Positions 1-64,000 of a DNA stretch of 64,000 bases are shown one piece after another. The notes under the pieces were generated by a model, which did no database searches, was not told the origin of the DNA, and saw only the letters and a program-made list of their open reading frames with translations. The DNA comes from Vibrio alfacsensis (lineage in GTDB: Bacteria; Pseudomonadota; Gammaproteobacteria; Enterobacterales; Vibrionaceae). The translations under genes were made by a program, and so were the position numbers. The number at the start of each line of letters is the position of its first letter. Positions within the stretch are counted from its first letter, which is position 1. Location: assembly GCF_003544875.1 (NCBI RefSeq), contig NZ_CP032093.1, positions 1,302,001 to 1,366,000 on the forward strand, in the 5' to 3' direction.

Positions 1-162
1 GATGGTGTTTTCTTAGAGCTTGCAGACGCAAAAGGTTTGAAATCATTAAAAGGTCATCGTGCGGTTGGTGGTATGCGAGCTTCAATCTACAATGCAATGC
101 CAATTGAAGGCGTACAAGCACTGGTTGATTTTATGCGAGAATTTGAACAGCAATACGCTTAA
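1..162 (+). CDS. serC: Phosphoserine aminotransferase, C-terminal end (partial)
   Basis: The first 53 codons of the window read as the C-terminus of SerC, the PLP enzyme that converts 3-phosphohydroxypyruvate to phosphoserine in serine synthesis and also acts in pyridoxal phosphate synthesis. The tail contains [17 protein letters not shown], typical of the SerC substrate-binding end, and closes with a TAA stop followed by a terminator. The start lies outside the window. Identification rests on this short but characteristic tail. Confidence 0.9.
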
Positions 163-186
163 TCACTCGCTATGATATACTTCGTT

Positions 187-214
187 AAAGCGTCGCAATT
201 GCGGCGCTTTTTGT
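187..214 (+). terminator. Rho-independent terminator of serC
   Basis: A near-perfect inverted repeat, AAAGCGTCGC / GCGGCGCTTT around AATT, is followed by a T run. It lies 25 bp after the serC stop. Confidence 0.85.
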
Positions 215-441
215 GTGTATTTTACTAATGCTTGTTTTACTAACCGTTATAGCAACAAAATTTTGTTACCGATGCTCGGCGCAATTGATGATTGTTGCTA
301 GTGAGAGATATAGCGCTCAACTTATTCGGTTAAGTGGAAGTTCGTTTAAGTGGAAGCATACGCACAATTTCATTGAGTCTCTTTTGAATACGCGATTTAG
401 GTTCGCTATTTTTGTTCCATCATCAACTACCGAGAATTCTA

Positions 442-1611
442 GTGAGACAACTCTGCCTAATATTTATGTTTTGCTTCTCTTCATTGGCCTTTACTCAAGA
501 GATTCAAGTATGGAGTGGTATTGAGTATTCAACCGTTGCTGAAATCAAAGAGCGCTTTGAGGCCGAGACCGGTAACACGCTCACTATTAGGGAGTTCGAT
601 GTCAATAATATTCGCTCAGAACTTTTATTGGCAAAGCAGACAAGCATTACAGTGCCTGATGTAATTTGGGTCCCATCCGACTTTCTTGGCTTACATGATT
701 ATTTTGATTTGGCAGAGATCCCACTAAATTGGATAGATAAACAGGAAATTGAGCCCAAAGCGCTAGAGTTGGTGACAGTTGGAGATGCCATCTATGGGGT
801 ACCGCTTGGTTTAGGTAATCATTTAGTTTTGTATGTGAATACTATGCTGACGAATGATCTTTATCCGACTTGGGAGAGATTGCGCAGTTTGGCTGAGAAA
901 GGACAGATTTCATTGGCGATGCAATATCCCAATATGTACTTCTTGATGTCATTTATACCGATGTTTTCGGATCACCGCTTTGAACCTGTTACCACCTTTG
1001 ATACGGATACATTGGCTGCAGCCCTAACGTTTTATGGGCGGTTACTTAAAGATGGGGTGCTTAAAGGTCGTTATACGCAAGAACAAGCTCGTGCTCAATT
1101 TGTGAATGGGGAAGTGCCTTATCTGATCGATGGGGATTGGGCGTTAGGCGAGCTAAGGATGCATTTCTCCGATGAGTTGAAGATAAGCCGTTTGCCAATG
1201 TATAACAATCATCATATGCACTCTCTAAGCGGGGGTAAAGTGTTAGCGTTTAATGCGCAAGCGATGCTCGTTCCTGAAAAACGAAAAGCGATGAAAACGT
1301 TAGCAATGATTGTTCAAAAGCCTGATTTTATTGAAGACGTTATCATAAACCAGAATCTGATATCGACCAATCAAACGATTAATCGCAAGTGGTATGACAA
1401 AACTCATTCCTATTACAGTGATCTTTACCGAGAGTTATCGCCATCTTATGTAATGCCAAGTTCGGTGGAAATGGCGGTGACATGGGAAGCATTAATACGC
1501 GGCTATAAAAGATACAGTGCAGGCATGCCCGCAGAAGAGGCGGCAAAGTTCGTCATTGAGTTCATTAATGAGCATTCTGAGCGTATTCACAGTAGTAGGA
1601 AATCATCATGA
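442..1611 (+). CDS. Periplasmic solute-binding protein (family 1, MalE-like)
   Basis: About 389 residues with a hydrophobic signal peptide (LCLIFMFCFSSLAF) followed by a family 1 extracellular solute-binding fold (EIQVWSG at the mature N-terminus, later VPLGLGN and YLIDGDWALGE). The reading frame is open from a TTG at 412, but the GTG at 442 puts the signal peptide at the N-terminus and is preferred. No transporter permease or ATPase is next to it. Instead its stop overlaps the start of a membrane GGDEF protein (ATGA overlap), so the protein probably presents a ligand to that sensor rather than feeding a transporter, as known for NspS/MbaA in V. cholerae. The ligand is unknown. Confidence 0.75.
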   Translation: MRQLCLIFMFCFSSLAFTQEIQVWSGIEYSTVAEIKERFEAETGNTLTIREFDVNNIRSELLLAKQTSITVPDVIWVPSDFLGLHDYFDLAEIPLNWIDKQEIEPKALELVTVGDAIYGVPLGLGNHLVLYVNTMLTNDLYPTWERLRSLAEKGQISLAMQYPNMYFLMSFIPMFSDHRFEPVTTFDTDTLAAALTFYGRLLKDGVLKGRYTQEQARAQFVNGEVPYLIDGDWALGELRMHFSDELKISRLPMYNNHHMHSLSGGKVLAFNAQAMLVPEKRKAMKTLAMIVQKPDFIEDVIINQNLISTNQTINRKWYDKTHSYYSDLYRELSPSYVMPSSVEMAVTWEALIRGYKRYSAGMPAEEAAKFVIEFINEHSERIHSSRKSS

Positions 1612-3540
1612 TAAGTTTACGTAATATTTTAACGTTGATTGTTGTGATGGGCTCTTTGTTACCGGCGTATTGGGTCGGAACGACGATGATCGACAAACAC
1701 CAAGACGATCTCTTAGTTCAAAAAGAGCTTAAGTTAGAAAACAGCACCAAAGGTATTCAGAAAAGTATAAAAGAAGATCTCACGTTTATTACTAACTTAA
1801 CCAGTTGGTATTCGAAAGATCGTTTGCTGGTTCAAGGGATGGAAAACGTGCTTTATTCCAGCATTATCTGGCAGATGATTGAAACCTTTGAAGAGTTAGC
1901 AACCAATGTCAGCACGACTTACATTGTGGATAAAAATTGGCAGCCGATGTATGAAAGCAATGGTTCTGTTTATCATTTGGAGAAAAGTCGGTTATTAAAA
2001 AAAATTCGTGCGGCTGCATCCGTTTATAAACAAGGAAAGATGTTGCATACCACTTATTTTGACGAGGGGCTGGTACTAAAAGGAGGACAGAACGGTATTG
2101 CATTAGTGAGCCCTTTGTTGCCTTACACGCTGCTTCCTGAATCTGAATATGAGCCTCAAGGCTATATTGTGGTTTTGATCTCTTATCAAAACCTTATCCA
2201 GATATCTCAGCCATTTTTGTATAAGCAAGAAAGTGTTGATTTCCATTATGGGGATGTCAGCAATACAAAAGGAGATGGGGATCGCCACCTTTCCACGGTA
2301 GAGATACCAAATGGTCATTTTGTTGAGCCACTTGATATTTCGATGATCCATTCCGTTTCTAATGTTGTCCGTGATCAGGAGTTGAAGCAATCTAAGCAAC
2401 AATTGAACAATATCATTATCGCTACGTTAATCGTGACCTTGTGCATTGCCATATTGGCGAGTCGTTGGCTAACCCAGCCAATTCGACAAATGGAGGAGGT
2501 GGTGCGCAGCTTTAAGGATAACGAGCGTCCTGATCTGCAAGCAAAAGAATTCAGTTTAAAGAATTTAGACAGTTGATGAACTTGCTTGATTCGATGTGGC
2601 TGCAAATCACCAATTATGTTGAAGAGCTAGAAGTTCGTAACCAAGCTCTGCATAAAGCAAACCAAAGAGTGCAAGAGACGAATGCTCAGTTAGAAAACTT
2701 TAATCAAGAACTGGAGCATTGTGTTGGTGAGCAGACGGCGGAATTACGAACTAACTTAGCCAGAGAAGAAGCCCATAAAGCCCATTTAATGACGTTAATT
2801 AATTTTACAACGAGTCATGCCGGGGTTGGTTATCATGCAATTCCGGATTTGATCAATTCAGGCCTACTTCGACTGTTCCCTCATTCAGATATGAGTTTTA
2901 GCTTTCTAAGGCCTAAAGGAAGCCGTATTAAAACCATGTGTTCTTCTCATGGTGAAGTCTTAGGCTATTTTGATTATGGCTCTTATAAGATGAATGATGA
3001 AGAGCGACTCCTACTCGAGTTGTTCAAAAACAGTTGTATTCCTGGTTGGAGCTTGAGGATTTCGCTCGTAGAGATAAGTTATCTAAGTGCTTTAACCGTA
3101 AAGCGTTTGATGAAGATTATGAATTTGCTTGTCAATCTGTTGCACAGAATCGTTGGGATTCGATGGCAATGATTATTATCGATATTAATGGCTTAAAAAC
3201 GCTCAATGATACGTATGGTCATGACCGGGGCGATATCCTCATTATGAAATCAACGCGTCTTATTCGCAGTATCTTGGGTGATGGTCATTCCTTGTATCGA
3301 ATTGGGGGTGATGAGTTTGCGGTGATTGCACAAAATCATGGTAAGCAAGAGCTTGAATCACTCGTAGCGGCGCTAGATTCAGTGCAGCAAGATCAATGGA
3401 TTGAATTTTCTGAGAACCATCGCTATCCAGTTAAATTTTCTGTTGGTGGTGAAACAAGTGAAGTGGCATCACTAAATTGCTTGATATCAATGGCCGATGA
3501 AGCGATGTACCGTAAGAAAAGAGAGTATTATTCCTTGTAG
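1608..3540 (+). pseudogene. Membrane sensor diguanylate cyclase, frameshifted twice
   Basis: The product has an N-terminal TM segment (about residues 5-25), a periplasmic sensor region of about 230 residues, a second TM segment (ATLIVTLCIAILASRWL), a HAMP-like linker (TQPIRQMEEVV), a coiled coil, and a GGDEF domain with an intact RIGGDEF motif at 3298-3318. GGDEF domains make cyclic di-GMP. The frame breaks twice. Adding one T at 2573-2574 restores KNLDSLMNLLDSMW, and adding one A to the A5 tract at 3026-3030 restores ELFKKQLYSWLELEDFARR. The usual DxLT motif is degenerate (DKLS). The gene is translationally coupled to the binding protein upstream. It is either a genuine pseudogene or carries two homopolymer sequencing errors; I favour the latter. 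Confidence 0.75.
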
Positions 3541-3640
3541 TGCGTTACGTTGCAAAGTGTATTCTTTTGACTAAAGCACTATGCTGATTCATATATTAGT
3601 CTTGTACAAACAATGACGAAATCGGATGATAGAAAATGTA

Positions 3641-3679
3641 AACGGCCAGCGTAGGTTTTCCTATTGCTGGCCGTTTTTA
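3641..3679 (+). terminator. Rho-independent terminator after the GGDEF gene
   Basis: The stem AACGGCCAGC / GCTGGCCGTT has a short loop and is followed by TTTTTAT. Confidence 0.85.
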
Positions 3680-3769
3680 TTAGAAATGTTCGTTCATGGA
3701 ATCTCAACGAACTTGAATTGTGTTCATCGGAGATTTGTTAATTTGAACTGCAGTTACTCTGAATGTGAC

Positions 3770-4465
3770 TTATTTAGTATGGAAAATTTGCTCTGTTTCG
3801 AGTGATGTCAAAGCACGAATTTGGCGCCATACGTAGTAAAAAATACCGAACATCATCAACATACTTGGAATGGCTATCATTGGGTAGCTGTATAACGTGA
3901 GCTTACCTAATTCTTCATTGAAAGCAGCAGTGCCAGCAGGACTTGTCACAATCCAAGTAGCAAGGAAATAGTTCATTGCTGAGGAGAACGCAAAGGTGCT
4001 CGCAAATAGGTAGTTTGATGACATGAGACAACGCTCGAACTCGTCAGTACGCCCATTTTCTGTCAACCGCTCTTTGATTAGTGTGAGGTTCAAAATGGTG
4101 TCGTTGAGTAGCATCTTTTGCATAAACGGGTAGCGTGTGAACGTCGACCCCAAGACTGCTAAACCAATAAGACCAGGAATTAAAGCCTCTTTAAGTGCCA
4201 ACCAACGTGTATCAAGTTCCAATAAACCGATGCCACCAGTTAATAGCACGCTGACAAAGCCTAGTGCAGAGATAAAGTTAAACTTTTTATTGCGAATAAG
4301 ATCCATGCCGCCGTAAATAATGGGAAAGAGCAAAGCAACAATGAGTGCCATTGCTGTTCCCAAATGCTCTTCGCCACTAAATTTCATCAAGATGAAAGAG
4401 GGGATGAAGACGTTAAAGAGGATCTCGAATAAGGGATTCGACTTTTTTGTGGTCGTGTTACTCAT
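3770..4465 (-). CDS. VC0807-family integral membrane protein
   Basis: The product is 231 residues with about six hydrophobic segments. Conserved blocks are typical of the VC0807 family: NPLFEILFNVFIPSFILMK at the N-terminus, then LLTGGIGLLELD and AALIPGLIG-like and FTRYPF segments. The biochemical function of the family is not known; it is an inner-membrane protein widespread in Vibrionaceae. The gene stands alone, convergent with the GGDEF gene and downstream of cydC on the same strand, with a 240-bp gap that contains the cydC terminator and presumably its own promoter. Confidence 0.75.
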   Translation of the reverse strand: MSNTTTKKSNPLFEILFNVFIPSFILMKFSGEEHLGTAMALIVALLFPIIYGGMDLIRNKKFNFISALGFVSVLLTGGIGLLELDTRWLALKEALIPGLIGLAVLGSTFTRYPFMQKMLLNDTILNLTLIKERLTENGRTDEFERCLMSSNYLFASTFAFSSAMNYFLATWIVTSPAGTAAFNEELGKLTLYSYPMIAIPSMLMMFGIFYYVWRQIRALTSLETEQIFHTK

Positions 4466-4663
4466 AATTTCTAATGACTCTATTGTGTCGGATACGATTT
4501 CACTTCGATGGGAAGTGTTTACTGCTCAGCCGCAGATGTAAAGTATTAAAGCGCCGGTTTATGTAACGACTTATGAAATAAACAGTGCTGAGCGCATAGT
4601 CTATATGCCGCAGAATAATTATATGGACAAAAATCAGAGGTGAGAAGATCGATGTACCATAAG

Positions 4664-4690
4664 AAAGGCTCACCAAACGATGAGCCTTGT
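4664..4690 (-). terminator. Terminator of cydDC
   Basis: On the minus strand GGCTCATCGTTTGGTGAGCC forms a stem-loop followed by TTTCTTAT, just after the cydC stop. Confidence 0.8.
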
Positions 4691-4705
4691 GTATAAATGT
4701 TGTCG

Positions 4706-6427
4706 CTATAAAGATTGCCACAGCTGATGGTATCGGCCTTTTTGTGCAAGCAGCGTGTGGTGAGCACCTTGCTCGATGATCTCGCCTTGCTCCATTAAGC
4801 AGATGTTGTCCATGCTTTCGAGCTCAATTAAGCGGTGAGTGATGAATACGACCGTTTTATTGGTGAAGTGCAGCTGGAACAATTCCATTATTTTTTGTTC
4901 AGTGCGCTTATCAAGACCTTCGGTTGGCTCATCAAGAAGTAGGATAGGGGCATCTCGTAATAGTGCTCGAGCAATACCAATACGGCGTTTTTCGCCCCCA
5001 GATAGCTGACGACCACCATCACCTAACCAGGTGTCTAGCCCTGGTTCATCTAAAAGATTTGCCAGTTCCACTTTGGTTAGAATTTCGACAAGTTGCTCAT
5101 CACTTGCCTCTGGTGCTGCAAGTAATAAGTTATCTCGCAGTGTGCCATTTAAAACGTCCACGCGCTGACTTACTACTGTGATTGCGGCACGTAAATCCGA
5201 TTCACTCCAATCTTGAAGTGGAGCACCACCAATACGCACTTGGCCTTTGTTTACGTCCCAGTAGCGACATAGCAATTGTATTAATGTTGATTTACCTGAC
5301 CCCGTTTGACCAACGACCGCCGTTTTTGACCCAAGCGGTAGCGATAGCGTGAGTTCTTTGACGACTTTCTGCTGGCCATCAGGGTAAGTGAAATCAATAT
5401 TGTCGAATTCAATATCCAGTGGTAAATCTGGTCGCTCAGATTGCTCTGGGAAAATAACGTCAGGCTCAGCCAGAATGACGTCATTTAATCGACGTGCAGA
5501 AGTTAACGTTTGACCTAGATATTGGAATGCACCAGCGATTGGCATGAGAATCTCAAAGCTTGCCATCGTTGCGAATGCAAATAGCGCAATCCAAGGATCG
5601 GGTGCTCGACCACCAACACCATCCGCCGCAAACCATAGCATAACCACCAACGTTAGTCCGTTTGCCAGCATCAGCAAACCAGAAGCCATACCAGTGAGAT
5701 TTGCGTTTACGAACTGGTTCGACAGCAGTTGATTTTGCTTTTCAAGAATCGCATTTCGGTAACGCTCTTCCGCGCCAAATAGACTCAATTCGCTGTAACC
5801 TTGCAGCCAGTCTAATGTCGCAACACGTAGCTGAGCTTTATTATGAGTGAGGTGCTCACCATTGTGTTTGCCAAGCTTGTAAAACAGCACCGGCCATATC
5901 AGGAGCATAACCGTTAAGATGCCGCCTAGTAGAATAGCAAGGTGCCAATCGAAGAACGCTAAAACGGCGGTCATCGCTAAAATGCCGAAGATACCAACAA
6001 TTACTGGACTAATAAGACGCAGATAAACGTGGTCCATTGCATCGACATCAGCCACTAAGCGATTCAGGAGGTCTGCATCACGTAAAGTTGAAATACGGCC
6101 GGGAATAAGCGGTGCAAGCTTCTTAAAGAAGAATATCCGTAGGTCGGTCAGAAGTTTGAATGTTGCATTATGGCTAACAACACGCTCTCCCCATCGACCG
6201 GCGGTACGTGCCATCGCTGCACCACGTACTCCTGCACCAGGCAACATGTAGTTGAAAGTTTCACGTGCAATGGTGAGGCCTGCAACTGCCGATGCAGAAA
6301 TAAACCAACCAGAAAGGGTTAATAGTCCAATAGAAGCCGCTAGAGTGAGGAATGCTAATAACATGCCTAACGACAAGCCAAACCAATGTTTTTTATACAG
6401 CTTTAGATAAGGGAGTAAATCACGCAT
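4706..6427 (-). CDS. cydC: Thiol reductant ABC exporter subunit CydC
   Basis: The product is 573 residues: an N-terminal six-TM ABC exporter domain and a C-terminal ATPase domain with Walker A GQTGSGKST, signature LSGGEKRR, Walker B ILLLDEPTEGLD and the H-loop THR. CydDC is a heterodimeric inner-membrane exporter of glutathione and cysteine needed for assembly of cytochrome bd oxidase and for periplasmic redox balance. Its start overlaps the end of cydD by 8 bp, so the two are co-translated. The trxB-cydD-cydC order matches E. coli and supports the assignment. Confidence 0.95.
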   Translation of the reverse strand: MRDLLPYLKLYKKHWFGLSLGMLLAFLTLAASIGLLTLSGWFISASAVAGLTIARETFNYMLPGAGVRGAAMARTAGRWGERVVSHNATFKLLTDLRIFFFKKLAPLIPGRISTLRDADLLNRLVADVDAMDHVYLRLISPVIVGIFGILAMTAVLAFFDWHLAILLGGILTVMLLIWPVLFYKLGKHNGEHLTHNKAQLRVATLDWLQGYSELSLFGAEERYRNAILEKQNQLLSNQFVNANLTGMASGLLMLANGLTLVVMLWFAADGVGGRAPDPWIALFAFATMASFEILMPIAGAFQYLGQTLTSARRLNDVILAEPDVIFPEQSERPDLPLDIEFDNIDFTYPDGQQKVVKELTLSLPLGSKTAVVGQTGSGKSTLIQLLCRYWDVNKGQVRIGGAPLQDWSESDLRAAITVVSQRVDVLNGTLRDNLLLAAPEASDEQLVEILTKVELANLLDEPGLDTWLGDGGRQLSGGEKRRIGIARALLRDAPILLLDEPTEGLDKRTEQKIMELFQLHFTNKTVVFITHRLIELESMDNICLMEQGEIIEQGAHHTLLAQKGRYHQLWQSL

Positions 6428-8207
6428 CTAAGTTCCCCTTGTCTGATTCACGTTGAGCGAGGTTCGCTGCCAACATTTCTTTAAATAAACCATCTTGAGA
6501 GGCTAACGTAGTATAGTCACCACGTTGAATGATTTGACCTTGTTGCATAACAAGAATTTGCGACACATTTTGTAGTGGCGCAAGTTGGTGAGTGATCATC
6601 AAGTTGGTGGTAGACGCCGTGTATTTACCAATGCCTTCCATAACAAGCTTTTCACTACGAGCATCCAAACTTGCTGTCGGCTCGTCCAGCAACCAAAAAC
6701 GACCATTTTGCAACATCGCACGTGCAAGCGCGAGACGTTGCGCCTGACCGACAGATAAACCACCGGAACGGTCGGAGACCTGGTAATCCAAACCGTGCAT
6801 CTCAACAAATTCAGAGGCATGAGAATCATGGAGTACCGAGTGCACTTGCTGATCTTGAATATTTTGTTTACCAAGGGTGACGTTGTCACGAATGCTGCCG
6901 TGTAGAAGCATTGGGTTTTGGCCAATCCAACTGATGGCTTTACGCCATGTGGATAGATCCAATTCAGAAAATTCATCACCGTTTATCTTCAGGCTGCCTT
7001 TGTATGGCATAAAGCCAAGGATAGTATTCACTAAACTGGTTTTACCGGCACCACTTGGTCCGACTAACGCCGTACTTTGGTTTGAATCTAGTGTGAAACT
7101 CAGTGGGCCAGCCAACTGCTTTCCCTCAGGGCTAAAGATAATCAGGTCCGTCGCTTCAATATGAATGGCTGAATTTGGCTCTATTGCTTTATTGCCATTT
7201 TTGACTTGATCAACATCTAACTCAAGAAACTCTACGATACTTTCGGCTGCACCAACAGCTTGCTGCTTGGCATGATAAAACGTGCCAAGGTCACGCAGTG
7301 GTTGATAAAATTCAGGGGCAAGAATCAAGATGAAGAGGCCCGCGAATAGAGTGACCCCTGTACCGTAGTAGCCAAAGTTGAGCTCACCAATGTAGCTAAA
7401 GCCAAAGTACACCGCGGTAATTGCGATAGAGATAGAGGTGAAAAACTCAAGAACAGCTGAAGATAAGAACGCAATCTTTAACACATCCATGGTGCGAGTG
7501 CGAAATACTTCAGATGCGCCTTTTAGCGTCTCAGTTTCCGACTGAGTGCGGTCAAACAGACGAATGGTTGTCATCGCTTGTAAACGATCATAGAAATGAC
7601 CGGATAAGCGTTGCAGTGCTTTAAAGTTCTTGCGGTTGGCATCCGCGGCTTTCATACCAACAAGTGCCATGAACATCGGAACTAACGGAGCAGTGATAAG
7701 GAAAATTAGACCTGCAGCCCAGTTAATAGGGAAGACCACCACGAGGATGATAAAAGGCACGAGTACAGACAGTGACATTTGTGGCAAGTAGCGAGAGAAG
7801 AAGTCTTGCATATCTTCCACTTGCTCTAAGATCAGTGTTGCCCAACTACCAGCAGGTTTGCCTTTAATGTAAGCGGGGCCAAGCTGGTGGACTTTATCTA
7901 GAATCATTTGACGGATGTAAACGCGGATTTGCTCACCACAGCGGTAACCTGCGATTTCGCGTCCCCACGTACAAGCTGCGCGCCCAATAACGGTGACGCC
8001 TAATCCGACGAAATGCCAAACAAGATCATTTTTGTCGGCATGTTCAATGATTAACTGATGAAGAATGGAGGCGAGCAGGGCTGCTTGAGCCAATAAAAAC
8101 ACGCTTGATAGTACGCCTAGGCCTATCGCAACCATTAGCCAGCGCTTGGCCAACTTACTCTGTTGCTTAAGCCACTTATTCAAGCTGCTTTGCTTTTTCT
8201 TATCCAT
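6420..8207 (-). CDS. cydD: Thiol reductant ABC exporter subunit CydD
   Basis: The product is 595 residues with a six-TM exporter domain (about residues 20-310) followed by an ABC ATPase with Walker A GPSGAGKTS, signature LSVGQAQRLALARAM and Walker B FWLLDEPTASLD. It is the partner of CydC in the glutathione/cysteine exporter. The reading frame runs directly into cydC. A trxB terminator lies upstream, so cydDC most likely has its own promoter in the 8208-8250 interval. Confidence 0.95.
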   Translation of the reverse strand: MDKKKQSSLNKWLKQQSKLAKRWLMVAIGLGVLSSVFLLAQAALLASILHQLIIEHADKNDLVWHFVGLGVTVIGRAACTWGREIAGYRCGEQIRVYIRQMILDKVHQLGPAYIKGKPAGSWATLILEQVEDMQDFFSRYLPQMSLSVLVPFIILVVVFPINWAAGLIFLITAPLVPMFMALVGMKAADANRKNFKALQRLSGHFYDRLQAMTTIRLFDRTQSETETLKGASEVFRTRTMDVLKIAFLSSAVLEFFTSISIAITAVYFGFSYIGELNFGYYGTGVTLFAGLFILILAPEFYQPLRDLGTFYHAKQQAVGAAESIVEFLELDVDQVKNGNKAIEPNSAIHIEATDLIIFSPEGKQLAGPLSFTLDSNQSTALVGPSGAGKTSLVNTILGFMPYKGSLKINGDEFSELDLSTWRKAISWIGQNPMLLHGSIRDNVTLGKQNIQDQQVHSVLHDSHASEFVEMHGLDYQVSDRSGGLSVGQAQRLALARAMLQNGRFWLLDEPTASLDARSEKLVMEGIGKYTASTTNLMITHQLAPLQNVSQILVMQQGQIIQRGDYTTLASQDGLFKEMLAANLAQRESDKGNLDA

Positions 8208-8249
8208 TATGAAGCAATGATAATTGTTTTAATGAGGCGGTAGTATACA

Positions 8250-8280
8250 AAGAAAACCCAGCGGGAATACCGCTGGGCTG
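8250..8280 (-). terminator. Terminator of trxB
   Basis: The minus-strand stem CCCAGCGG / CCGCTGGG is followed by TTTTCTTTG. It separates trxB from cydD. Confidence 0.85.
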
Positions 8281-8337
8281 TAAGGATATGACACAAATGT
8301 GAAAAGTTATATGTCAATATATCTTAGTGAGCAAAGG

Positions 8338-9661
<1,324 letters not shown>

Positions 9662-10319
9662 ATGATGTTACATTCACGTGAGAACACCCTACATTTAACC
9701 CAGCTCAGCATGGCAGCCATTGAGCAGCTTTCGCCATCATTTAATGGCTTACCACGCACGGAACATGCAGATGGTCAATATCGCCTAAGACGTTACTCTG
9801 TGGTTGGTTTTGAAAATGGACAAGTTGTGGATTTAAATAAAAACAGTTTTGTCCAATCTTCGGATATCAACCGATTTCAAGGCGATGTCGTTCGTCAATT
9901 TGAACCGATTGAAAAGGAAATCATCTCAAGCGAAGGATTCCGAGAGATGTGTGCTTTGTTTATGAACGCAAATTATTTAGCGGATGGACAAGAAATCGAG
10001 ATTCATCAAATTCGAATCACGGCCATTTATGATGAAACCCAAGTTGCCCCAGAGGGGGTACACCAAGATGGATTTGATCATATCGCTTTAGTTGGTGTGG
10101 GGCGTCATAACATCATGGGGGGACATCATGTTATATAGCAGTCATAACCAAGCACCGTTTTTTAGGAAAGTGTTAGAGAATGGAGAAGTGGCTATGTTGG
10201 CAGACAGTAAGTTGTGGCACAACGCCGTCCCAATTCGCTCTGTTATTAATGATCAAGAAGGTCACATGGATGTTTTTGTTTTGACAGCAACGGACAAGCG
10301 CAATGAACTTCAATCTTAA
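9662..10319 (+). pseudogene. 2OG-Fe(II) dioxygenase (isoleucine-hydroxylase-like family), frameshifted
   Basis: The product is about 218 residues and matches the PF10014-type 2-oxoglutarate/Fe(II) dioxygenases, whose studied member hydroxylates free L-isoleucine. The iron ligands are visible as VHQDGFDH (His-x-Asp) in the first frame and SKLWHNAVPI (distal His) in the second. The frame breaks in the G6 tract at 10117-10122; removing one G gives IMGDIMLYSSH and joins the two parts. The start at 9662 (ATG ATG) follows an AAAGGAG site. The 3' end overlaps the NifS-like gene by 17 bp, so the two form one operon and probably act on related amino-acid substrates. The break may be a sequencing artefact. 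Confidence 0.75.
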
Positions 10320-11538
10320 TCAGGTCAGAGAGCAATTCCCTGCATTGGCTCAATATCATAATGATCGACCGGTGACATTTTTTGATGGCCCGGGCGGGTC
10401 GCAGGTACCGCAAAGGGTATTGGATAGTATGGTTAACTATCTGGGCCGTTTTAATTCAAACCTTGGTGGGCATTACTTTTCTAGCCAAGCAACCGTCCAA
10501 GTGATGCAGTTGGCGAGAGAGTCTGCACAAGCGCTTTTGAACGCACCGTCTTCAGGTAATATTGTGTTTGGTGCAAACATGACTTCTCTTACTTTTCAAT
10601 TGAGTCGTGCAATTAGTCGTGATTGGAAAGAGGGAGATGAAATCATCGTTTCCTCATTAGATCACTATTCAAATGTATCGAGTTGGCAGCAAGCTGCGCA
10701 AGACAAAGGGGCGGTTGTTCATCAAGTTCGAGTTAATGAAGAAGACTGCACATTAGATCTCGACCATTTGAAAAACTTGCTCAATGAAAAGACCCGTTTG
10801 GTTGCAGTGACTTTCGCTTCCAACACGACAGGCTCGATTGTAGATGTTCGACGTGTCGTTGACATGGCCCATCAGGTTGGTGCGCAGGTGTATGTTGATG
10901 CGGTTCATTACGCGCCTCATCATTTAGTGGATGTGCAAGAGCTAGAATGTGACTTCTTAGCATGTTCTGCGTACAAATTTTTCGGTCCTCATGTCGGTAT
11001 TGCATACGTGGCAGATCAGTGGCTACATACGGTTAAACCATATAAGGTTGAGCCTGCCACGAATATTGGCCCTGGGCGCTTTGAAACGGGCACGCAAAGT
11101 TTCGAAGGATTGGCTGGCGTCACCGCTGCGGTGGATTACTTAGCACAATTTGGAGAAGCAGGCTTGTCACTTCGCCAGAGACTAGAGCAAAGTTACGCTT
11201 TGTATAATCAACATGAAGAGCGATTAAGCGCACATTTTTTACAGCGTTTAAGCGCGCTTGATGGTGTTAATTTATTCGGTATTAATCATGAAAGCAGTCA
11301 ACATCGAACGCCTACGTTTGCTTTAACATTTGATAGATACTCTCCTGAATTTATTGCTAAGACGTTAGGGGAGCACAATATCTGTGTTTGGAATGGTCAC
11401 TTCTACGCCTTGGGTTTGGTACGTCAATTAGGCTTAGAGGAGTCGGGGGGCGTGGTTCGTATCGGCTGTATGCACTACAACACCACGGCGGAAATAGATA
11501 TGTTGTTTGATATACTGGAAAACATCCTTGATGCCTAA
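10303..11538 (+). CDS. NifS/SufS-like aminotransferase class V protein (VC1184 subfamily)
   Basis: The product is 411 residues of fold-type I PLP enzyme. The Schiff-base lysine is in SAYKFFGPHVG, the PLP-phosphate region in NMTSLTF and VDAVHYAPH, and the C-terminus carries GVVRIGCMHYNT. This subfamily (VC1184 type) is annotated as cysteine-desulfurase-like, but no mobile catalytic-cysteine loop of IscS type is evident and there is no Fe-S cluster gene nearby, so the true reaction is unknown. It overlaps the dioxygenase gene and is followed by a strong terminator, making a two-gene operon. Confidence 0.8.
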   Translation: MNFNLNQVREQFPALAQYHNDRPVTFFDGPGGSQVPQRVLDSMVNYLGRFNSNLGGHYFSSQATVQVMQLARESAQALLNAPSSGNIVFGANMTSLTFQLSRAISRDWKEGDEIIVSSLDHYSNVSSWQQAAQDKGAVVHQVRVNEEDCTLDLDHLKNLLNEKTRLVAVTFASNTTGSIVDVRRVVDMAHQVGAQVYVDAVHYAPHHLVDVQELECDFLACSAYKFFGPHVGIAYVADQWLHTVKPYKVEPATNIGPGRFETGTQSFEGLAGVTAAVDYLAQFGEAGLSLRQRLEQSYALYNQHEERLSAHFLQRLSALDGVNLFGINHESSQHRTPTFALTFDRYSPEFIAKTLGEHNICVWNGHFYALGLVRQLGLEESGGVVRIGCMHYNTTAEIDMLFDILENILDA

Positions 11539-11559
11539 GTGATACTATTTTCAGCAAAC

Positions 11560-11593
11560 AAAGCTCGAGTGATTGACTCGAGCTTTTTCTTTT
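11560..11593 (+). terminator. Terminator of the dioxygenase/NifS-like operon
   Basis: A perfect stem AAGCTCGAGT / ACTCGAGCTT with a 5-nt loop is followed by a T-rich tail. It may serve the convergent gene as well. Confidence 0.9.
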
Positions 11594-11610
11594 TGGGAAA
11601 AGTAAATGGC

Positions 11611-12447
11611 TTAAGCACTTACTTCTATTTCGTAAGATGTAAATTTACGGATGTTGATCACGCCAGTATCAAAGATCAAATATTGACCTTTAATACCTTG
11701 CAGCGTGCCGGAAACAATCGGGTTTTTGTCAAAGTTGTGTGACGTAATCTTGATTGGATGCTGCTGAACCGGGTAGCTCAAATCGGTAATACTCTCAGTC
11801 AAAACTTCAATCGCATCATCACCATACTGTGCTTTGATCTCTGCAATTTTGTCTTCTACTAATGGTAATAGTTCGTTGAAGCGCTCATGTAACGGCATTG
11901 GTTCACCGTCGCCTTTTAATAGCGTTCTCCAGTTAGTTTTATCGGCAATGTGTTTCGCCAATTCCACTTCAATTAAACCTGAAATTTGACGAGTTTTCAC
12001 CTTGAAAATAGGCAGGCCTTGAGTTGCACCTTGGTCAATCCAACGTGTTGGAATTTGCGTGTGGCGTGTAATACCTACTTTTAAGCTAGAGGTGTTTGAT
12101 AGGTAAACGAAGTGGTCAACCATACAGTTTTCTTCGCCCCATTTCGGCTCGCGGCAGGTGCCTTGTTCGTAGTGACAAGTTTCTGGCTTCATAATACACA
12201 TATCGCAGCTTGCTAATTTCTTCATGCAAACGAAGCAATGACCTTGAGAGTAGCTTTTTTTAGTCTTCTTGCCGCAAGCGCAGCAGTAAATGTTCCCCGT
12301 ATGGGTGAGAGTCAGAGTTTGACCGAGAAACGCACTCAGATCGACTTCTTCATCACCTACAGGAAGACGGTAACTGACAGCACCGTCAAGAGATGCACGC
12401 ATTTTTTTTAGCGTACCAGTAGCAATTATTGACATGACATTACTCAT
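11611..12447 (-). CDS. DUF2797 zinc-binding protein
   Basis: The product is 278 residues. A cysteine-rich zinc-finger block (CCACGKKTK, HCFVCMKKLASCDMC, CHYEQGTC, CMVDH) spans about residues 50-115, followed by VYLSNTSSLKVGITRHTQIPTRW, the hallmark of the DUF2797 family. No biochemical role is established. The start is uncertain: ATG at 12447 or the ATG four codons later; neither has a clear Shine-Dalgarno sequence. Confidence 0.85.
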   Translation of the reverse strand: MSNVMSIIATGTLKKMRASLDGAVSYRLPVGDEEVDLSAFLGQTLTLTHTGNIYCCACGKKTKKSYSQGHCFVCMKKLASCDMCIMKPETCHYEQGTCREPKWGEENCMVDHFVYLSNTSSLKVGITRHTQIPTRWIDQGATQGLPIFKVKTRQISGLIEVELAKHIADKTNWRTLLKGDGEPMPLHERFNELLPLVEDKIAEIKAQYGDDAIEVLTESITDLSYPVQQHPIKITSHNFDKNPIVSGTLQGIKGQYLIFDTGVINIRKFTSYEIEVSA

Positions 12448-12771
12448 TATTGTGTTTTTGACCAGTATATACCTTACTAGCCTATAGATGGAGAGGAATG
12501 CTTCATAGAAACCGACTTAAACCTGTATTTGTTGCTTTTTTTGCAGAATGAGGGTGCCTGACGTGAATTGCTTCGCAAATCAGGGCGTTGTTTCAAAATC
12601 ATACAGACGTAAATCAAGATCACGTTTAACGTGTGCGTTGTATGTATTTAAAGTGAGAATGTGAGTTTAAAGTCACTTTTTGACTTGCAAAAATACTTTA
12701 TTTGCAATGGCAAAAATCTTTCAGTACATTGCACGATATAAATAGAGCGATTGATAGTTACTGGGCCAATC
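12448..12771. other. Intergenic region between divergent genes
   Basis: This 324-bp gap lies between the DUF2797 gene and the diguanylate cyclase and carries both promoters. No gene, repeat or RNA structure was recognised. Confidence 0.4.
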
Positions 12772-14106
12772 ATGATGAAATGGATACACAAATTTGTTTT
12801 TACCTTGTCGATATGCACGATCAGTTTGGTTGCGCTTTATGCTTTGCTTGGTGATACGCGCAAGCTTGTGGTAACGCCGGAACAGTTCAATATCCATGCT
12901 ACGAATGACGCGAGTGCTAATGGTCTTAGCAAATCAGAAATCACATACAATGAACAAAGTCTCACTCTGGACTGTGATTTACAGAAAAGTACATACGCTT
13001 GGCCGTATTGTGGTATTTCGGTCTATACCGATGTAAAAGAAGCCACAAAGGGATTAGATCTCTCTAGCTACCATACCATTCGTCTGACTTTGCGTTATGA
13101 AACCGCGGGTATTGGGGAGAACCCGAACAAAAATCTTCGAATTTACCTCAGAAATTACAACTCCGCATATTCTATTCCTCAAGATGAATACACCATTAAA
13201 TACAATGGAATGCAGTTTTCACCTTCCAGTTTTAGCGAAGTGATTGAAATTCCAATTAAGAATCTTCAAGTGATGACGTGGTGGTTAAACGATAACGATG
13301 TTGCCATTGAGCACTCTGCTCCTGAGTTCTCCAATATAACTCGAATTGATTTAGCGACAGGCGCTGGAGCGGCACTGGGCAAACATAAAATCGTTATTGA
13401 TAAGATTGAGTTTGAAGGTGCATATATCGAAGAGTCGACATTGTTGTTTGCATTACTTTTTTCATGGATGGCATTAGGGCTTGCATTTTCATTACATGAA
13501 ATGCGTAAAAATAAAATTGCCTATGATAAAGCAAGCAAACGTCATCGCCATTTAGAAAAGGTGAATAGCACACTAAGAGCGCAAAATTGTGAATTCGCTG
13601 AGTTAGCACACCGTGATGCGTTAACGGGTGCGATGAACCGTCATGCTGTACATAGCTGGTTAGAACAGCAAGCTCGCCATGTTCGTTGGGGGTATGAGTC
13701 GTTTTCAATCCTATACTTGGATTTAGATAAATTTAAGCGCGTCAACGACAAATATGGCCATCAAATGGGGGACGATATATTGCGGGAGTTCGTGATGGTG
13801 ATTGCGAGCAATATTGATGCAGATGACCGTTTGGTACGATGGGGTGGAGAAGAGTTTGTTGTTTTCTGTCCGGAAACGAATATCGAGCAGGCCGTTAAAA
13901 AGGCAGAAGCGGTGCGCAAAAGTGTTGAAAAGCATTTATGGGTCCATGGTGATACGTTGACGTGCAGTATTGGTGTGGCTCAAATGGAAAATGAACGAAT
14001 TTCAGAGACCATGGCAAGAGCGGATGAAGTTCTTTATTTAGCCAAACGTAACGGGCGAAATCGCATCGAAGTTAACTATGGCACTCAAGTAAACAGTGGC
14101 AGTTAA
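12772..14106 (+). CDS. Membrane diguanylate cyclase (GGEEF)
   Basis: The product is about 444 residues: TM segment (FVFTLSICTISLVALYALLG), a periplasmic domain of about 190 residues rich in beta strands, a second TM segment (LLFALLFSWMALGLAFSL), a short coiled coil, then a GGDEF domain with DALTGAMNR, LDLDKFKRVNDKYGH and an active-site RWGGEEF. All catalytic motifs are intact, so it should make cyclic di-GMP; the periplasmic domain resembles a carbohydrate-binding-type sandwich, which is inference. The frame is open from 12751, but the ATG-ATG at 12772 puts the hydrophobic segment at the usual distance. The C-terminus runs into an 18-bp tandem repeat. Confidence 0.85.
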   Translation: MMKWIHKFVFTLSICTISLVALYALLGDTRKLVVTPEQFNIHATNDASANGLSKSEITYNEQSLTLDCDLQKSTYAWPYCGISVYTDVKEATKGLDLSSYHTIRLTLRYETAGIGENPNKNLRIYLRNYNSAYSIPQDEYTIKYNGMQFSPSSFSEVIEIPIKNLQVMTWWLNDNDVAIEHSAPEFSNITRIDLATGAGAALGKHKIVIDKIEFEGAYIEESTLLFALLFSWMALGLAFSLHEMRKNKIAYDKASKRHRHLEKVNSTLRAQNCEFAELAHRDALTGAMNRHAVHSWLEQQARHVRWGYESFSILYLDLDKFKRVNDKYGHQMGDDILREFVMVIASNIDADDRLVRWGGEEFVVFCPETNIEQAVKKAEAVRKSVEKHLWVHGDTLTCSIGVAQMENERISETMARADEVLYLAKRNGRNRIEVNYGTQVNSGS

Positions 14107-14160
14107 GTGAACACTGGCTCTCAGGTAGATAACGGTAGTTAAGTGAAGTCAGATACTGAA
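14071..14160 (+). repeat. Degenerate 18-bp tandem repeat at the 3' end of the diguanylate cyclase gene
   Basis: Five 18-bp units begin GTTAAC/GTAAAC/GTGAAC/GTAGAT/GTGAAG at 14071, 14089, 14107, 14125 and 14143. Read in the gene's frame they give VNYGTQ, VNSGS-stop, VNTGSQ, VDNGS-stop, VKSDTE. The stop codon sits inside the second unit, so later units are untranslated unless the stop is lost. Confidence 0.7.
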
Positions 14161-14235
14161 CCTCATTTTTAGGCCCGACAACGTTAATCCCCACAACTTA
14201 ATCTCAACAACTACTTTAATTTCAAAAGCTAAGAA

Positions 14236-14264
14236 GAAAAATGGTGGCCGATTGGCCACCAAAA
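14236..14264 (-). terminator. Terminator of the dicarboxylate transporter gene
   Basis: The minus-strand stem GGTGGCC / GGCCACC around AATC is followed by ATTTTTCTTC. Confidence 0.8.
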
Positions 14265-14334
14265 CTGCTGCTCAATCTCTTTGTGAGGGGGTGATTACAT
14301 TTATCACCGGAACAGCAGTGTGTTGTGGTTTAAT

Positions 14335-15705
14335 TTACCAAAACAGCCAAGCAAATAGCGTCAGCGCGCCGATGCAGGCAATATTTAGAATTACCCCGAT
14401 CCTCATCATTTCTTTTTGCTGAATGTGGCCCGTACCAAAGACAATCGCGTTTGGTGGTGTTGCGACTGGCAGCATAAATGCACAAGATGCAGCTATCGCG
14501 ATTAATGCGGAAAGAATGACCGGTGACAGCCCTAGCGCTTCAGCAATCGTGGCGAATACCGGAACAAGCAGCGCAGCACTCGCCGTGTTACTAGCAAATT
14601 CAGTAAGGAATACGACGAAAGCGACGACTGCCAGGATAGTAAGAAACACGCCAGCTTGTTCTAAGAAACCTGTCAGACCATGTGCAAGAAACACACTTGT
14701 ACCCGTTACCTTTAAGACATTGCTAAGACAGATACCACCACCAAAGAGAATGAGTACACCCCAGTCGGTTGTTTTTTCTATGTCTTTCCACTCTACGGCG
14801 CGAGACGCCCCCAATAGTAAAATTGCACCGATAGCAACCAGCGTATCGAACTTGGCAAATCCGCCTAGCATGGCATTGATCGGTTTACTAAAGATCCAAA
14901 GTGTTACGGTTAAAAGGAAAATAGCCAAAGTCACCATTTTTCCGTTGGTCCACTCCACAGGTTTATGAGAGAGCTCGAAAGTATGGCTAAGATCCGGCTT
15001 AGTGACGGTGTATAGAACTAAAACAGCGATAGGTAATAAAATTAGTGAGATAGGTAGGCCGAGTTTCATCCAGTCAGTAAATCCTAAGCCAACTTCTGCG
15101 GCTGCAATCGCATTGGGCGGGCTTCCGACCAATGTTGCAATACCGCCGATTGAAGCACTATAAGCGATACCAAGCAGTACGAATAGAAATGTACGATGGT
15201 TTTTTTCTGCATCTAATTTGCTCATTACACCCAAAACAAGCGGTAACATCATTGCTGTTGTCGCTGTGTTTGATATCCACATTGATAGCGCAGCACTCAC
15301 ACCAAACAACATAAATACGGCCACCGACATTTTGCCGCCTGCAATGAGCAGCACTTTGTCAGCGATAGCACGATCCAGTTTTTGTTTGTGCAGCGCTGCC
15401 GCGAGTGCAAAACCGCCTAGGAATAGGAAAATAATTGAATTGGAAAAATTGTTAAGGGCAGTTTGGGTATTAAAAACGCCAAGAAATACAGCAAGCAATG
15501 GAATTAACAGAGCGGTAATGCTCACATGAATTGCTTCGGTTAACCAAAGTATTGCAACGAATACTAAAATACATAACCCGGTCACGACTTTGGGTTCAAA
15601 GGGTAGCGTATTGAATAGCAAAACAAACAGCATGATATTGAACACTAAAATCAAACTGTTGCGAGTGAAGAACCAGTTCTTCAATGTCACAGCAAATGCG
15701 GTCAT
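14335..15705 (-). CDS. Na+/dicarboxylate symporter, SLC13/DASS family (VcINDY-like)
   Basis: The product is 456 residues with about 11 hydrophobic segments. The two signature Ser-Asn-Thr motifs that bind Na+ and substrate are present ([11 protein letters not shown] near residue 145 and [11 protein letters not shown] near 375), each followed by a proline-rich partner (SPPNAIAA and ATPPNAIVF). This architecture and length match the structurally known V. cholerae INDY transporter, which imports succinate and other C4-dicarboxylates with sodium. It is a single-gene unit with its own terminator. Substrate specificity is inferred from the family. Confidence 0.88.
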
Positions 15706-15947
15706 GGTTAGGCTCCTTTATTCCTGCCGTTTTGTTGATTTATTATGGCAAGGTAACTGACTTGTAGTTATTTATTGATTAAATGTTACATGCAAGCGCG
15801 GTTGGGATTTACGGAGATTGAACCGGAAAATAAGAAAATGTGACGCCAATAATTGGAAATGGGTAGAAAGCTACCCATTTAGTGATTTGGTCTTCGTGGT
15901 AAGAATAACACCAGGTATACAAGAGTCGCGTCGAGCGGTGATATAAG

Positions 15948-16739
15948 CTAGTTAGCTTGTTTTTGTTGGACGGATTCTTTTTGATCTTGTGCTTCTAGAG
16001 GAGGCTCTTCCGCGACGTGTGAAGCGGGTATTTCATCTTCAGTGTTCGTCTTGTCGACCGCGACAATAGGCACTTGAGGACCAAGGAAGCGAGGCTGGGT
16101 ATCCATGATGTAAAGGTCTAAAAAAGCTTTTACTCGAGCCAGCAGTTCACGGGTACGCATTGAGGTCTTTTGTTTATTTGTCGTTGGCCCCGCAACCGCA
16201 AGACACTGCGCATCAATATTATAAGCATCAGCAATAAACAGAGCTCGTTCACAATGAAAGCGTTGTGTCACGATGAGGAAGCGGTCGGATGCAAAAATCT
16301 TTTTTGCTCGGACGATAGAGTCGAGCGTACGAAACCCTGCATAATCAAGGTGAATCACCTCTTCTGGTACACCTGCTTTTAGTAGGTCACGTTTCATCGT
16401 CCATGGCTCATTGTAAGAACGGTGCGCGTTATCTCCACTGAGGAGAAACTGTTTTATCTTACCTTGTTTGTAGAGTTCAATGGCTGAGTTTATTCTGTGG
16501 GTGTAATAGGTATTGAGTGTTTTTCCGATGTACTTACTAGTACCAAGAACAACCGCCACTTCATGATTCGGAACTTGCTCGTAATTGGTATAAATTTGAT
16601 CCTGCGCTTGAAGCACAACCCAGCGGTCAATTGCGATAACCGTGCACAACAGGCCGAGAACAGAGATCGACAAAACCAAAGCAAAACGCTTCCATGACAA
16701 CTTAAGCTTCCACTTTGACCTTATGCGAGAAAACAGCAA
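15948..16739 (-). CDS. sanA: SanA-like envelope protein (DUF218/YdcF fold)
   Basis: The product is 263 residues: one N-terminal TM segment (ALVLSISVLGLLCTVIAI) followed by a DUF218 domain with VVLGTSKY, LLSGDNAHRSYNEP and VTQRFHCERAL. These are the conserved motifs of SanA, an envelope protein linked to vancomycin resistance at high temperature and to peptidoglycan/envelope homeostasis in enterobacteria. The last about 45 residues are acidic, low-complexity and not part of the domain. Confidence 0.85.
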   Translation of the reverse strand: MLFSRIRSKWKLKLSWKRFALVLSISVLGLLCTVIAIDRWVVLQAQDQIYTNYEQVPNHEVAVVLGTSKYIGKTLNTYYTHRINSAIELYKQGKIKQFLLSGDNAHRSYNEPWTMKRDLLKAGVPEEVIHLDYAGFRTLDSIVRAKKIFASDRFLIVTQRFHCERALFIADAYNIDAQCLAVAGPTTNKQKTSMRTRELLARVKAFLDLYIMDTQPRFLGPQVPIVAVDKTNTEDEIPASHVAEEPPLEAQDQKESVQQKQAN

Positions 16740-16896
16740 AACGTTCTATGTCCTTAATGAAAAAAGAATCTCTCATCATATCTTATAGAATTAAAGAGAA
16801 GCCCAGAAATGCCAAAATATGGTTAGGAGGATGAAAAATAGCATAAAATAAAAGCCCGCAGAGCGAGGCGAATTATTAGACAAATCGTCTCATTGC

Positions 16897-18585
16897 TTAG
16901 AATGCTGTGCGTTTGTAACGGCGGTAAACTGGCTGCCAGAATGCTTGGTCAATGGCATCATTCAGTGCTTCGTCAGTAATTTCTAACGCAACACCTTGCT
17001 CAATCGCTTTTTTAGCAACAGCGAATGCAATCTTCTTCGATACCAAATGAATTTCTTCTAATGGTGGAAGCAGAGCTCCGTGACCATTGATGGCAAGCGG
17101 AGAACAAGTCGCAAGTGCTCGGCTTGATTCCTGTAACATTTCGTCCGTTACTCTTCTTGCATTAACCGCAAGCACGCCAAGACCTATACCTGGGAAGATG
17201 TAACTGTTATTACACTGGGCGATAGGGTAAGAACGACCCTCATGCACGACGGGCTCAAACGGGCTACCTGTTGCAACAAGAGCTTCACCATTTGTCCAAC
17301 GAATAATGTCGTTTGGTGTTGCTTCAACACGACTTGTTGGATTTGACAGTGGGAAGATAATTGGGCGCGGACAGTGTTTGTGCATTTCTTCGATGACTTC
17401 TTGGCTAAATAGGCCTGGCGCACCAGAAACACCGATAAGTACGGTTGGTTTAGCGTTGTGCATCACATCAAGTAGTGAGAAAGCATTCCCTTCCGTTTCC
17501 CACTTCTTCGTGTTGTCGAACTTCTGAACGAGACGCTGTTGGAAATCAAGTAAGTTCGGCATGCCTTCTTGTAGTAGGCCCCAACGGTCGACCATGTAAA
17601 CTTGAGATCGTGCTTTTTTATCAGAAATGCCCTCTGACACCATCTGAGCGATGATCGCTTCGGCAATGCCACAGCCTGCTGAGCCCGCGCCTAAGAAAGT
17701 AATACGTTGGTCAGAAAGTTTTGTTCCCGCAGCTTTACATGCCGCAAGTAGTGAGCCTACCGTAACCGCGGCTGTTCCTTGAATATCATCATTGAAACAA
17801 CAGATACGGTCTTTGTAGCGTTCTAGTAATGGCATCGCATTTTTTTGAGCGAAATCTTCGAATTGGATTAACGCATCTGGCCAGCGGCGTTGAACCGCCT
17901 GGATGAACTCCTCAACAAACGCATCGTAGTCAGGGCCAGTGATGCGTGGATGACGCCATCCCATGTACATAGGATCCGCTAAACGTTGAGGGTTGTTTGT
18001 ACCAACATCCAGCACGATAGGCAGCGTGTAAGCTGGGCTGATACCACCACAGGCGGTGTACAGTGATAGCTTACCGATAGGAATGCCCATGCCACCGATA
18101 CCCTGGTCACCCAAACCTAAGATTCGTTCGCCATCGGTTACAACAATCACTTTTACGTTATGGTTTGCTGCGTTGTTTAACAAGTCGTCGATGCGATCAC
18201 GGTTCGGGTATGAGATGAACAAACCACGGCCACGACGGTAAATGTTAGAGAAGTTTTCACATGCTGCACCCACAGTCGGAGTGTAGATGATAGGCATCAT
18301 CTCTGAAATGTGGTTTTGAACTAAGCGATAAAAAAGCGTTTCGTTTGTGTCTTGGATGTTGCGCAGGTAGATATGCTTATCCATGTCACTTTCGAAGCTT
18401 TTGTACTGACGGTAGGCACGCTCTACTTGCTCTTGGATAGTTTCGGTCGTTTCAGGTAGAAGACCATCTAAGTTGAATGAGCTGCGTTCTTCTGTCGTAA
18501 ATGCACTGCCTTTGTTCAAAAGCGGAGTTGCCAAAAGAGCCGGTCCCGCAAAAGGGATATAGAGTGGGCGCTTGTCGTTGTTCAT
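16897..18585 (-). CDS. maeA: NAD-dependent malic enzyme
   Basis: The product is 562 residues, the usual size for the large bacterial NAD-malic enzyme, which decarboxylates malate to pyruvate. Visible motifs include the catalytic [15 protein letters not shown] and [20 protein letters not shown], the metal-binding FEDFAQKNA and [13 protein letters not shown], and the NAD-binding [13 protein letters not shown]. The gene stands alone. A weak GCC/GGC hairpin followed by TTTTATTTTA around 16846-16872 may be its terminator. Confidence 0.95.
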
Positions 18586-18801
18586 TGGGTGCCTTTATGT
18601 AGGGTTGTGGGATGCGGGTAAAATTCTAACGGGTTCAGTATTTAGTTGTAAACAATCGTTGATGCACATCAACGTAATGTCGCAAAAAAAATTAATACCC
18701 GATGAAAATATCGTCAGTATAGCCGCTGTAGTGATTCCTAAAGCAAGAATTTTTCACTTGAGTATAATAGGGTGTTCTAACCACATACGATCCTTTCATT
18801 T

Positions 18802-21233
18802 ATGTCTCAATTGCCTATTGATAGCTTAAAAGCTGAATTTGACCAACTCGTAAATCACCATCACCTTGTGGTTGAAGCTGAGACGGGGTCCGGTAAATCG
18901 ACTCGTTTGCCAATATGGGCTGCCAATCATGGCCGCGTTTTGGTCATTGAGCCGCGTCGAATTGCTTGTACGTCATTAGCTGAATTTCTGGTTGAGCAAT
19001 CTGGTCAAGCATTAGGCACGAAAATTGGTTATGCGATTAAGCTCCATGCGCACTTTGATGAGAACACACAAGTTGTGTTCGTCACACCTGGGGTCGCACT
19101 GCGTTGGTTTGCAGAAGACAAGCTTACAAACTTCGATATTGTTATGGTGGATGAGTTTCACGAGCGCCGCTGGGATATTGATCTCCTTACTGCAATTTTA
19201 AGAAAGAAAATCAGCATCGTTTAATCGTCACATCTGCAACGTTAGAGGGCGACAAACTGGCTGAGTTCATAGGGGCAAAAAGACTTCGTTCTAATGGGCG
19301 TTGCTTTCCCGTGACGGTGACATATCGAGCGCGTGATAGTCGTTATTTGCCCAATAAAAAAGGTTGTGAGAATGATGTCGTAAGTACCGTCAAAGAAGCG
19401 TTAGAAGATGAAGAGGTCGATATTCTTGTCTTCTTACCCGGGCGTAAAGAGATCACTCAATGCGCTCAGATGTTGCAGCATATTGAAGACGTGCTGGTGG
19501 TCAAATTGCATGCATCGGTGAGTGATGATGAAAGGCATCGTGCACTTACCACTCAAAATCAGCGCAAGATAGTGTTAGCGACCAACGTGGCGGAGACGTC
19601 TTTGACGATCCCGAATATCCGTGTCGTGATAGACAGCGGTTTAGAGCGTCGGACTATTCAACGAAACGGGCGTACTGCTCTGATGTTGACCAATATTTCT
19701 AAAGCCAGTGCCGCACAACGAATGGGTCGAGCAGGCCGGGTTTCTGAGGGAGCGTGCATTCGTTTATATGGTGAGCATGCGCCACTGGAACTCGTCACGC
19801 CACCGGAGCTTCATCGTGAAGAACTCGTGGAGCCAATGTTGGCAGCCGCTTGTTGTGGCTATCCCTTGTCGAACCTTCCATTTCTTGAAACATTGCCCGA
19901 GAAATCATTAGCTTTGGCCGCGCAAACGTTGCGTTCAATGGGAGCGATTGACGATAAAGGTAATGTCACTGACCATGGCAAAAAGGTTTACCCGCTGCCG
20001 ATTGATGCTTTGTTTGCAGATTTGGTTACCCGTATTCAAACAAAAGCAGAAAAAGAGGCGATGATCGATTTGGCAGCAGCGTTATCTGTACCTGCTCAGT
20101 TGTACCAGTTGCAGAGTGGAGAGGCAGCAGAAGCATTAGACCAACAAGAAACATTCGGTTGCGATGTGGCCTTGATGATTCGTCTGGTGCGTGGTGAGCA
20201 ACTGCCCGGAGTAAACGTTGATGTGAGTGTCTTAGAAGAAGCACAGGGTTTAGCCAAACAGATGCGAGCGGTTTTTGAACTGCCCGATCTTGAAGTTGCC
20301 TCGCGTTATAAACGAGACGTATTGGTTAAAGCGATGGCTAAACTGCATCCAGAGATCGTATTTGTGCGGCGTGAACGTCGGCGAGATGCGCTTGGTAATG
20401 GCATGATGGAAATGATGGTTGGTCGCAATAGTCGGTTCCCAGAAGCAAGTGAAGCGGCTTTGGTTTTAGATAGCCACAGCTTACCCGGACGAGGTGTAAA
20501 GCAAACGCTCAATCTTGCTTCAGTTATGATGCCAATTTCGCTCCGTTTGCTTAGAGAGTTGGAGCTAGGTGAGTGGCAGCAAGGCGAAACGAATTATGAA
20601 GAAGAATCGCCACGTGCCACCATGCATTTGGTTTATGCCGGTCGTCGTATCTTTACAGAGTACCAAGCACTTAAAGGTGAAGTTGCAGTTCAATCCATTG
20701 CAGAGATGATTGAAGATGAAACGCTGTTGCCTGAATTTGCGCCACTAAGAAAACAACAAATTCAGCATTGGAAGATCTACAACGCACTTGGGTTAAACCC
20801 AGATCTTATCGATAAAGGGGCAATTGAAAATCTAACTTTTTCATCGTGGTTGGTCGAACAATTGGAAACTCTGGGTGTAGAGAGTATTGAAGATATTGAG
20901 TTGTTCGAAGCGAAAGACATCCCATTTAAAGGCGTTCCCGAGTGGGAATACGAGGATTTCGCGGAGAAGTTTCCATTAAAGCTGGTTTTAGCGGAACTAA
21001 AGCTCGATGTTGAGTATTTTGTATCTCGAAAACTGGTCCACGTCATTTATGTAGAGGGAAGTCGAAAGGCTGATCCAAAGCGGTGGGAATTGCCTCGATG
21101 GTCTGGATGGAAAGTTCAGTATAAAAGGCGAGTCGAGTCATTGACGTTAAATGATAGTGAGGAATCGTTCTTGGGTTTGTTTATTGCTGCTTTCTTTCAA
21201 AACGGTCATCCGTTGGTTGTTGTTTATAATTAA
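18802..21233 (+). pseudogene. hrpB: HrpB-like DEAH-box ATP-dependent helicase, frameshifted
   Basis: Full length would be about 810 residues, like E. coli HrpB. The first frame carries Walker A (ETGSGKST), LVIEPRRIACTSLAE and DEFHERRWDID. The second carries motif III (SATLEGDKLAE), FLPGRKEI, TNVAETSLTIPNIRVVID and QRMGRAGR. The frames meet at 19203-19205: adding one A to that AAA gives LRKENQHRLIVTSATLEG without interruption. The role of HrpB in bacteria is poorly known; related DEAH helicases remodel RNA. The C-terminal third is less conserved but keeps the HrpB-type RWELPRWSGWKVQYKR end. The single-base loss in a short A run suggests sequencing error. Confidence 0.8.
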
Positions 21234-21418
21234 AAATATGAATTAAATCGACATTCACACATAGCTAATATGTGTATGGTTTGTTATGAGATTGATTTTG
21301 ATATTTCCTTTTGTAAATAAAATCAGGAATAAAAGACCATTGTCTTATATCCTATTGCTATATCAAAGTGGTTGCGATATTTCGTATAACTCAATTTTGT
21401 TGAGTGTAGAGGTATAGG

Positions 21419-21796
21419 ATGAAGCACCAAGGAAAGATATGCATTGAATTCGACTACACCAGTTTTTTAGGCGCATCAGGAAGTAAAAAATGGACCTTTG
21501 TTGAGGCCTTTTCTACTATTGCTCCTATTTTTGGTTTGTTGTGGAAGCAAAACATCGCAGAATTAAGTAAACCAGAGGATCGTCTCTGGGAAGCGGCATT
21601 AAAATCGATGTCTTCACGTCAAAGCGACGAGTCAAATCTCGTGAAGTTAGTAAAGCTCGCTCAGCACGAGGGAATACAAGAACTACGCGTAGTCATGCCT
21701 TATTCGTTAGACTCAGAACAAATTGAGTACATCGAAGCTCGAAGTCAACTAAAAGTAGATATCACAGAGCAAGACGTACTTAACTTGAAACTTTAA
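21419..21796 (+). CDS. Hypothetical protein (125 aa)
   Basis: The product is 125 residues with no motif I can assign. Predicted mixed alpha/beta, no signal peptide, one moderately hydrophobic stretch (AFSTIAPIFGLLW). The C-terminal half (EGIQELRVVMPYSLDSEQIEYIEAR) resembles a small regulatory or binding fold. It has its own upstream region of about 180 bp and a strong terminator downstream, which supports a real gene. Confidence 0.6.
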   Translation: MKHQGKICIEFDYTSFLGASGSKKWTFVEAFSTIAPIFGLLWKQNIAELSKPEDRLWEAALKSMSSRQSDESNLVKLVKLAQHEGIQELRVVMPYSLDSEQIEYIEARSQLKVDITEQDVLNLKL

Positions 21797-21814
21797 CGAA
21801 TAGTGATAAATCAA

Positions 21815-21846
21815 TAAAGCGACCGCACAACCGGTCGCTTTTTTTG
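21815..21846 (+). terminator. Terminator after the 125-aa gene
   Basis: The stem AAGCGACCG / CGGTCGCTT with a 6-nt loop is followed by TTTTTT. Confidence 0.9.
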
Positions 21847-21877
21847 TTTGGAATCCGGTTGATTTTTAGCCGGATAG

Positions 21878-22981
21878 TTAATCAATCAGCCCGTATTCTT
21901 TGCTAAGAATTTCAATGATCTCAGCTTTTGGGTTGTCACTGAGTGCGATTGGTTTTCCTGTGATCTTTTCAGCAATACCAATGTAAGTGCGAGAAATATC
22001 CATCAATGATTCAACTGGAAGATCATTATCACGGGCTAATGCTTCACGCTCAGGCATACGCTCTTTATTAAGTAGAATGTCCGGATCTGGGAAGTAGTTA
22101 AGTAAGAACTGGCGGAACCCTTCTTTTGAGTTTTCAACAATGTTGCCCGCTAAGTATTCTTTTGTATCCCAAATACGTGAAGAGTCCGGTGTGCCCACTT
22201 CATCCATGTAAATTAGCTTTTCGTTACCAACGGCGTCATGTACATAGCCAAACTCAAACTTAGTATCAACAAACGTTTGGTCAATGGCTTCAAGCGCATC
22301 GCTAATGACACTGAAACCCTCTTTTAATAGCTTTTCGTATTGCGCGATGTCTTCTGCACTTGAAAAGTTAAATGCTTCAAAGTTGTCGACAATATTTTGG
22401 CGAGTAATATTCACGTCATCTGCTTCAGGAACGCCTGGGATACCTTTCAAAATGCCTTTAGTTGATGGTGTCATCAGCAGTTCTGGTAGGGCTTTGTCTT
22501 TCTCTAAGCCTTCAGGGAGTTGAATACCGCAGAATTCGCGTTCACCATTCGCATAAGCACGCCACATCGAACCCGTAATGTACTTACGGCAGATCGCTTC
22601 TATTTTAACTGGCTTCGCTTTTTGAACAATCCATACAAACGGGTGAGGTATATCTAGAATATGGCTATCAGCTAGACCGTTATCTTTAAACAGTTTAAAC
22701 CAGTGATTCGAAATTGCGTTTAGTGCGGCGCCTTTACCTGGAACGCCTTTTAGGCCGCCCTCACCATGCCAGATACAATCGAATGCAGAGATGCGATCGC
22801 TAATTACCATAATGGCTAATGGCGCATTGGGTGCGACATCGTATCCTTTTTCTTTGATCAGTCGTGCACTGTCTTCTTCTGTTAGCCAATAAACAGAGCG
22901 GACTTTTCCGCTGTGTACTGGTTTTTTTGTGCGAATTGGCAGGTCGTCATTGACGGCAAGTACTTGATTGGCAAGGCTCAT
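21878..22981 (-). CDS. purC: Phosphoribosylaminoimidazole-succinocarboxamide synthase (SAICAR synthetase)
   Basis: The product is 367 residues, the long form typical of Vibrio. It joins CAIR and aspartate in purine synthesis. Conserved blocks include [10 protein letters not shown] near the N-terminus, [40 protein letters not shown], and DTKFEFGYV followed by [14 protein letters not shown], which carry nucleotide- and CAIR-binding residues. A perfect PurR box lies 120 bp upstream. Confidence 0.95.
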
Positions 22982-23100
22982 TGCGACATTCCTATCATAT
23001 TATTCAAACGTCATAATAGAGGATATATTCAGCAAAAAATTAACGCTAAATAAATCGAATGTGGGCATCATACCAGAACTATCTTAACTCGCCAGATAAA

Positions 23101-23116
23101 AAGCAAACGTTTGCTT
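23101..23116. promoter_or_regulatory. PurR operator upstream of purC
   Basis: AAGCAAACGTTTGCTT is a perfect 16-bp palindrome that contains the PurR core GCAAACGTTTGC. Its position 120 bp before the purC start fits repression of purC by PurR with hypoxanthine or guanine. Confidence 0.85.
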
Positions 23117-23131
23117 GATTTTCTTGAAACA

Positions 23132-23160
23132 TAAAAAAGCCTCCCAAAACAAGGAGGCGA
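23132..23160 (-). terminator. Terminator of the SulA-like gene
   Basis: The minus-strand stem GCCTCC / GGGAGGC is followed by TTTTTT, 28 bp after the stop codon of the SulA-like gene. Confidence 0.9.
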
Positions 23161-23187
23161 GATGCAGGATGGATAACGTCGATCTTA

Positions 23188-23580
23188 TTAGTGGTACTTA
23201 TTCACTCTGCCTTCGACGAAAAAGACTTCACACTGATAACGTTGAGCAATATTACGAAGCATTGACTGATTCATTGGTGCAATCTTACTTGATGCGACAA
23301 CGGCACTTGCATTGCCAGAACGAATCGCCTTGATGACGATTTCAACTTCAGAAAGTTGCTGAGATGGTTTCATTTGAATGATGTTTTGACAGCGAATATT
23401 AGAACCAGCAAGTTGTTCAAAATCAGGGCGAGGGCACTCAGACGTAAACAAGATCCATTGTTTTTGTTGAGACAACACGGCCAACTTAGAAAGAAGTTGG
23501 TCAGACACATCCATAGGTTGCGTTGTTTGCGCCAATACGTTGTAGCGTGAGTATGTATGAGATTGACTTTGTAACTGCAT
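23188..23580 (-). CDS. sulA: SulA-like cell-division inhibitor, SOS-regulated
   Basis: The product is 130 residues with the SulA/ImuA-like RecA-fold core: KQWILFTSECPRPDFEQLAGSN, then VVIKAIRSGNASAVVAS-like beta/alpha pattern. SulA blocks FtsZ polymerisation during the SOS response. The gene is preceded, 22 bp before its start, by a textbook LexA box, which strongly supports SOS control and the assignment despite moderate sequence divergence. It has its own terminator. Confidence 0.8.
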   Translation of the reverse strand: MQLQSQSHTYSRYNVLAQTTQPMDVSDQLLSKLAVLSQQKQWILFTSECPRPDFEQLAGSNIRCQNIIQMKPSQQLSEVEIVIKAIRSGNASAVVASSKIAPMNQSMLRNIAQRYQCEVFFVEGRVNKYH

Positions 23581-23601
23581 CTTACTGCTCCTTTATACAT
23601 G

Positions 23602-23617
23602 CTGTATGCATATACAG
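23602..23617 (-). promoter_or_regulatory. LexA (SOS) box
   Basis: CTGTATGCATATACAG is a perfect 16-bp match to the CTGT-N8-ACAG LexA consensus with AT-rich centre, directly upstream of the SulA-like gene. Confidence 0.92.
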
Positions 23618-23804
23618 TAGTTTGTTTTTGGAAAGTGATCAACACATTTTTATGAGTGTAAGAGCGTATATAGATACGGAAAGTTACATTAATTTATATT
23701 AAATTAATGAAATTAAAGGTTATTTTTCAATTTTGTGCTAGGTGAGAGAACAGGGAAATGTGAAGTGAGCGGCATATAAGAGGTAAAAGTCATCAATGAT
23801 AATG

Positions 23805-23843
23805 ACTGTATATACAGGTGTTCAGTACTGTTCATACAGTACT
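23805..23843. promoter_or_regulatory. Two short palindromes of unknown role in the sulA upstream region
   Basis: CTGTATATACAG is followed closely by AGTACTG-TTCATA-CAGTACT, a perfect 7-bp inverted repeat. They share CTGT/ACAG ends with LexA boxes but have 4-bp spacing instead of 8. The rest of the 380-bp gap 23581-23960 shows no gene. Confidence 0.4.
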
Positions 23844-23906
23844 AAAAGGCTAAGTGCTGGATAGCTAAATCGAGCTAAATAAGCCCTTTGGGTATAAGTG
23901 GCATCA

Positions 23907-23934
23907 AAAAAGCGTCTTAGAAAAGACGCCTTTG
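23907..23934 (-). terminator. Terminator of the 61-aa zinc-ribbon gene
   Basis: The minus-strand stem GGCGTCTT / AAGACGC with a TTCT loop is followed by TTTTTT. Confidence 0.85.
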
Positions 23935-23960
23935 AAAATCAGTTCCGTTGATTTTTTTGT

Positions 23961-24146
23961 TTAGCCTAATTGCTGTGCCATGCGTTCGCGCATTTTCATT
24001 TCGCCTTGGTTGAAAAGGCGTACATCGATTTTTGCAATGTCGTAGCAAGATTCGCAAGAACGATTAAATTTACCATCGAGGTAATCATGACGAGCAACAA
24101 AACTAGGTTTTTTGCACCAGTCGCAGGTGCCTTCTTCTGTGAACAT
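23961..24146 (-). CDS. Small zinc-ribbon protein (61 aa)
   Basis: The product is 61 residues with two CxxC pairs (CDWCKK and CESCYD), suggesting a single zinc site. The frame is open from a GTG five codons upstream, but that GTG lies in the ribosome site: GGGGAG precedes the ATG at 24146 by 7 bp, so the shorter form is right. Function unknown; it has its own promoter space and terminator. Confidence 0.7.
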   Translation of the reverse strand: MFTEEGTCDWCKKPSFVARHDYLDGKFNRSCESCYDIAKIDVRLFNQGEMKMRERMAQQLG

Positions 24147-24321
24147 TGATTTTCTCCCCACCTACATGAATTTGAGTCGCTAGGTGTTATTTTTCGCGAC
24201 TATTATGACATAGAAATCATATTGAAGTTAAATGTCTGTTAATTCGTTTGAGAGCGAGATCGATTGCGAGCCTTTGATTTCAGGAAATAAGATGCCCAAA
24301 TAGAAGCTATAGAGTGATTAT

Positions 24322-25295
24322 TTACTGTTTTGTAACATTTTGTGAGATTACGTTGAAAGCGTGATTTAAACGTTTCATTTCTTCCTCAGAGCCTCGCGAA
24401 TCAGGGTGATAGAGTTTTGACAATTGTCTGTAGCGCAGTTTCAGTGCTTTACTGTCAGGGATTGAGTGAGGAGTATAGCCAAATGTTGCACAAGCAATGG
24501 CTAAGGTTTGACTCTCTGACTGGCTTTTAATTTTTTAAACTCTTTGAAGACTTTTTCTAGCTGACGTTTGAGCTGTTTGTTTGTAAATTGAAGCTCATTT
24601 ACTTGTGTTTGTAGGCGTTGAGATTCTGACACATTGTTTACGGTATCTGCTTTCGTTTTTATGGTGTGTCTACGATATGCACCAAACCCAAGTAATATAA
24701 CAAAGATGATCCCTGTTAAGGTGTACCATTCGTAATGAGTGTCGGTGTTCTGCTTCGGTTGATGTTCAACTTTTTTACGCATTTCTTCGTCTGTGGCTTC
24801 TTTATCGAGCGTTACGATTTCTGAGAGTTGCTTGGCGCGAAGTTGATTGAAGCGTTGCTCCAAGAATTGATTGTAAGCCTGCTCGGCTTTAGGGTTTTTA
24901 AGTGCTGCGAGTTGATACCATGCTTCGATGAGATCTGCATTGGACACATCGGTCTGATGATGCTCGACAAAATTAGCTAAGAGAAATCCACTATCTTGTG
25001 GGTCATTGAGCGCAACAGATGTAAACCAGTAAACCGCTTGGGTAAAATCCACACGCCCAGTAAGCCCGCGAGCGTAATCTTCTGCCAATTGTTTTTGTGC
25101 GGGTATAAAGCCTTGATGGGCAGATTGCTCTAGCCAATATCGAACATCAGGGCGAGAGGCGGATTCATTCGTTAAGGCGAGCGACTGTGCCAGTTCAAAT
25201 TGCGCTTTAGGTTGAGTAGGTGTTTGAGTTGCAAATGCGCTGTACGATACGCAAACGCTAAAAATAAGGCTACAAGCAGTGGTTTTGAACGACAT
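24322..25295 (-). pseudogene. Sel1-repeat/TM/J-domain protein, frameshifted
   Basis: The product begins with a signal peptide (TTACSLIFSVCVSYSAFA), then Sel1-like repeats (DVRYWLEQSAHQGFIPAQKQL, with AEDYARGLTGRVDFTQAVYW), a TM segment (YTLTGIIFVILLGFGAY) and a coiled coil. The first frame stops at 24501. In the next frame a clear J-domain follows (KLRYRQLSKLYHPDSRGSEE, with the HPD motif) and ends at 24322. Adding one A to the minus-strand A6 tract (T6 at 24531-24536) fuses them as EFKKIKSQSESQTLAIA. The intact protein would hold periplasmic Sel1 repeats and a cytoplasmic DnaJ-type domain that recruits DnaK. The break is a one-base homopolymer loss. Confidence 0.7.
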
Positions 25296-25303
25296 TGTGT
25301 GTC

Positions 25304-25328
25304 AGGTCTAGCGAAAGTCGCTAGACCT
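25304..25328. promoter_or_regulatory. Perfect 25-nt hairpin just upstream of the Sel1/J-domain gene
   Basis: AGGTCTAGCGA-AAG-TCGCTAGACCT has 11-bp arms and a 3-nt loop. On the minus strand it ends 8 bp before the ATG at 25295, and no T run follows, so it is not a typical terminator. Confidence 0.55.
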
Positions 25329-25369
25329 GCTCCGATAATATGATCTATTACCGATATGGTGCTACCAAA

Positions 25370-26038
25370 TTACTTCAGTGGCAAGATCTGGATTTCAACA
25401 CGACGGTTGCAAGCACGACCTTCTGATGTTTGGTTTGAACACAGTGGGTTACGCTCACCGTAGCCACGAGCAATCGCGCGACCTGGTGCAACGTTTTGTG
25501 ACACTAAGAATTGACGTACAGACTCTGCGCGGCGCTCAGAGAGTGTTTGGTTGTATGAATCGCTACCAGTGCTGTCCGTGTAGCCATCAATTACTAGGCT
25601 TGTGTCTGGGTACTCAACGAGGATACGAGCCACACCACGTAGTGTATTGTGGATACCTGCGTCTAGTTGGTAAGAGCTTGAAGAGAAGCCAATGCCGTTT
25701 TCCATACGAAGTAGCAGCTGGTTTTCACCAACGCGCTCAACCTGTACACCAGAGTTAAGCAATGCACGACGAAGTTCTGCTTCTTGTTGATCGAAGTAGT
25801 AACCGACACCAGCACCAGTTGCACCACCAGCAGCGGCACCAATTAGCGCGTGTTTACGTCGTTCTTTTGCATTGTCACCCGTCGCAAGACCAATTGCTGC
25901 ACCAGCGATAGCACCGATCAGAGCGCCTTGCGTCGTTGAATTCGTTTCGTACTCGCCCGTTGTGGCATTTTGACGTTGAGTGGCTTGACAGCCAGTAAGA
26001 GCAAGCACTAACGCAAGTGCGATAGACATCTTTTTCAA
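25370..26038 (-). CDS. OmpA-family lipoprotein (YiaD-like)
   Basis: The product is about 222 residues: lipoprotein signal with lipobox LTGC (ALALVLALTGCQ), glycine-zipper segment (ALIGAIAGAAIGLATGD and GAAAGGATGAGVGYYFD), and a C-terminal OmpA-like peptidoglycan-binding domain (VIDGYTDSTGSDSYNQTLSE, RAESVRQFL, GYGERNP). It should sit in the outer membrane and contact peptidoglycan. The start is taken as the TTG at 26038, nine bases after a GGAG; an in-frame ATG lies three codons further and the frame is open upstream to 26080. Confidence 0.88.
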   Translation of the reverse strand: MKKMSIALALVLALTGCQATQRQNATTGEYETNSTTQGALIGAIAGAAIGLATGDNAKERRKHALIGAAAGGATGAGVGYYFDQQEAELRRALLNSGVQVERVGENQLLLRMENGIGFSSSSYQLDAGIHNTLRGVARILVEYPDTSLVIDGYTDSTGSDSYNQTLSERRAESVRQFLVSQNVAPGRAIARGYGERNPLCSNQTSEGRACNRRVEIQILPLK

Positions 26039-26188
26039 GGGAAAATCTCCGTATAAAATTGAGGCGCAAATGCGCCTCACAAAGTGATTCGAATTATGGA
26101 GTAGGTGTTATTGATATTTGTTATGCGAACGTCAGATTGATAAGCGTGTTGTAAGCTTTTCATCTTGTTGGCGAAGTTGTAACCAAAA

Positions 26189-26890
26189 TTATGATTGGTT
26201 TGTAGTATCACCTAACATTTTTCTCGCTTGTGCGCCGCCAACCCCACGGTTTACCGACACCTTGCGACCTTTTTTTAAGCCAACTTCGTAATCTTCGGTC
26301 AGATTTTTCATCGCTTCTTTGAGTTGTTTCTTGAACGTTTCACGATCAATATTCTTGAACTCTTTATCTATGTAATTATTGATTTTGTTTGCTGACTCTT
26401 CATCAGGTGAGATCACCGGTAGCTTTTCTAGCGCACCCTCGACCCAACCTGAAACATAAGAGTTTACGCGGCGAGTGACTTCGAGCGAAGAGGTACCAGA
26501 GCCTGCAAAACTATTTCGAAATTGGCCAGTACTTTCATTTAGCTCGCGATAGATGATATCAAAAGCGAAAGCAGCGAAAATTGCGCGGTCTGCCTCACCG
26601 ATAAATTCAACACGTTTAAGCCCTTTGTGATTCAATAGTACGGCTTCAACACCAAATTTAGTGTTAATGCCTCGAATCACGCGCAATAGTGTAGAGCTGA
26701 TATTGGCTGGCAACAGATGTGAGGATTGAGTCTTACCCATTTTGATAAACTCAATATCATCTTTGTCTAAGCCATATTTGAGCATGAGGTTGTGCGCCAT
26801 TTTTATAGCGTTAGCAGCTTCATTCACATTGGCGGAGTTGCCCAGTTCTAAACACTTGGCAATTTTTTTCAGAGCTTTTTGTTTATCCAT
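26189..26890 (-). CDS. DUF2786 protein
   Basis: The product is 233 residues. The N-terminal about 40 residues (ALKKIAKCLELGNSANVNEA, then AHNLMLKYGLD) are the DUF2786 domain, followed by a longer alpha-helical domain typical of this family. Function unknown; such proteins are often phage- or island-associated, but this one sits in a core context. Confidence 0.8.
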   Translation of the reverse strand: MDKQKALKKIAKCLELGNSANVNEAANAIKMAHNLMLKYGLDKDDIEFIKMGKTQSSHLLPANISSTLLRVIRGINTKFGVEAVLLNHKGLKRVEFIGEADRAIFAAFAFDIIYRELNESTGQFRNSFAGSGTSSLEVTRRVNSYVSGWVEGALEKLPVISPDEESANKINNYIDKEFKNIDRETFKKQLKEAMKNLTEDYEVGLKKGRKVSVNRGVGGAQARKMLGDTTNQS

Positions 26891-26979
26891 CGACGACCAG
26901 TCATGAGTACCAAAATTTAAGAAGTCGGATATATTACCTTTTTTGGCTCAAAAACGAAACAAGGGGCGTGAGGGGAATA

Positions 26980-27014
26980 GGAAAAGAAAAAACAAACCCC
27001 TTATGGAAAGGGGC
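26980..27014 (-). terminator. Terminator of the DUF3334 gene
   Basis: The minus-strand stem CCCCTTTCCATAAGGGG is followed by TTTGTTTTTTC. Confidence 0.85.
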
Positions 27015-27042
27015 TTGAGGAGGGTTATGTTCTTTAAAAAAG

Positions 27043-27732
27043 TTACAGACCGAGTTGGTCAAGTAGATCATCCGCTTCGTTTTTAGTGCTTACTGTACTC
27101 GCTGTGCTTTTTTCCATGCTTTTGCGTGTTGCTTCTAAAATGTCATCTGGGTTTTCATCTTCGACCACGTCAAACTCTTCAAGTTGGATGAATTCCGTTT
27201 TATCCATAGCCAGTTCTAGATAGAAAATGTTGTTGTTTTCTGTTGAGAATGTCACGCGACGTGCCTGAGGGCGATCTAAGTTGGTATCCACTTGCAATAT
27301 GACTTGTTTATTAAGCGCAAGCATTTTTGGTTGGTTTTGTGTGATATTGGTTTGCAGTTCTTTGCGTATCTTATTCGTGAAGTTACCAACCAATTGATTC
27401 ATCAGTTCACCAAGGACATCGCCAACTTCATCAGAAGTATGTGAGATCGCAAGCTCTTCTTCAGGCATGCCCATGTTGCGCATGTAGTTGGTATAGATCT
27501 CAAGTGCCGCTTTTGCTGTGAAGTTAATAACAACAAGCCCGGTAAAACCGCCATCAAACAAGACAAAGCAACCAAAGTCAGGCTTTAAGCTCGTTTTATT
27601 GATCTTTTGCACCATTGCCGAGTAGTTAATTTGAGAAGACGTAGCCGAAGTAAGAACACTTGAGACGGATTTGCATAATTTTAGGAGGATATCTTCGGTT
27701 GTGACGACTTTATTTTTATTATTAGAGCTCAT
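27043..27732 (-). CDS. DUF3334 protein, CheX/CheC-like fold
   Basis: The product is 229 residues of the DUF3334 family found in Vibrio and relatives. The central part (FVLFDGGFTGLVVINFTAKAA, then SHTSDEVGDVLGELMNQLVGN) carries the ExxN-like helix seen in CheX/CheC-type phosphatases and related proteins. A chemotaxis or signalling role is plausible but unproven. The acidic C-terminal tail (DDILEATRKS and EADDLLDQLGL) is typical of the family. Confidence 0.8.
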   Translation of the reverse strand: MSSNNKNKVVTTEDILLKLCKSVSSVLTSATSSQINYSAMVQKINKTSLKPDFGCFVLFDGGFTGLVVINFTAKAALEIYTNYMRNMGMPEEELAISHTSDEVGDVLGELMNQLVGNFTNKIRKELQTNITQNQPKMLALNKQVILQVDTNLDRPQARRVTFSTENNNIFYLELAMDKTEFIQLEEFDVVEDENPDDILEATRKSMEKSTASTVSTKNEADDLLDQLGL

Positions 27733-27972
27733 TATAAAAGGCGATTTATCCCTAAATGTAAGGCATTCGACCTAAAGAAATAAAGCATAAGTTCATATCT
27801 TCTATTGAGATTCTGATTTGAACGCTTTTTTAAATGTTGTAAAGTGAGGGAATTCAAAGAATATGACTCCATTCACGTTGTTTACTTGCTCTTTGAACAG
27901 GATGCAATGTGAATGATTAAGAATTAGATAACCCGCAGCTGATCGGATCAGCGCAGTAGGGGCAGGAAGCAA

Positions 27973-30900
27973 ATGTTACCAAGATTACACTCGCAAACGG
28001 ATGTTGATCCTCTTGTTCTTCGTTTTCTTAAAGAACTTGAACACGCCGGGTTTACTGGCGATATCGAGAGCCAATATTCCAGTCGTCTTGCGGTTGCCAC
28101 TGATAACAGTGTCTATCAGCAATTACCTCAAGCAGTGGTTCATCCTCGAACCACACAAGATGTCTCTCTCATCGGTAAACTCAGCAATAAGGAAGAATAC
28201 GAACGCATTACGTTTTCTCCTAGAGGTGGTGGTACTGGCACAAATGGCCAATCGCTCACTAAAGGTATTGTGGTTGATCTGTCTCGTCACATGAACAGAG
28301 TTCTAGAAGTGAACGAACAAGAGGGATGGGTGCGTGTTCAGACCGGGGTCGTGAAAGACCAACTGAATGATGCCATTCGTCCTTATGGTTATTTTTTCTC
28401 TCCAGACTTATCGACAAGTAACCGCGCTACCATTGGTGGCATGATCAACACGGACGCTTCAGGTCAAGGCTCATTGAAATACGGAAAAACGTCCGATCAC
28501 GTACTTTCGCTTCAAGCGGTGTTTGCTGATGGTTCAATTTTAGAGTCAGATCTTTCTCACGGATTACCAAACGAGGGTGAATTTGCAGATACCGCCATTC
28601 GGGTCACAGAGTCGGTTTGCCGAGAAAAGCGTCAGCAAATCAATGATAAATTCCCCCTTCTAAATCGTTTTTTAACTGGTTATGACTTAAAGAACGCTTA
28701 TGATGAAGAGCAAGACCGTTTCGATATTACCCGAGTGCTGTGTGGGGCTGAGGGGTCATTGGCATTCATTACTGAAGCCAAATTGAACCTAACGCGTATT
28801 CCTAAAGCCCGTACCTTGGTTAACGTAAAATACAATAGTTTTGATTCAGCGCTGCGTAATGCACCATTTATGGTTCAGGCGAATGCGTTATCGGTTGAAA
28901 CGGTGGATTCAAAAGTTCTTAATCTCGCTAAGCAAGACATTGTTTGGCATACCGTCAGCGACTTAATCACCGATGTTCCAGACAAAGAGATGCTTGGCAT
29001 TAACATGGTGGAATACGCGGGTCAGGATGAAGAAGGAGTGGCGTCTCAAGTCGCCTATCTGACGGCCAAGCTAGACGACATGTTAGAAACGGAAGAAGCT
29101 GGCATCATTGGCTATCAAGTGTGCAGTGATGTAGCAAGCATCGGGCGTATCTATAACATGCGTAAAAAAGCGGTGGGTCTACTTGGCGCGGCAAAAGGTC
29201 GCGCAAAACCCGTCGCATTTGCTGAAGATACTTGCGTACCACCAGAAAACTTGGCTGATTTTATTGTTGAGTTTCGTGAGTTATTAGATGCAAAGTCTCT
29301 TAACTATGGCATGTTTGGTCACGTGGATGCTGGCGTACTTCATGTTCGTCCTGCATTGGATCTTTGTGATCCTCATCAAGAGGCGTTAATGCACGAAATT
29401 TCGGATGAGGTGGTTAAGCTTGTCGCGAAGTACGGTGGCTTAATGTGGGGTGAGCACGGAAAAGGATTTCGTTCAGAATACGGCCCAGAGTTCTTTGGCG
29501 AAGCGTTGTTTACCGAGTTAAGGCGCGTAAAAGCGGCTTTCGATCCACATAACAAAATGAATCCAGGTAAGATTTGTACACCACTCAATAGCGATGCGGA
29601 GCTGGTAAAGATAACCGACACCAAGCGCGGTTATTATGACCGACAGATAGACGTTCAAGTCCGTGATAGCTTTAAACAAGCGATGGAATGTAACGGTAAC
29701 GGTTTGTGTTTCAACTACGATACCAGTTCGCCAATGTGCCCTTCGATGAAAGTAACGGCAGACCGTCGTCACTCGCCAAAAGGGCGTGCGGGTTTAGTAC
29801 GCGAATGGCTACGCCAGCTCACGGAGCAAGGCATCGATATCCTCGACTTAGAGCAACAAACGCTGGAAAACAAAACCTCTGTTAAAACAATGATTGATCG
29901 TGTTCGTCATTCGATCAATCGTCGCCATGAATACGATTTCTCACATGAAGTTTATGAGGCGATGAATGGCTGTTTAGCGTGTAAGGCGTGTGCAAGTCAG
30001 TGCCCGATTAAAGTCGATGTGCCGAGCTTTCGTTCTCGTTTCCTTAATATTTACCACTCACGCTATCAACGCCCAGCGAAAGATTACTTGGTATCAAACA
30101 TTGAGTCGATGTTGCCATTGATGGCGAAAGCACCAAGTGTAGTGAATGGGGTATTAAAGCAATCTTGGGTACAGAGCTTAACGGCCTCGGCAGTGGGTTA
30201 CGTGGATGCTCCTTTATTGTCTGTACCGACGCTAAAGCAGCGCGTAGACAGTTTAACGACAGCTTATGACTTGCAAGCACTAAGTGGCTTATCAAGCGAA
30301 GACAAACAAAACCATGTGTTGATTGTTCAAGACCCATTTACCAGTTACTACGATGCTGATGTTGTGGAAGACTTTATTAAGCTCGTTAAAAAGCTGGGTA
30401 TGAATCCTGTTCTTCTGCCGTTTAAACCTAATGGTAAAGCACAACATATTAAAGGGTTCCTACGCCAGTTTAAGAATACGGCGCAAGATACGGCAAAATT
30501 TTTAGAAATGGTGGCGGATTTAGATATCCCTATGGTTGGGGTTGATCCTGCATTGGTGCTTTGTTATCGCGATGAGTATGAGGAAATCCTAGGAAGTAAA
30601 CGCGGAAAGTTTGACGTATTGACCGCGCATGAGTGGTTATACCCAAGATTGAGCGAGTTCACCGCTATTGAGTCTGGTGAAGCAACGCCCTGGTATTTAT
30701 TTGCGCACTGTACGGAAAAAACAAAGCTGCCGAACGCTGAAAAAGAGTGGGGCGCAATCTTTGCTCATTTCGGTGCAACGCTGAATACGGTTCCGGTTGG
30801 ATGTTGCGGTATGGCGGGGACCTTCGGGCATGAAGTGGATAAACTGTCTATGTCTCGTGATATCTATGATCTCAGTTGGAAGCCAAACTTGGATAAACTC

Positions 30901-31008
30901 GATGCTGAACGCTGCTTGATTACAGGTTATTCATGCCGAAGCCAAGTGAAGCGCTTTGAGAATGTAAAACCAAAGCACCCAGTCCAAGCATTGCTAACCT
31001 TGCTATAA
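27973..31008 (+). CDS. ydiJ: D-2-hydroxyglutarate dehydrogenase (FAD and Fe-S), YdiJ type
   Basis: The product is 1011 residues and aligns along its length with E. coli YdiJ. It has an FAD-binding domain (FSPRGGGTGTNGQ, GGMINTDASGQGS), an FAD-oxidase C domain (GMFGHVDAGVLHVRPALD), a ferredoxin-like domain with CNGNGLCFN, MCPS and CLACKACASQCPIK cluster ligands, and a C-terminal CCG-type domain (VGCCGMAGTFGHE, GYSCRSQ). It oxidises D-2-hydroxyglutarate to 2-oxoglutarate. GGAAG precedes the ATG. It is a single-gene unit. Confidence 0.93.
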   Translation: MLPRLHSQTDVDPLVLRFLKELEHAGFTGDIESQYSSRLAVATDNSVYQQLPQAVVHPRTTQDVSLIGKLSNKEEYERITFSPRGGGTGTNGQSLTKGIVVDLSRHMNRVLEVNEQEGWVRVQTGVVKDQLNDAIRPYGYFFSPDLSTSNRATIGGMINTDASGQGSLKYGKTSDHVLSLQAVFADGSILESDLSHGLPNEGEFADTAIRVTESVCREKRQQINDKFPLLNRFLTGYDLKNAYDEEQDRFDITRVLCGAEGSLAFITEAKLNLTRIPKARTLVNVKYNSFDSALRNAPFMVQANALSVETVDSKVLNLAKQDIVWHTVSDLITDVPDKEMLGINMVEYAGQDEEGVASQVAYLTAKLDDMLETEEAGIIGYQVCSDVASIGRIYNMRKKAVGLLGAAKGRAKPVAFAEDTCVPPENLADFIVEFRELLDAKSLNYGMFGHVDAGVLHVRPALDLCDPHQEALMHEISDEVVKLVAKYGGLMWGEHGKGFRSEYGPEFFGEALFTELRRVKAAFDPHNKMNPGKICTPLNSDAELVKITDTKRGYYDRQIDVQVRDSFKQAMECNGNGLCFNYDTSSPMCPSMKVTADRRHSPKGRAGLVREWLRQLTEQGIDILDLEQQTLENKTSVKTMIDRVRHSINRRHEYDFSHEVYEAMNGCLACKACASQCPIKVDVPSFRSRFLNIYHSRYQRPAKDYLVSNIESMLPLMAKAPSVVNGVLKQSWVQSLTASAVGYVDAPLLSVPTLKQRVDSLTTAYDLQALSGLSSEDKQNHVLIVQDPFTSYYDADVVEDFIKLVKKLGMNPVLLPFKPNGKAQHIKGFLRQFKNTAQDTAKFLEMVADLDIPMVGVDPALVLCYRDEYEEILGSKRGKFDVLTAHEWLYPRLSEFTAIESGEATPWYLFAHCTEKTKLPNAEKEWGAIFAHFGATLNTVPVGCCGMAGTFGHEVDKLSMSRDIYDLSWKPNLDKLDAERCLITGYSCRSQVKRFENVKPKHPVQALLTLL

Positions 31009-31016
31009 TACGTCTT

Positions 31017-31045
31017 GAAAGCCCAGTCTAACTGGGCTTTTTGTC
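31017..31045 (+). terminator. Terminator of ydiJ
   Basis: The stem AAAGCCCAGT / ACTGGGCTTT around CTA is followed by T residues. Confidence 0.9.
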
Positions 31046-31099
31046 ACTAACAGCTTGTCATACGACGATGAATGCGTTGATTTCATAAGGACATGAAAA

Positions 31100-31561
31100 T
31101 TGAAGAAACTTGAGCTAAAAGTCCCACCTGTTGCTTTGTTCTTGCTGGTGGTATTACTGATGTACGGCTTAAAAGAGATGATGCCGGGGCTAAAAATTAC
31201 CGTACCATTTGTGGGTTTTGTATCTATCGGGTTAGCATCGATTGCCATTTGTGTTGGTGTCGCGGGTGTTATGGAGTTTCGCAAAGCAAAAACGACGGTA
31301 AACCCTGTTAAACCAGAGTCTGCGTCGACAGTGGTTGATTCGGGCATTTTTTCTTATACACGTAATCCAATGTACGTTGCATTACTACTCGTCATCATTG
31401 CTTTAGGCTTATGGTGGCAACACTTGAGTGTGATTTTGTGTAGCGTATTGTTTGTCGCCTACATGAACCGGTTTCAAATTAAGCCTGAAGAACGCGCACT
31501 AGAAAGGTTGTTTGGAGAGGATTACGTCGATTACAAGAATCAGGTACGTCGATGGATTTAA
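31100..31561 (+). CDS. Isoprenylcysteine methyltransferase-like membrane protein
   Basis: The product is 153 residues with four hydrophobic segments and the signature YTRNPMYVALLL of the ICMT/PEMT-like methyltransferase superfamily, with the C-terminal EERALERLFGEDYVDYKNQVRRW. Such bacterial proteins methylate small or lipid substrates; the actual substrate is unknown. The start is a TTG ten bases after AAGGA; a nearby ATG is out of frame. Confidence 0.82.
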   Translation: MKKLELKVPPVALFLLVVLLMYGLKEMMPGLKITVPFVGFVSIGLASIAICVGVAGVMEFRKAKTTVNPVKPESASTVVDSGIFSYTRNPMYVALLLVIIALGLWWQHLSVILCSVLFVAYMNRFQIKPEERALERLFGEDYVDYKNQVRRWI

Positions 31562-31585
31562 CGAGGCTTATAAGAATAAAAGCAA

Positions 31586-31621
31586 TAAAATAGCCCAGCA
31601 GAGATGCTGGGCTATTTTTAT
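31586..31621. terminator. Bidirectional terminator
   Basis: AATAGCCCAGCA / TGCTGGGCTATT with a short loop has an A run on the left and a T run on the right, serving the two convergent genes. Confidence 0.85.
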
Positions 31622-31631
31622 TTTTGCAGCG

Positions 31632-32358
31632 TTAAGCCGCTTTAGCGAACTTTGCTAGGAATGCATCCTTACGTTCATGAAAACGCTGTACAAGGTCGTC
31701 AACTGCGTCTTGGTCATAAGGTTTAAGGCCACTTGCGACCATTCGTTTGATGCCTTTACCCACAATTTCGCCGTCTTGTTTAAAGGCAAAGTTGAGTGTT
31801 ACGATACCACGTTTGCCTTCAACATCGAAAGTCGCACCCGTAAAATCCACTTCTGGATGAGTGAGGTCTAGACGGCAGAACTCTACTTCCATGCTTTCGT
31901 AGATAACAAGAGGGCGCTGGCAGTTGATCATCATTTGTTTCTCTTCCATCAGAGGAACCATGATGTGAGGGAAGTTCATCCCTGAGAATTGAACGTAGTT
32001 TGTCACTACATGTTCAATAAATGCTGGGTCATGGTTAGTTTCACGCTTCACGAGACATGCGTAAGTATTCTTTGCCTGCTTCGTCGATGACTGCACTTTC
32101 TTTCTCACATTTATTTTCAATGTGAAGTGCAACACCATCGTTCACCATTCCAGAGAAGTTAAAACGCATCTTTTGGCTGATTCCCTCTTTGCTCAGTAGA
32201 ACCGCAAAAAGTAGGTCGCCTGGTACACAAAAGCGTTTATTGTCTTCGTCATGAATAGGGTTGTAATCACCAGCAACGCGCTTAGCAAAGTGACTTGCCT
32301 GCTCGCGAGTGAACTGAAATTGGTGATTAGTGTTTGAAAAATAAGGTGTTAGAAACAT
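31632..32358 (-). pseudogene. DUF3581 protein, frameshifted
   Basis: The product is about 241 residues in two frames. The N-terminal part (FTREQASHFAKRVAGDYNPIHDED, split here as FTREQASHFAKRV and AGDYNPIHDED) is a MaoC/hotdog-like start; the C-terminal part (NYVQFSGMNFPHIMVPL) completes the DUF3581 family found in Vibrio. One extra base near 32043 breaks the frame; dropping it gives YLRMSREAETNHDPAFIE. The start at 32358 is the ATG of MFLTPYFSN. Hotdog folds usually bind acyl-CoA; no function is known for this family. The indel may be artefactual. Confidence 0.7.
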
Positions 32359-32708
32359 AATTTTTACGTAGTAACCGAAACTGTCAGAGATTATATGCGA
32401 ATATCTGTGTAGCAATGGTCCATCCAGTGAAACCTTCACTGTATCTTAACAATGAAACGATAATGCAAAGGAATAAAGTGTCCAAAAGGACGCTCTTACC
32501 TCGTATTGTTCAATATATTAATAAATCAACAAGTTATACCCATCACAGTAAGTAAGTTATCAGAGTCCGTGCAGAAAAAACATGGGGGCTCCTTTTTAAT
32601 TGGGTAGTTCGATACGTAAGAGACAGTAAAGGCTCCAGCGAGGAGCCTTTATATTTCACCAAACCTTTTGTATTTCGTGGATCCTTTTGTCTTAGAGGCT
32701 TGGACGAC
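32359..32708. other. Intergenic region with the hutH terminator
   Basis: This 350-bp gap lies between hutH (ending on the right) and the DUF3581 gene start. It carries the hutH terminator at 32629-32650 and presumably the DUF3581 promoter. No gene seen. Confidence 0.5.
32629..32650 (-). terminator. Terminator of the hut operon
   Basis: The minus-strand stem AAGGCTCC / GGAGCCTT around TCGCT lies 60 bp after the hutH stop; the T run is weak. Confidence 0.65.
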
Positions 32709-34244
32709 TTAGTGCACGCTAGGCAATAAGCTTTCTGGCATCAGCGCATTGTGCAGTGCTAATTTGAGTAACACGTTAGCTTGTTCAATATCTGGGGCAA
32801 AGAATCGGTCTTTATCGTAGAAAGAGACCTTTTCACGTAGCATTTGCTTCGCGATTTCAATGCGCTCTGATGACTTATTCGGCGCTCGGAAATCGAGACC
32901 TTGAGCTGCGGATAGGTACTCAACCGCTAAAATACCACGCGTGTTTTCTCCCATCTCTTTCAAACGACGACCTGCGAACGTAGCCATTGATACATGGTCT
33001 TCTTGGTTCGCGGATGTTGGCAAGCTATCCACAGATGCAGGATGTGCTAGCGTTTTATTTTCGCTCGCCAATGCTGCAGCGGTAACTTGAGCAATCATAA
33101 ATCCAGAGTTCACGCCGCCATTGTCGACAAGGAAAGGAGGAAGCTTAGATAGAGCACTATCAATAAGTAGCGCCATGCGGCGTTCTGATAAGCTACCAAT
33201 TTCGGCAATCGCAAGGGCGAGATTATCCGCTGCCATTGCGACGGGCTCTGCATGGAAGTTACCACCTGAGATAATGTCGTTATCTTCTGCGAACACAAGT
33301 GGGTTGTCTGAGACGGAGTTTGCCTCTACTTGTAATATGTCTGCAGCATTACGGATTTGCTGCAAACATGCGCCCATCACTTGAGGCTGACAACGCAGTG
33401 AGTATGGGTCTTGTACTTTTTCACAATCGGTGTGAGATTCACCAATTTCACTGGTTGATTCAAGCAGATGACGGTATGCATGAGCGGCGTCCATTTGGCT
33501 TCGGTGACCACGTACGCGGTGGATACGTGGATCGAATGGTCGACGGCTACCCAGTGCCGCTTCTACCGACATTGCGCCACACACCGTCGCCGATGAGAAA
33601 AGGTCTTCTGCGATGAACAAGCCCTCAAGCGCAAAAGCCGTTGAAGCTTGCGTACCGTTAAGTAGTGCAAGCCCTTCTTTTGGGGCAAGTGTGATTGGCT
33701 CAAGACCTGCGATTTGCAGTGCTTCTAAACCGGAGATGATTTTCCCATTGTGGCGAGCTTCCCCTTCACCTAACAGTACAGTGCTCATGTGAGCAAGGGG
33801 AGCTAAGTCACCAGACGCGCCAACGGAACCTTTTTTGGGTACGCATGGGTAAACTTGTGCATTGACCAAATCAATTAACATATTGATGACTTTTAAACGC
33901 AAGCCAGAGAAGCCACGGGCGAGGCTGTTAATTTTTAGCACCATCATCAAACGAACAGTTTCGTCTGACATTAATTTGCCAATACCAGCAGCATGAGAGA
34001 GAACGATGCTGCGTTGCAACGTTTCCAGATCTTCTGGTGCAATGCGCGTATTGGCTAACAAACCAAAACCGGTGTTAATGCCGTACACGGTGCGATCTTC
34101 AGCAATCACGCGGTCGACGACTTGTGTGCTTTCATCAATTGCTGGAATGGCTTCTGGATCGAGCGTAAGGTTGACAGGTGATCGGCTCACCTGACGCAGT
34201 TCGTTTAAGCTAATATGGCCTGGCTTTAGCGTTAAATTGAGCAT
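32709..34244 (-). CDS. hutH: Histidine ammonia-lyase
   Basis: The product is 511 residues, the standard HutH size. It deaminates histidine to urocanate. The MIO-forming Ala-Ser-Gly is in [22 protein letters not shown] and [15 protein letters not shown] ([15 protein letters not shown]) active-site blocks are present. The ORF is open further upstream, but the ATG at 34244 has AAGGA eight bases before it and gives the family N-terminus MLNLTLKPG. It follows hutU by 11 bp as the last gene of the operon. Confidence 0.96.
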
Positions 34245-34255
34245 GTCTTTCATCC

Positions 34256-35953
34256 TTACTTCAGCTTTTTCAGTTCTTCGTTGAGCATTGGTAAATCCAA
34301 CTTTTGTTCGGCAGCGCATTGTTTTGCGATGTCATAGCCTGCATCTGCGTGGCGCATTACGCCCGTTGCAGGGTCATTGTGGAGCACGCGAGCGATACGT
34401 TCGGACGCATCTTCGCTACCGTCACAGCAAATCACCATGCCAGAGTGTTGAGAGAAACCCATGCCAACGCCACCACCATGATGCAGTGACACCCAAGTTG
34501 CACCACCTGCGGTGTTTAAGAGGGCGTTGAGTAGTGGCCAATCTGAAACTGCATCGGATCCATCCATCATCCCCTCGGTTTCTCGGTTTGGACTGGCAAC
34601 CGATCCAGAATCAAGATGATCACGACCAATGACCACAGGCGCTTTTAATTCACCATTTTTGACCATCTCATTGAATGCTTGGCCGAGACGTTCGCGATCT
34701 TTCAAGCCAACCCAACAAATACGTGCTGGTAGGCCTTGGAACTGAATGCGTTCACGTGCCATGTCTAACCAGTTATGCAGATGCGGATTGTCAGGAATGA
34801 GCTCTTTCACTTTTTGATCGGTTTTGTAGATGTCTTCTGGATCGCCAGATAGGGCAGCCCATCGGAATGGCCCAATACCTTCGCAGAATAGAGGTCGAAT
34901 GTAAGCAGGTACGAATCCTGGGAAATCAAACGCGTTTTCAACGCCTTCTTCCAATGCCATTTGGCGAATGTTGTTGCCGTAATCGAGTGTCGCTGCGCCA
35001 CGGCTTTGTAGGTCAAGCATCGCTTGCACTTGCACTGCCATGGACTTTTTGGCCGCTTTTACGACGGCAGATTCGTCTTGCAAACGCATTTCTACGGCCT
35101 GAGACATGCTCCAACCTTGAGGTAAATAGCCATTAAGTGGATCGTGTGCAGAGGTTTGATCGGTGACGACGTCTGGGGTGATGTTACGATCAACCAATTC
35201 TGAGAAAATATCAGCCGCATTACCTAGCAGACCAACAGAGATTGGGGTTTCGGACTCGTTGATGATCGCCAGCGCTTCATCCAACGATGTGGCTTTTTTG
35301 TCGACATAACCAGTACGTAGGCGGTAATCGATGCGTGATTCGTCACACTCGACCGCAATCATTGAAAAACCTGCCATGGTGCCAGCCAATGTTTGCGCAC
35401 CACCCATACCGCCCAAGCCGCCAGTGAGAATCCAGCGACCTTTTGCATCGCCATCGAAGTGTTTTTTCGCTACCGATACAAAGGTCTCGTAAGTACCTTG
35501 AACGATGCCTTGTGATCCAATGTAAATCCAGCTACCTGCGGTCATTTGACCATACATCATCAAACCTTGTTTATCGAGCTCATTGAAGTGCTCCCAGTTT
35601 GCCCAATGTGGTACTAGGTTTGAGTTCGCGATGAGAACACGAGGTGCATTTTTGTGGGTAGGAAAAACACCCACCGGCTTGCCAGATTGCACTAAAAGAG
35701 TTTGGTCGTCGTCGAGCCTCTCTAATACTTCAACAATTTTATCGAAGCATTCCCAATTGCGGGCCGCACGACCAATACCACCATAAACCACTAAAGAGTG
35801 TGGGTGCTCAGCAACATCTGGGTCAAGGTTGTTCATTAACATGCGAAGAGGGGCTTCAGTAAGCCAAGATTTGGCGCGCAGTTCATTACCGCGTGGAGCA
35901 CGAATTGTTCTGCTTGTATCAAGTCGTGGATCTTGTCCCTGGCGCTGTGTCAT
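34256..35953 (-). CDS. hutU: Urocanate hydratase
   Basis: The product is 565 residues, with the NAD-binding [15 protein letters not shown], the active-site region [17 protein letters not shown] and [16 protein letters not shown] typical of urocanase. It converts urocanate to imidazolonepropionate using tightly bound NAD+ as an electrophile. It sits between hutG and hutH in the hut operon. Confidence 0.97.
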
Positions 35954-36010
35954 TTTAAGACTCCTTTAGTTTCACGTGTAAACCAAGTTCATGCTTGGTC
36001 TTTGTTGTTT

Positions 36011-37020
36011 TTAGGACTTATGCTCTTTTTCAGCCATCGCATTGGCAATATCCCAGCATAAGCGGGCGGCCAATCGAGCCGTCTGGCTGTCGACGTCATA
36101 AGTCGGGTTGTACTCAGCAATGTCTGCCAGCATTAGCTTGTTTTTGTAATGTAGGATTCGGTCGAGGAACGGTGAAATGATGTCGTAGCTGACACCTCGT
36201 GCCGCAGGCGCACTGACTCCCGGAGCGGTAGCTGCAGGAAAGACATCCAAATCGATCGTCAAATAGAGGTAATCGCAGTCATCAATAAAATGCTGTAATT
36301 GGGTTAAGTGGTAGCTGTGGTTCATGTAGCACAGTTGCTTGTCTTCTACATACCAAACATTCAGTTCATCCGCTTTTTGAAAAAGTGCCTTGGTATTGCT
36401 GCTGCGACTCACACCAATACAGGCATAATGGAACTTCCAATCATTACGTTGGCAAAAATGATGGATTTGATTGAACGGGGTTCCTGAGCTTGGCTTTACA
36501 TCAGTAAGCGAGCTTTCAAAAGCGCGTAAATCAAAGTGAGCATCAAAATTAATAATGCCAATCTTAGGTTGTTTTTCAGGGTGATGGGTTTTGAAAAATT
36601 CAGCTAATCCAGAAAAGGATGCCCAAGCGATTTCGTGCCCGCCACCAAGCACAACGACAGGGCTATGGGGAGAGCTTGGGCGATAGTTTGCGCACATTGG
36701 GCCTGACTGCTTTCTAGCAAGTCATCTTCGCAAATAACGGTGCCAAGATCATAGAGTGGCGTCTTTTGGTGCCATGCTAAATTTGCTAACGCTCGACGGA
36801 GTAGATCTGGGGACTTCTTCGAGCCGATACGGCCTTTGTTTCTTGCTACTCCTGCATCGGTGGCAAAGCCAAGAATCGAAACGCCCTTATTAAGTTTCCC
36901 TAACTCTTCGACTGAGGTGTTTTTTATTACGTGATGGACACGTTTTCCTAGTTCGCCATCTTCGGCATCGTGGCGGCCTTGCCAATGAAAAGACGCATTA
37001 TTTAGGTCGGATTGGGCCAT
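36011..37020 (-). pseudogene. hutG: Formimidoylglutamase, frameshifted
   Basis: Full length would be about 336 residues of the arginase/agmatinase fold, which hydrolyses formimidoylglutamate to glutamate and formamide. Metal ligands are visible in the second frame: [14 protein letters not shown] and [14 protein letters not shown]. The first frame covers the N-terminal third (SILGFATDAGVARNKGRIG). Adding one base to the G4 tract at 36667-36670 gives [16 protein letters not shown] and restores the gene. The start at 37020 follows GGAGGA and lies one base after the hutI stop. As the only broken gene of an otherwise intact hut operon, a sequencing error is likely. Confidence 0.85.
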
Positions 37021-37021
37021 C

Positions 37022-38272
37022 TTATCGTCCTCCGTGAGAAACATACTCACCATTTACTATACGACCTACCAAACGTTTTGCCCCGACTTGGTAGCTAAGA
37101 TCCGCAGGGTGTTCGATATCCCAGATAGAAAAGTCCGCATCAAAGCCAACCTCAATAACACCGCGTGACTTACCATAACCTAATGCTTTCGCCGCATTTT
37201 CAGTGACGCCGCGTAACGCTTCTTGTGGGGTTAAACGGAAAAGCGTACATGCCATATTCATCATTAGCGTTAAATCGGCAAATGGTGAGGTTCCTGGGTT
37301 GATGTCAGTGGCAATTGCCATTGGAATGTTGTGTTTTCTTAGCGATTCTATCGGTGGTAATTGGGTTTCTCGGAGGTAGTAAAATGCACCTGGAAGCAGT
37401 GTGGCAACCGTTGATGAGTTCTTTAGTGCAAGCACACCTGTTTCATCAAGGTATTCAATGTGATCGGCAGATAAGCCTTGATACTGCGCGGTTAATGCTG
37501 TTCCGCCTAAATTAGAGAGTTGTTCAGTATGTCCTTTTATACTCAAACCATGTTGTTTAGCGGACTGAAATACCCGCTCAGTTTGCACGAGGTTGAATCC
37601 GATGGATTCGCAAAATACGTCAACGCTGGTGGCCAAATTTTCTTGTGCCACGAGAGGGATGATATCGTCACAAATGTGTGTGATGTAATCATCCGCCCGA
37701 TCTTTGTACTCTGGTGGAATTGCGTGAGCGGCAAGTAGCGTTGTGGTGATTTTTACTTTGCGTTCTTTTTCTAGCGCTTTAGCGGCACGCAGCATTTTGA
37801 TTTCATCATGAAGTGTCAGTCCGTAGCCTGATTTCACTTCAACTGACGTTACTCCGCTGGCGAGCAGGCCATCAAGACGAGGGAGAGCGAGTTCAATAAG
37901 TTCCTCTTGCGTCGCTTTACGGGTGGCATGAACGGTAGAGAGAATACCACCGCCTTGCTGAGCAATCTCTTCGTATGGCACCCCATTGAGTCGCATTTCG
38001 AACTCGTTTGAACGGTTTCCGGCATAAACAAGATGCGTGTGACAATCAATGAGACCCGGCATCAATAGCTTGCTGTTGAGGTCTATCGTTTGGTCGTATT
38101 GGTTTGGGCTGAGAACAGATTCGCTTTGCACAGCATCTTTACCTCTTTCAGTCGTGCTAACGGCGATGATTTTGCCCGATTGAATGCCAACGCGAGCAGG
38201 CGGAGAGGGTAAGTAACCCATTTCTCCCTCTTGCATCGTGACCAGTCGAGCATTTTCAATCAGCAAATTCAT
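37022..38272 (-). CDS. hutI: Imidazolonepropionase
   Basis: The product is 416 residues of the amidohydrolase family. Metal ligands lie in MPGLIDCHTHLVYAGNR, the substrate-region TTTLLAAHAIPPEY, IKGHTEQ and ATDINPGTSP. It hydrolyses 4-imidazolone-5-propionate to formiminoglutamate. It is the first gene of hutIGUH, 118 bp downstream of hutC, with a HutC-type palindrome in between. Confidence 0.96.
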   Translation of the reverse strand: MNLLIENARLVTMQEGEMGYLPSPPARVGIQSGKIIAVSTTERGKDAVQSESVLSPNQYDQTIDLNSKLLMPGLIDCHTHLVYAGNRSNEFEMRLNGVPYEEIAQQGGGILSTVHATRKATQEELIELALPRLDGLLASGVTSVEVKSGYGLTLHDEIKMLRAAKALEKERKVKITTTLLAAHAIPPEYKDRADDYITHICDDIIPLVAQENLATSVDVFCESIGFNLVQTERVFQSAKQHGLSIKGHTEQLSNLGGTALTAQYQGLSADHIEYLDETGVLALKNSSTVATLLPGAFYYLRETQLPPIESLRKHNIPMAIATDINPGTSPFADLTLMMNMACTLFRLTPQEALRGVTENAAKALGYGKSRGVIEVGFDADFSIWDIEHPADLSYQVGAKRLVGRIVNGEYVSHGGR

Positions 38273-38303
38273 TTCTGTTCATCCCAAAACGTAATTGATT
38301 AAA

Positions 38304-38313
38304 TGTATATACA
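38304..38313 (-). promoter_or_regulatory. Probable HutC operator before hutI
   Basis: TGTATATACA is a perfect palindrome, 31 bp before the hutI start. Half-site-like TATACAAAT and TGTACAAAT also lie upstream of hutC (39119-39150). HutC sites in other proteobacteria have the same TGTA-TACA form; the assignment is by analogy. Confidence 0.6.
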
Positions 38314-38390
38314 AATAAATAGGAGAAAAAGCGTCACTGACAAGAGTTATGTTGCTGAAATGTGATCAAAGTGAAGAAGTTACACCTAGT

Positions 38391-39098
38391 TTACAATAGA
38401 ATCTTAGAGCTTAATTTGTATTTGTTGCCAGGATGGTAAAGTAACGCCGTACTCACCAGTTTATCTTGGCTCCAAGTACGACGGTTGAGCAGCAAACATG
38501 GTTCGTTAGCCTGCATTTTTAGATCTTGTTTAACACGTCCATCAGGAATGATGGCCTCTACCGTATGTTCAATGGCACTGAGTGGGCAATTGTTAGAAAG
38601 GTATTGATTGGGTGTCATACTGGTAAAGTCTTGAGTCAAATAACTTGGAGCATATTGACTGTTTACCCAACGTAGCTCCAATTGGATGGGAACATTATCT
38701 TCGTAATGGATGATTTCACTGTAAAAGATTGTTTTTCCTAGCATGACGCCAAGCGTGATCGCAATGCTTTCATCCGCTTTAAGTGCAATTTGTTTAAGTA
38801 CTTCACTGTGGTGTGTATGACCACGATTGCTAATTTCATCCGCAATATTACGAATATCGAGCAGAGGAGATTCTGATTTTTCTGCGGGATCGCAAACAAA
38901 CGTGCCAAGGCGAGGACGGCGTTGAAGTTTCCCCTCATTCACCAAATCTCGGATCGCCTTATTGACGGTCATTCGACTGACGCCAAACTGCTCAGTTAAC
39001 TCAAATTCCGTTGCGATGCGGTGTCCAACCATCCACTCACCAGAATTCATCTTATCTAGGATAAATTGCTTAATTTGTATGTAGAGTGGTGCAGACAT
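38391..39098 (-). CDS. hutC: Histidine utilization repressor, GntR family
   Basis: The product is 235 residues with an N-terminal GntR winged helix (LTEQFGVSRMTVNKAIRDLV, GKLQRRPRLGTFV) and a C-terminal UTRA ligand domain. HutC represses hut genes and is released by urocanate. AAGGAAA precedes the ATG. It lies directly upstream of hutI on the same strand with palindromic sites on both sides, so it probably controls itself and the operon. Confidence 0.93.
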   Translation of the reverse strand: MSAPLYIQIKQFILDKMNSGEWMVGHRIATEFELTEQFGVSRMTVNKAIRDLVNEGKLQRRPRLGTFVCDPAEKSESPLLDIRNIADEISNRGHTHHSEVLKQIALKADESIAITLGVMLGKTIFYSEIIHYEDNVPIQLELRWVNSQYAPSYLTQDFTSMTPNQYLSNNCPLSAIEHTVEAIIPDGRVKQDLKMQANEPCLLLNRRTWSQDKLVSTALLYHPGNKYKLSSKILL

Positions 39099-39293
39099 AA
39101 TGATTTCCTTTTAATTGACTATACAAATGGTGCGTGTTCTATGTACAAATTGCAAATGACACGTACTATTTTGTGAGTTGTTATAAGGAATTCGTCCGCA
39201 TTCTTATCGTCTATTACTTGCAGGAGCGGCGTCTGTTGTGTAAACAGGTATCCATCTAATTAAAATAAAGAAGACAGTCACAAAAGGAATAAC

Positions 39294-40031
39294 ATGTTTA
39301 AAAACTTAAAGCATCGCTTGGCATTGGCTCAGCAAAGTCGATACAATTTTAGATGAAATGAGCATTTTCAAGGTTCGACCTTGCGAGGGCACGTTCAAAT
39401 TAAAGGTGGTGATGTCGAGCAGCAGATCGATGCTATTACACTTAAGCTGAATACAGAAATGAAAGTAGAAGCGGATGACAGTGTGAGCTATCAAACATTC
39501 ACCATTGATCAGTTGAAAGCGGTCGACCCGTTTGTTATCCAGCCAAACGAAGAAAAGCAGGTTCCATTTGAATTAAAACTGCATGATGAAACGCCAATCA
39601 CTGCAGTTAGTGCATTAAAGAATCAATGTCATGTATGGGTTGAAACCACGCTAGACATCGGCTTTGCGATTGATCCTCGTGACCGTGATTATGTCGAAGT
39701 AAAACCGTTGTCAGTCGTTTCTCGGGTCATAAGATCGATTGAGCAAGCGGGTTTTACGATGGTCAAAGCAGATGTGGAGAAAGGCTTCTTGCGTGGCAAT
39801 GGCTTTTCCTCTCGTTCTGGCATTTATCAAGAACTAGAATTCCGTAACAATGGCTTTATCTCGACAAAAGAGATCGAATTGTCATTTATCCTTGATGGCG
39901 CTGTTGTGCATTGTTTGGTGGAAATTGATCGTTCGTTCAGCATGTCTGGTGACCAATATCGTTCATTTACATTACCGTTGGATGCGTCTGACAGCCAAGT
40001 CGCTTCTGCTCTAGCACCTGTTATTGGTTAA
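39294..40031 (+). pseudogene. SpoOM (Spo0M)-family protein, three frameshifts
   Basis: The body (from GSTLRGHVQIKGGDVEQQ onward) is a clear SpoOM-family arrestin-like protein of about 245 residues. The 5' end reads correctly only if three homopolymers each gain one base: G at 39320-39321, A at 39334-39336, T at 39365-39368, giving RLGIGSAKVDTILDEMSIF. That matches the conserved SpoOM N-terminus. SpoOM affects sporulation in Bacillus; the role in Vibrio is unknown. Three one-base losses within about 50 bp, all in homopolymers, are strong evidence of base-calling error rather than decay. Confidence 0.75.
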
Positions 40032-40179
40032 AACGATTTTTGTTTTTCGTTCGTTCGACAGCTCAGTACGAAGATTAATACGATGAATAGACGAGATTGA
40101 TAAGTGAGTGCCAACGTTCAAATAAGCTGAAATTCATGGCTTAATCGTGCTTTGGTACTTTTTCTTCTGCGTTATTTTT

Positions 40180-40219
40180 CCTTAGTTCCTTAGTTCCTTA
40201 GTTCCTTAGTTCCTTAGTT
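40180..40219. repeat. Octanucleotide tandem repeat, 5 x CCTTAGTT
   Basis: Five perfect copies of an 8-bp unit lie in the 344-bp gap 40032-40375, about 160 bp before the acyl-CoA dehydrogenase pair. Simple-sequence repeats of this kind can change copy number by slippage. The rest of the gap has no recognisable gene. Confidence 0.9.
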
Positions 40220-40375
40220 CTCCAGTGCCCCAGTCCGTTTTCCATCTATCAATCTTCTTCGGTTACGCAAAGCGATAGCTAAGTTCCTACAATCAAGCTC
40301 TAGTCCATTTGCGGGTTGCTGGCCTGTTTAACTTCTCTTCAATATATAGGCTGAGAGACAGGATTAAGAGGCCCC

Positions 40376-41623
40376 ATGAACTTTAGTTATACAGATGAAC
40401 AAATCATGATTGAACAAAGTGCATCCGACTTCTTCAGTGAAGTATCTCCGATAGAAGCTGCGCGTGAGATCATGGTGACAGAGCAAGGTTATGACGTAAA
40501 AGTATGGCAGAAAATCTGTGATGAGATGTTTTTCCACGGCATTCTCATTCCGGAGGAAAATGGTGGGTTGGGGCTTGGTTACGTTGAGTTGTGCATCGTA
40601 CTTGAACAAATAGGCGCGAAACTCGCTTGTTTACCATTTCATGCCAGTGCGTGTATGGCAACCAGTGCGTTATTGGTTGCGGGAAGTGAATATCAGAAAC
40701 AGTACTACTTTGAGCATTTACTTCGAGGGGAAGTAGCGACTCTCGCCTATACCGGTATCCATACAGGAACTAAGACCGGTTGGGGTTGTGATGCTGTAGA
40801 TGTGACCTATCAAAAGCAAGGACAGCAATATCGGCTTAATGGGACTTACCGTTATGTTTCTTTTGGCCATAACGCTCAATGGCTCATTTTGGCTGCAAGG
40901 AAAAAGGGTACGCGAGGCAAAGAAGGGATCAGTTTATTTGTCACAAAAGCCGACACTCCCGGGATATCCCGCAATTTACTGCCGACAATGGATCAAACAC
41001 AAAAGCAAGCCCAAATAGAATTAGATAATGTCCTTCTCGATGCATCATGTGTGATGCCAAATGAGGGGCATTGTGGTGAAGCGTTACATACAGTCATTGC
41101 CGTTGGGCAGATTGGATTAGCAGCGGAACAATTGGGCGGAGCTCAAGCCGTATTAGAACAGACAGTTCAATATACCCAGCAACGAACTCAATTTAACCGT
41201 CCGATTGCAAGCTTTCAGGCCGTGAAGCATCAAGCGGCAGATATGATGTTAAAAGCAGAGGCCGGCTGTTCTTCCGTCTATTACGCGGCCTGCACGGCGG
41301 ATGCAACACCCTTGGCTCGGCCAACGAGCACTGAGATCACCTTGAATGGCCGTCAACCGCTTTCAGAACGACTCAATGAGTTATGCCAAGCGGCCTATAT
41401 CGCTAAAAGCTATTGTTCAGACGCTTATTTTTTTAATGCAGCAACGGCGATTCAGCTACATGGCGGGGTCGGATTTACATGGGAATTTGATGTTCATTTG
41501 TATTTTAAACGTGCTCAGGCCAGTGGCGTTATGTTAGGGAATTCTGCTTACCATCATGAGTTGATTGCGGAGCACTTATTGCCGCTTGCAACAAAGTCAA
41601 AAAACCAATCATCAGGAGCTTAA
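40376..41623 (+). CDS. Acyl-CoA dehydrogenase family protein
   Basis: The product is 415 residues. The acyl-CoA dehydrogenase fold is recognisable in IPEENGGLGLGYVELC, the FAD-contacting QRTQFNRPIASFQAVKHQAADM and the C-terminal QLHGGVGFTWEFDVHLYFKRA. It is adjacent to a second dehydrogenase with only one base between the stop and start. Such pairs often form alpha2beta2 heterotetramers acting on bulky (including steroid-like) acyl-CoAs; the substrate here is unknown. Confidence 0.85.
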   Translation: MNFSYTDEQIMIEQSASDFFSEVSPIEAAREIMVTEQGYDVKVWQKICDEMFFHGILIPEENGGLGLGYVELCIVLEQIGAKLACLPFHASACMATSALLVAGSEYQKQYYFEHLLRGEVATLAYTGIHTGTKTGWGCDAVDVTYQKQGQQYRLNGTYRYVSFGHNAQWLILAARKKGTRGKEGISLFVTKADTPGISRNLLPTMDQTQKQAQIELDNVLLDASCVMPNEGHCGEALHTVIAVGQIGLAAEQLGGAQAVLEQTVQYTQQRTQFNRPIASFQAVKHQAADMMLKAEAGCSSVYYAACTADATPLARPTSTEITLNGRQPLSERLNELCQAAYIAKSYCSDAYFFNAATAIQLHGGVGFTWEFDVHLYFKRAQASGVMLGNSAYHHELIAEHLLPLATKSKNQSSGA

Positions 41624-41624
41624 T

Positions 41625-42806
41625 ATGAAACTGACATTTAGTACTGAAGATGAGCTGTTTCGCCATGAAGTTGCTAATTGGTTAACTAACCATCTTGTCG
41701 GTGAGTTTGAGCCGTTACGCTTTCGAGGAGGTCCTGGTGATGAACACATGTTTACTGAAGAACGTAAAGTGTGGGAGCAGCAATTAGCAAAAGGTGGCTG
41801 GACCTGCATCGGTTGGCCATTAGAAGATGGTGGTCGTGGTGCAACGATAGAACAGCAGGTCATCTTCCATGAAGAATACGCACGCGCTGGTGGGCCTGGT
41901 CGAGTCGGGCATATCGGTGAGGGCCTTGCCGGGCCAACTATCTCGATGTTTGGTACAAAGGAGCAAAAAGAACGCTACCTACCGGGTATTGTCTCGGGTA
42001 AAGAACTGTGGTGCCAAGGGTATTCGGAGCCTGATGCGGGTTCGGATTTAGCTGGGGTGAAAACGAAAGCCCGTTATGACGAGGCTATCAATCAGTGGGT
42101 CATCAGTGGCCAAAAAGTGTGGACGTCATTGGCGATGGATGCTGATTGGTGTTTTGTTATTGCGCGCTGTGAGCCTGGTTCGAGCGGCCACAAAGGATTA
42201 GGTTTTTTTCTCGTTGATATGGCACAAGAGAACGTTCAAGTTCGTCCGATCAAACAATTGACAGGAACTTGCGAATTCAATGAAGTGTTTTTTGATGACG
42301 CAGTGGCCGCCGATATTATAGGTGAGCCAGGTGATGGTTGGCGCATTGCCATGGCACTGCTGGGGCTTGAGCGTGGAGTATCAACCCTTGGTCAGCAAAT
42401 GTTGTTTCAAAACGAACTCAACGAAGTGATTGAATTAGCCAAAAAGAATGGCATGGCCGATAACTGCGATATTCGTCAGCGAATCGCGAAAGCACACAGT
42501 GAACTTACCATCATGCGTTATAACTCATTACGAATGTTGTCGTCTAAACAGTCCGGCCAGTTACAAAAAGAGGCATTAGTTTATAAGCTCTTCTGGGCGA
42601 GCTGGCATCGTGATTTAGGCAAACTTGCCATGGATGTGATGGGCCCAGAATCGGAAATATTGGCTTGTAAGTCGTACGACTTAACGCGTTTACAGTCACT
42701 ATTTCTATTTACTCGTTCTGACACCATTTATGGCGGTACAAATGAGATACAACGAAATATCATTGCTGAGCGCGGGCTGGGAATGCCAAAAGAGCCGAAA
42801 TTATAG
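41625..42806 (+). CDS. Acyl-CoA dehydrogenase
   Basis: The product is 394 residues: GYSEPDAGSDLAGVKTKA (FAD/substrate loop), ISGQKVWTSLAMDADW, and the C-terminal TIYGGTNEIQRNIIAERGLG typical of the family. The ORF is open upstream, but the ATG at 41625 follows AGGAG and sits right after the preceding dehydrogenase, which identifies the start. It is probably the partner subunit of that protein. Confidence 0.9.
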   Translation: MKLTFSTEDELFRHEVANWLTNHLVGEFEPLRFRGGPGDEHMFTEERKVWEQQLAKGGWTCIGWPLEDGGRGATIEQQVIFHEEYARAGGPGRVGHIGEGLAGPTISMFGTKEQKERYLPGIVSGKELWCQGYSEPDAGSDLAGVKTKARYDEAINQWVISGQKVWTSLAMDADWCFVIARCEPGSSGHKGLGFFLVDMAQENVQVRPIKQLTGTCEFNEVFFDDAVAADIIGEPGDGWRIAMALLGLERGVSTLGQQMLFQNELNEVIELAKKNGMADNCDIRQRIAKAHSELTIMRYNSLRMLSSKQSGQLQKEALVYKLFWASWHRDLGKLAMDVMGPESEILACKSYDLTRLQSLFLFTRSDTIYGGTNEIQRNIIAERGLGMPKEPKL

Positions 42807-42945
42807 GAGTATGTAACAATTAAACACGACTATCAGAATGAGATTGACTTGGCATTTTCAAGTGTGCATTTATTCTATGATTAAAATCGAAGTGCGATAA
42901 AAATTTTTACCTTGAATCCTATCCAAGAGTCTTCGTGAGGCACGC

Positions 42946-44358
42946 ATGAAAAGTAAGTGGCAAGGTCTTGATGGTCATATACTTGATACGGCTAGAATAG
43001 CGATGGTCGTTATCTTAGTATTTTCTATTCTTAATGTTGCTCACTTTTACATGGCACTCAAAATATTCCAGGAAAATATCGCAGATGCGGCACTTCAAAG
43101 GACGACTAACTACATTTCAAGAATACTAAAGGATGTCAATAATACGTATACATGCTTAAGTAAAACCTTGGCTGAAATATACGAGTATAAGCTACAGGGT
43201 CCCTATAATATTGATGCGATTTTACTAGACCTTAAGAACAAGAAAGAACAACTTTTTGTGCATACTATTGGTTTAGTAGACATTCGAGATAACCTCTATC
43301 TGGATAGTTTTGGTCGTGTACTTTCGATTGATACGACATCGGAAAGAGATCAATGGGTTCAAGAGTTTATAGACCAACCCGAAGATTCTCGCTATCACTT
43401 CTATGACCCCGATCAATCTGAATACGAAGCACTTTATTCCTTTTATTATGATCACAAACTTAAAATCATCTTGGTCAAGCCATCGGTATTTTTGGCGTAG
43501 GGATAAACTATGAAGCGTTCTACAGCAAGGTTCAAGGGTTGGATGAACAAGTTAGTGTCTTATTCTTAACTAAAGATGGAGAGGTGCGACTTCCGAAGAA
43601 GAATAAAGGGGAGTCAATATTTACTCTTTTCAAGAGCATATCATCAGAACAATTTGAAGCGGCTAAAATGCAGGACCGTATTGTTTATACATACAGCTTA
43701 AATAAGAGTGAGCTGTTATATATACACTACTTTAAAGACATTAACAGAATGCTTCTTATTAAAATGGATATTACAGATTACTATGTTCAATCTATTAAGC
43801 AGCATATATATTCATTTTAATTGGATTAGGCTTAACGGTAGCTATTGTAGTCCTAAATTTATTTAATAATTTATACCAGAATAAAAATTATCGCGTACTG
43901 CTTATTATGACTCACTGACTCTTTGCCGAAATCGGCAATACATTGAAAGTAGAATGCAAAAACGTGGTTATTGGCAACATGTTCAGCAATCAGGTCATTC
44001 GCTGATTGTTTTTGATATTGACCATTTTAAACATGTTAATGACACGTATGGACATCTAGAGGGTGATCGCACATTAGCACAAGTTGCATCAATCGTTAGA
44101 CGCTGCTTAAGAGAAAGTGATGAGTTCATTCGATGGGGCGGGGATGAATTCATTGTTCTTTTTGACATTAAAGCTCATGAAGCTGTCCACATTGCTAACA
44201 GAATGCGGGAAATCGTTAAACAAGAAACGATGGTTTCATTGTCTATAGGTGTTACGGATATCTTGATAGATGACAGTTATACATCTGCAATGGGTAGGGC
44301 CGACTGCGCGCTATATGAAGCAAAACAAAGTGGCAGAAATCAGGTGAAAGTTCGTTAG
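42946..44358 (+). pseudogene. Membrane sensor diguanylate cyclase, at least three frameshifts
   Basis: The first frame gives an N-terminal TM segment (ARIAMVVILVFSILNVAHF) and the start of a periplasmic sensor domain; the second continues the sensor domain; the third holds a GGDEF domain with FDIDHFKHVNDTYGH and intact RWGGDEF. One extra T at 43489-43493 (T5) gives SVFFGVGINYEAF; one T at 43815-43818 (T4) gives YSFLIGLGLTVAIVVLNL, the second TM segment; a third base is missing near 43900, before DSLT. All three changes are single-base losses. Intact, it would be a double-TM sensor making cyclic di-GMP. Confidence 0.7.
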
Positions 44359-44852
44359 ATAAATAGGCGTTTGGGATGTAGCTATAAATCAAGGTGTCAC
44401 GACGTTTTGTCCAATTCCCGATAAATCTTGCGAAATATAGCTTTCCAAAAGCTGATTATTACTAAAGTGCTAGTTGATGTAGAAAGCGGTTGTGATTTTG
44501 TGTCTTTTCTTTAGAATGCTCGTTCGTACAAAAACGTGTACATCGGTATTTGTACTAAGTTTTGTACCTGCAGCGGTGAGTTTTCGAGAACACATCGCAT
44601 AAATCATTGCTACAAATGCAAAAACTAAAATCATGTGTTGCTTGGTATAAAACACGTGTCATTCTTTCCTTAAAATTCATTATTTCTCTAAAACAATCTC
44701 GTCAATGCATAACTTCCCGTGTTTTAAAGCTTTTCTAATTTTTCCTGTCTAATGATACATTCATTTATATTCGAAATTATTCTAATCTAACGGTTGCATT
44801 CTTGTTGCACTTGTACCAAATTTGTACCAAATATCTTTTGGTGCGAGGTGTT
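44359..44852. other. Left flank of the island, no gene recognised
   Basis: The 494-bp gap has no supported gene. It is unusually rich in TGTAC motifs (CGTACAAAA, GTGTACATC, TTGTACTAAG, TTTGTACCTG between 44525 and 44570) and ends in the tandem repeat listed separately. Confidence 0.5.
44811..44832. repeat. Tandem TTGTACCAAAT repeat before the integrase
   Basis: TTGTACCAAAT occurs twice, head to tail, ending 20 bp before the integrase start. With further TGTAC motifs around 44525-44570 it may be an integrase binding array or attachment site (attL/attP-like). Confidence 0.65.
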
Positions 44853-46049
44853 ATGACTATTACAGATGCATGGCTTAGAGCGAAACATGGCAAGCCCTAC
44901 AACGGCAAACCTGAGATCAATTATCGCGATGGCGTTGGTGTTCGTATTAGCCCAAAAGGAAAAATAATCTGGGTTTATCGTGCTAGCTTTTTGGGTAAAC
45001 CCATCAGGGTTAAGCTTGGTGAATACCCGACCATGAAAATACGAGATGCACTGCGTGAGCGTGATGCGCGATCTGAATTAATAGAGAAAGGAATTGATCC
45101 CAGAAAAGCGTTAATAGCTAAACGAGAAGAAGTGGTACATACGCTTGATTATGTCATTGACTATTGGGTAACACATCACGCAAAAAATAATGTTATACAA
45201 TGGCGAGCACTGCAAAAGATGTTTTTGACTGATGTGAGTCCTCATTTGGGACATTACCCAATCAAGCAACTTGAAATTCCGGACTTTATGCCAGTGTTTG
45301 AAAAAGCCAAGGATAGAGTGGGGCCTAAGCACGCAGCGAATTTAATGTCTCGACTCAAACAGGTTATATCGTTTGCTGTAAGACACGGATTAATCAAACA
45401 TAATCCAATTTTGTCTTTGCAAAACTTGATGTTGGAATCCCCTCTGAGCCTAAGGGTAGTAAACAAAGCGAAGCCGCCGTGCCAGTTTTATGGCGAACGA
45501 TTGACACGCTATCTCTTCATGAAAGTAATAAAAATTTTACGCTTGAGCGCAATATTTGCTAACAGATCCAATGAATTAAGATTAGCTAGAAAGAAAGACT
45601 TTGATCTGTCAAAACGAATTTGGACTGTCCCAAGGAAAAATAATAAGACAAGGAAGAAGAGCGGAGGAGATATACTGCGACCAATTCCAGACTTAGCGAT
45701 GGAGATTATTAAATCACAATTTGCGCTTTGGCCTAACTTTGAAGTCGTATTCCCGCCAGTCAACAAGAAAGAAGATAGGCCAATGGCAGAAAATACTCCA
45801 GTAGGATTTGGAGACAGACTAGGGAACGCGATGGTTAAGCTCGGCTATCCAAGAACGACCAATCATGATATGCGCCGTACAGCACGAAATATATGGGAAG
45901 AGAAAGGCGTTCCATTCAATGTCGCTGAGACGATGCTTGGTCACAAAGTCCATACGGGTGTCCATGCTCACTATAATAGCTATGGCTATTTGAAAGAACA
46001 GCTAACTGCCTATGAAATGTGGTCAAAAATCCTAAAGCCAAGCAACTAA
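44853..46049 (+). CDS. int: Tyrosine-type integrase, P4 family
   Basis: The product is 398 residues: an N-terminal DUF4102-like arm-binding domain (GVRISPKGKIIWVYRASFLG, LGEYPTMKIRDALR), a core-binding domain and a C-terminal catalytic domain with Arg (FANRSNELRLA), His-x-x-Arg (NHDMRRTARNI), LGHKVHTGV and the Tyr in HYNSYGY. It integrates and excises genomic islands by site-specific recombination. The frame is open from 44802 but the ATG at 44853 has GAGGTG before it. It marks the left border of the CRISPR-carrying island. Confidence 0.9.
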   Translation: MTITDAWLRAKHGKPYNGKPEINYRDGVGVRISPKGKIIWVYRASFLGKPIRVKLGEYPTMKIRDALRERDARSELIEKGIDPRKALIAKREEVVHTLDYVIDYWVTHHAKNNVIQWRALQKMFLTDVSPHLGHYPIKQLEIPDFMPVFEKAKDRVGPKHAANLMSRLKQVISFAVRHGLIKHNPILSLQNLMLESPLSLRVVNKAKPPCQFYGERLTRYLFMKVIKILRLSAIFANRSNELRLARKKDFDLSKRIWTVPRKNNKTRKKSGGDILRPIPDLAMEIIKSQFALWPNFEVVFPPVNKKEDRPMAENTPVGFGDRLGNAMVKLGYPRTTNHDMRRTARNIWEEKGVPFNVAETMLGHKVHTGVHAHYNSYGYLKEQLTAYEMWSKILKPSN

Positions 46050-46181
46050 CCTATATGCAAATTAAGTGAGTAAACAGTTAAGTGAAAATGTCTTAACTGT
46101 TTACAAACATAATGATTTAAATTTAAAGCATATTGTGCTTTTAGCCCAATCAATACTTGTCTCCGAGGCGTTTTCCTCGAA

Positions 46182-46307
46182 TTACGGACCTAGAAACCCT
46201 TTATATTCAGTCCAACGCCATAGTGTTGGCTGTGATATACCGAAAATTTCACGTATTTCTTTATCACTGATAAGAATTTGCTCTGCTTCTTGAATTATAT
46301 TGGACAT
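46182..46307 (-). pseudogene. AlpA-like helix-turn-helix regulator, truncated
   Basis: A perfect AAGGAG site precedes the ATG at 46307. The product (41 aa) contains ISDKEIREIFGISQPTLWRW, an AlpA/excisionase-type DNA-binding helix-turn-helix, and then stops early at a TAA. In another frame about 45 more residues continue beyond the stop (SRKTPRRQVLIGLKAQ), so the gene seems to have lost its frame. AlpA proteins control island integrases, which fits the neighbouring integrase. Confidence 0.6.
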
Positions 46308-46707
46308 TCAAAGTCTCCTTAATATTTCCTAATTTCATAGCTTTAATGATTTTTTCAGCATTTTGGTTGTTTTTCATATGTGTTTATCTTGAGTGTGATG
46401 CTATCTATTTTATTGTTTCACCTTTTAGTATCGATCTGTGAAAGTCTCGTGTATTTGTTTGTATTTGCACTGGTACATTTACAGGGAGATAGGATAGGTC
46501 TCTTGAAACGATAATGGTTTTGCGTGCTTGATCGCGAAACTAGCTTAGGTAGTACCATAATTAACGGTTGCAATTTTAAAAAGTCGACTTTGAATTTTCT
46601 GGTAGTAGTGGGTATTGTGCATACTCAAGTTTGGCTCTTTCTAAGTTGGTTATTTGAACTATACCCGTGATCATTGAAGATGCTTGATTTCTCATTAATT
46701 CAGGATC
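46308..46707. other. Intergenic region with no recognised gene
   Basis: This 400-bp stretch separates the HTH fragment from the IS630 remnant. It is AT-rich and I can assign nothing in it. Confidence 0.4.
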
Positions 46708-47440
46708 ATGCTACGCACTATGAAAGTTGCACTGACTCCCGAGCAGGTGCACGACATTGAGCGTGATAGTCAAGTGTTCGACCGTATAAAAGCCGTTTTA
46801 CTGGCTTCCGAGGGTTGGAGTCAGGGTCATGATACCTCAAGCTCTTCGTATTCATGAATCGACCGTTGCCCGTCATCTTAGTGATTATGTTCTCTCTGAA
46901 AAACTTAAACCTGAGAATGGTGGTAACTAGAGTCGACTGTTTTCGACTAAGACGATGCAGCTCTTCGAGCATTTGGCTGAGAAAACCTACTTCATACGCG
47001 TCAAATCGTTACTTACATCGAGACTGAGTTCGGCGTGAGCTACATCGTCGCAGGTATGAACAAGTGGTTATCGAGTATTGCAATGAGGTACTTAAGTCCA
47101 TAATGCGCCTGTGCTTTTCATGGATGCCGTTTATCCTACTTAATCAACAAAGCTCAGCTATGGTTAGATCCGAAAAGAACAGGATAAGCTTATTGAAACG
47201 ATAGATATCGAGAGCATTGTTCGCTTCTTTTGGAAACTCAAGAAAGAGCATTATCCACTAGAGCAAACCGTGCTGGTGCAGCCTAACATAGGTCAGATAT
47301 GCTGCAAAAGTGCTCAATATAGAGCTTCATTAATTACAACGATACAGCCCAAACTTAAATCCAATGGAGCGGCTTTGGAAAGTAATGAATGAGTATGTGA
47401 GGAACTATTTATTTTGCAGAAAAACTTCAGAGTTATTGTT
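46708..47440 (+). mobile_element. IS630-family transposase remnant
   Basis: Fragments in several frames read as an IS630/Tc1-mariner transposase: an N-terminal helix-turn-helix part (LTPEQVHDIERDS, IKAVLLASEGWSQ, then in another frame RIHESTVARHLSDYV), a middle part (FGVSYIVAGMNKW) and the C-terminal YSPNLNPMERLWKVMNEYV. Numerous stops and shifts show true decay. It abuts a relic CRISPR leader and repeat. Terminal inverted repeats could not be delimited. Confidence 0.75.
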
Positions 47441-47525
47441 CTTAAAGGGCTGTGGACGGTAGAGTATCAGATATGCTCAGACTAAATGGGATTAAGAAGC
47501 GCCCAGATTAGATGGGAATAAAGTT
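47441..47525 (+). CRISPR. Relic CRISPR leader and 1.5 degenerate repeats
   Basis: TTAAAGGGCT and GGTAGAGTAT match the leader end of both intact arrays. A degenerate repeat (CTCAGACTAAATGGGATTAA at 47477) follows, then directly a second partial repeat (GCCCAGATTAGATGGGA at 47501) with no spacer between. This is a dead remnant of a third array. Confidence 0.75.
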
Positions 47526-47595
47526 AGCAGCAAAAGGTTCACAATTCATGCGAACCTTTGTAATAGTTTCGTTGATCATAAAGGTCGTTCTGTAA

Positions 47596-48597
47596 CTATT
47601 TATTTTTTGCTTGATTAGGCCACATTTCGTTACTTAAATAGCCCTTTTCAATACTGTATTTGTACTGGCTTAATAGCTTACGTAGTTCCGATAAAGGAAC
47701 ACGTTCCGATACGTTGCTAGAACCTGCAGTAAAGGTTTGTATAAATGCACCTTTCAAAGTGCCACTTAGATGACTCCACCAGTTGTACCAAGGGCCAACT
47801 GGGACGGCACCGTTACTCCCAGGGCGGATTGATTGCCCCCAAGGGAAATGACCAATACGAATATTGTGAGAAATGCTCTCTCCACCAATATGTTCATAAG
47901 GGTGGCGTCCACTCATTAAAAGCATGAAACAGATAATCGTTAAGGAAAACGTATCGCTGTAGACATTCCTGACTACAGACGACAAATTTTGCCCTTGGTG
48001 TTCGGGCGGAATCATGCTGTCTGTTCCTACTGGGCAGGGAAAATGTTGCCCTTGAATGCTTACTTGATAACTATCACAATCAATAAACGAAACTAATTTG
48101 GTTTGTGGTTCGACCAAAAAATTATCAAGATTTATATCTCCCATATAAATGCCATGAGAATGCAATTGTTCCGCAGTTTTTAAAAGGCTTTGAAGAATTT
48201 CAATTACATCCGTCCGGTTTATCTCTGGGAAATACTTTCTCACTAGTTTTGGCACTTTAAATACACTCAATTTAATGCCGTCAGCCGCTTTCATCGCGTA
48301 GCCTTGCCAAATCCGCTGCTCATCAAAGACCGCTAATTGAGGCCAAGCGACCGGAAGTTTGCTCAATGATGGCGTGCTTTTGTAAAGCTTAATCATTGCA
48401 TTAATCTTATCCATACGCTCTTTATCCCCAAGGTAATCAGAATGGTAGATCTTGGTTAAAATTTTGCAATTGATGCTTAATGGATAAACGCAGCCTTCAC
48501 CTCCGCGAGCTAATTCTTTACCGAGCTGACGTGACTCGCCATTAAAATCAAAAACGGTTTGTAATACTGTCGAGTTGTCATTGCTTAAGTTAAACAT
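47596..48597 (-). CDS. YegI-like protein kinase domain protein
   Basis: The product is 333 residues with a bacterial Ser/Thr-kinase-like domain: glycine loop GKELARGGEGCVYPL, the ATP lysine in KILTKIYH, catalytic loop GIYMGDINLDNFLV (GD in place of HRD) and FIDCDSYQV in place of DFG. It is the last gene of a kinase-phosphatase-vWA trio with the same composition as E. coli yegI-pphC(yegK)-yegL. It lacks the extra C-terminal region of YegI. GGAGG precedes the ATG, and the start overlaps the phosphatase end by 8 bp. Within a CRISPR island such a trio is unexpected. The substrate is unknown. Confidence 0.75.
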   Translation of the reverse strand: MFNLSNDNSTVLQTVFDFNGESRQLGKELARGGEGCVYPLSINCKILTKIYHSDYLGDKERMDKINAMIKLYKSTPSLSKLPVAWPQLAVFDEQRIWQGYAMKAADGIKLSVFKVPKLVRKYFPEINRTDVIEILQSLLKTAEQLHSHGIYMGDINLDNFLVEPQTKLVSFIDCDSYQVSIQGQHFPCPVGTDSMIPPEHQGQNLSSVVRNVYSDTFSLTIICFMLLMSGRHPYEHIGGESISHNIRIGHFPWGQSIRPGSNGAVPVGPWYNWWSHLSGTLKGAFIQTFTAGSSNVSERVPLSELRKLLSQYKYSIEKGYLSNEMWPNQAKNK

Positions 48598-49465
48598 AGC
48601 GTGCCTCCTCGATAAATGGGGGAGTGTGTTGTTTGGCTTCCTGGTAACCTAGCAAGGCGATAGATTTGTCATCCCCTGTAGAGCGGCACCAGATTTTCGG
48701 GTCACTTAAAAAATAGTGAAGATTCTTATTTGCAGATTTGTCATCTTCCAACCAACTCAATAAACTGTTGCAAGCTTTATTTGCCGGCGTGTGAGAACGG
48801 TTGTCGACTAATTTCTCTGCACTACCGTCACTTAGTAACATCACAGCATCGAATTGATTTTCTAACCAGCCTGACTGGACTTGATTAAGAGAGAGCGAGG
48901 CATCAACAAAGCAAGTTTGGTTAGCAAACTCTCCCTTAGCTGGTGGCGTCAACACTGTCCACTCATGTGAACGTTTGTTACGAGTAAGTATAAAGCCATC
49001 GCCAACTTGAAGCCAAAGTGAGCGATAACGGCCCACGACGGCCATTAACAACGTTGAGCGAAACTCTTTCGCTTGTTGCTGATAGGTGGTAGCAAGATCT
49101 TTAATTATTCCTTTACTGTGGCGGGCAAGTAGGTTTCCGAACAGCGCTTGATCGCTTTTGTTAGGTGTATCTTGAGTGTCTAACATGCTCATTAATAGTG
49201 GTTCTAGTGTCGAACATAGACGCAGTAACCCGGCGGTCAGCCCTTGTGAACCTAGGTGGGATAACTTTGCTGAGCCTGCACCATCACACAAAATTGCTAT
49301 TGGGCGTAAGTTTGCTTGGCTACAACAGGCATCTTGGCAAGGCAAGCTACTTTCAATATGACGATATCCGACAACAGATTGAGCCGCATAAGTCCAATTT
49401 GATGCAGAAGTCGAGAACGGTACTTGCGGATCCGAATATGGAAGTAAAGGAACGTAATGACTCAC
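48590..49465 (-). CDS. PphC-like PP2C protein phosphatase
   Basis: The product is about 291 residues of the PP2C family. Metal-binding acidic residues are visible in ILCDGAGSAKLSHLGSQG, LLSDGSAEKLVD and TGDDKSIALLGY. It should dephosphorylate Ser/Thr in proteins and most likely counters the kinase gene that overlaps its 3' end. The frame is open to 49573 from a TTG without ribosome site. The GTG at 49465, eight bases after GGAG, is the better start and avoids overlap with the upstream vWA gene. Confidence 0.78.
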   Translation of the reverse strand: MSHYVPLLPYSDPQVPFSTSASNWTYAAQSVVGYRHIESSLPCQDACCSQANLRPIAILCDGAGSAKLSHLGSQGLTAGLLRLCSTLEPLLMSMLDTQDTPNKSDQALFGNLLARHSKGIIKDLATTYQQQAKEFRSTLLMAVVGRYRSLWLQVGDGFILTRNKRSHEWTVLTPPAKGEFANQTCFVDASLSLNQVQSGWLENQFDAVMLLSDGSAEKLVDNRSHTPANKACNSLLSWLEDDKSANKNLHYFLSDPKIWCRSTGDDKSIALLGYQEAKQHTPPFIEEARYV

Positions 49466-49551
49466 AGTGCAGTCTCCAAAACTAGTTGCAGAGCGCAATA
49501 ACAAATCATATAGAGGCTTGTTATTGCGTTTGTTATTGCTGTCGCAAAGAG

Positions 49552-50226
49552 TTAAACGCTGATTGCGTCCCAACCAGAAGTCGACGGCAGAGCTACTTTA
49601 TCGCCGGGGATAGATTGGCTCACACGTTGCATGCTTGCTGATAACCATCGAAAAAAGGCCCGAAATTCCAATCCTTTCAATTTCTTGGGCTCAAGAACGC
49701 TAAACTCTTGTAGTATCTGCATGTCAGCCGCATCTCCAATACCAACGCAAAGTACGACCATTTTTTGGTTCTGTGCGAGTTGCTTTAGGCGTTGGGCCGC
49801 AGCTTTCCAGTCATCATTTGGCTCACCGTCTGTCATTAGTACTAACCATGGTTGGTAGTAACTTACGCCAGACTGCTTGTATTCATGCTTGCGTGCTTCA
49901 AGCTTATCAATGGCTAGGTTCACGGCCTCACCCATTGGGGTCATACCGTAGGCATCAATTTTTGGTAGTACTTCAATGTCATCAACGGTCATCATTGGTT
50001 GAACTAATTCAACGTTGTGGCCAAAGCTAATCACACCCGCTTCAACAGAGCAGCTTGCCATTTCATCCGCTTGAACCTCCTCAACAAATTGTGAAAGACC
50101 AAGATTCAGTTCTTGATTTGGTGCTCCGGACATACTAGAGGAAGCATCCATAACAAGCATTACAGGGCAACGAGGGGCAGGGTTTGAGATAAGCGAATCA
50201 TCAAAAATTTGGGGGTAGTAACTCAT
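49552..50226 (-). CDS. YegL-like von Willebrand factor A domain protein
   Basis: The product is 224 residues, essentially one vWA domain with a complete MIDAS metal site: DASSSMSGAPN (DxSxS), the Thr in YGMTPMGEA and the Asp in LMTDGEPNDDW. It resembles E. coli YegL in size and motifs. As first gene of the kinase/phosphatase trio it likely acts as the adaptor or scaffold. Its promoter contains the island palindrome (50299-50308), 28 bp before a CATAAT -10 element. Confidence 0.8.
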   Translation of the reverse strand: MSYYPQIFDDSLISNPAPRCPVMLVMDASSSMSGAPNQELNLGLSQFVEEVQADEMASCSVEAGVISFGHNVELVQPMMTVDDIEVLPKIDAYGMTPMGEAVNLAIDKLEARKHEYKQSGVSYYQPWLVLMTDGEPNDDWKAAAQRLKQLAQNQKMVVLCVGIGDAADMQILQEFSVLEPKKLKGLEFRAFFRWLSASMQRVSQSIPGDKVALPSTSGWDAISV

Positions 50227-50298
50227 GGGCAGCGTCCTTAACGTTTCGTAACTTAACGAGATGGATTATGCCTAAGTAAGAATTTTAAGCGTAAACTA

Positions 50299-50308
50299 AC
50301 AAATTTGT
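50299..50308 (-). promoter_or_regulatory. Island operator palindrome, YegL operon
   Basis: ACAAATTTGT on the minus strand is followed after 28 bp by CATAAT and then the vWA gene. It also borders the leader of CRISPR array 1. Confidence 0.7.
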
Positions 50309-50522
50309 GTGGAACATTAGAGCAATACCTGAGTGATTTGGTCGAGATTGCGGATTAATAAAAAATGTTTTAATAATTAAAGGTAATTTTCAATATTTTC
50401 AGATGGTTACGGGAAAAATAGAGCGTTGAGTTTTAAATGAAATTTATAAGTTGATCAATGTCACATATTTTACCGCAAACAAGCGCTGTAGAGCTTGATT
50501 TTAAAGGGTTACAGCGGGTAGA
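50309..50522 (+). promoter_or_regulatory. Leader of CRISPR array 1
   Basis: About 214 bp between the operator and the first repeat. It shares several blocks with the array 2 leader, including GAGATTGCGGAT and GGCTTGATTTTAAAGGG-like sequence (GCTTGATTTTAAAGGGTTAC here) and AGCGGGTAGAGTATTCGAC at the leader-repeat junction. It should contain the promoter for the pre-crRNA, read on the plus strand. Confidence 0.75.
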
Positions 50523-51257
50523 GTATTCGACATGCCCAGATTAGATGGGATTAAGACAACATATGTTGATGTTGAATATGTTGTTGTAAATAGTATTCGA
50601 CATGCCCAGATTAGATGGGATTAAGACTGTAACTATCCAAGCCACCCAAGCGAAAAATGCTACGGTGTATTCGACATGCCCAGATTAGATGGGATTAAGA
50701 CTTTCCCTAATAATGGAGTTTAATTCAGTTACATGTTTGTATTCGACATGCCCAGATTAGATGGGATTAAGACAAACAAGTCGTCTTCATCCACATATTC
50801 AGGAACTGTATTCGACATGCCCAGATTAGATGGGATTAAGACCTGGATCATTGGATGTTCAAGCGTCATGTTTTGAGTATTCGACATGCCCAGATTAGAT
50901 GGGATTAAGACTCTCAACTTCGAAACGAAATGCTTTGTTTGGGTCCGTATTCGACATGCCCAGATTAGATGGGATTAAGACTTATTCTTGAGCATATTGA
51001 AATCAATTGACTTTTCGTGTATTCGACATGCCCAGATTAGATGGGATTAAGACTCCAAGTAGGATAGCATCGTTTGTATGGTAAAGGGTATTCGACATGC
51101 CCAGATTAGATGGGATTAAGACATCGGGTTCATGCCGGCTTGAATAGATTTCATGCCGTATTCAACATGCCCAGATTAGATGGGATTAAGACGAATAGGT
51201 TTGTCCATAGGCGTTCATCGTTCTTGCGTATTCGACATGCCCAGATTAGATGGGATT
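50523..51257 (+). CRISPR. CRISPR array 1, 11 repeats and 10 spacers
   Basis: The 35-bp repeat begins GTATTCGACATGCCCAG and ends GGGATTAAGAC. Repeats start at 50523, 50593, 50667, 50739, 50808, 50877, 50947, 51019, 51088, 51158 and 51228. Spacers are 34-39 bp and all different. The leader is on the left. The repeat at 51158 has a G to A change (TTCAACATG) and the last is cut after 30 bp, as expected for the leader-distal end. Read rightward, crRNA 5' handles would end in TTAAGAC. The array is convergent with the cas2 gene that begins 5 bp beyond its end. Confidence 0.98.
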
Positions 51258-51261
51258 TTCT

Positions 51262-51534
51262 TTAAATCACAAACCAATCGTCATGCCAGTGAATTTGTGA
51301 TTTACCATCGGTCATTCGTGTCGCAATGTCTTTACCACAGAGCGGGTAGTAGTGGATACGATCTTGCTTTTTGATAACCTGCTGTAAACGTTTTTTAAGC
51401 TGACTGAATCTTTCTGGACGCAACCTAACTTCAAACACACTGTACTGAATTCGCCAACCATGCTCGTTGAGAATTTTTACCACTCGTCGTCTGCGTTTGT
51501 TGCTACATACATCAAAACACACTACTGCAAACAT
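51262..51534 (-). CDS. cas2: CRISPR-associated Cas2, copy A
   Basis: The product is 90 residues of the Cas2 ferredoxin-like fold: VVCFDVCSNKRRRRVVKILN, then RIQYSVFEVRL and HYYPLCGKD. Cas2 dimers bridge Cas1 dimers in the spacer-integration complex. It is the last gene of the adaptation operon. The ATG at 51534 is six bases after AAGGA; a GTG in frame one codon earlier is less likely. A second cas2 of different sequence lies directly upstream. Confidence 0.93.
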   Translation of the reverse strand: MFAVVCFDVCSNKRRRRVVKILNEHGWRIQYSVFEVRLRPERFSQLKKRLQQVIKKQDRIHYYPLCGKDIATRMTDGKSQIHWHDDWFVI

Positions 51535-51554
51535 CACTCATCCTTAGTTCTGTA

Positions 51555-51836
51555 TTACACCAGTTCATAACTTTTATATGTGTGAATTTGACCGCTTCCT
51601 TGAGCAAAACGTTTAGCTTTGCAATGTTTACAAAGATGAAAGTAATGCACTGCATCTGTGATTGGGTCGATTTTTTGTCGCAGCGAATAGCGTAGTCGGT
51701 GGAGTTGCTGTAGGGTAAGCATGCACTCGAATACGCTGTACTGAACTCTGACACCATGATTTAAGAGTGCTTTTTCTACGTATCGACGAGTTTTATTATC
51801 ACTGATGTCATAACAAACAAGAAAAATGTGGCGCAT
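51555..51836 (-). CDS. cas2: CRISPR-associated Cas2, copy B
   Basis: The product is 93 residues with the Cas2 pattern LVCYDISDNKTRRYVEKALL, RVQYSVFECML and VHYFHLCKHC. AAGGGG precedes the ATG. It lies 13 bp after the RT-Cas1 gene and 20 bp before the other cas2. The two copies share only the family core, so they are old paralogs, perhaps forming a heterodimer. The CKHC pair near the C-terminus is unusual. Confidence 0.92.
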   Translation of the reverse strand: MRHIFLVCYDISDNKTRRYVEKALLNHGVRVQYSVFECMLTLQQLHRLRYSLRQKIDPITDAVHYFHLCKHCKAKRFAQGSGQIHTYKSYELV

Positions 51837-51849
51837 AGTTGCCCCTTAA

Positions 51850-53930
51850 TTATCGTAGTCGCAGTGGGGTGAGGCTGCCATCTTTTGTGAGCAACAATTG
51901 CCTTAGTTCTAATACTTGTAAGTCGATAAAGCGGCGTAAATCGGTTTTTATTTTGAGATCTGGATGGGTAAATCGTTGTTGCATACGCTGTTCGAAGGCT
52001 TGCACAAAAATTTTTTTGCCACGTTCAAGTAAGATGCAACCTTGATCAGTTTGAACAAAATCACTGGCTTTTAACGTTTGGCGAAGAATCAATTTCAATA
52101 CAACTTCATCGACCACAAGTGGTCTCCATGGCTCCATTAAGTCAAGCACAAGGCTTGGAAAACCATTCGCTTGCTTATGCAAATACCCAAATAGTGGCGA
52201 TATACCTCGCACTTCTAATATCACTTGAATGTTATTGAACAAAAGTTGATAACCAAAGCTAAGTAACACGTTGATTGGATCTTTTGGAGGACGACGATTC
52301 CGACCAGAAAAGTGCCAAGTATGTTGTGACCACGTTTTCCATTGCTGAAAATAAAATCTCGCCCCAATACCTTCGTAACCGCGAAGTTGATCGATGTGGT
52401 TACATTCAGCAACGCTGTTGCGCGCGTTAATCAATCCATTTATGCACGTTGGATCCAACGGTAATCCTTGCTTGTTCCATCGCTTAAGCAGCTGCAATTG
52501 ATTGTTTAGCTTCTGGCTAATGAAAAAGCGTACGTGTTTGAGGCATCTTGCACTATCAGACTGCTCAAACACTTGAGCTTGCAACAACTCAGGATTGTTT
52601 TGTGTCTCAAAACCGAATGCCCCGCACCGTTGCCCTGCTTGGCTGAGCAGAATGATTGGTATGGCGTGAGTTAGACAATGTTTGATGACAGCAATGGTAG
52701 GGTGCACATTACCAAATAACCAGATGGTATCGATGGTTGCTGCGGGAAAACACTGTAACTCTTGTCCTTTATGGCTTACGCGGATTTGTCCATTGCGCAT
52801 CGACATTACGGCGCCTTGTTTTTGTACATACAAGGTTCGAAGTTTGGCAATTTGGCTAATTGATGCACTTGTTTTATCTAATGTCTGTTGCTGAGGTTCC
52901 AGCTCATCCTCGATGCAATCGTTTAGATGCACCAAATGGTTAGGCACAGAATCCAACCAGTAGTTTTTGGGCAGAGTAATCGTGAGGTCAATCTCATTAT
53001 CGATGTCTGGAGGGGAGGTGACGTTAGGTTTGAGATTGTGCCAGCAACGATCAGTATGAAGAGACTCCGGCAACGTAAGCTGATCGATAAAATGAACACC
53101 AAGAAAGTGGAATCCTAAGTCAAAATTGGTGACCTTGGTTTTCTCTTGATTTAACTCTAAATGGCTGCGTTCCAGGATTAGGTTGACCTCTTCTAACGCC
53201 AATCTTGCGACTTGCTCGGTTTTACAATGGACAACAAAATCATCCGCGTAACGTACGATTTCATATCCTGAATCAAGCATGGCAATATCTAACTCGTTAA
53301 GAAATAAATTTGCCAATAAAGGGGAAAGTGGTGATCCTTGTGGTATGCCCACACCAACACTTGATCCAAAACTTAACTCGTTATCCAGGTTTTGTTGTTG
53401 TGCTGTAATCGCTTGATTGACCAAATTTACATAAGGTGAGTTAGCCAATGCGGTTGAGACTTTTTGTTGCAATATATTGTGGTTAATATTATCAAAAATG
53501 CGGTTATATCGGCATCCACTACCCAGTGATAGCCAGAGTCTCGTAAAAACTCGACCCGTTGAATGGCATCCATATAACTTCGATGTGGACGGTAACCATA
53601 GCTGCTCCGAGTAAACTGACTTTCAAAAATGGGAGAGATCTTTTGTGCCAGCCACGTATGAACCACTCTATCCCGAACGCAAGGAATCGCTAGATATCGC
53701 TCTCCACCATTTTTCTTGGGTACATTGACCCTCAGATAAGGTTTTGGTTGCCATGAATTGTGGTTAAGGTCATTTAGAAGCTGAGACAAATAGCGCTCTT
53801 TAGCCAGTTCAAACTGCTCAATGGAAATGCCATCAGTTCCAGCAATACCATTGTTTTCAGCAACTCGATGAAAGGCGCAATGTAACTCTTGTAACGTCAC
53901 TAGCTCCGTTACTGCAGTGGCATTGTTCAT
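51850..53930 (-). pseudogene. cas1: Reverse transcriptase-Cas1 fusion, one frameshift
   Basis: Full length would be about 693 residues. N-terminal group II intron-like reverse transcriptase: GIAGTDGISIEQF, VVDADITAFFDNIN (catalytic Asp, after frame repair), GIPQGSPLSPLLANLFLNEL and the active-site RYADDFVVHCK. C-terminal Cas1 from about residue 355: catalytic Glu in RGYEGIGARFYF, His in LFGYLHKQANGFPS and Asp in VLDLMEPWRPLVVD. No Cas6 domain precedes the RT. Adding one base to the A5 tract at 53494-53498 gives TAFFDNINHN and joins the frames. All catalytic residues survive, so the gene is probably functional and the break artefactual. The start ATG at 53930 overlaps the upstream stop (ATGA). 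Confidence 0.92.
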
Positions 53931-54952
53931 AATACGCATGACTCCATATCCATAATCATCACATTATCTGACTCATTTTGCGGACTGGGTTGTTCCATTT
54001 GCTGGTCAATCCAGAGAGAAAACTGCTCAAAACTAAGAATGTTCGCTCCATGCAGCTCAGAAAACTCTTTCATTAGCTGTGGCTCATGCTCAGGAGAGAC
54101 GATCAAGCAGTGTTTAATCGGTAATTGCAATTGATTGGCCAAAGAGATCGTTTCAGTGGCTGTTTTCTGCCAAGGGGAGGTGCTTGCCTCAACCACAAAG
54201 ATCTGTTCACCAAGTGAAACAATAAAATCAATTTCTCTTTCTTGACCTTTCGAAGTGCGTATTACAGGGTTAGAGACCCATTCTAGAGTAGAGATAGTAC
54301 GCTTCATTTCAATGAGTTGTTGCTCGATGGCGAGCTCAAACCATTTACCTTTTAGGTAGGATTGAGTTGCTGGTAACCCGTTTGACTGTACTTGCAAAAA
54401 ACAGTGCGGACTACGTTTGTACTGATAATGTTGAAGAAAGCCAATGTCATTCATTTGATTAGCAACACTCGTCGTTTCTGTAATCACTTCAACGGCTTTA
54501 TTCCGCAAGTTGAGATTCAATGTACGGCTGCCAGTCGCCCATTGATTGAGTAGGCTCATGAGGCGTTCCACGTCGTTGTAATGGCGTGCAATATGTAGAC
54601 TAAGTTGACGAGAGCGTTCCGTATTGGCTGCTGGACGATTGAATCTTACGAAACCAAGATGATACTTACGGAACCAATTGCACACAACTTCTGGCAATGC
54701 GGAGATATTGGTTACGTTTGACTTAGGTGAAAGTTGTTGAACGGAAGTTGACGGATGTATGAGTGGTGAAGTTTGAGATGCGAGATAATCCATTTTCTCA
54801 ATGATTTCAGCGGGCTTAACATGCTCTAATATTTGTGGACTATTGCTTTGATTAACAATACTCTGCAAACACTGTGTCACTTGATTAAGTGCGATGGCGA
54901 GTTGATTGATAGCTTGCGTTAATTCTTGCGTCGATTGTTCCATGACAGTCAC
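53927..54952 (-). CDS. Unknown protein with Card1-like nuclease domain, first gene of the RT-Cas1 operon
   Basis: The product is 341 residues: an N-terminal coiled coil (residues 5-40), a linker, a helical middle domain (90-170) and a C-terminal PD-(D/E)xK-like domain. That domain follows the pattern of the island's own CARF nuclease: GKWFE (202-206), then REID (239-242), then VVEAST (253-258). In the CARF nuclease the last motif is IEAKT; here serine replaces the catalytic lysine. No CARF domain is present. Translation is coupled to RT-Cas1 by an ATGA overlap, implying equal amounts and a role in spacer acquisition. It may be a DNA- or RNA-binding, catalytically dead factor; its function is unknown. 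Confidence 0.7.
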   Translation of the reverse strand: MTVMEQSTQELTQAINQLAIALNQVTQCLQSIVNQSNSPQILEHVKPAEIIEKMDYLASQTSPLIHPSTSVQQLSPKSNVTNISALPEVVCNWFRKYHLGFVRFNRPAANTERSRQLSLHIARHYNDVERLMSLLNQWATGSRTLNLNLRNKAVEVITETTSVANQMNDIGFLQHYQYKRSPHCFLQVQSNGLPATQSYLKGKWFELAIEQQLIEMKRTISTLEWVSNPVIRTSKGQEREIDFIVSLGEQIFVVEASTSPWQKTATETISLANQLQLPIKHCLIVSPEHEPQLMKEFSELHGANILSFEQFSLWIDQQMEQPSPQNESDNVMIMDMESCVL

Positions 54953-55013
54953 CTTCTCGGTTGTTTGGCTACAGACTCAATGTACTCCTAAAGTGCTATG
55001 AAAGAGTTGGTTG

Positions 55014-55023
55014 ACAAATTTGT
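55014..55023 (-). promoter_or_regulatory. Island operator palindrome, RT-Cas1 operon
   Basis: ACAAATTTGTCAACC on the minus strand is identical over 15 bp to the site before cas10. A TACATT element lies 29 bp downstream of the palindrome (GTACAT at 28). The leader of array 2 starts on the other side. Confidence 0.7.
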
Positions 55024-55245
55024 ACAGTGATCATGGGAATGAAATACCTGACTGAATTACTTGAGATTGCGGATGAATAAGTAATTGCATTCTTAGTTCA
55101 CTTAGTAATTAATAGTAAAATCAGATGATTAAGGCGAAATTATTCATCTAAAACGTATGGTTATTTGTCGAGAGTGATGTATATCACAATTTTCTCCGCA
55201 AAGTGCCTCTGGAAGGCTTGATTTTAAAGGGCTACAGCGGGTAGA
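55024..55245 (+). promoter_or_regulatory. Leader of CRISPR array 2
   Basis: About 222 bp, recognisably duplicated from the array 1 leader: AATACCTGA, GAGATTGCGGAT, GGCTTGATTTTAAAGGG and AGCGGGTAGAGTATTCGAC occur in the same order and spacing. Confidence 0.75.
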
Positions 55246-55560
55246 GTATTCGACGTGCCCAGATTAGATGGGATTAAGACTTTTAAAGCAAGTGTAACGA
55301 ATGTCATAAAACTCATGTATTCGACGTGCCCAGATTAGATGGGATTAAGACCATGAAACTTCAATGTATCATCTAATAGCATTTGGTATTCGACGTGCCC
55401 AGATTAGATGGGATTAAGACGATTTTAGTTTCACCGAAACCTTTAGTTACTTCGATGTATTCGACGTGCCCAGATTAGATGGGATTAAGACCGAGGAAGT
55501 TGAATGCCACCTTTGGATTCCATTGTTGTATTGAATTTGCCCAGATTAGATGGGATTAAC
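55246..55560 (+). CRISPR. CRISPR array 2, 5 repeats and 4 spacers
   Basis: Repeats start at 55246, 55317, 55386, 55457 and 55528; spacers are 34-36 bp. The repeat differs from array 1 by one base (CGACGTGCC instead of CGACATGCC) in every intact copy. The last copy is degenerate (TTGAATTTGCC, ending GGGATTAAC), marking the leader-distal end. The leader is on the left. Confidence 0.97.
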
Positions 55561-55561
55561 A

Positions 55562-55593
55562 AAAAACTCGTTCAGTGACGACGAGCTTTTTCA
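55562..55593. terminator. Terminator at the end of array 2, bidirectional
   Basis: AAAACTCGT / ACGAGCTTTTT with a 7-nt loop. An A run on the left and T run on the right let it stop both the array transcript and the opposing gene. Confidence 0.7.
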
Positions 55594-55596
55594 TGT

Positions 55597-56106
55597 TCAA
55601 GTAAAAGTCATCATAGGAGAGCCGAGTAATATTTTGGTTTTTACCTTATCCATTATTTTTCGCTTATAGTGGTACTGGCTAGTTGTACTTGGCTCAATAA
55701 ACTTCCCCAATAGTTTGTTTGCGATGCTAATGTGAATCATATATTTATGTCCATCACAATGCTTCATTACAAACCGTTCAGCCCCTTCAGAAAGCTCCAT
55801 CCATGAGTGATTTAGCGCACTTTTAATCAATATGGCTAATGCGGATTTTGCTTGCGGTATATATTGATGGTGGATGCCCATTGCCACCAACTTCCACCCC
55901 TGTTTGGCTTTATAGACTGTCACTGCGAGTACGATGCCGTCTTTAACCAATATTTGCCACTGATCACTTTCTTCTATTAGTGCCTTTGGTGAGGTGTAGT
56001 GCAATCCGCCAGACACAGTTTGGTAGCTGTCGCTTAAGATTTTCCAGACTTGCGTTTGGTAACGGGTCATATTTTCTTGAGTGTTTAGGGTAAGAATGTG
56101 TGTCAT
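55597..56106 (-). CDS. Unknown protein (169 aa), possibly GNAT-like
   Basis: The product is 169 residues. The pattern QTVSGGLHYTSPKALI, WQILVKDGIVLAVTVYK, GWKLVAMGIH suggests an N-acetyltransferase-like beta-sheet core, but the acetyl-CoA motif is not convincing. The frame is open 60 codons further, but that would run through the promoter. The ATG at 56106, after AGAGG, lies about 27 bases after the start point predicted from the TATAGT -10 element. It carries the island operator, so it is co-regulated with the cas genes. Confidence 0.55.
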   Translation of the reverse strand: MTHILTLNTQENMTRYQTQVWKILSDSYQTVSGGLHYTSPKALIEESDQWQILVKDGIVLAVTVYKAKQGWKLVAMGIHHQYIPQAKSALAILIKSALNHSWMELSEGAERFVMKHCDGHKYMIHISIANKLLGKFIEPSTTSQYHYKRKIMDKVKTKILLGSPMMTFT

Positions 56107-56167
56107 GGCGTGCCTCTCTATATTGAGGAGGTCACTATAGAGTGTGAGGTGTTTTTTATATGCGATG

Positions 56168-56177
56168 ACAAATTTGT
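56168..56177. promoter_or_regulatory. Island operator palindrome, 55.6 kb and 56.25 kb genes
   Basis: ACAAATTTGT is followed on the minus strand, after exactly 28 bp, by TATAGT (56134-56139). On the plus strand TAAGAT lies 29 bp away, so the site may drive both divergent genes. Confidence 0.7.
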
Positions 56178-56253
56178 GTTTGTCCTTCGCGTTCGCTTGT
56201 TCTCGATAAGATGCACCCATCAAATAAAACGGTGCCAAATTGAGGAGTAAAAA

Positions 56254-57207
56254 ATGTGCAAGCAATCTAGCCTGAGCAAATATCAAAAACAGATCGTAAA
56301 AGAGTTAACAGGTTTAATGGGTGTGAATATCCCATTTACCTACGAAAAAGCTCAGAATAATCACTTAAAAGTATTGATTGATGGTATCGAAAAGCCGTTG
56401 TATACCGGCTCAACACCGTCTGATCGTAACTCTGCCAAGAACTTTATCGCCCAAGTAAAACGAGCAATAAAAGATATGGCTCTAGACGTCAACGAAGAGT
56501 TAGAAGCGGCAAAACGGGCTATCCCGTTTGAGAACGTTCAGAATAAGGAAGTGGACAAAATGGTTGAATGCTGCATTAAATCACTACGAACTCGGAAAGA
56601 ATCCCTTAAGAAAAAAGAAACCGATTACCTGTTAGAGCAAGGTGACTTAGATTTGCTTCATCCTTACCGTAGTGAAGTGGTTAAACTGACATTAGAGCAT
56701 GCAATGAAGCAGCGTAAGCAGTTGGGTTATTTTCGTCCAAAACAGAAAAAAGAATTGGAGAAGAGTGTTAGAAAGCATCTTGATTTTATTATGCCTAATA
56801 AGGCGGATTATTCAGACTTATTAGCCTGCCAACATACAGAACGTGATTCCCAGACAGTGCAACAGTCTTACCTTGAAGCCAGTAACGTGGTTATGCTAGA
56901 TACGACAAATCAGGGCTCCTCACCAGTAGTTCAACGGCAAAGCGCATCACATGAAGAGGCGGTAACGAAGCTTGAATTAACGGACCAAGCACAGCATGGC
57001 AATATAGCACTACAGTTAATGAATATTGCTAAAGGCAAACGTGTTGATATGTTGCGTGATCTTTCACACGACCACATAATCCAACTTCTTGCGGACATCG
57101 AACAAGCGAAAGAGCTGAACATCCGTTGCGCAATTGCGGATATCAAACAACTGGTTAAAGTAAATGACGTGCCACTTGAACGACTGTTTGATGCGCTTAA
57201 TCGTTAA
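56254..57207 (+). CDS. Unknown CRISPR-island protein (317 aa)
   Basis: The product is 317 residues, mostly alpha-helical and basic. The N-terminal 75 residues (NNHLKVLIDGIEKPLYTGST, followed by RNSAKNFIAQVKRAI) look like a small alpha/beta, double-strand-RNA-binding or HicA-like module. A lysine-rich middle (RTRKESLKKKETDYL, RKQLGYFRPKQKKELEKS) and a helical C-terminus follow. GGAG precedes the ATG. It is followed 43 bp later by csx16 on the same strand. I cannot assign a function; an RNA-binding role is a guess from composition. Confidence 0.6.
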   Translation: MCKQSSLSKYQKQIVKELTGLMGVNIPFTYEKAQNNHLKVLIDGIEKPLYTGSTPSDRNSAKNFIAQVKRAIKDMALDVNEELEAAKRAIPFENVQNKEVDKMVECCIKSLRTRKESLKKKETDYLLEQGDLDLLHPYRSEVVKLTLEHAMKQRKQLGYFRPKQKKELEKSVRKHLDFIMPNKADYSDLLACQHTERDSQTVQQSYLEASNVVMLDTTNQGSSPVVQRQSASHEEAVTKLELTDQAQHGNIALQLMNIAKGKRVDMLRDLSHDHIIQLLADIEQAKELNIRCAIADIKQLVKVNDVPLERLFDALNR

Positions 57208-57250
57208 CCGTAACGCCACCAATAAAGAAGATACTTGAGGCTGACAGACA

Positions 57251-57547
57251 TTGAAAACCTATTTTGTGACTCGTCACCCAGCAACGAAAGCTTGGGCCAA
57301 AGATCGCCAGATGAAGATAGACCATTGGTTAGAGCATATCAGTGATCTTACCTTATTTAATCCAGGCGATGTGGTTTACGGCACTTTACCTATTCAAATG
57401 GCTGCCCAACTGTGTAAACAAGGTGTTCGCTATGGGCACTTTACTTTAATTGTCCCGCCTCATCTGCGTGGGCTAGAGTTTTCCGCTGAGCAGTTGCAAT
57501 CTTGTCAGCCCAAGATAGAGTTTTTTGAAGTGATGAAAGTAGGTTGA
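57251..57547 (+). CDS. csx16: CRISPR-associated protein Csx16 (VVA1548 family)
   Basis: The product is 98 residues with the family pattern FVTRHPATKAWAKDRQ, GDVVYGTLPIQMAAQLC and GVRYGHFTLIVP. The family was named after the V. vulnificus protein VVA1548 and is found only with type III CRISPR systems. Recent work proposes that Csx16 is a ring nuclease that degrades cyclic oligoadenylate, switching off CARF effectors. Its neighbour, the Card1-like nuclease, is such an effector. The start is a TTG; no strong ribosome site is visible. Confidence 0.87.
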   Translation: MKTYFVTRHPATKAWAKDRQMKIDHWLEHISDLTLFNPGDVVYGTLPIQMAAQLCKQGVRYGHFTLIVPPHLRGLEFSAEQLQSCQPKIEFFEVMKVG

Positions 57548-57644
57548 GTATAAGAGACTACGTGCACTTCAAGAGTGAAAATCGCCATTTCACTTGGAAC
57601 GGTATTTAAAACATCTGTCTTCGTTTACGCCAGCAACACTGAGT

Positions 57645-57672
57645 AAAATTAAAGCCTCCTTAGATGGAGGCA
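57645..57672 (-). terminator. Terminator of the Card1-like gene
   Basis: The minus-strand stem GCCTCC / GGAGGC around ATCTAA is followed by TTTAATTTTA. Confidence 0.75.
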
Positions 57673-57701
57673 TTGAAACCAAACGTCGTTGTAGGCATAA
57701 A

Positions 57702-58925
57702 TTAACCGATTTTTCGACTGCATTGCAGTTTCCAGTCTTTGAATCTCTCAACGAGCTGTTCATAAGTTTCGACACGCAGTGCCGATATGTGTCGCATTGA
57801 TTCAACACGTTGTTGTACTGCATCAGGAAGAGGGTAAATAGTCGCTATTAAAGCTTTAGTGTCACTACCACCATAGTACTGGCTCAAGCTGTCTAGCTTT
57901 GACATTGCTTCTTGCCCAGCCTTGATCTGATTTTCCCAGTTGGCGGTTTTCGCTTCAATGATCATCATATGATTATTGTGAAGTAACACTACGTCGAGTT
58001 CATTCTTAACGGAAGATTCATTACCATCACGATTAATCAGGTTGCCTGTGACGTTCAGAGCAACTTCTTCCACTTGTGCTTCTTTCGCTGCCAGATAAAT
58101 TAACTCTTCAAACCATCCACCACCGAGGTATCTAGAAACTTCTGGTGAATTAAAAGTAATCGAAGTATCTGTGTATTGGATTAAGTCTGCATACTTGAGA
58201 ATATTAAATAATTCCTCAACAGTACCTTGTGGTCTCATTAATAATGAAACGACTGGTTGGAACTGAGATGCGTGGTTGAAATTCGATTCTTGAGCTAAAT
58301 GGTTAACTAAACTTACTAACTTTGGGTAGTCGGAGGCAAGTTTTAAAATGGATTTACTGATCCCTGCTCGATATGTTACATCATCGTCACAACTCATATC
58401 CGTTTTTTGGTAGAGTTTAAACATATTGAGGTAGAGGTAGTCATTAATCGTCATCACTGAGCGAGTATCGACATTCGTGAGCTTATCTGAATCCGACAAG
58501 AAAATGATCTGATTGCTATTAGAGGCCACGTAAATTGCAAGACAGTTGTCTTCAGGTTTATCGAATTGTCGAACAAATGCAAATGACATGGGTTTAGTAC
58601 CACAAGTTGCATTCAAGATGATTTGTTGTCCTGGGTGTAAAGCTTGGATGTCATCAAATAACTCTTTGGCTTTGTGTCGTAACGAATAGTAGTCGTTAGC
58701 GTCTGGACAATAGAATTCTTTTACGTCTTCAATGCCATTATTGTAATAAAACTGCTTTAAGTGTGCAGATTTACTATCAAACTCACTGCCAGCAATCACG
58801 ATATAGACTTTTTGAACAGACTCTTTCATCGCAAGAATCGGGATGATATTAGGAATCATCTGAGCAGATAGAAGATTAATATGAATGGTCACTGTTATTT
58901 CACGCAATAGGTTTTTGATTCTCAT
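57702..58925 (-). CDS. Card1/Can2-like CARF nuclease
   Basis: The product is 407 residues: an N-terminal CARF domain with the ligand motif LNATCGTKPM (about residues 105-113), a helical linker, and a DUF1887-type PD-(D/E)xK nuclease domain with WFEEL (271-275), NELDVV (309-313) and IIEAKTANW (322-330). All catalytic positions are present. Family members are activated by cyclic tetra-adenylate made by Cas10 and cut ssDNA or RNA, causing dormancy. The start is uncertain: an ATG at 58925 or a GTG at 58892, the latter matching the family N-terminus (TIHINLLSAQMIPNI). The nearest upstream palindrome is ACACATT-GTG-AATGTGT, not the island operator. Confidence 0.9.
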   Translation of the reverse strand: MRIKNLLREITVTIHINLLSAQMIPNIIPILAMKESVQKVYIVIAGSEFDSKSAHLKQFYYNNGIEDVKEFYCPDANDYYSLRHKAKELFDDIQALHPGQQIILNATCGTKPMSFAFVRQFDKPEDNCLAIYVASNSNQIIFLSDSDKLTNVDTRSVMTINDYLYLNMFKLYQKTDMSCDDDVTYRAGISKSILKLASDYPKLVSLVNHLAQESNFNHASQFQPVVSLLMRPQGTVEELFNILKYADLIQYTDTSITFNSPEVSRYLGGGWFEELIYLAAKEAQVEEVALNVTGNLINRDGNESSVKNELDVVLLHNNHMMIIEAKTANWENQIKAGQEAMSKLDSLSQYYGGSDTKALIATIYPLPDAVQQRVESMRHISALRVETYEQLVERFKDWKLQCSRKIG

Positions 58926-59285
58926 ATCATACTGAAATTGCGTGAAAATAAGTTGATATAGAACACATTGTGAATGTGTGGTGTCTGATGAAAATCGGAG
59001 ATATTTTCCGCTTGAAATCCTCCTTTTTCAAGTGCGAAAGCGCGTTAGATTTTAATTAATCATCAATAAGCGTTTCGATTGATAAAAGTACGGCTTTGGC
59101 GAGACTCAATTGAGTTAAGGATCAAAAAATAGTGTTGCTATGGTTTAGAGTAAACTTGGATTGAGCGGTATATGGATGAGGCCAAATGTGCAGTAAGTTT
59201 CTTTAATGTTTTACTTACTACTCGACTGCAGGAATACCTCAATGCTCACAGGAATGTGAGCGTTGAGGTGTTATTTGAGCGATAT
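58926..59285. other. Intergenic region with two inverted repeats
   Basis: The 360-bp gap holds the promoter of the Card1-like gene (TATGAT next to the ATG) and ACACATT-GTG-AATGTGT at about 58963-58979. At 59235-59268 there is a long stem-loop, ACCTCAATGCTCACA / TGTGAGCGTTGAGGT with a GGAA loop. No T run follows the stem on either strand. No credible gene was seen. Confidence 0.5.
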
Positions 59286-59606
59286 TTAAAGCGCTTCCCA
59301 TTTCTCACGAGCTTGTGTTTTATGCTCTTCAGTTATGCTAGTCCCTGCCGCAGTCGCAGCGGCAGAGAGAGCCGCTAAATCATCGGCATAGCCCGTAACT
59401 GGAATAAAATCAGGAATCATGTCTACTGGCATAATAAGATATGCGAGTGCGCTACCAATGGTTATCTTAATGCTGATGGGAGTTTTTGGATCTGTCATTA
59501 CTAGCCATAACGTAATGGCTAAAATGGCAACCTCGCCACCCATCTTTTTGAATCCATGAGTAATTTTTTCCCAGAAGTCTGAAGTGCTTGGTTCGCTATA
59601 CGTCAT
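59286..59606 (-). CDS. DUF1232 / YkvA-family membrane protein
   Basis: The product is 106 residues. The hallmark YLIMPVDMIPDFIPVTGYADD of DUF1232 (shown as LIMPVDMIPDFIPVTGYADD) lies between two hydrophobic segments (EVAILAITLWLVMT and LAALSAAATAAG). Function unknown; YkvA proteins are small inner-membrane proteins. It has the island operator 29 bp before its TATACT element, so it appears to belong to the CRISPR regulon; a membrane effector or accessory role is possible. Confidence 0.82.
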   Translation of the reverse strand: MTYSEPSTSDFWEKITHGFKKMGGEVAILAITLWLVMTDPKTPISIKITIGSALAYLIMPVDMIPDFIPVTGYADDLAALSAAATAAGTSITEEHKTQAREKWEAL

Positions 59607-59709
59607 CTTGAGTATTCCATCTTTGGTTTAAGCCAATAGCGCATTTTGAATAATGCGCCGCTGTTGATGGAGCCAGTATAGGGAAAACGAAGAAGTTCTA
59701 ACCCAAGCC

Positions 59710-59719
59710 ACAAATTTGT
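59710..59719 (-). promoter_or_regulatory. Island operator palindrome, YkvA gene
   Basis: The longest copy: CCACAAATTTGTGG is a 14-bp palindrome. TATACT (59675-59680) follows 29 bp downstream on the minus strand. Confidence 0.7.
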
Positions 59720-59750
59720 GGTTCATTTTGCATATAGCTAGAGAGTATCC

Positions 59751-61466
59751 TCATGAGGTGAGGAGAGATTGAATATAAACAGGCAATGGCACAGTCACAG
59801 GTTCACTTTTTATTGACAGCAGTTCAAAAGGAGCTTGGGTTCTTAAAAATAATAGACCAGTTTGCTTATTGGCGCTGATGGAGAAAGACTCGTTTTTTGT
59901 CGCGTAATATTCAATTTCCCAATCTAAAGTGTGGGATTGTTCAAATCCCTCTTTTAGCATAGCGTCAAGATAGCACTGACGATCGTATACTTTAATGCCC
60001 TCATGTAAAAATTCGCTTATGTGCAGACCCTGTGTATCCGCATCTATACGCTGTTTTACTTCCAATGAATAAGCGTGCTCTTCGTGGGTGTTGGTGGCGA
60101 GTTTACATATTTCATATCGCGGCTGTTCTGGTTTACTAAAATATTGTTCATTGAATGTACGAATTCTTGTCAATCTGCCTTTGAGCAAACGGCTAATGCT
60201 TTGTTTGTCTGAACTGTTTATGACATAGAAGTAGGCTTGCTCTCTTTTTGTTGAATAGGATTCTCTGATTAAGATTGGGCTATTGTCTTGATAGTGCTTT
60301 GCCATTATCTCGATATAGTCATCACCTTTTTCCACGCATTCAGCAAGGTTGTTGTCGCTTAGAGCATAGTTATCTTGAGGATTTAGGAAGCAGGGGAAAA
60401 ACTTCATCTCAGCGGTAAAGGTTACCCCACGGTTAAGCAAGCAAGTGTTACACCCTCGCGCACATGGACAATGCTGTAATTCGACTTCGAGAGAAGTGTC
60501 TTGATACTGATAGACATCTTTTTTTTGGTTTTGCCACACTAGAGTGAGCTCGTCTTTAAGTGTCTGTTTAACCGAATCCAATGTATAAAAATATGGGTAG
60601 AAATTACGTAGTTTTTCAGTGATCAATAGCTCGAGAAATTTCACGGATGTTGCGTTGTATTCAGCGGCGTATTTGAGAATCGCCGAGAGAGACTGGTGAG
60701 AGGTATTAATGTCTTTTAGTAGTACAACATTCAATTTAAAAGGAATGTTTGCTTCATTAAGCATGACCATTTTTTGCTTGATGGTATCGAGCAAGGTGTC
60801 AGAACCAAAGCCAGGTTTTTTCTTGCGATGAACGATCTCTAAGTATTCATCATCGAGAAAACTGTGCAGTGACAGGTTTAGCCTCACTTTACCTGGGTAG
60901 GAGCTCAATCGTTCAAGCATACGAGGATTCAAGCGTTCTCCGTTGGTCACGATAGTAACTTCAGGTAAGTAGTTGATCGTTTCCATGTAGCTCATACAAG
61001 CATCGACTGTACGCCAATTCAGCAGTGGCTCTCCTCCTGTGAATGTAAAGTCATCATAATTTAGTTCAGCAAGTTGTTTAATTACATCAAAGAACGTCTC
61101 GTTGCTGGATGTCTCACGTTTTACCTCCATTTCCATTCCTTCCTCATGGCAGAAAAAACAGTGATAGTTGCACTTTTCTGTCACAGAAAAACGAACGGAC
61201 TTGCGATAGGTGACGGCTTTTTGATAGTTCTGGTCATGGGTTAGATGGTAATTAAGCTTCTTAAGCCTTACCTGTTGCTTAGTTGCTAATGGGGTATTCG
61301 TGATAACTATGGTTTTGATGCCAGATTCGGCAAGGGTTAACTCAATTTTGACCAGAGGGCTGAGAATATCGCCATCACAAGCGTGCAGCGCCAGTTTTGC
61401 GGTAGATTGATCTGTGTGTATGGAGTAATCAAGCCCCATAAATGGAGAAGAGATATTAAAGCTCAT
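59751..61466 (-). CDS. Radical SAM protein, divergent from cas10
   Basis: The product is 571 residues. An N-terminal region of about 90 residues precedes a MoaA/SPASM-like radical SAM core with CNYHCFFC (C99, C103, C106), FTFTGGEPLLNW and VTIVTNGERLNP. A second cysteine cluster (HCPCARGCNTCLLNRG, then FFPCFLNP) could hold an auxiliary Fe-S cluster. The last about 230 residues match nothing I know. The frame is open to 61517, but the ATG at 61466 has AGAGGA just before it. It shares an intergenic region with cas10, and the operator between them may act both ways. Function unknown; a nucleotide- or peptide-modifying enzyme is possible. Confidence 0.82.
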   Translation of the reverse strand: MSFNISSPFMGLDYSIHTDQSTAKLALHACDGDILSPLVKIELTLAESGIKTIVITNTPLATKQQVRLKKLNYHLTHDQNYQKAVTYRKSVRFSVTEKCNYHCFFCHEEGMEMEVKRETSSNETFFDVIKQLAELNYDDFTFTGGEPLLNWRTVDACMSYMETINYLPEVTIVTNGERLNPRMLERLSSYPGKVRLNLSLHSFLDDEYLEIVHRKKKPGFGSDTLLDTIKQKMVMLNEANIPFKLNVVLLKDINTSHQSLSAILKYAAEYNATSVKFLELLITEKLRNFYPYFYTLDSVKQTLKDELTLVWQNQKKDVYQYQDTSLEVELQHCPCARGCNTCLLNRGVTFTAEMKFFPCFLNPQDNYALSDNNLAECVEKGDDYIEIMAKHYQDNSPILIRESYSTKREQAYFYVINSSDKQSISRLLKGRLTRIRTFNEQYFSKPEQPRYEICKLATNTHEEHAYSLEVKQRIDADTQGLHISEFLHEGIKVYDRQCYLDAMLKEGFEQSHTLDWEIEYYATKNESFSISANKQTGLLFLRTQAPFELLSIKSEPVTVPLPVYIQSLLTS

Positions 61467-61580
61467 TCTTTCCTCTGGAAATAAATAGTTTGAGAGATAG
61501 GTCCGATAAAATATCACGAATGTAGCATATGTAATGAATAACTCGCATATACATTAATACGGTTCTTCTGTGAGCTATAT

Positions 61581-61590
61581 ACAAATTTGT
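61581..61590. promoter_or_regulatory. Island operator palindrome, cas10 (and radical SAM gene)
   Basis: ACAAATTTGTCAACC, then exactly 28 bp after the palindrome TATACT on the plus strand, leading into cas10. On the minus strand a weaker TATATG lies 29 bp away, toward the radical SAM gene. Confidence 0.72.
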
Positions 61591-61754
61591 CAACCTGAGG
61601 TCGTGTTAGTTTCGACTGTATACTGCGTTTTGTTTATTTGTGCGTGGCGCAAAATTGTCAAATTATTTTATTTTCCGTTAAGACAAAAATAATTAAATGT
61701 ATTTTATACCATCGTATTAAGCTGTCGCTATCAAGGAAAGTGCTAGGAAAAATA

Positions 61755-63530
61755 ATGATATACGTCTATTTGTTTGAAGCGAAGTCCATCCAAAAATTCT
61801 TATTTAACTCAGGTAAACTTAAGGATGTGATTTCTGCAAGTGAGCGCCTTGACCGGCTTATTGATACCTCCAAAAATAGTATTTTAGCGCAAGTATTACA
61901 CAGCGCCCGACTGGAGTCTGATCTTTTTGATGCGAATATGGCAAATCAACCAGGTTTGATTCGCTTTTTACGTTGTAAGGGTGGCGCTTTTTATGCCTAT
62001 TGTGAACAGCCCGAACCATTACAAAAATTGCGTTCACTTTGGACATTAACTGTTTCACAATTATTCCCATCATTAACCGTTACTGATGCGCTAGAACAAG
62101 CTGAAACCTTAATTCAAGCTATGGATAAAGGTCATAAGGCGTTAGCAGCAAGCAGAAATGCCCCTCAACTTTCTTTCCCTATTGCGCCAGCAATTGCAGA
62201 ACGGTATAGCAGGACAGGTAATGCATCGGTGCCACTTGGCGATCTCGCTAAGCGTGCAACCCATGCGCAAGAATCGCAAGATGACTCACTTGATTTTGAA
62301 ACAGAAAAGCACCGTCAAGCCTACCAATCTTTTGACTTAAGGGATGCGGCTGCACTACAAGACAGATTTACACCAGAATCGCATATTGGCGAGATTTATT
62401 ACCCAATTGATTTCGAGAAAGAATTTGATTTTGATGGCTCAAAGGAAAGCTTAATCAAATCAAAACGTGAAGCAATCAAAGATATGGCACTTATCCATAT
62501 TGACGGTAATGGCTTAGGTTTGTTGTTAATGGCATTGAAAACAGAGCTTTCAGCGGATGATGTTGATAACTATCGAAATGGGTTTAGAACGTTCTCAGAA
62601 GCGCTTAATGTAGCGACTGAAAAAGCAGCAAAACAGTCGACTCAAGAATTATTAGAAACGATTAAGCCAGAAACGCGAGATAACAAAGGGCGCTTTACTT
62701 TGCCTATGCGCCCTGTAGTACTTGGCGGCGATGATGTGACGCTTTTCTGTCGTGCAGATTTAGCCCTGCAATATAGCCGCACTTTCTGTAAACATTTCAA
62801 GCTTGAATCCGAACAAGCACTGAAGCCGTTATTTGAGCACTTCTTACCGAAAAGTACCGATTTGTTACCTTATATTACTGCAAGTGGTGGTGTGTTGTTT
62901 CATAAAGCAAGCCATCCATTTATGCAATCTCATCACTTAGTTGAAGCGCTGTGCGATCAAGCAAAAACGTTGACGAAAAGCATCTACGGTACAGGCAAAG
63001 TCGGCCCTGCTGCGCTTGCGATGTATCGTGTTTCAAATGCCACTCAGTTGAGTTTTGGGGAAATTACCGAAACGTCTTCGGTACACCATCGTGTTGAAAT
63101 GGGTATGCAGTCCTATTTTGTCGAGGAAGAAGCGGAAGAGCAAACTCATAAACGGAATTTTGGTTTATTAGGTAAGCTATGTGCGCTCTCAATGGAAAAA
63201 GATGCACCAGTATCTATTGCGAAATGGCGACAAATGGCCACCCACATTGCGCTCGATGATATGGAAGAAGCAAAGCGTATTTACCATCGCTGCATTGAGC
63301 AATGTAAAAATGAGCAAGCCAAAGCACAATTAAGTGAATTGCTTAAACGTTTTGTGCCTGAAGAAAGCACTCAAAAAAGTACTGCGCCATGGTGTTGGAC
63401 TGTTGAAAAAGAAAATCAATACGGAGAGCAAGAATCAGCACAGCAGACATTCATTAATGATCTGTTGATTTTTGCGCATTACCAGCCAGCAAAAACGGTT
63501 AACTTGCCGGATTGCAGGGAGAATATCTAA
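61755..63530 (+). CDS. cas10: Type III CRISPR Cas10, GGDD active site, no HD domain
   Basis: The product is about 591 residues, small for Cas10. It begins directly with a ferredoxin-like region (YVYLFEAKSIQKFLFNSGKL, then DVISASERLD); no HD nuclease domain or HD motif is seen. Palm domains are marked by LIHIDGNGLGLL (250-253) and VVLGGDDVTLF (GGDD 324-327), so cyclic oligoadenylate synthesis should be active. The frame is open to 61638, but the ATG at 61755 follows GGAAAA and gives the family N-terminus. Its stop overlaps the next gene (TAATG). It supplies the second messenger for the Card1-like nuclease. Confidence 0.92.
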   Translation: MIYVYLFEAKSIQKFLFNSGKLKDVISASERLDRLIDTSKNSILAQVLHSARLESDLFDANMANQPGLIRFLRCKGGAFYAYCEQPEPLQKLRSLWTLTVSQLFPSLTVTDALEQAETLIQAMDKGHKALAASRNAPQLSFPIAPAIAERYSRTGNASVPLGDLAKRATHAQESQDDSLDFETEKHRQAYQSFDLRDAAALQDRFTPESHIGEIYYPIDFEKEFDFDGSKESLIKSKREAIKDMALIHIDGNGLGLLLMALKTELSADDVDNYRNGFRTFSEALNVATEKAAKQSTQELLETIKPETRDNKGRFTLPMRPVVLGGDDVTLFCRADLALQYSRTFCKHFKLESEQALKPLFEHFLPKSTDLLPYITASGGVLFHKASHPFMQSHHLVEALCDQAKTLTKSIYGTGKVGPAALAMYRVSNATQLSFGEITETSSVHHRVEMGMQSYFVEEEAEEQTHKRNFGLLGKLCALSMEKDAPVSIAKWRQMATHIALDDMEEAKRIYHRCIEQCKNEQAKAQLSELLKRFVPEESTQKSTAPWCWTVEKENQYGEQESAQQTFINDLLIFAHYQPAKTVNLPDCRENI

Positions 63531-64000
63531 TGACCATTAAATTAACCTTGCAGTTTGACATTCAATCGCATTGGCATATTGGTTCGGGTAACGAAGGGGG
63601 CGCATACGCCGATGCGCTAGCGCTGAAGGATGAGCAAGGTTTGCCATACATTCCCGGACGTAGTGTGAAAGGTTTATTGCGTGAAGCCATGACGTTAGCG
63701 TGTGAGAATCAATGGTTTGAGGACGACAAACTAACACATCTCTTTGGTGAAGAGGGTAATAATGCGTTTACTCAAGGCAAAATCTCAGTAAGCAATGCAT
63801 CATTTTCTGCCGCTGAAAAAGTCTATTTTGGACAGCAAAAAGGTGCGAAGAAGCATCTGTATCAAGTGGTGCATTCGACGGCAATTGAACATACAACAGG
63901 TGTAGCAAAAAATACCAGTTTGCGCAGTCTAGAGGTGGTTATTCCGTTAACACTTTCTGCTCAGGTTATGGTGAATGGCACCAAAGAAGATGCTCAAGCG
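63530..64000 (+). CDS. Type III CRISPR RAMP protein, Csm3/Cmr4-like (partial)
   Basis: The first 157 codons of a RAMP-superfamily backbone subunit: LQFDIQSHWHIGSGNEGG, then the glycine-rich IPGRSVKGLLREAM, LFGEEGNNAF and GKISVSNASF. Such subunits form the crRNA-binding filament and often cut target RNA. Start is coupled to cas10 (TAATG overlap). The gene continues past the window; the exact subtype subunit (for example III-D Csm3-like) cannot be fixed from this part. Confidence 0.88.
   Translation, partial: MTIKLTLQFDIQSHWHIGSGNEGGAYADALALKDEQGLPYIPGRSVKGLLREAMTLACENQWFEDDKLTHLFGEEGNNAFTQGKISVSNASFSAAEKVYFGQQKGAKKHLYQVVHSTAIEHTTGVAKNTSLRSLEVVIPLTLSAQVMVNGTKEDAQA

What the first reader, a model, noticed from the sequence alone, without database searches (positions are those of the whole stretch)
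50299..61590. Island-wide palindromic operator ACAAATTTGT at fixed distance from -10 elements
ACAAATTTGT occurs at 50299, 55014, 56168, 59710 and 61581, every copy in an intergenic region of the CRISPR island. The distance from the palindrome to a TATA-like hexamer pointing into the operon is 28 (CATAAT), 28-29 (GTACAT/TACATT), 28 (TATAGT), 29 (TATACT) and 28 (TATACT). Good -35 boxes are missing. The site would be centred near -45, as for activators that touch RNA polymerase at the -35 region. The copies at 55014 and 61581 share 15 identical bases. This predicts one unidentified regulator that switches on adaptation, Cas10/interference and the accessory genes together. I do not recall such an operator for RT-Cas1 type III loci. 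The only other exact copy I noticed lies inside the diguanylate cyclase coding region at 12788.
Basis: partly seen in the sequence, partly recalled or inferred. Interest (0 to 1): 0.88.

Follow-up and report, generated by a model that had tools for sequence, protein, structure and literature searches.

The report
Shared control switch for CRISPR genes
A short mirror-image DNA sequence sits at the same distance in front of seven gene groups of a bacterial CRISPR immune island, and its relatives in other bacteria sit in front of a gene for a probable alarm-sensing switch protein, which suggests that one island-borne regulator turns the whole defence on together.

Summary
ACAAATTTGT occurs 17 times in the 4.91 Mb genome; 7 lie in 22.5 kb of the CRISPR island (Poisson about 8e-14), all upstream of genes. 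The palindrome recurs in other Vibrionaceae type III islands. A blind palindrome scan upstream of NE0113-family CARF genes (NCBI name: ring nuclease Csm6) in many bacteria returns the same half-sites, RCAANNTTGY, mostly GCAAGCTTGC, again 28 nt before a -10. The NE0113 C-terminal domain is predicted as an OmpR/PhoB-type winged helix. I propose that the regulator is the NE0113 CARF-wHTH protein, encoded just right of the window, activating promoters that lack a -35 and its own gene, probably in answer to cyclic oligoadenylate. NE0113 as a transcription regulator was predicted in 2014; my searches showed no operator or regulon in print. Caveats: no binding data; most NE0113 loci examined lack the motif upstream of the gene; this genome's own NE0113 gene is frame-broken; activation (not repression) and ligand are inferred.

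The parts
50299..50308 (-). operator 1, ACAAATTTGT, upstream of the VWA / PP2C / kinase operon (50226-47596); also about 215 bp before CRISPR array 1
   Evidence: spacing
50265..50270 (-). -10-like CATAAT, 28 nt from operator 1
55014..55023 (-). operator 2, upstream of the adaptation operon (54952-51262: 341-aa protein without Pfam match, RT-Cas1 split over two frames, two Cas2)
54979..54984 (-). -10-like TACATT, 29 nt from operator 2
56168..56177 (.). operator 3, between orf 56106-55597 (-) and orf317-csx16 (56254-57547, +); -10-like elements on both sides
56134..56139 (-). -10-like TATAGT, 28 nt from operator 3
56207..56212 (+). -10-like TAAGAT, 29 nt from operator 3, toward orf317-csx16
59710..59719 (-). 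operator 4, upstream of the DUF1232 protein (59606-59286) and, further on, Card1/Can2 (58925-57702)
59675..59680 (-). -10-like TATACT, 29 nt from operator 4
61581..61590 (.). operator 5, between the radical SAM gene (61517-59751, -) and the cas10 operon (homology starts at about 61755, +)
61619..61624 (+). -10-like TATACT, 28 nt from operator 5, toward cas10
61546..61551 (-). weaker -10-like TATATG, 29 nt from operator 5, toward the radical SAM gene
57251..57547 (+). csx16 (PF09652), downstream of orf317; possible ring nuclease (recalled) that would switch the signal off
57702..58925 (-). Card1/Can2-like CARF nuclease
61755..63530 (+). cas10 (with Csx19 and Cas7 III-D-like genes downstream), first gene of the interference operon, which runs past the window

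Best explanation
ACAAATTTGT is the local form of an operator family, RCAANNTTGY (flanks tend to T[CG]...[CG]A), bound by the NE0113-family protein of the same island: an N-terminal CARF domain joined to a C-terminal OmpR/PhoB-type winged helix. Bound as a symmetric dimer at about -50 to -41, it would stand in for the missing -35 and recruit sigma-70 polymerase to seven promoters, among them its own, cas10, RT-Cas1/Cas2, Card1, csx16 and accessory genes. Because CARF domains bind cyclic oligoadenylates made by Cas10, infection would raise transcription of the whole system (positive feedback), with csx16 as a brake. Shown: sites, enrichment, spacing, recurrence across lineages, predicted domain folds, association with NE0113. 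Inferred: binding, activation, ligand, feedback.
Against: No binding or expression data. Most NE0113 genes lack the motif in 350 bp (77 of 106). Among those with an apparent own promoter it is present in 23 of 52 outside one clade (defined by a sequence signature) and 0 of 9 inside it. Of four named plasmids with NE0113 that I fetched (of nine found), Aeromonas media, Vibrio casei and Allochromatium vinosum showed no usable site. In G286 the -10 lies at 26 for 6 of 8 sites, and the Vibrionaceae set as a whole peaks at 26. In one search, TANNNT at exactly 28 is seen in 2 of 14 NE0113-positive and 0 of 2 negative sites, so that criterion does not separate the groups. The NE0113 gene of this genome is frame-broken within the winged-helix region. 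Pfam gives no HTH call in the domain beyond single weak matches (HTH_PafC in 1 of 55, E 0.033), and Foldseek E-values are weak (0.09 at best). OmpR/PhoB domains often bind direct repeats (recalled). Csa3, the known CARF-wHTH, bound its promoter independently of cA4 in one study (PMC8844856, passages).
Confidence: 0.66

Rival explanations
1. The operator is real but is bound by another regulator, host-encoded or an uncharacterised island protein such as orf317 (56254-57207) or the product of 55597-56106; NE0113 is only one of its targets.
For: No binding data link NE0113 to the site; orf317 and the 169-aa protein have no Pfam match. The own NE0113 gene is broken although all seven sites are intact.
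Against: The operator stands before NE0113 genes in contigs named as different phyla (e.g. L044 Acetothermia, L089 Bryobacteraceae, both metagenome bins), where a Vibrio host regulator is unlikely to be shared; by BLAST, orf317 has one weak match among eight relative islands; among the island proteins I scanned NE0113 is the only one for which I found a predicted transcription-factor DNA-binding domain, but not every protein was modelled.
Confidence: 0.18
2. NE0113 binds the sites but as a repressor, relieved by cyclic oligoadenylate or needing it (shut-off).
For: Csa3b is reported as a repressor with stronger DNA binding in the presence of a cA4 analogue (PMC8844856, passages).
Against: The site lies at about -45 and does not overlap the -10; no TTGACA-like -35 is seen at the expected offset over 64 sites, which fits activator-dependent promoters better; a fixed spacing is expected for an activator and needless for a repressor.
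Confidence: 0.12
3. Chance, or copies spread by duplication of promoter cassettes, with no regulator.
For: 55014 and 61581 share 16 bases; 50299 and 55014 share a conserved stretch on the far side.
Against: Island enrichment P about 8e-14; flanks of most copies differ beyond the palindrome and the -10; recurrence in other loci with variant centres.
Confidence: 0.03

Closest known systems
Csa3 (CARF-wHTH transcription factor, best known from archaeal type I-A systems)
   Same: CARF domain plus C-terminal winged helix; regulates adaptation and cas genes; binds cA4 (PMC8844856 passages; PMC9704534 passages)
   Different: Here the protein is bacterial, sits with type III, has a longer C-terminal domain matched to OmpR/PhoB-type domains, and goes with an operator family RCAANNTTGY at 28 nt from a sigma-70-like -10
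NE0113 family (PF09623 / TIGR02584; PADLOC CARF5)
   Same: This is the family of the proposed regulator; Makarova et al. 2014 name Csa3 and NE0113 as CARF families lacking effector domains and predicted to regulate transcription (PMC4012209 passages)
   Different: No operator, targets or promoter layout in the passages read; NCBIfam names it 'ring nuclease Csm6', which the domain content does not support
OmpR/PhoB-type DNA-binding domains (BaeR, PhoB, CadC, ToxR)
   Same: Predicted fold of the NE0113 C-terminal domain
   Different: Fused to CARF, not to a receiver or membrane domain; site is a palindrome
CalpL/CalpT/CalpS (cOA-triggered sigma factor release)
   Same: Couples Cas10 signalling to a transcription response (PMC11229360 passage)
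   Different: Works by a SAVED-Lon protease and a sigma factor; here a single direct DNA-binding sensor is proposed

Membership tests
CARF-wHTH transcription regulator (Csa3-like function) | CARF domain | tested here: met
CARF-wHTH transcription regulator (Csa3-like function) | C-terminal winged helix DNA-binding domain | tested here: met
CARF-wHTH transcription regulator (Csa3-like function) | specific DNA operator bound by the protein | not testable with these tools
   association only: top palindromes upstream of NE0113 genes are RCAANNTTGY
CARF-wHTH transcription regulator (Csa3-like function) | cyclic oligoadenylate binding | not testable with these tools
   CARF fold only
Csm6 (CARF-6H-HEPN RNase), as named by NCBIfam | C-terminal HEPN domain | tested here: not met
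   five full-length homologues show only PF09623 and one weak DUF; no HEPN among the 25 of 29 families shown for 55 C-terminal domains; domain model has the OmpR/PhoB-type fold
activator-dependent sigma-70 promoter with site near -45 | fixed distance to a -10 and no -35 | tested here: met
   offset 28 best in this genome, in the contig set and in the class set; the Vibrionaceae set is best at 26; no TTGACA signal at offsets 5-11
activator-dependent sigma-70 promoter with site near -45 | mapped transcription start sites | not testable with these tools
   needs 5' RNA-seq

The most novel reading that the evidence does not exclude
Many proteobacterial type III CRISPR loci are cOA-inducible regulons: a CARF-OmpR-type transcription factor (NE0113, misnamed ring nuclease Csm6) senses the Cas10 signal and switches on its own gene, the interference complex, effectors and, in RT-Cas1 loci, spacer acquisition from RNA, so that memory is updated only while an infection is being sensed, with Csx16 as the brake.
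Probability: 0.4. Interest if true: 0.9.

Novelty: new variant of a known kind. Interest (0 to 1): 0.78.

Why it matters
How type III CRISPR operons are controlled in bacteria is little known. A defined operator with a fixed promoter geometry, tied to a named protein family, turns this into a direct test: gel shifts with and without cyclic oligoadenylates, and reporter fusions. It would link the Cas10 alarm to transcription of adaptation genes, correct a widespread database name (ring nuclease Csm6), and give a sequence handle for finding new accessory defence genes: whatever sits behind RCAANNTTGY-N28-TANNNT in such loci, for example the secreted proteins, DUF1232 and GTPase genes seen here.

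Tried and rejected
Tried without result: Rfam scan of window 44000-64000, no match. PDB sequence search with the own NE0113 protein, none at E <= 1. Pfam on the C-terminal domain, no firm HTH family. Literature search for TIGR02584, 0 papers. Phage collection with NE0113, no match. Aeromonas media, Vibrio casei and Allochromatium vinosum plasmids: no usable site; A. tepidum: one weak intergenic site and two further GCAAGCTTGC with -10-like GATACT and TATCGT at 28 that did not pass my ORF filter.

Considered and rejected: chance; a Vibrio host regulator; orf317 as the common regulator.

Rows left out of counts: L020 (gene at contig start); its slice was wrong, without effect on the hits. still held the own genome and duplicated loci; one search drops them. 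Own genome L099 was left out. Near-identical sites were collapsed (28 to 26); one search removed duplicates only within each set (110 sites), across sets (107). In one search, 20 loci without a usable ORF and 6 duplicates were dropped. In one search five stretches (L243, L245, L246, L247, L249) from NE0113-positive genomes without NE0113 in the stretch were in neither group, and L231, chosen as negative, was moved to positive after a weak hit. L183 (already seen) and L185 (own genome) were dropped.
Full report
1. The observation. ACAAATTTGT lies at all six stated places. In the whole genome (G000, 4.91 Mb; the window is C1:1302001-1366000) there are 17 exact copies, 19 for the reversed control word. 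Seven are packed in C1:1352299-1374821; the Poisson probability with the other ten as background is about 8e-14. Nine of the ten outside copies lie in ORFs of 198 aa or more; the tenth lies in a gap under a doubtful 78-aa ORF, with TAGCAT at 28. The -10-like hexamers in the window are CATAAT 28, TACATT 29, TATAGT 28, TATACT 29 and TATACT 28. With the -10 at -12 to -7 the palindrome spans about -50 to -41.

2. Out-of-sample sites. Two of the seven copies lie right of the window, at window-equivalent 70620 and 72812. Both have TATGAT at 28 and TACTAT at 29, respectively. The first starts 82 bp before an NE0113-family CARF gene (PF09623); the second precedes two GTPase genes. In a mechanical test for palindromes that recur with a -10 of at least 4/6 at 27-29, ACAAATTTGT is the only one found in this island.

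3. The island. Operons behind the sites: VWA/PP2C/kinase; a 341-aa protein, RT-Cas1 and two Cas2; a 169-aa orf and, divergently, orf317-csx16; DUF1232 then Card1/Can2; cas10 with the RAMP genes and cas6 (and divergently a radical SAM gene); NE0113; GTPases. Three CRISPR arrays lie at 50513-51262, 55244-55577 and L017:9269-9743.

4. Relatives in the family. Cas10 relatives were found in 10 of 329 genomes, the own one included; I fetched the islands of 8 others, leaving out only G063 (weak hit). Exact copies in island / in genome: G194 4/8, G286 3/6, G233 2/10, G070 1/7, G089 1/6, G042 1/8, G133 0/9, G261 0/8. Of these 12 island copies the G042 copy lies inside a long ORF (ORF table) and one G286 copy 15 bp inside one; the other 10 are outside ORFs. 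G194 has -10s at exactly 28 at all four. G042 has ACAAGTTTGT, ACAAACTTGT and GCAAGTTTGC at four promoters, among them cas10, with -10s at 28. G133 instead has ACCAATTGGT three times with -10-like hexamers at 27-28, but two of these lie inside or at the very start of called ORFs, so this is weak. G286 has eight RCAAATTTGY sites with the -10 at 26 in six. G261, without NE0113 (not among the 43 positive genomes), has seven RCAANNTTGY in 35 kb, but six are inside ORFs and the seventh is not within 700 bp of a downstream gene.

5. The link to NE0113. I fetched 80 named loci of NE0113 relatives (the best 80 of 244) and 30 from Vibrionaceae genomes, one of them the own locus. A blind count of palindromic 10-mers 350 bp upstream of the gene, after dropping the own locus, L020 and two duplicates, covers 106 loci: GCAAGCTTGC in 13, everything else in at most 2; by half-site, GCAANNTTGC 16 and ACAANNTTGT 7, next 5; RCAANNTTGY in 29 (before the dropping, 16, 9 and 5, and 32 of 109 in 400 bp). 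So the Vibrio palindrome and the wider one share RCAA/TTGY and differ in the centre. In 26 distinct NE0113-promoter sites, the -10 score peaks at offset 28 of 0-54 and no shuffle in 2000 reached it. In a fresh class-wide set of 28 loci the two half-sites again rank first, with 4 loci each (next 3), and 11 loci show RCAANNTTGY.

6. A regulon, not only one promoter. In the 80 contig loci, outside the NE0113 promoter and gene, intergenic RCAA palindromes number 26 against 0 to 11 (mean 3.2) for 11 permuted half-sites; several stand 28 nt before TANNNT (L034, L070, L078, L080, L081, L085, L088). Over 107 distinct gene-directed sites outside this genome the best offset is 28 (2.41 matches, second 2.06; maximum of 1000 shuffles 2.11), 63 of 107 have a -10 of at least 4/6 at 27-29 against 5 to 29 in other windows, and the 117 gene-less directions have no peak at 28 (1.67). 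By set, the contig and class sets peak at 28, the Vibrionaceae set at 26 (G286). Flanks tend to extend the palindrome (T[CG] before, [CG]A after) and no -35 shows.

7. Control. Ten Cas10 loci without NE0113 (155 kb) hold two intergenic palindromes; sixteen with NE0113 (278 kb) hold fourteen, in eight loci. By my arithmetic P is about 0.016. TANNNT at exactly 28 occurs in 2 of the 14 and 0 of the 2, so spacing does not add to this comparison. Small, but in the predicted direction.

9. Mechanism. An activator at about -45 that replaces the -35 explains the fixed spacing, the missing -35 and the shared control of divergent operons. Autoregulation follows from the site before NE0113. Ligand control by cyclic oligoadenylate follows from the CARF fold and from Cas10 in the regulon; this step is inference.

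10. Limits. In this genome NE0113 is broken within the winged-helix region, and frame breaks also affect RT-Cas1 and two RAMP genes: decay or read errors, I cannot tell which. The motif is missing from most NE0113 upstream regions: it is present in 23 of 52 with an own promoter and 4 of 17 inside operons outside one clade, and in 0 of 13 in that clade. The operator of those loci may have drifted, or the protein may do something else.

11. Prior work. Makarova et al. 2014 (PMC4012209; passages) predict NE0113 to regulate transcription. PMC9704534 (passages) calls Csa3 the only experimentally characterised non-nuclease CARF effector known in 2022; PMC8844856 (passages) treats Csa3 with cA4. PMC11229360 (passages) sets regulators aside for later study; PMC10013973 (passages) covers Csa3 and does not contain the word CARF. 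The search listings showed no paper on an operator for NE0113; I saw titles and abstract starts only, and subscription papers and preprints are not held.

Noticed in passing
window 53427-53472; L017:1100-2681, 4572-6701, 8700-8982: Frame breaks in RT-Cas1, two RAMP (Cas7-like) genes and the NE0113 gene of this island, where relatives have single open frames; real decay or read errors.
   Followed up: partly
window 47596-50226: VWA, PP2C phosphatase and kinase-like genes in one operon under the island operator; resembles TerY-P-type phospho-signalling triads (recalled, not tested).
   Followed up: no
window 56254-57207: orf317, a family of 53 proteins (itself included) in Vibrio, Shewanella, Photobacterium and others, no Pfam or NCBIfam match and one weak PADLOC match (HicA-like, E 0.0009); here next to csx16.
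   Followed up: partly
window 50325-50355 and 55044-55074: A shared stretch (ATACCTGA...GAGATTGCGGAT) between operator and CRISPR arrays 1 and 2, possibly a leader element.
   Followed up: no
G194 (L153:3823, 5149) and G286 (L147:1506, 19678): The operator precedes genes for secreted or lipoprotein-like proteins of unknown role in two relatives' CRISPR islands: candidate new accessory genes.
   Followed up: no
G194 (L153+L154 20154-21410) and G233 (L151 2927-4174): Proteins of about 415 aa with a Csx16-like part by BLAST, perhaps CARF-Csx16 fusions.
   Followed up: no
L025, L037, L052, L054, L064, L073, L105, L113, L120, L121: A shorter NE0113 clade in Vibrionaceae and neighbours shows no RCAANNTTGY upstream of the gene; its operator, if any, is unknown.
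   Followed up: partly
L048:11022, L079:8258, L051:11001: GCAAGCTTGC also recurs inside the coding region of NE0113 itself, in the C-terminal part; probably codon coincidence.
   Followed up: no
L017:9819-11555: Two GTPase genes (LeoA/IIGP-like weak matches) under the last operator; homologues also lie in the G089 and G133 islands.
   Followed up: no
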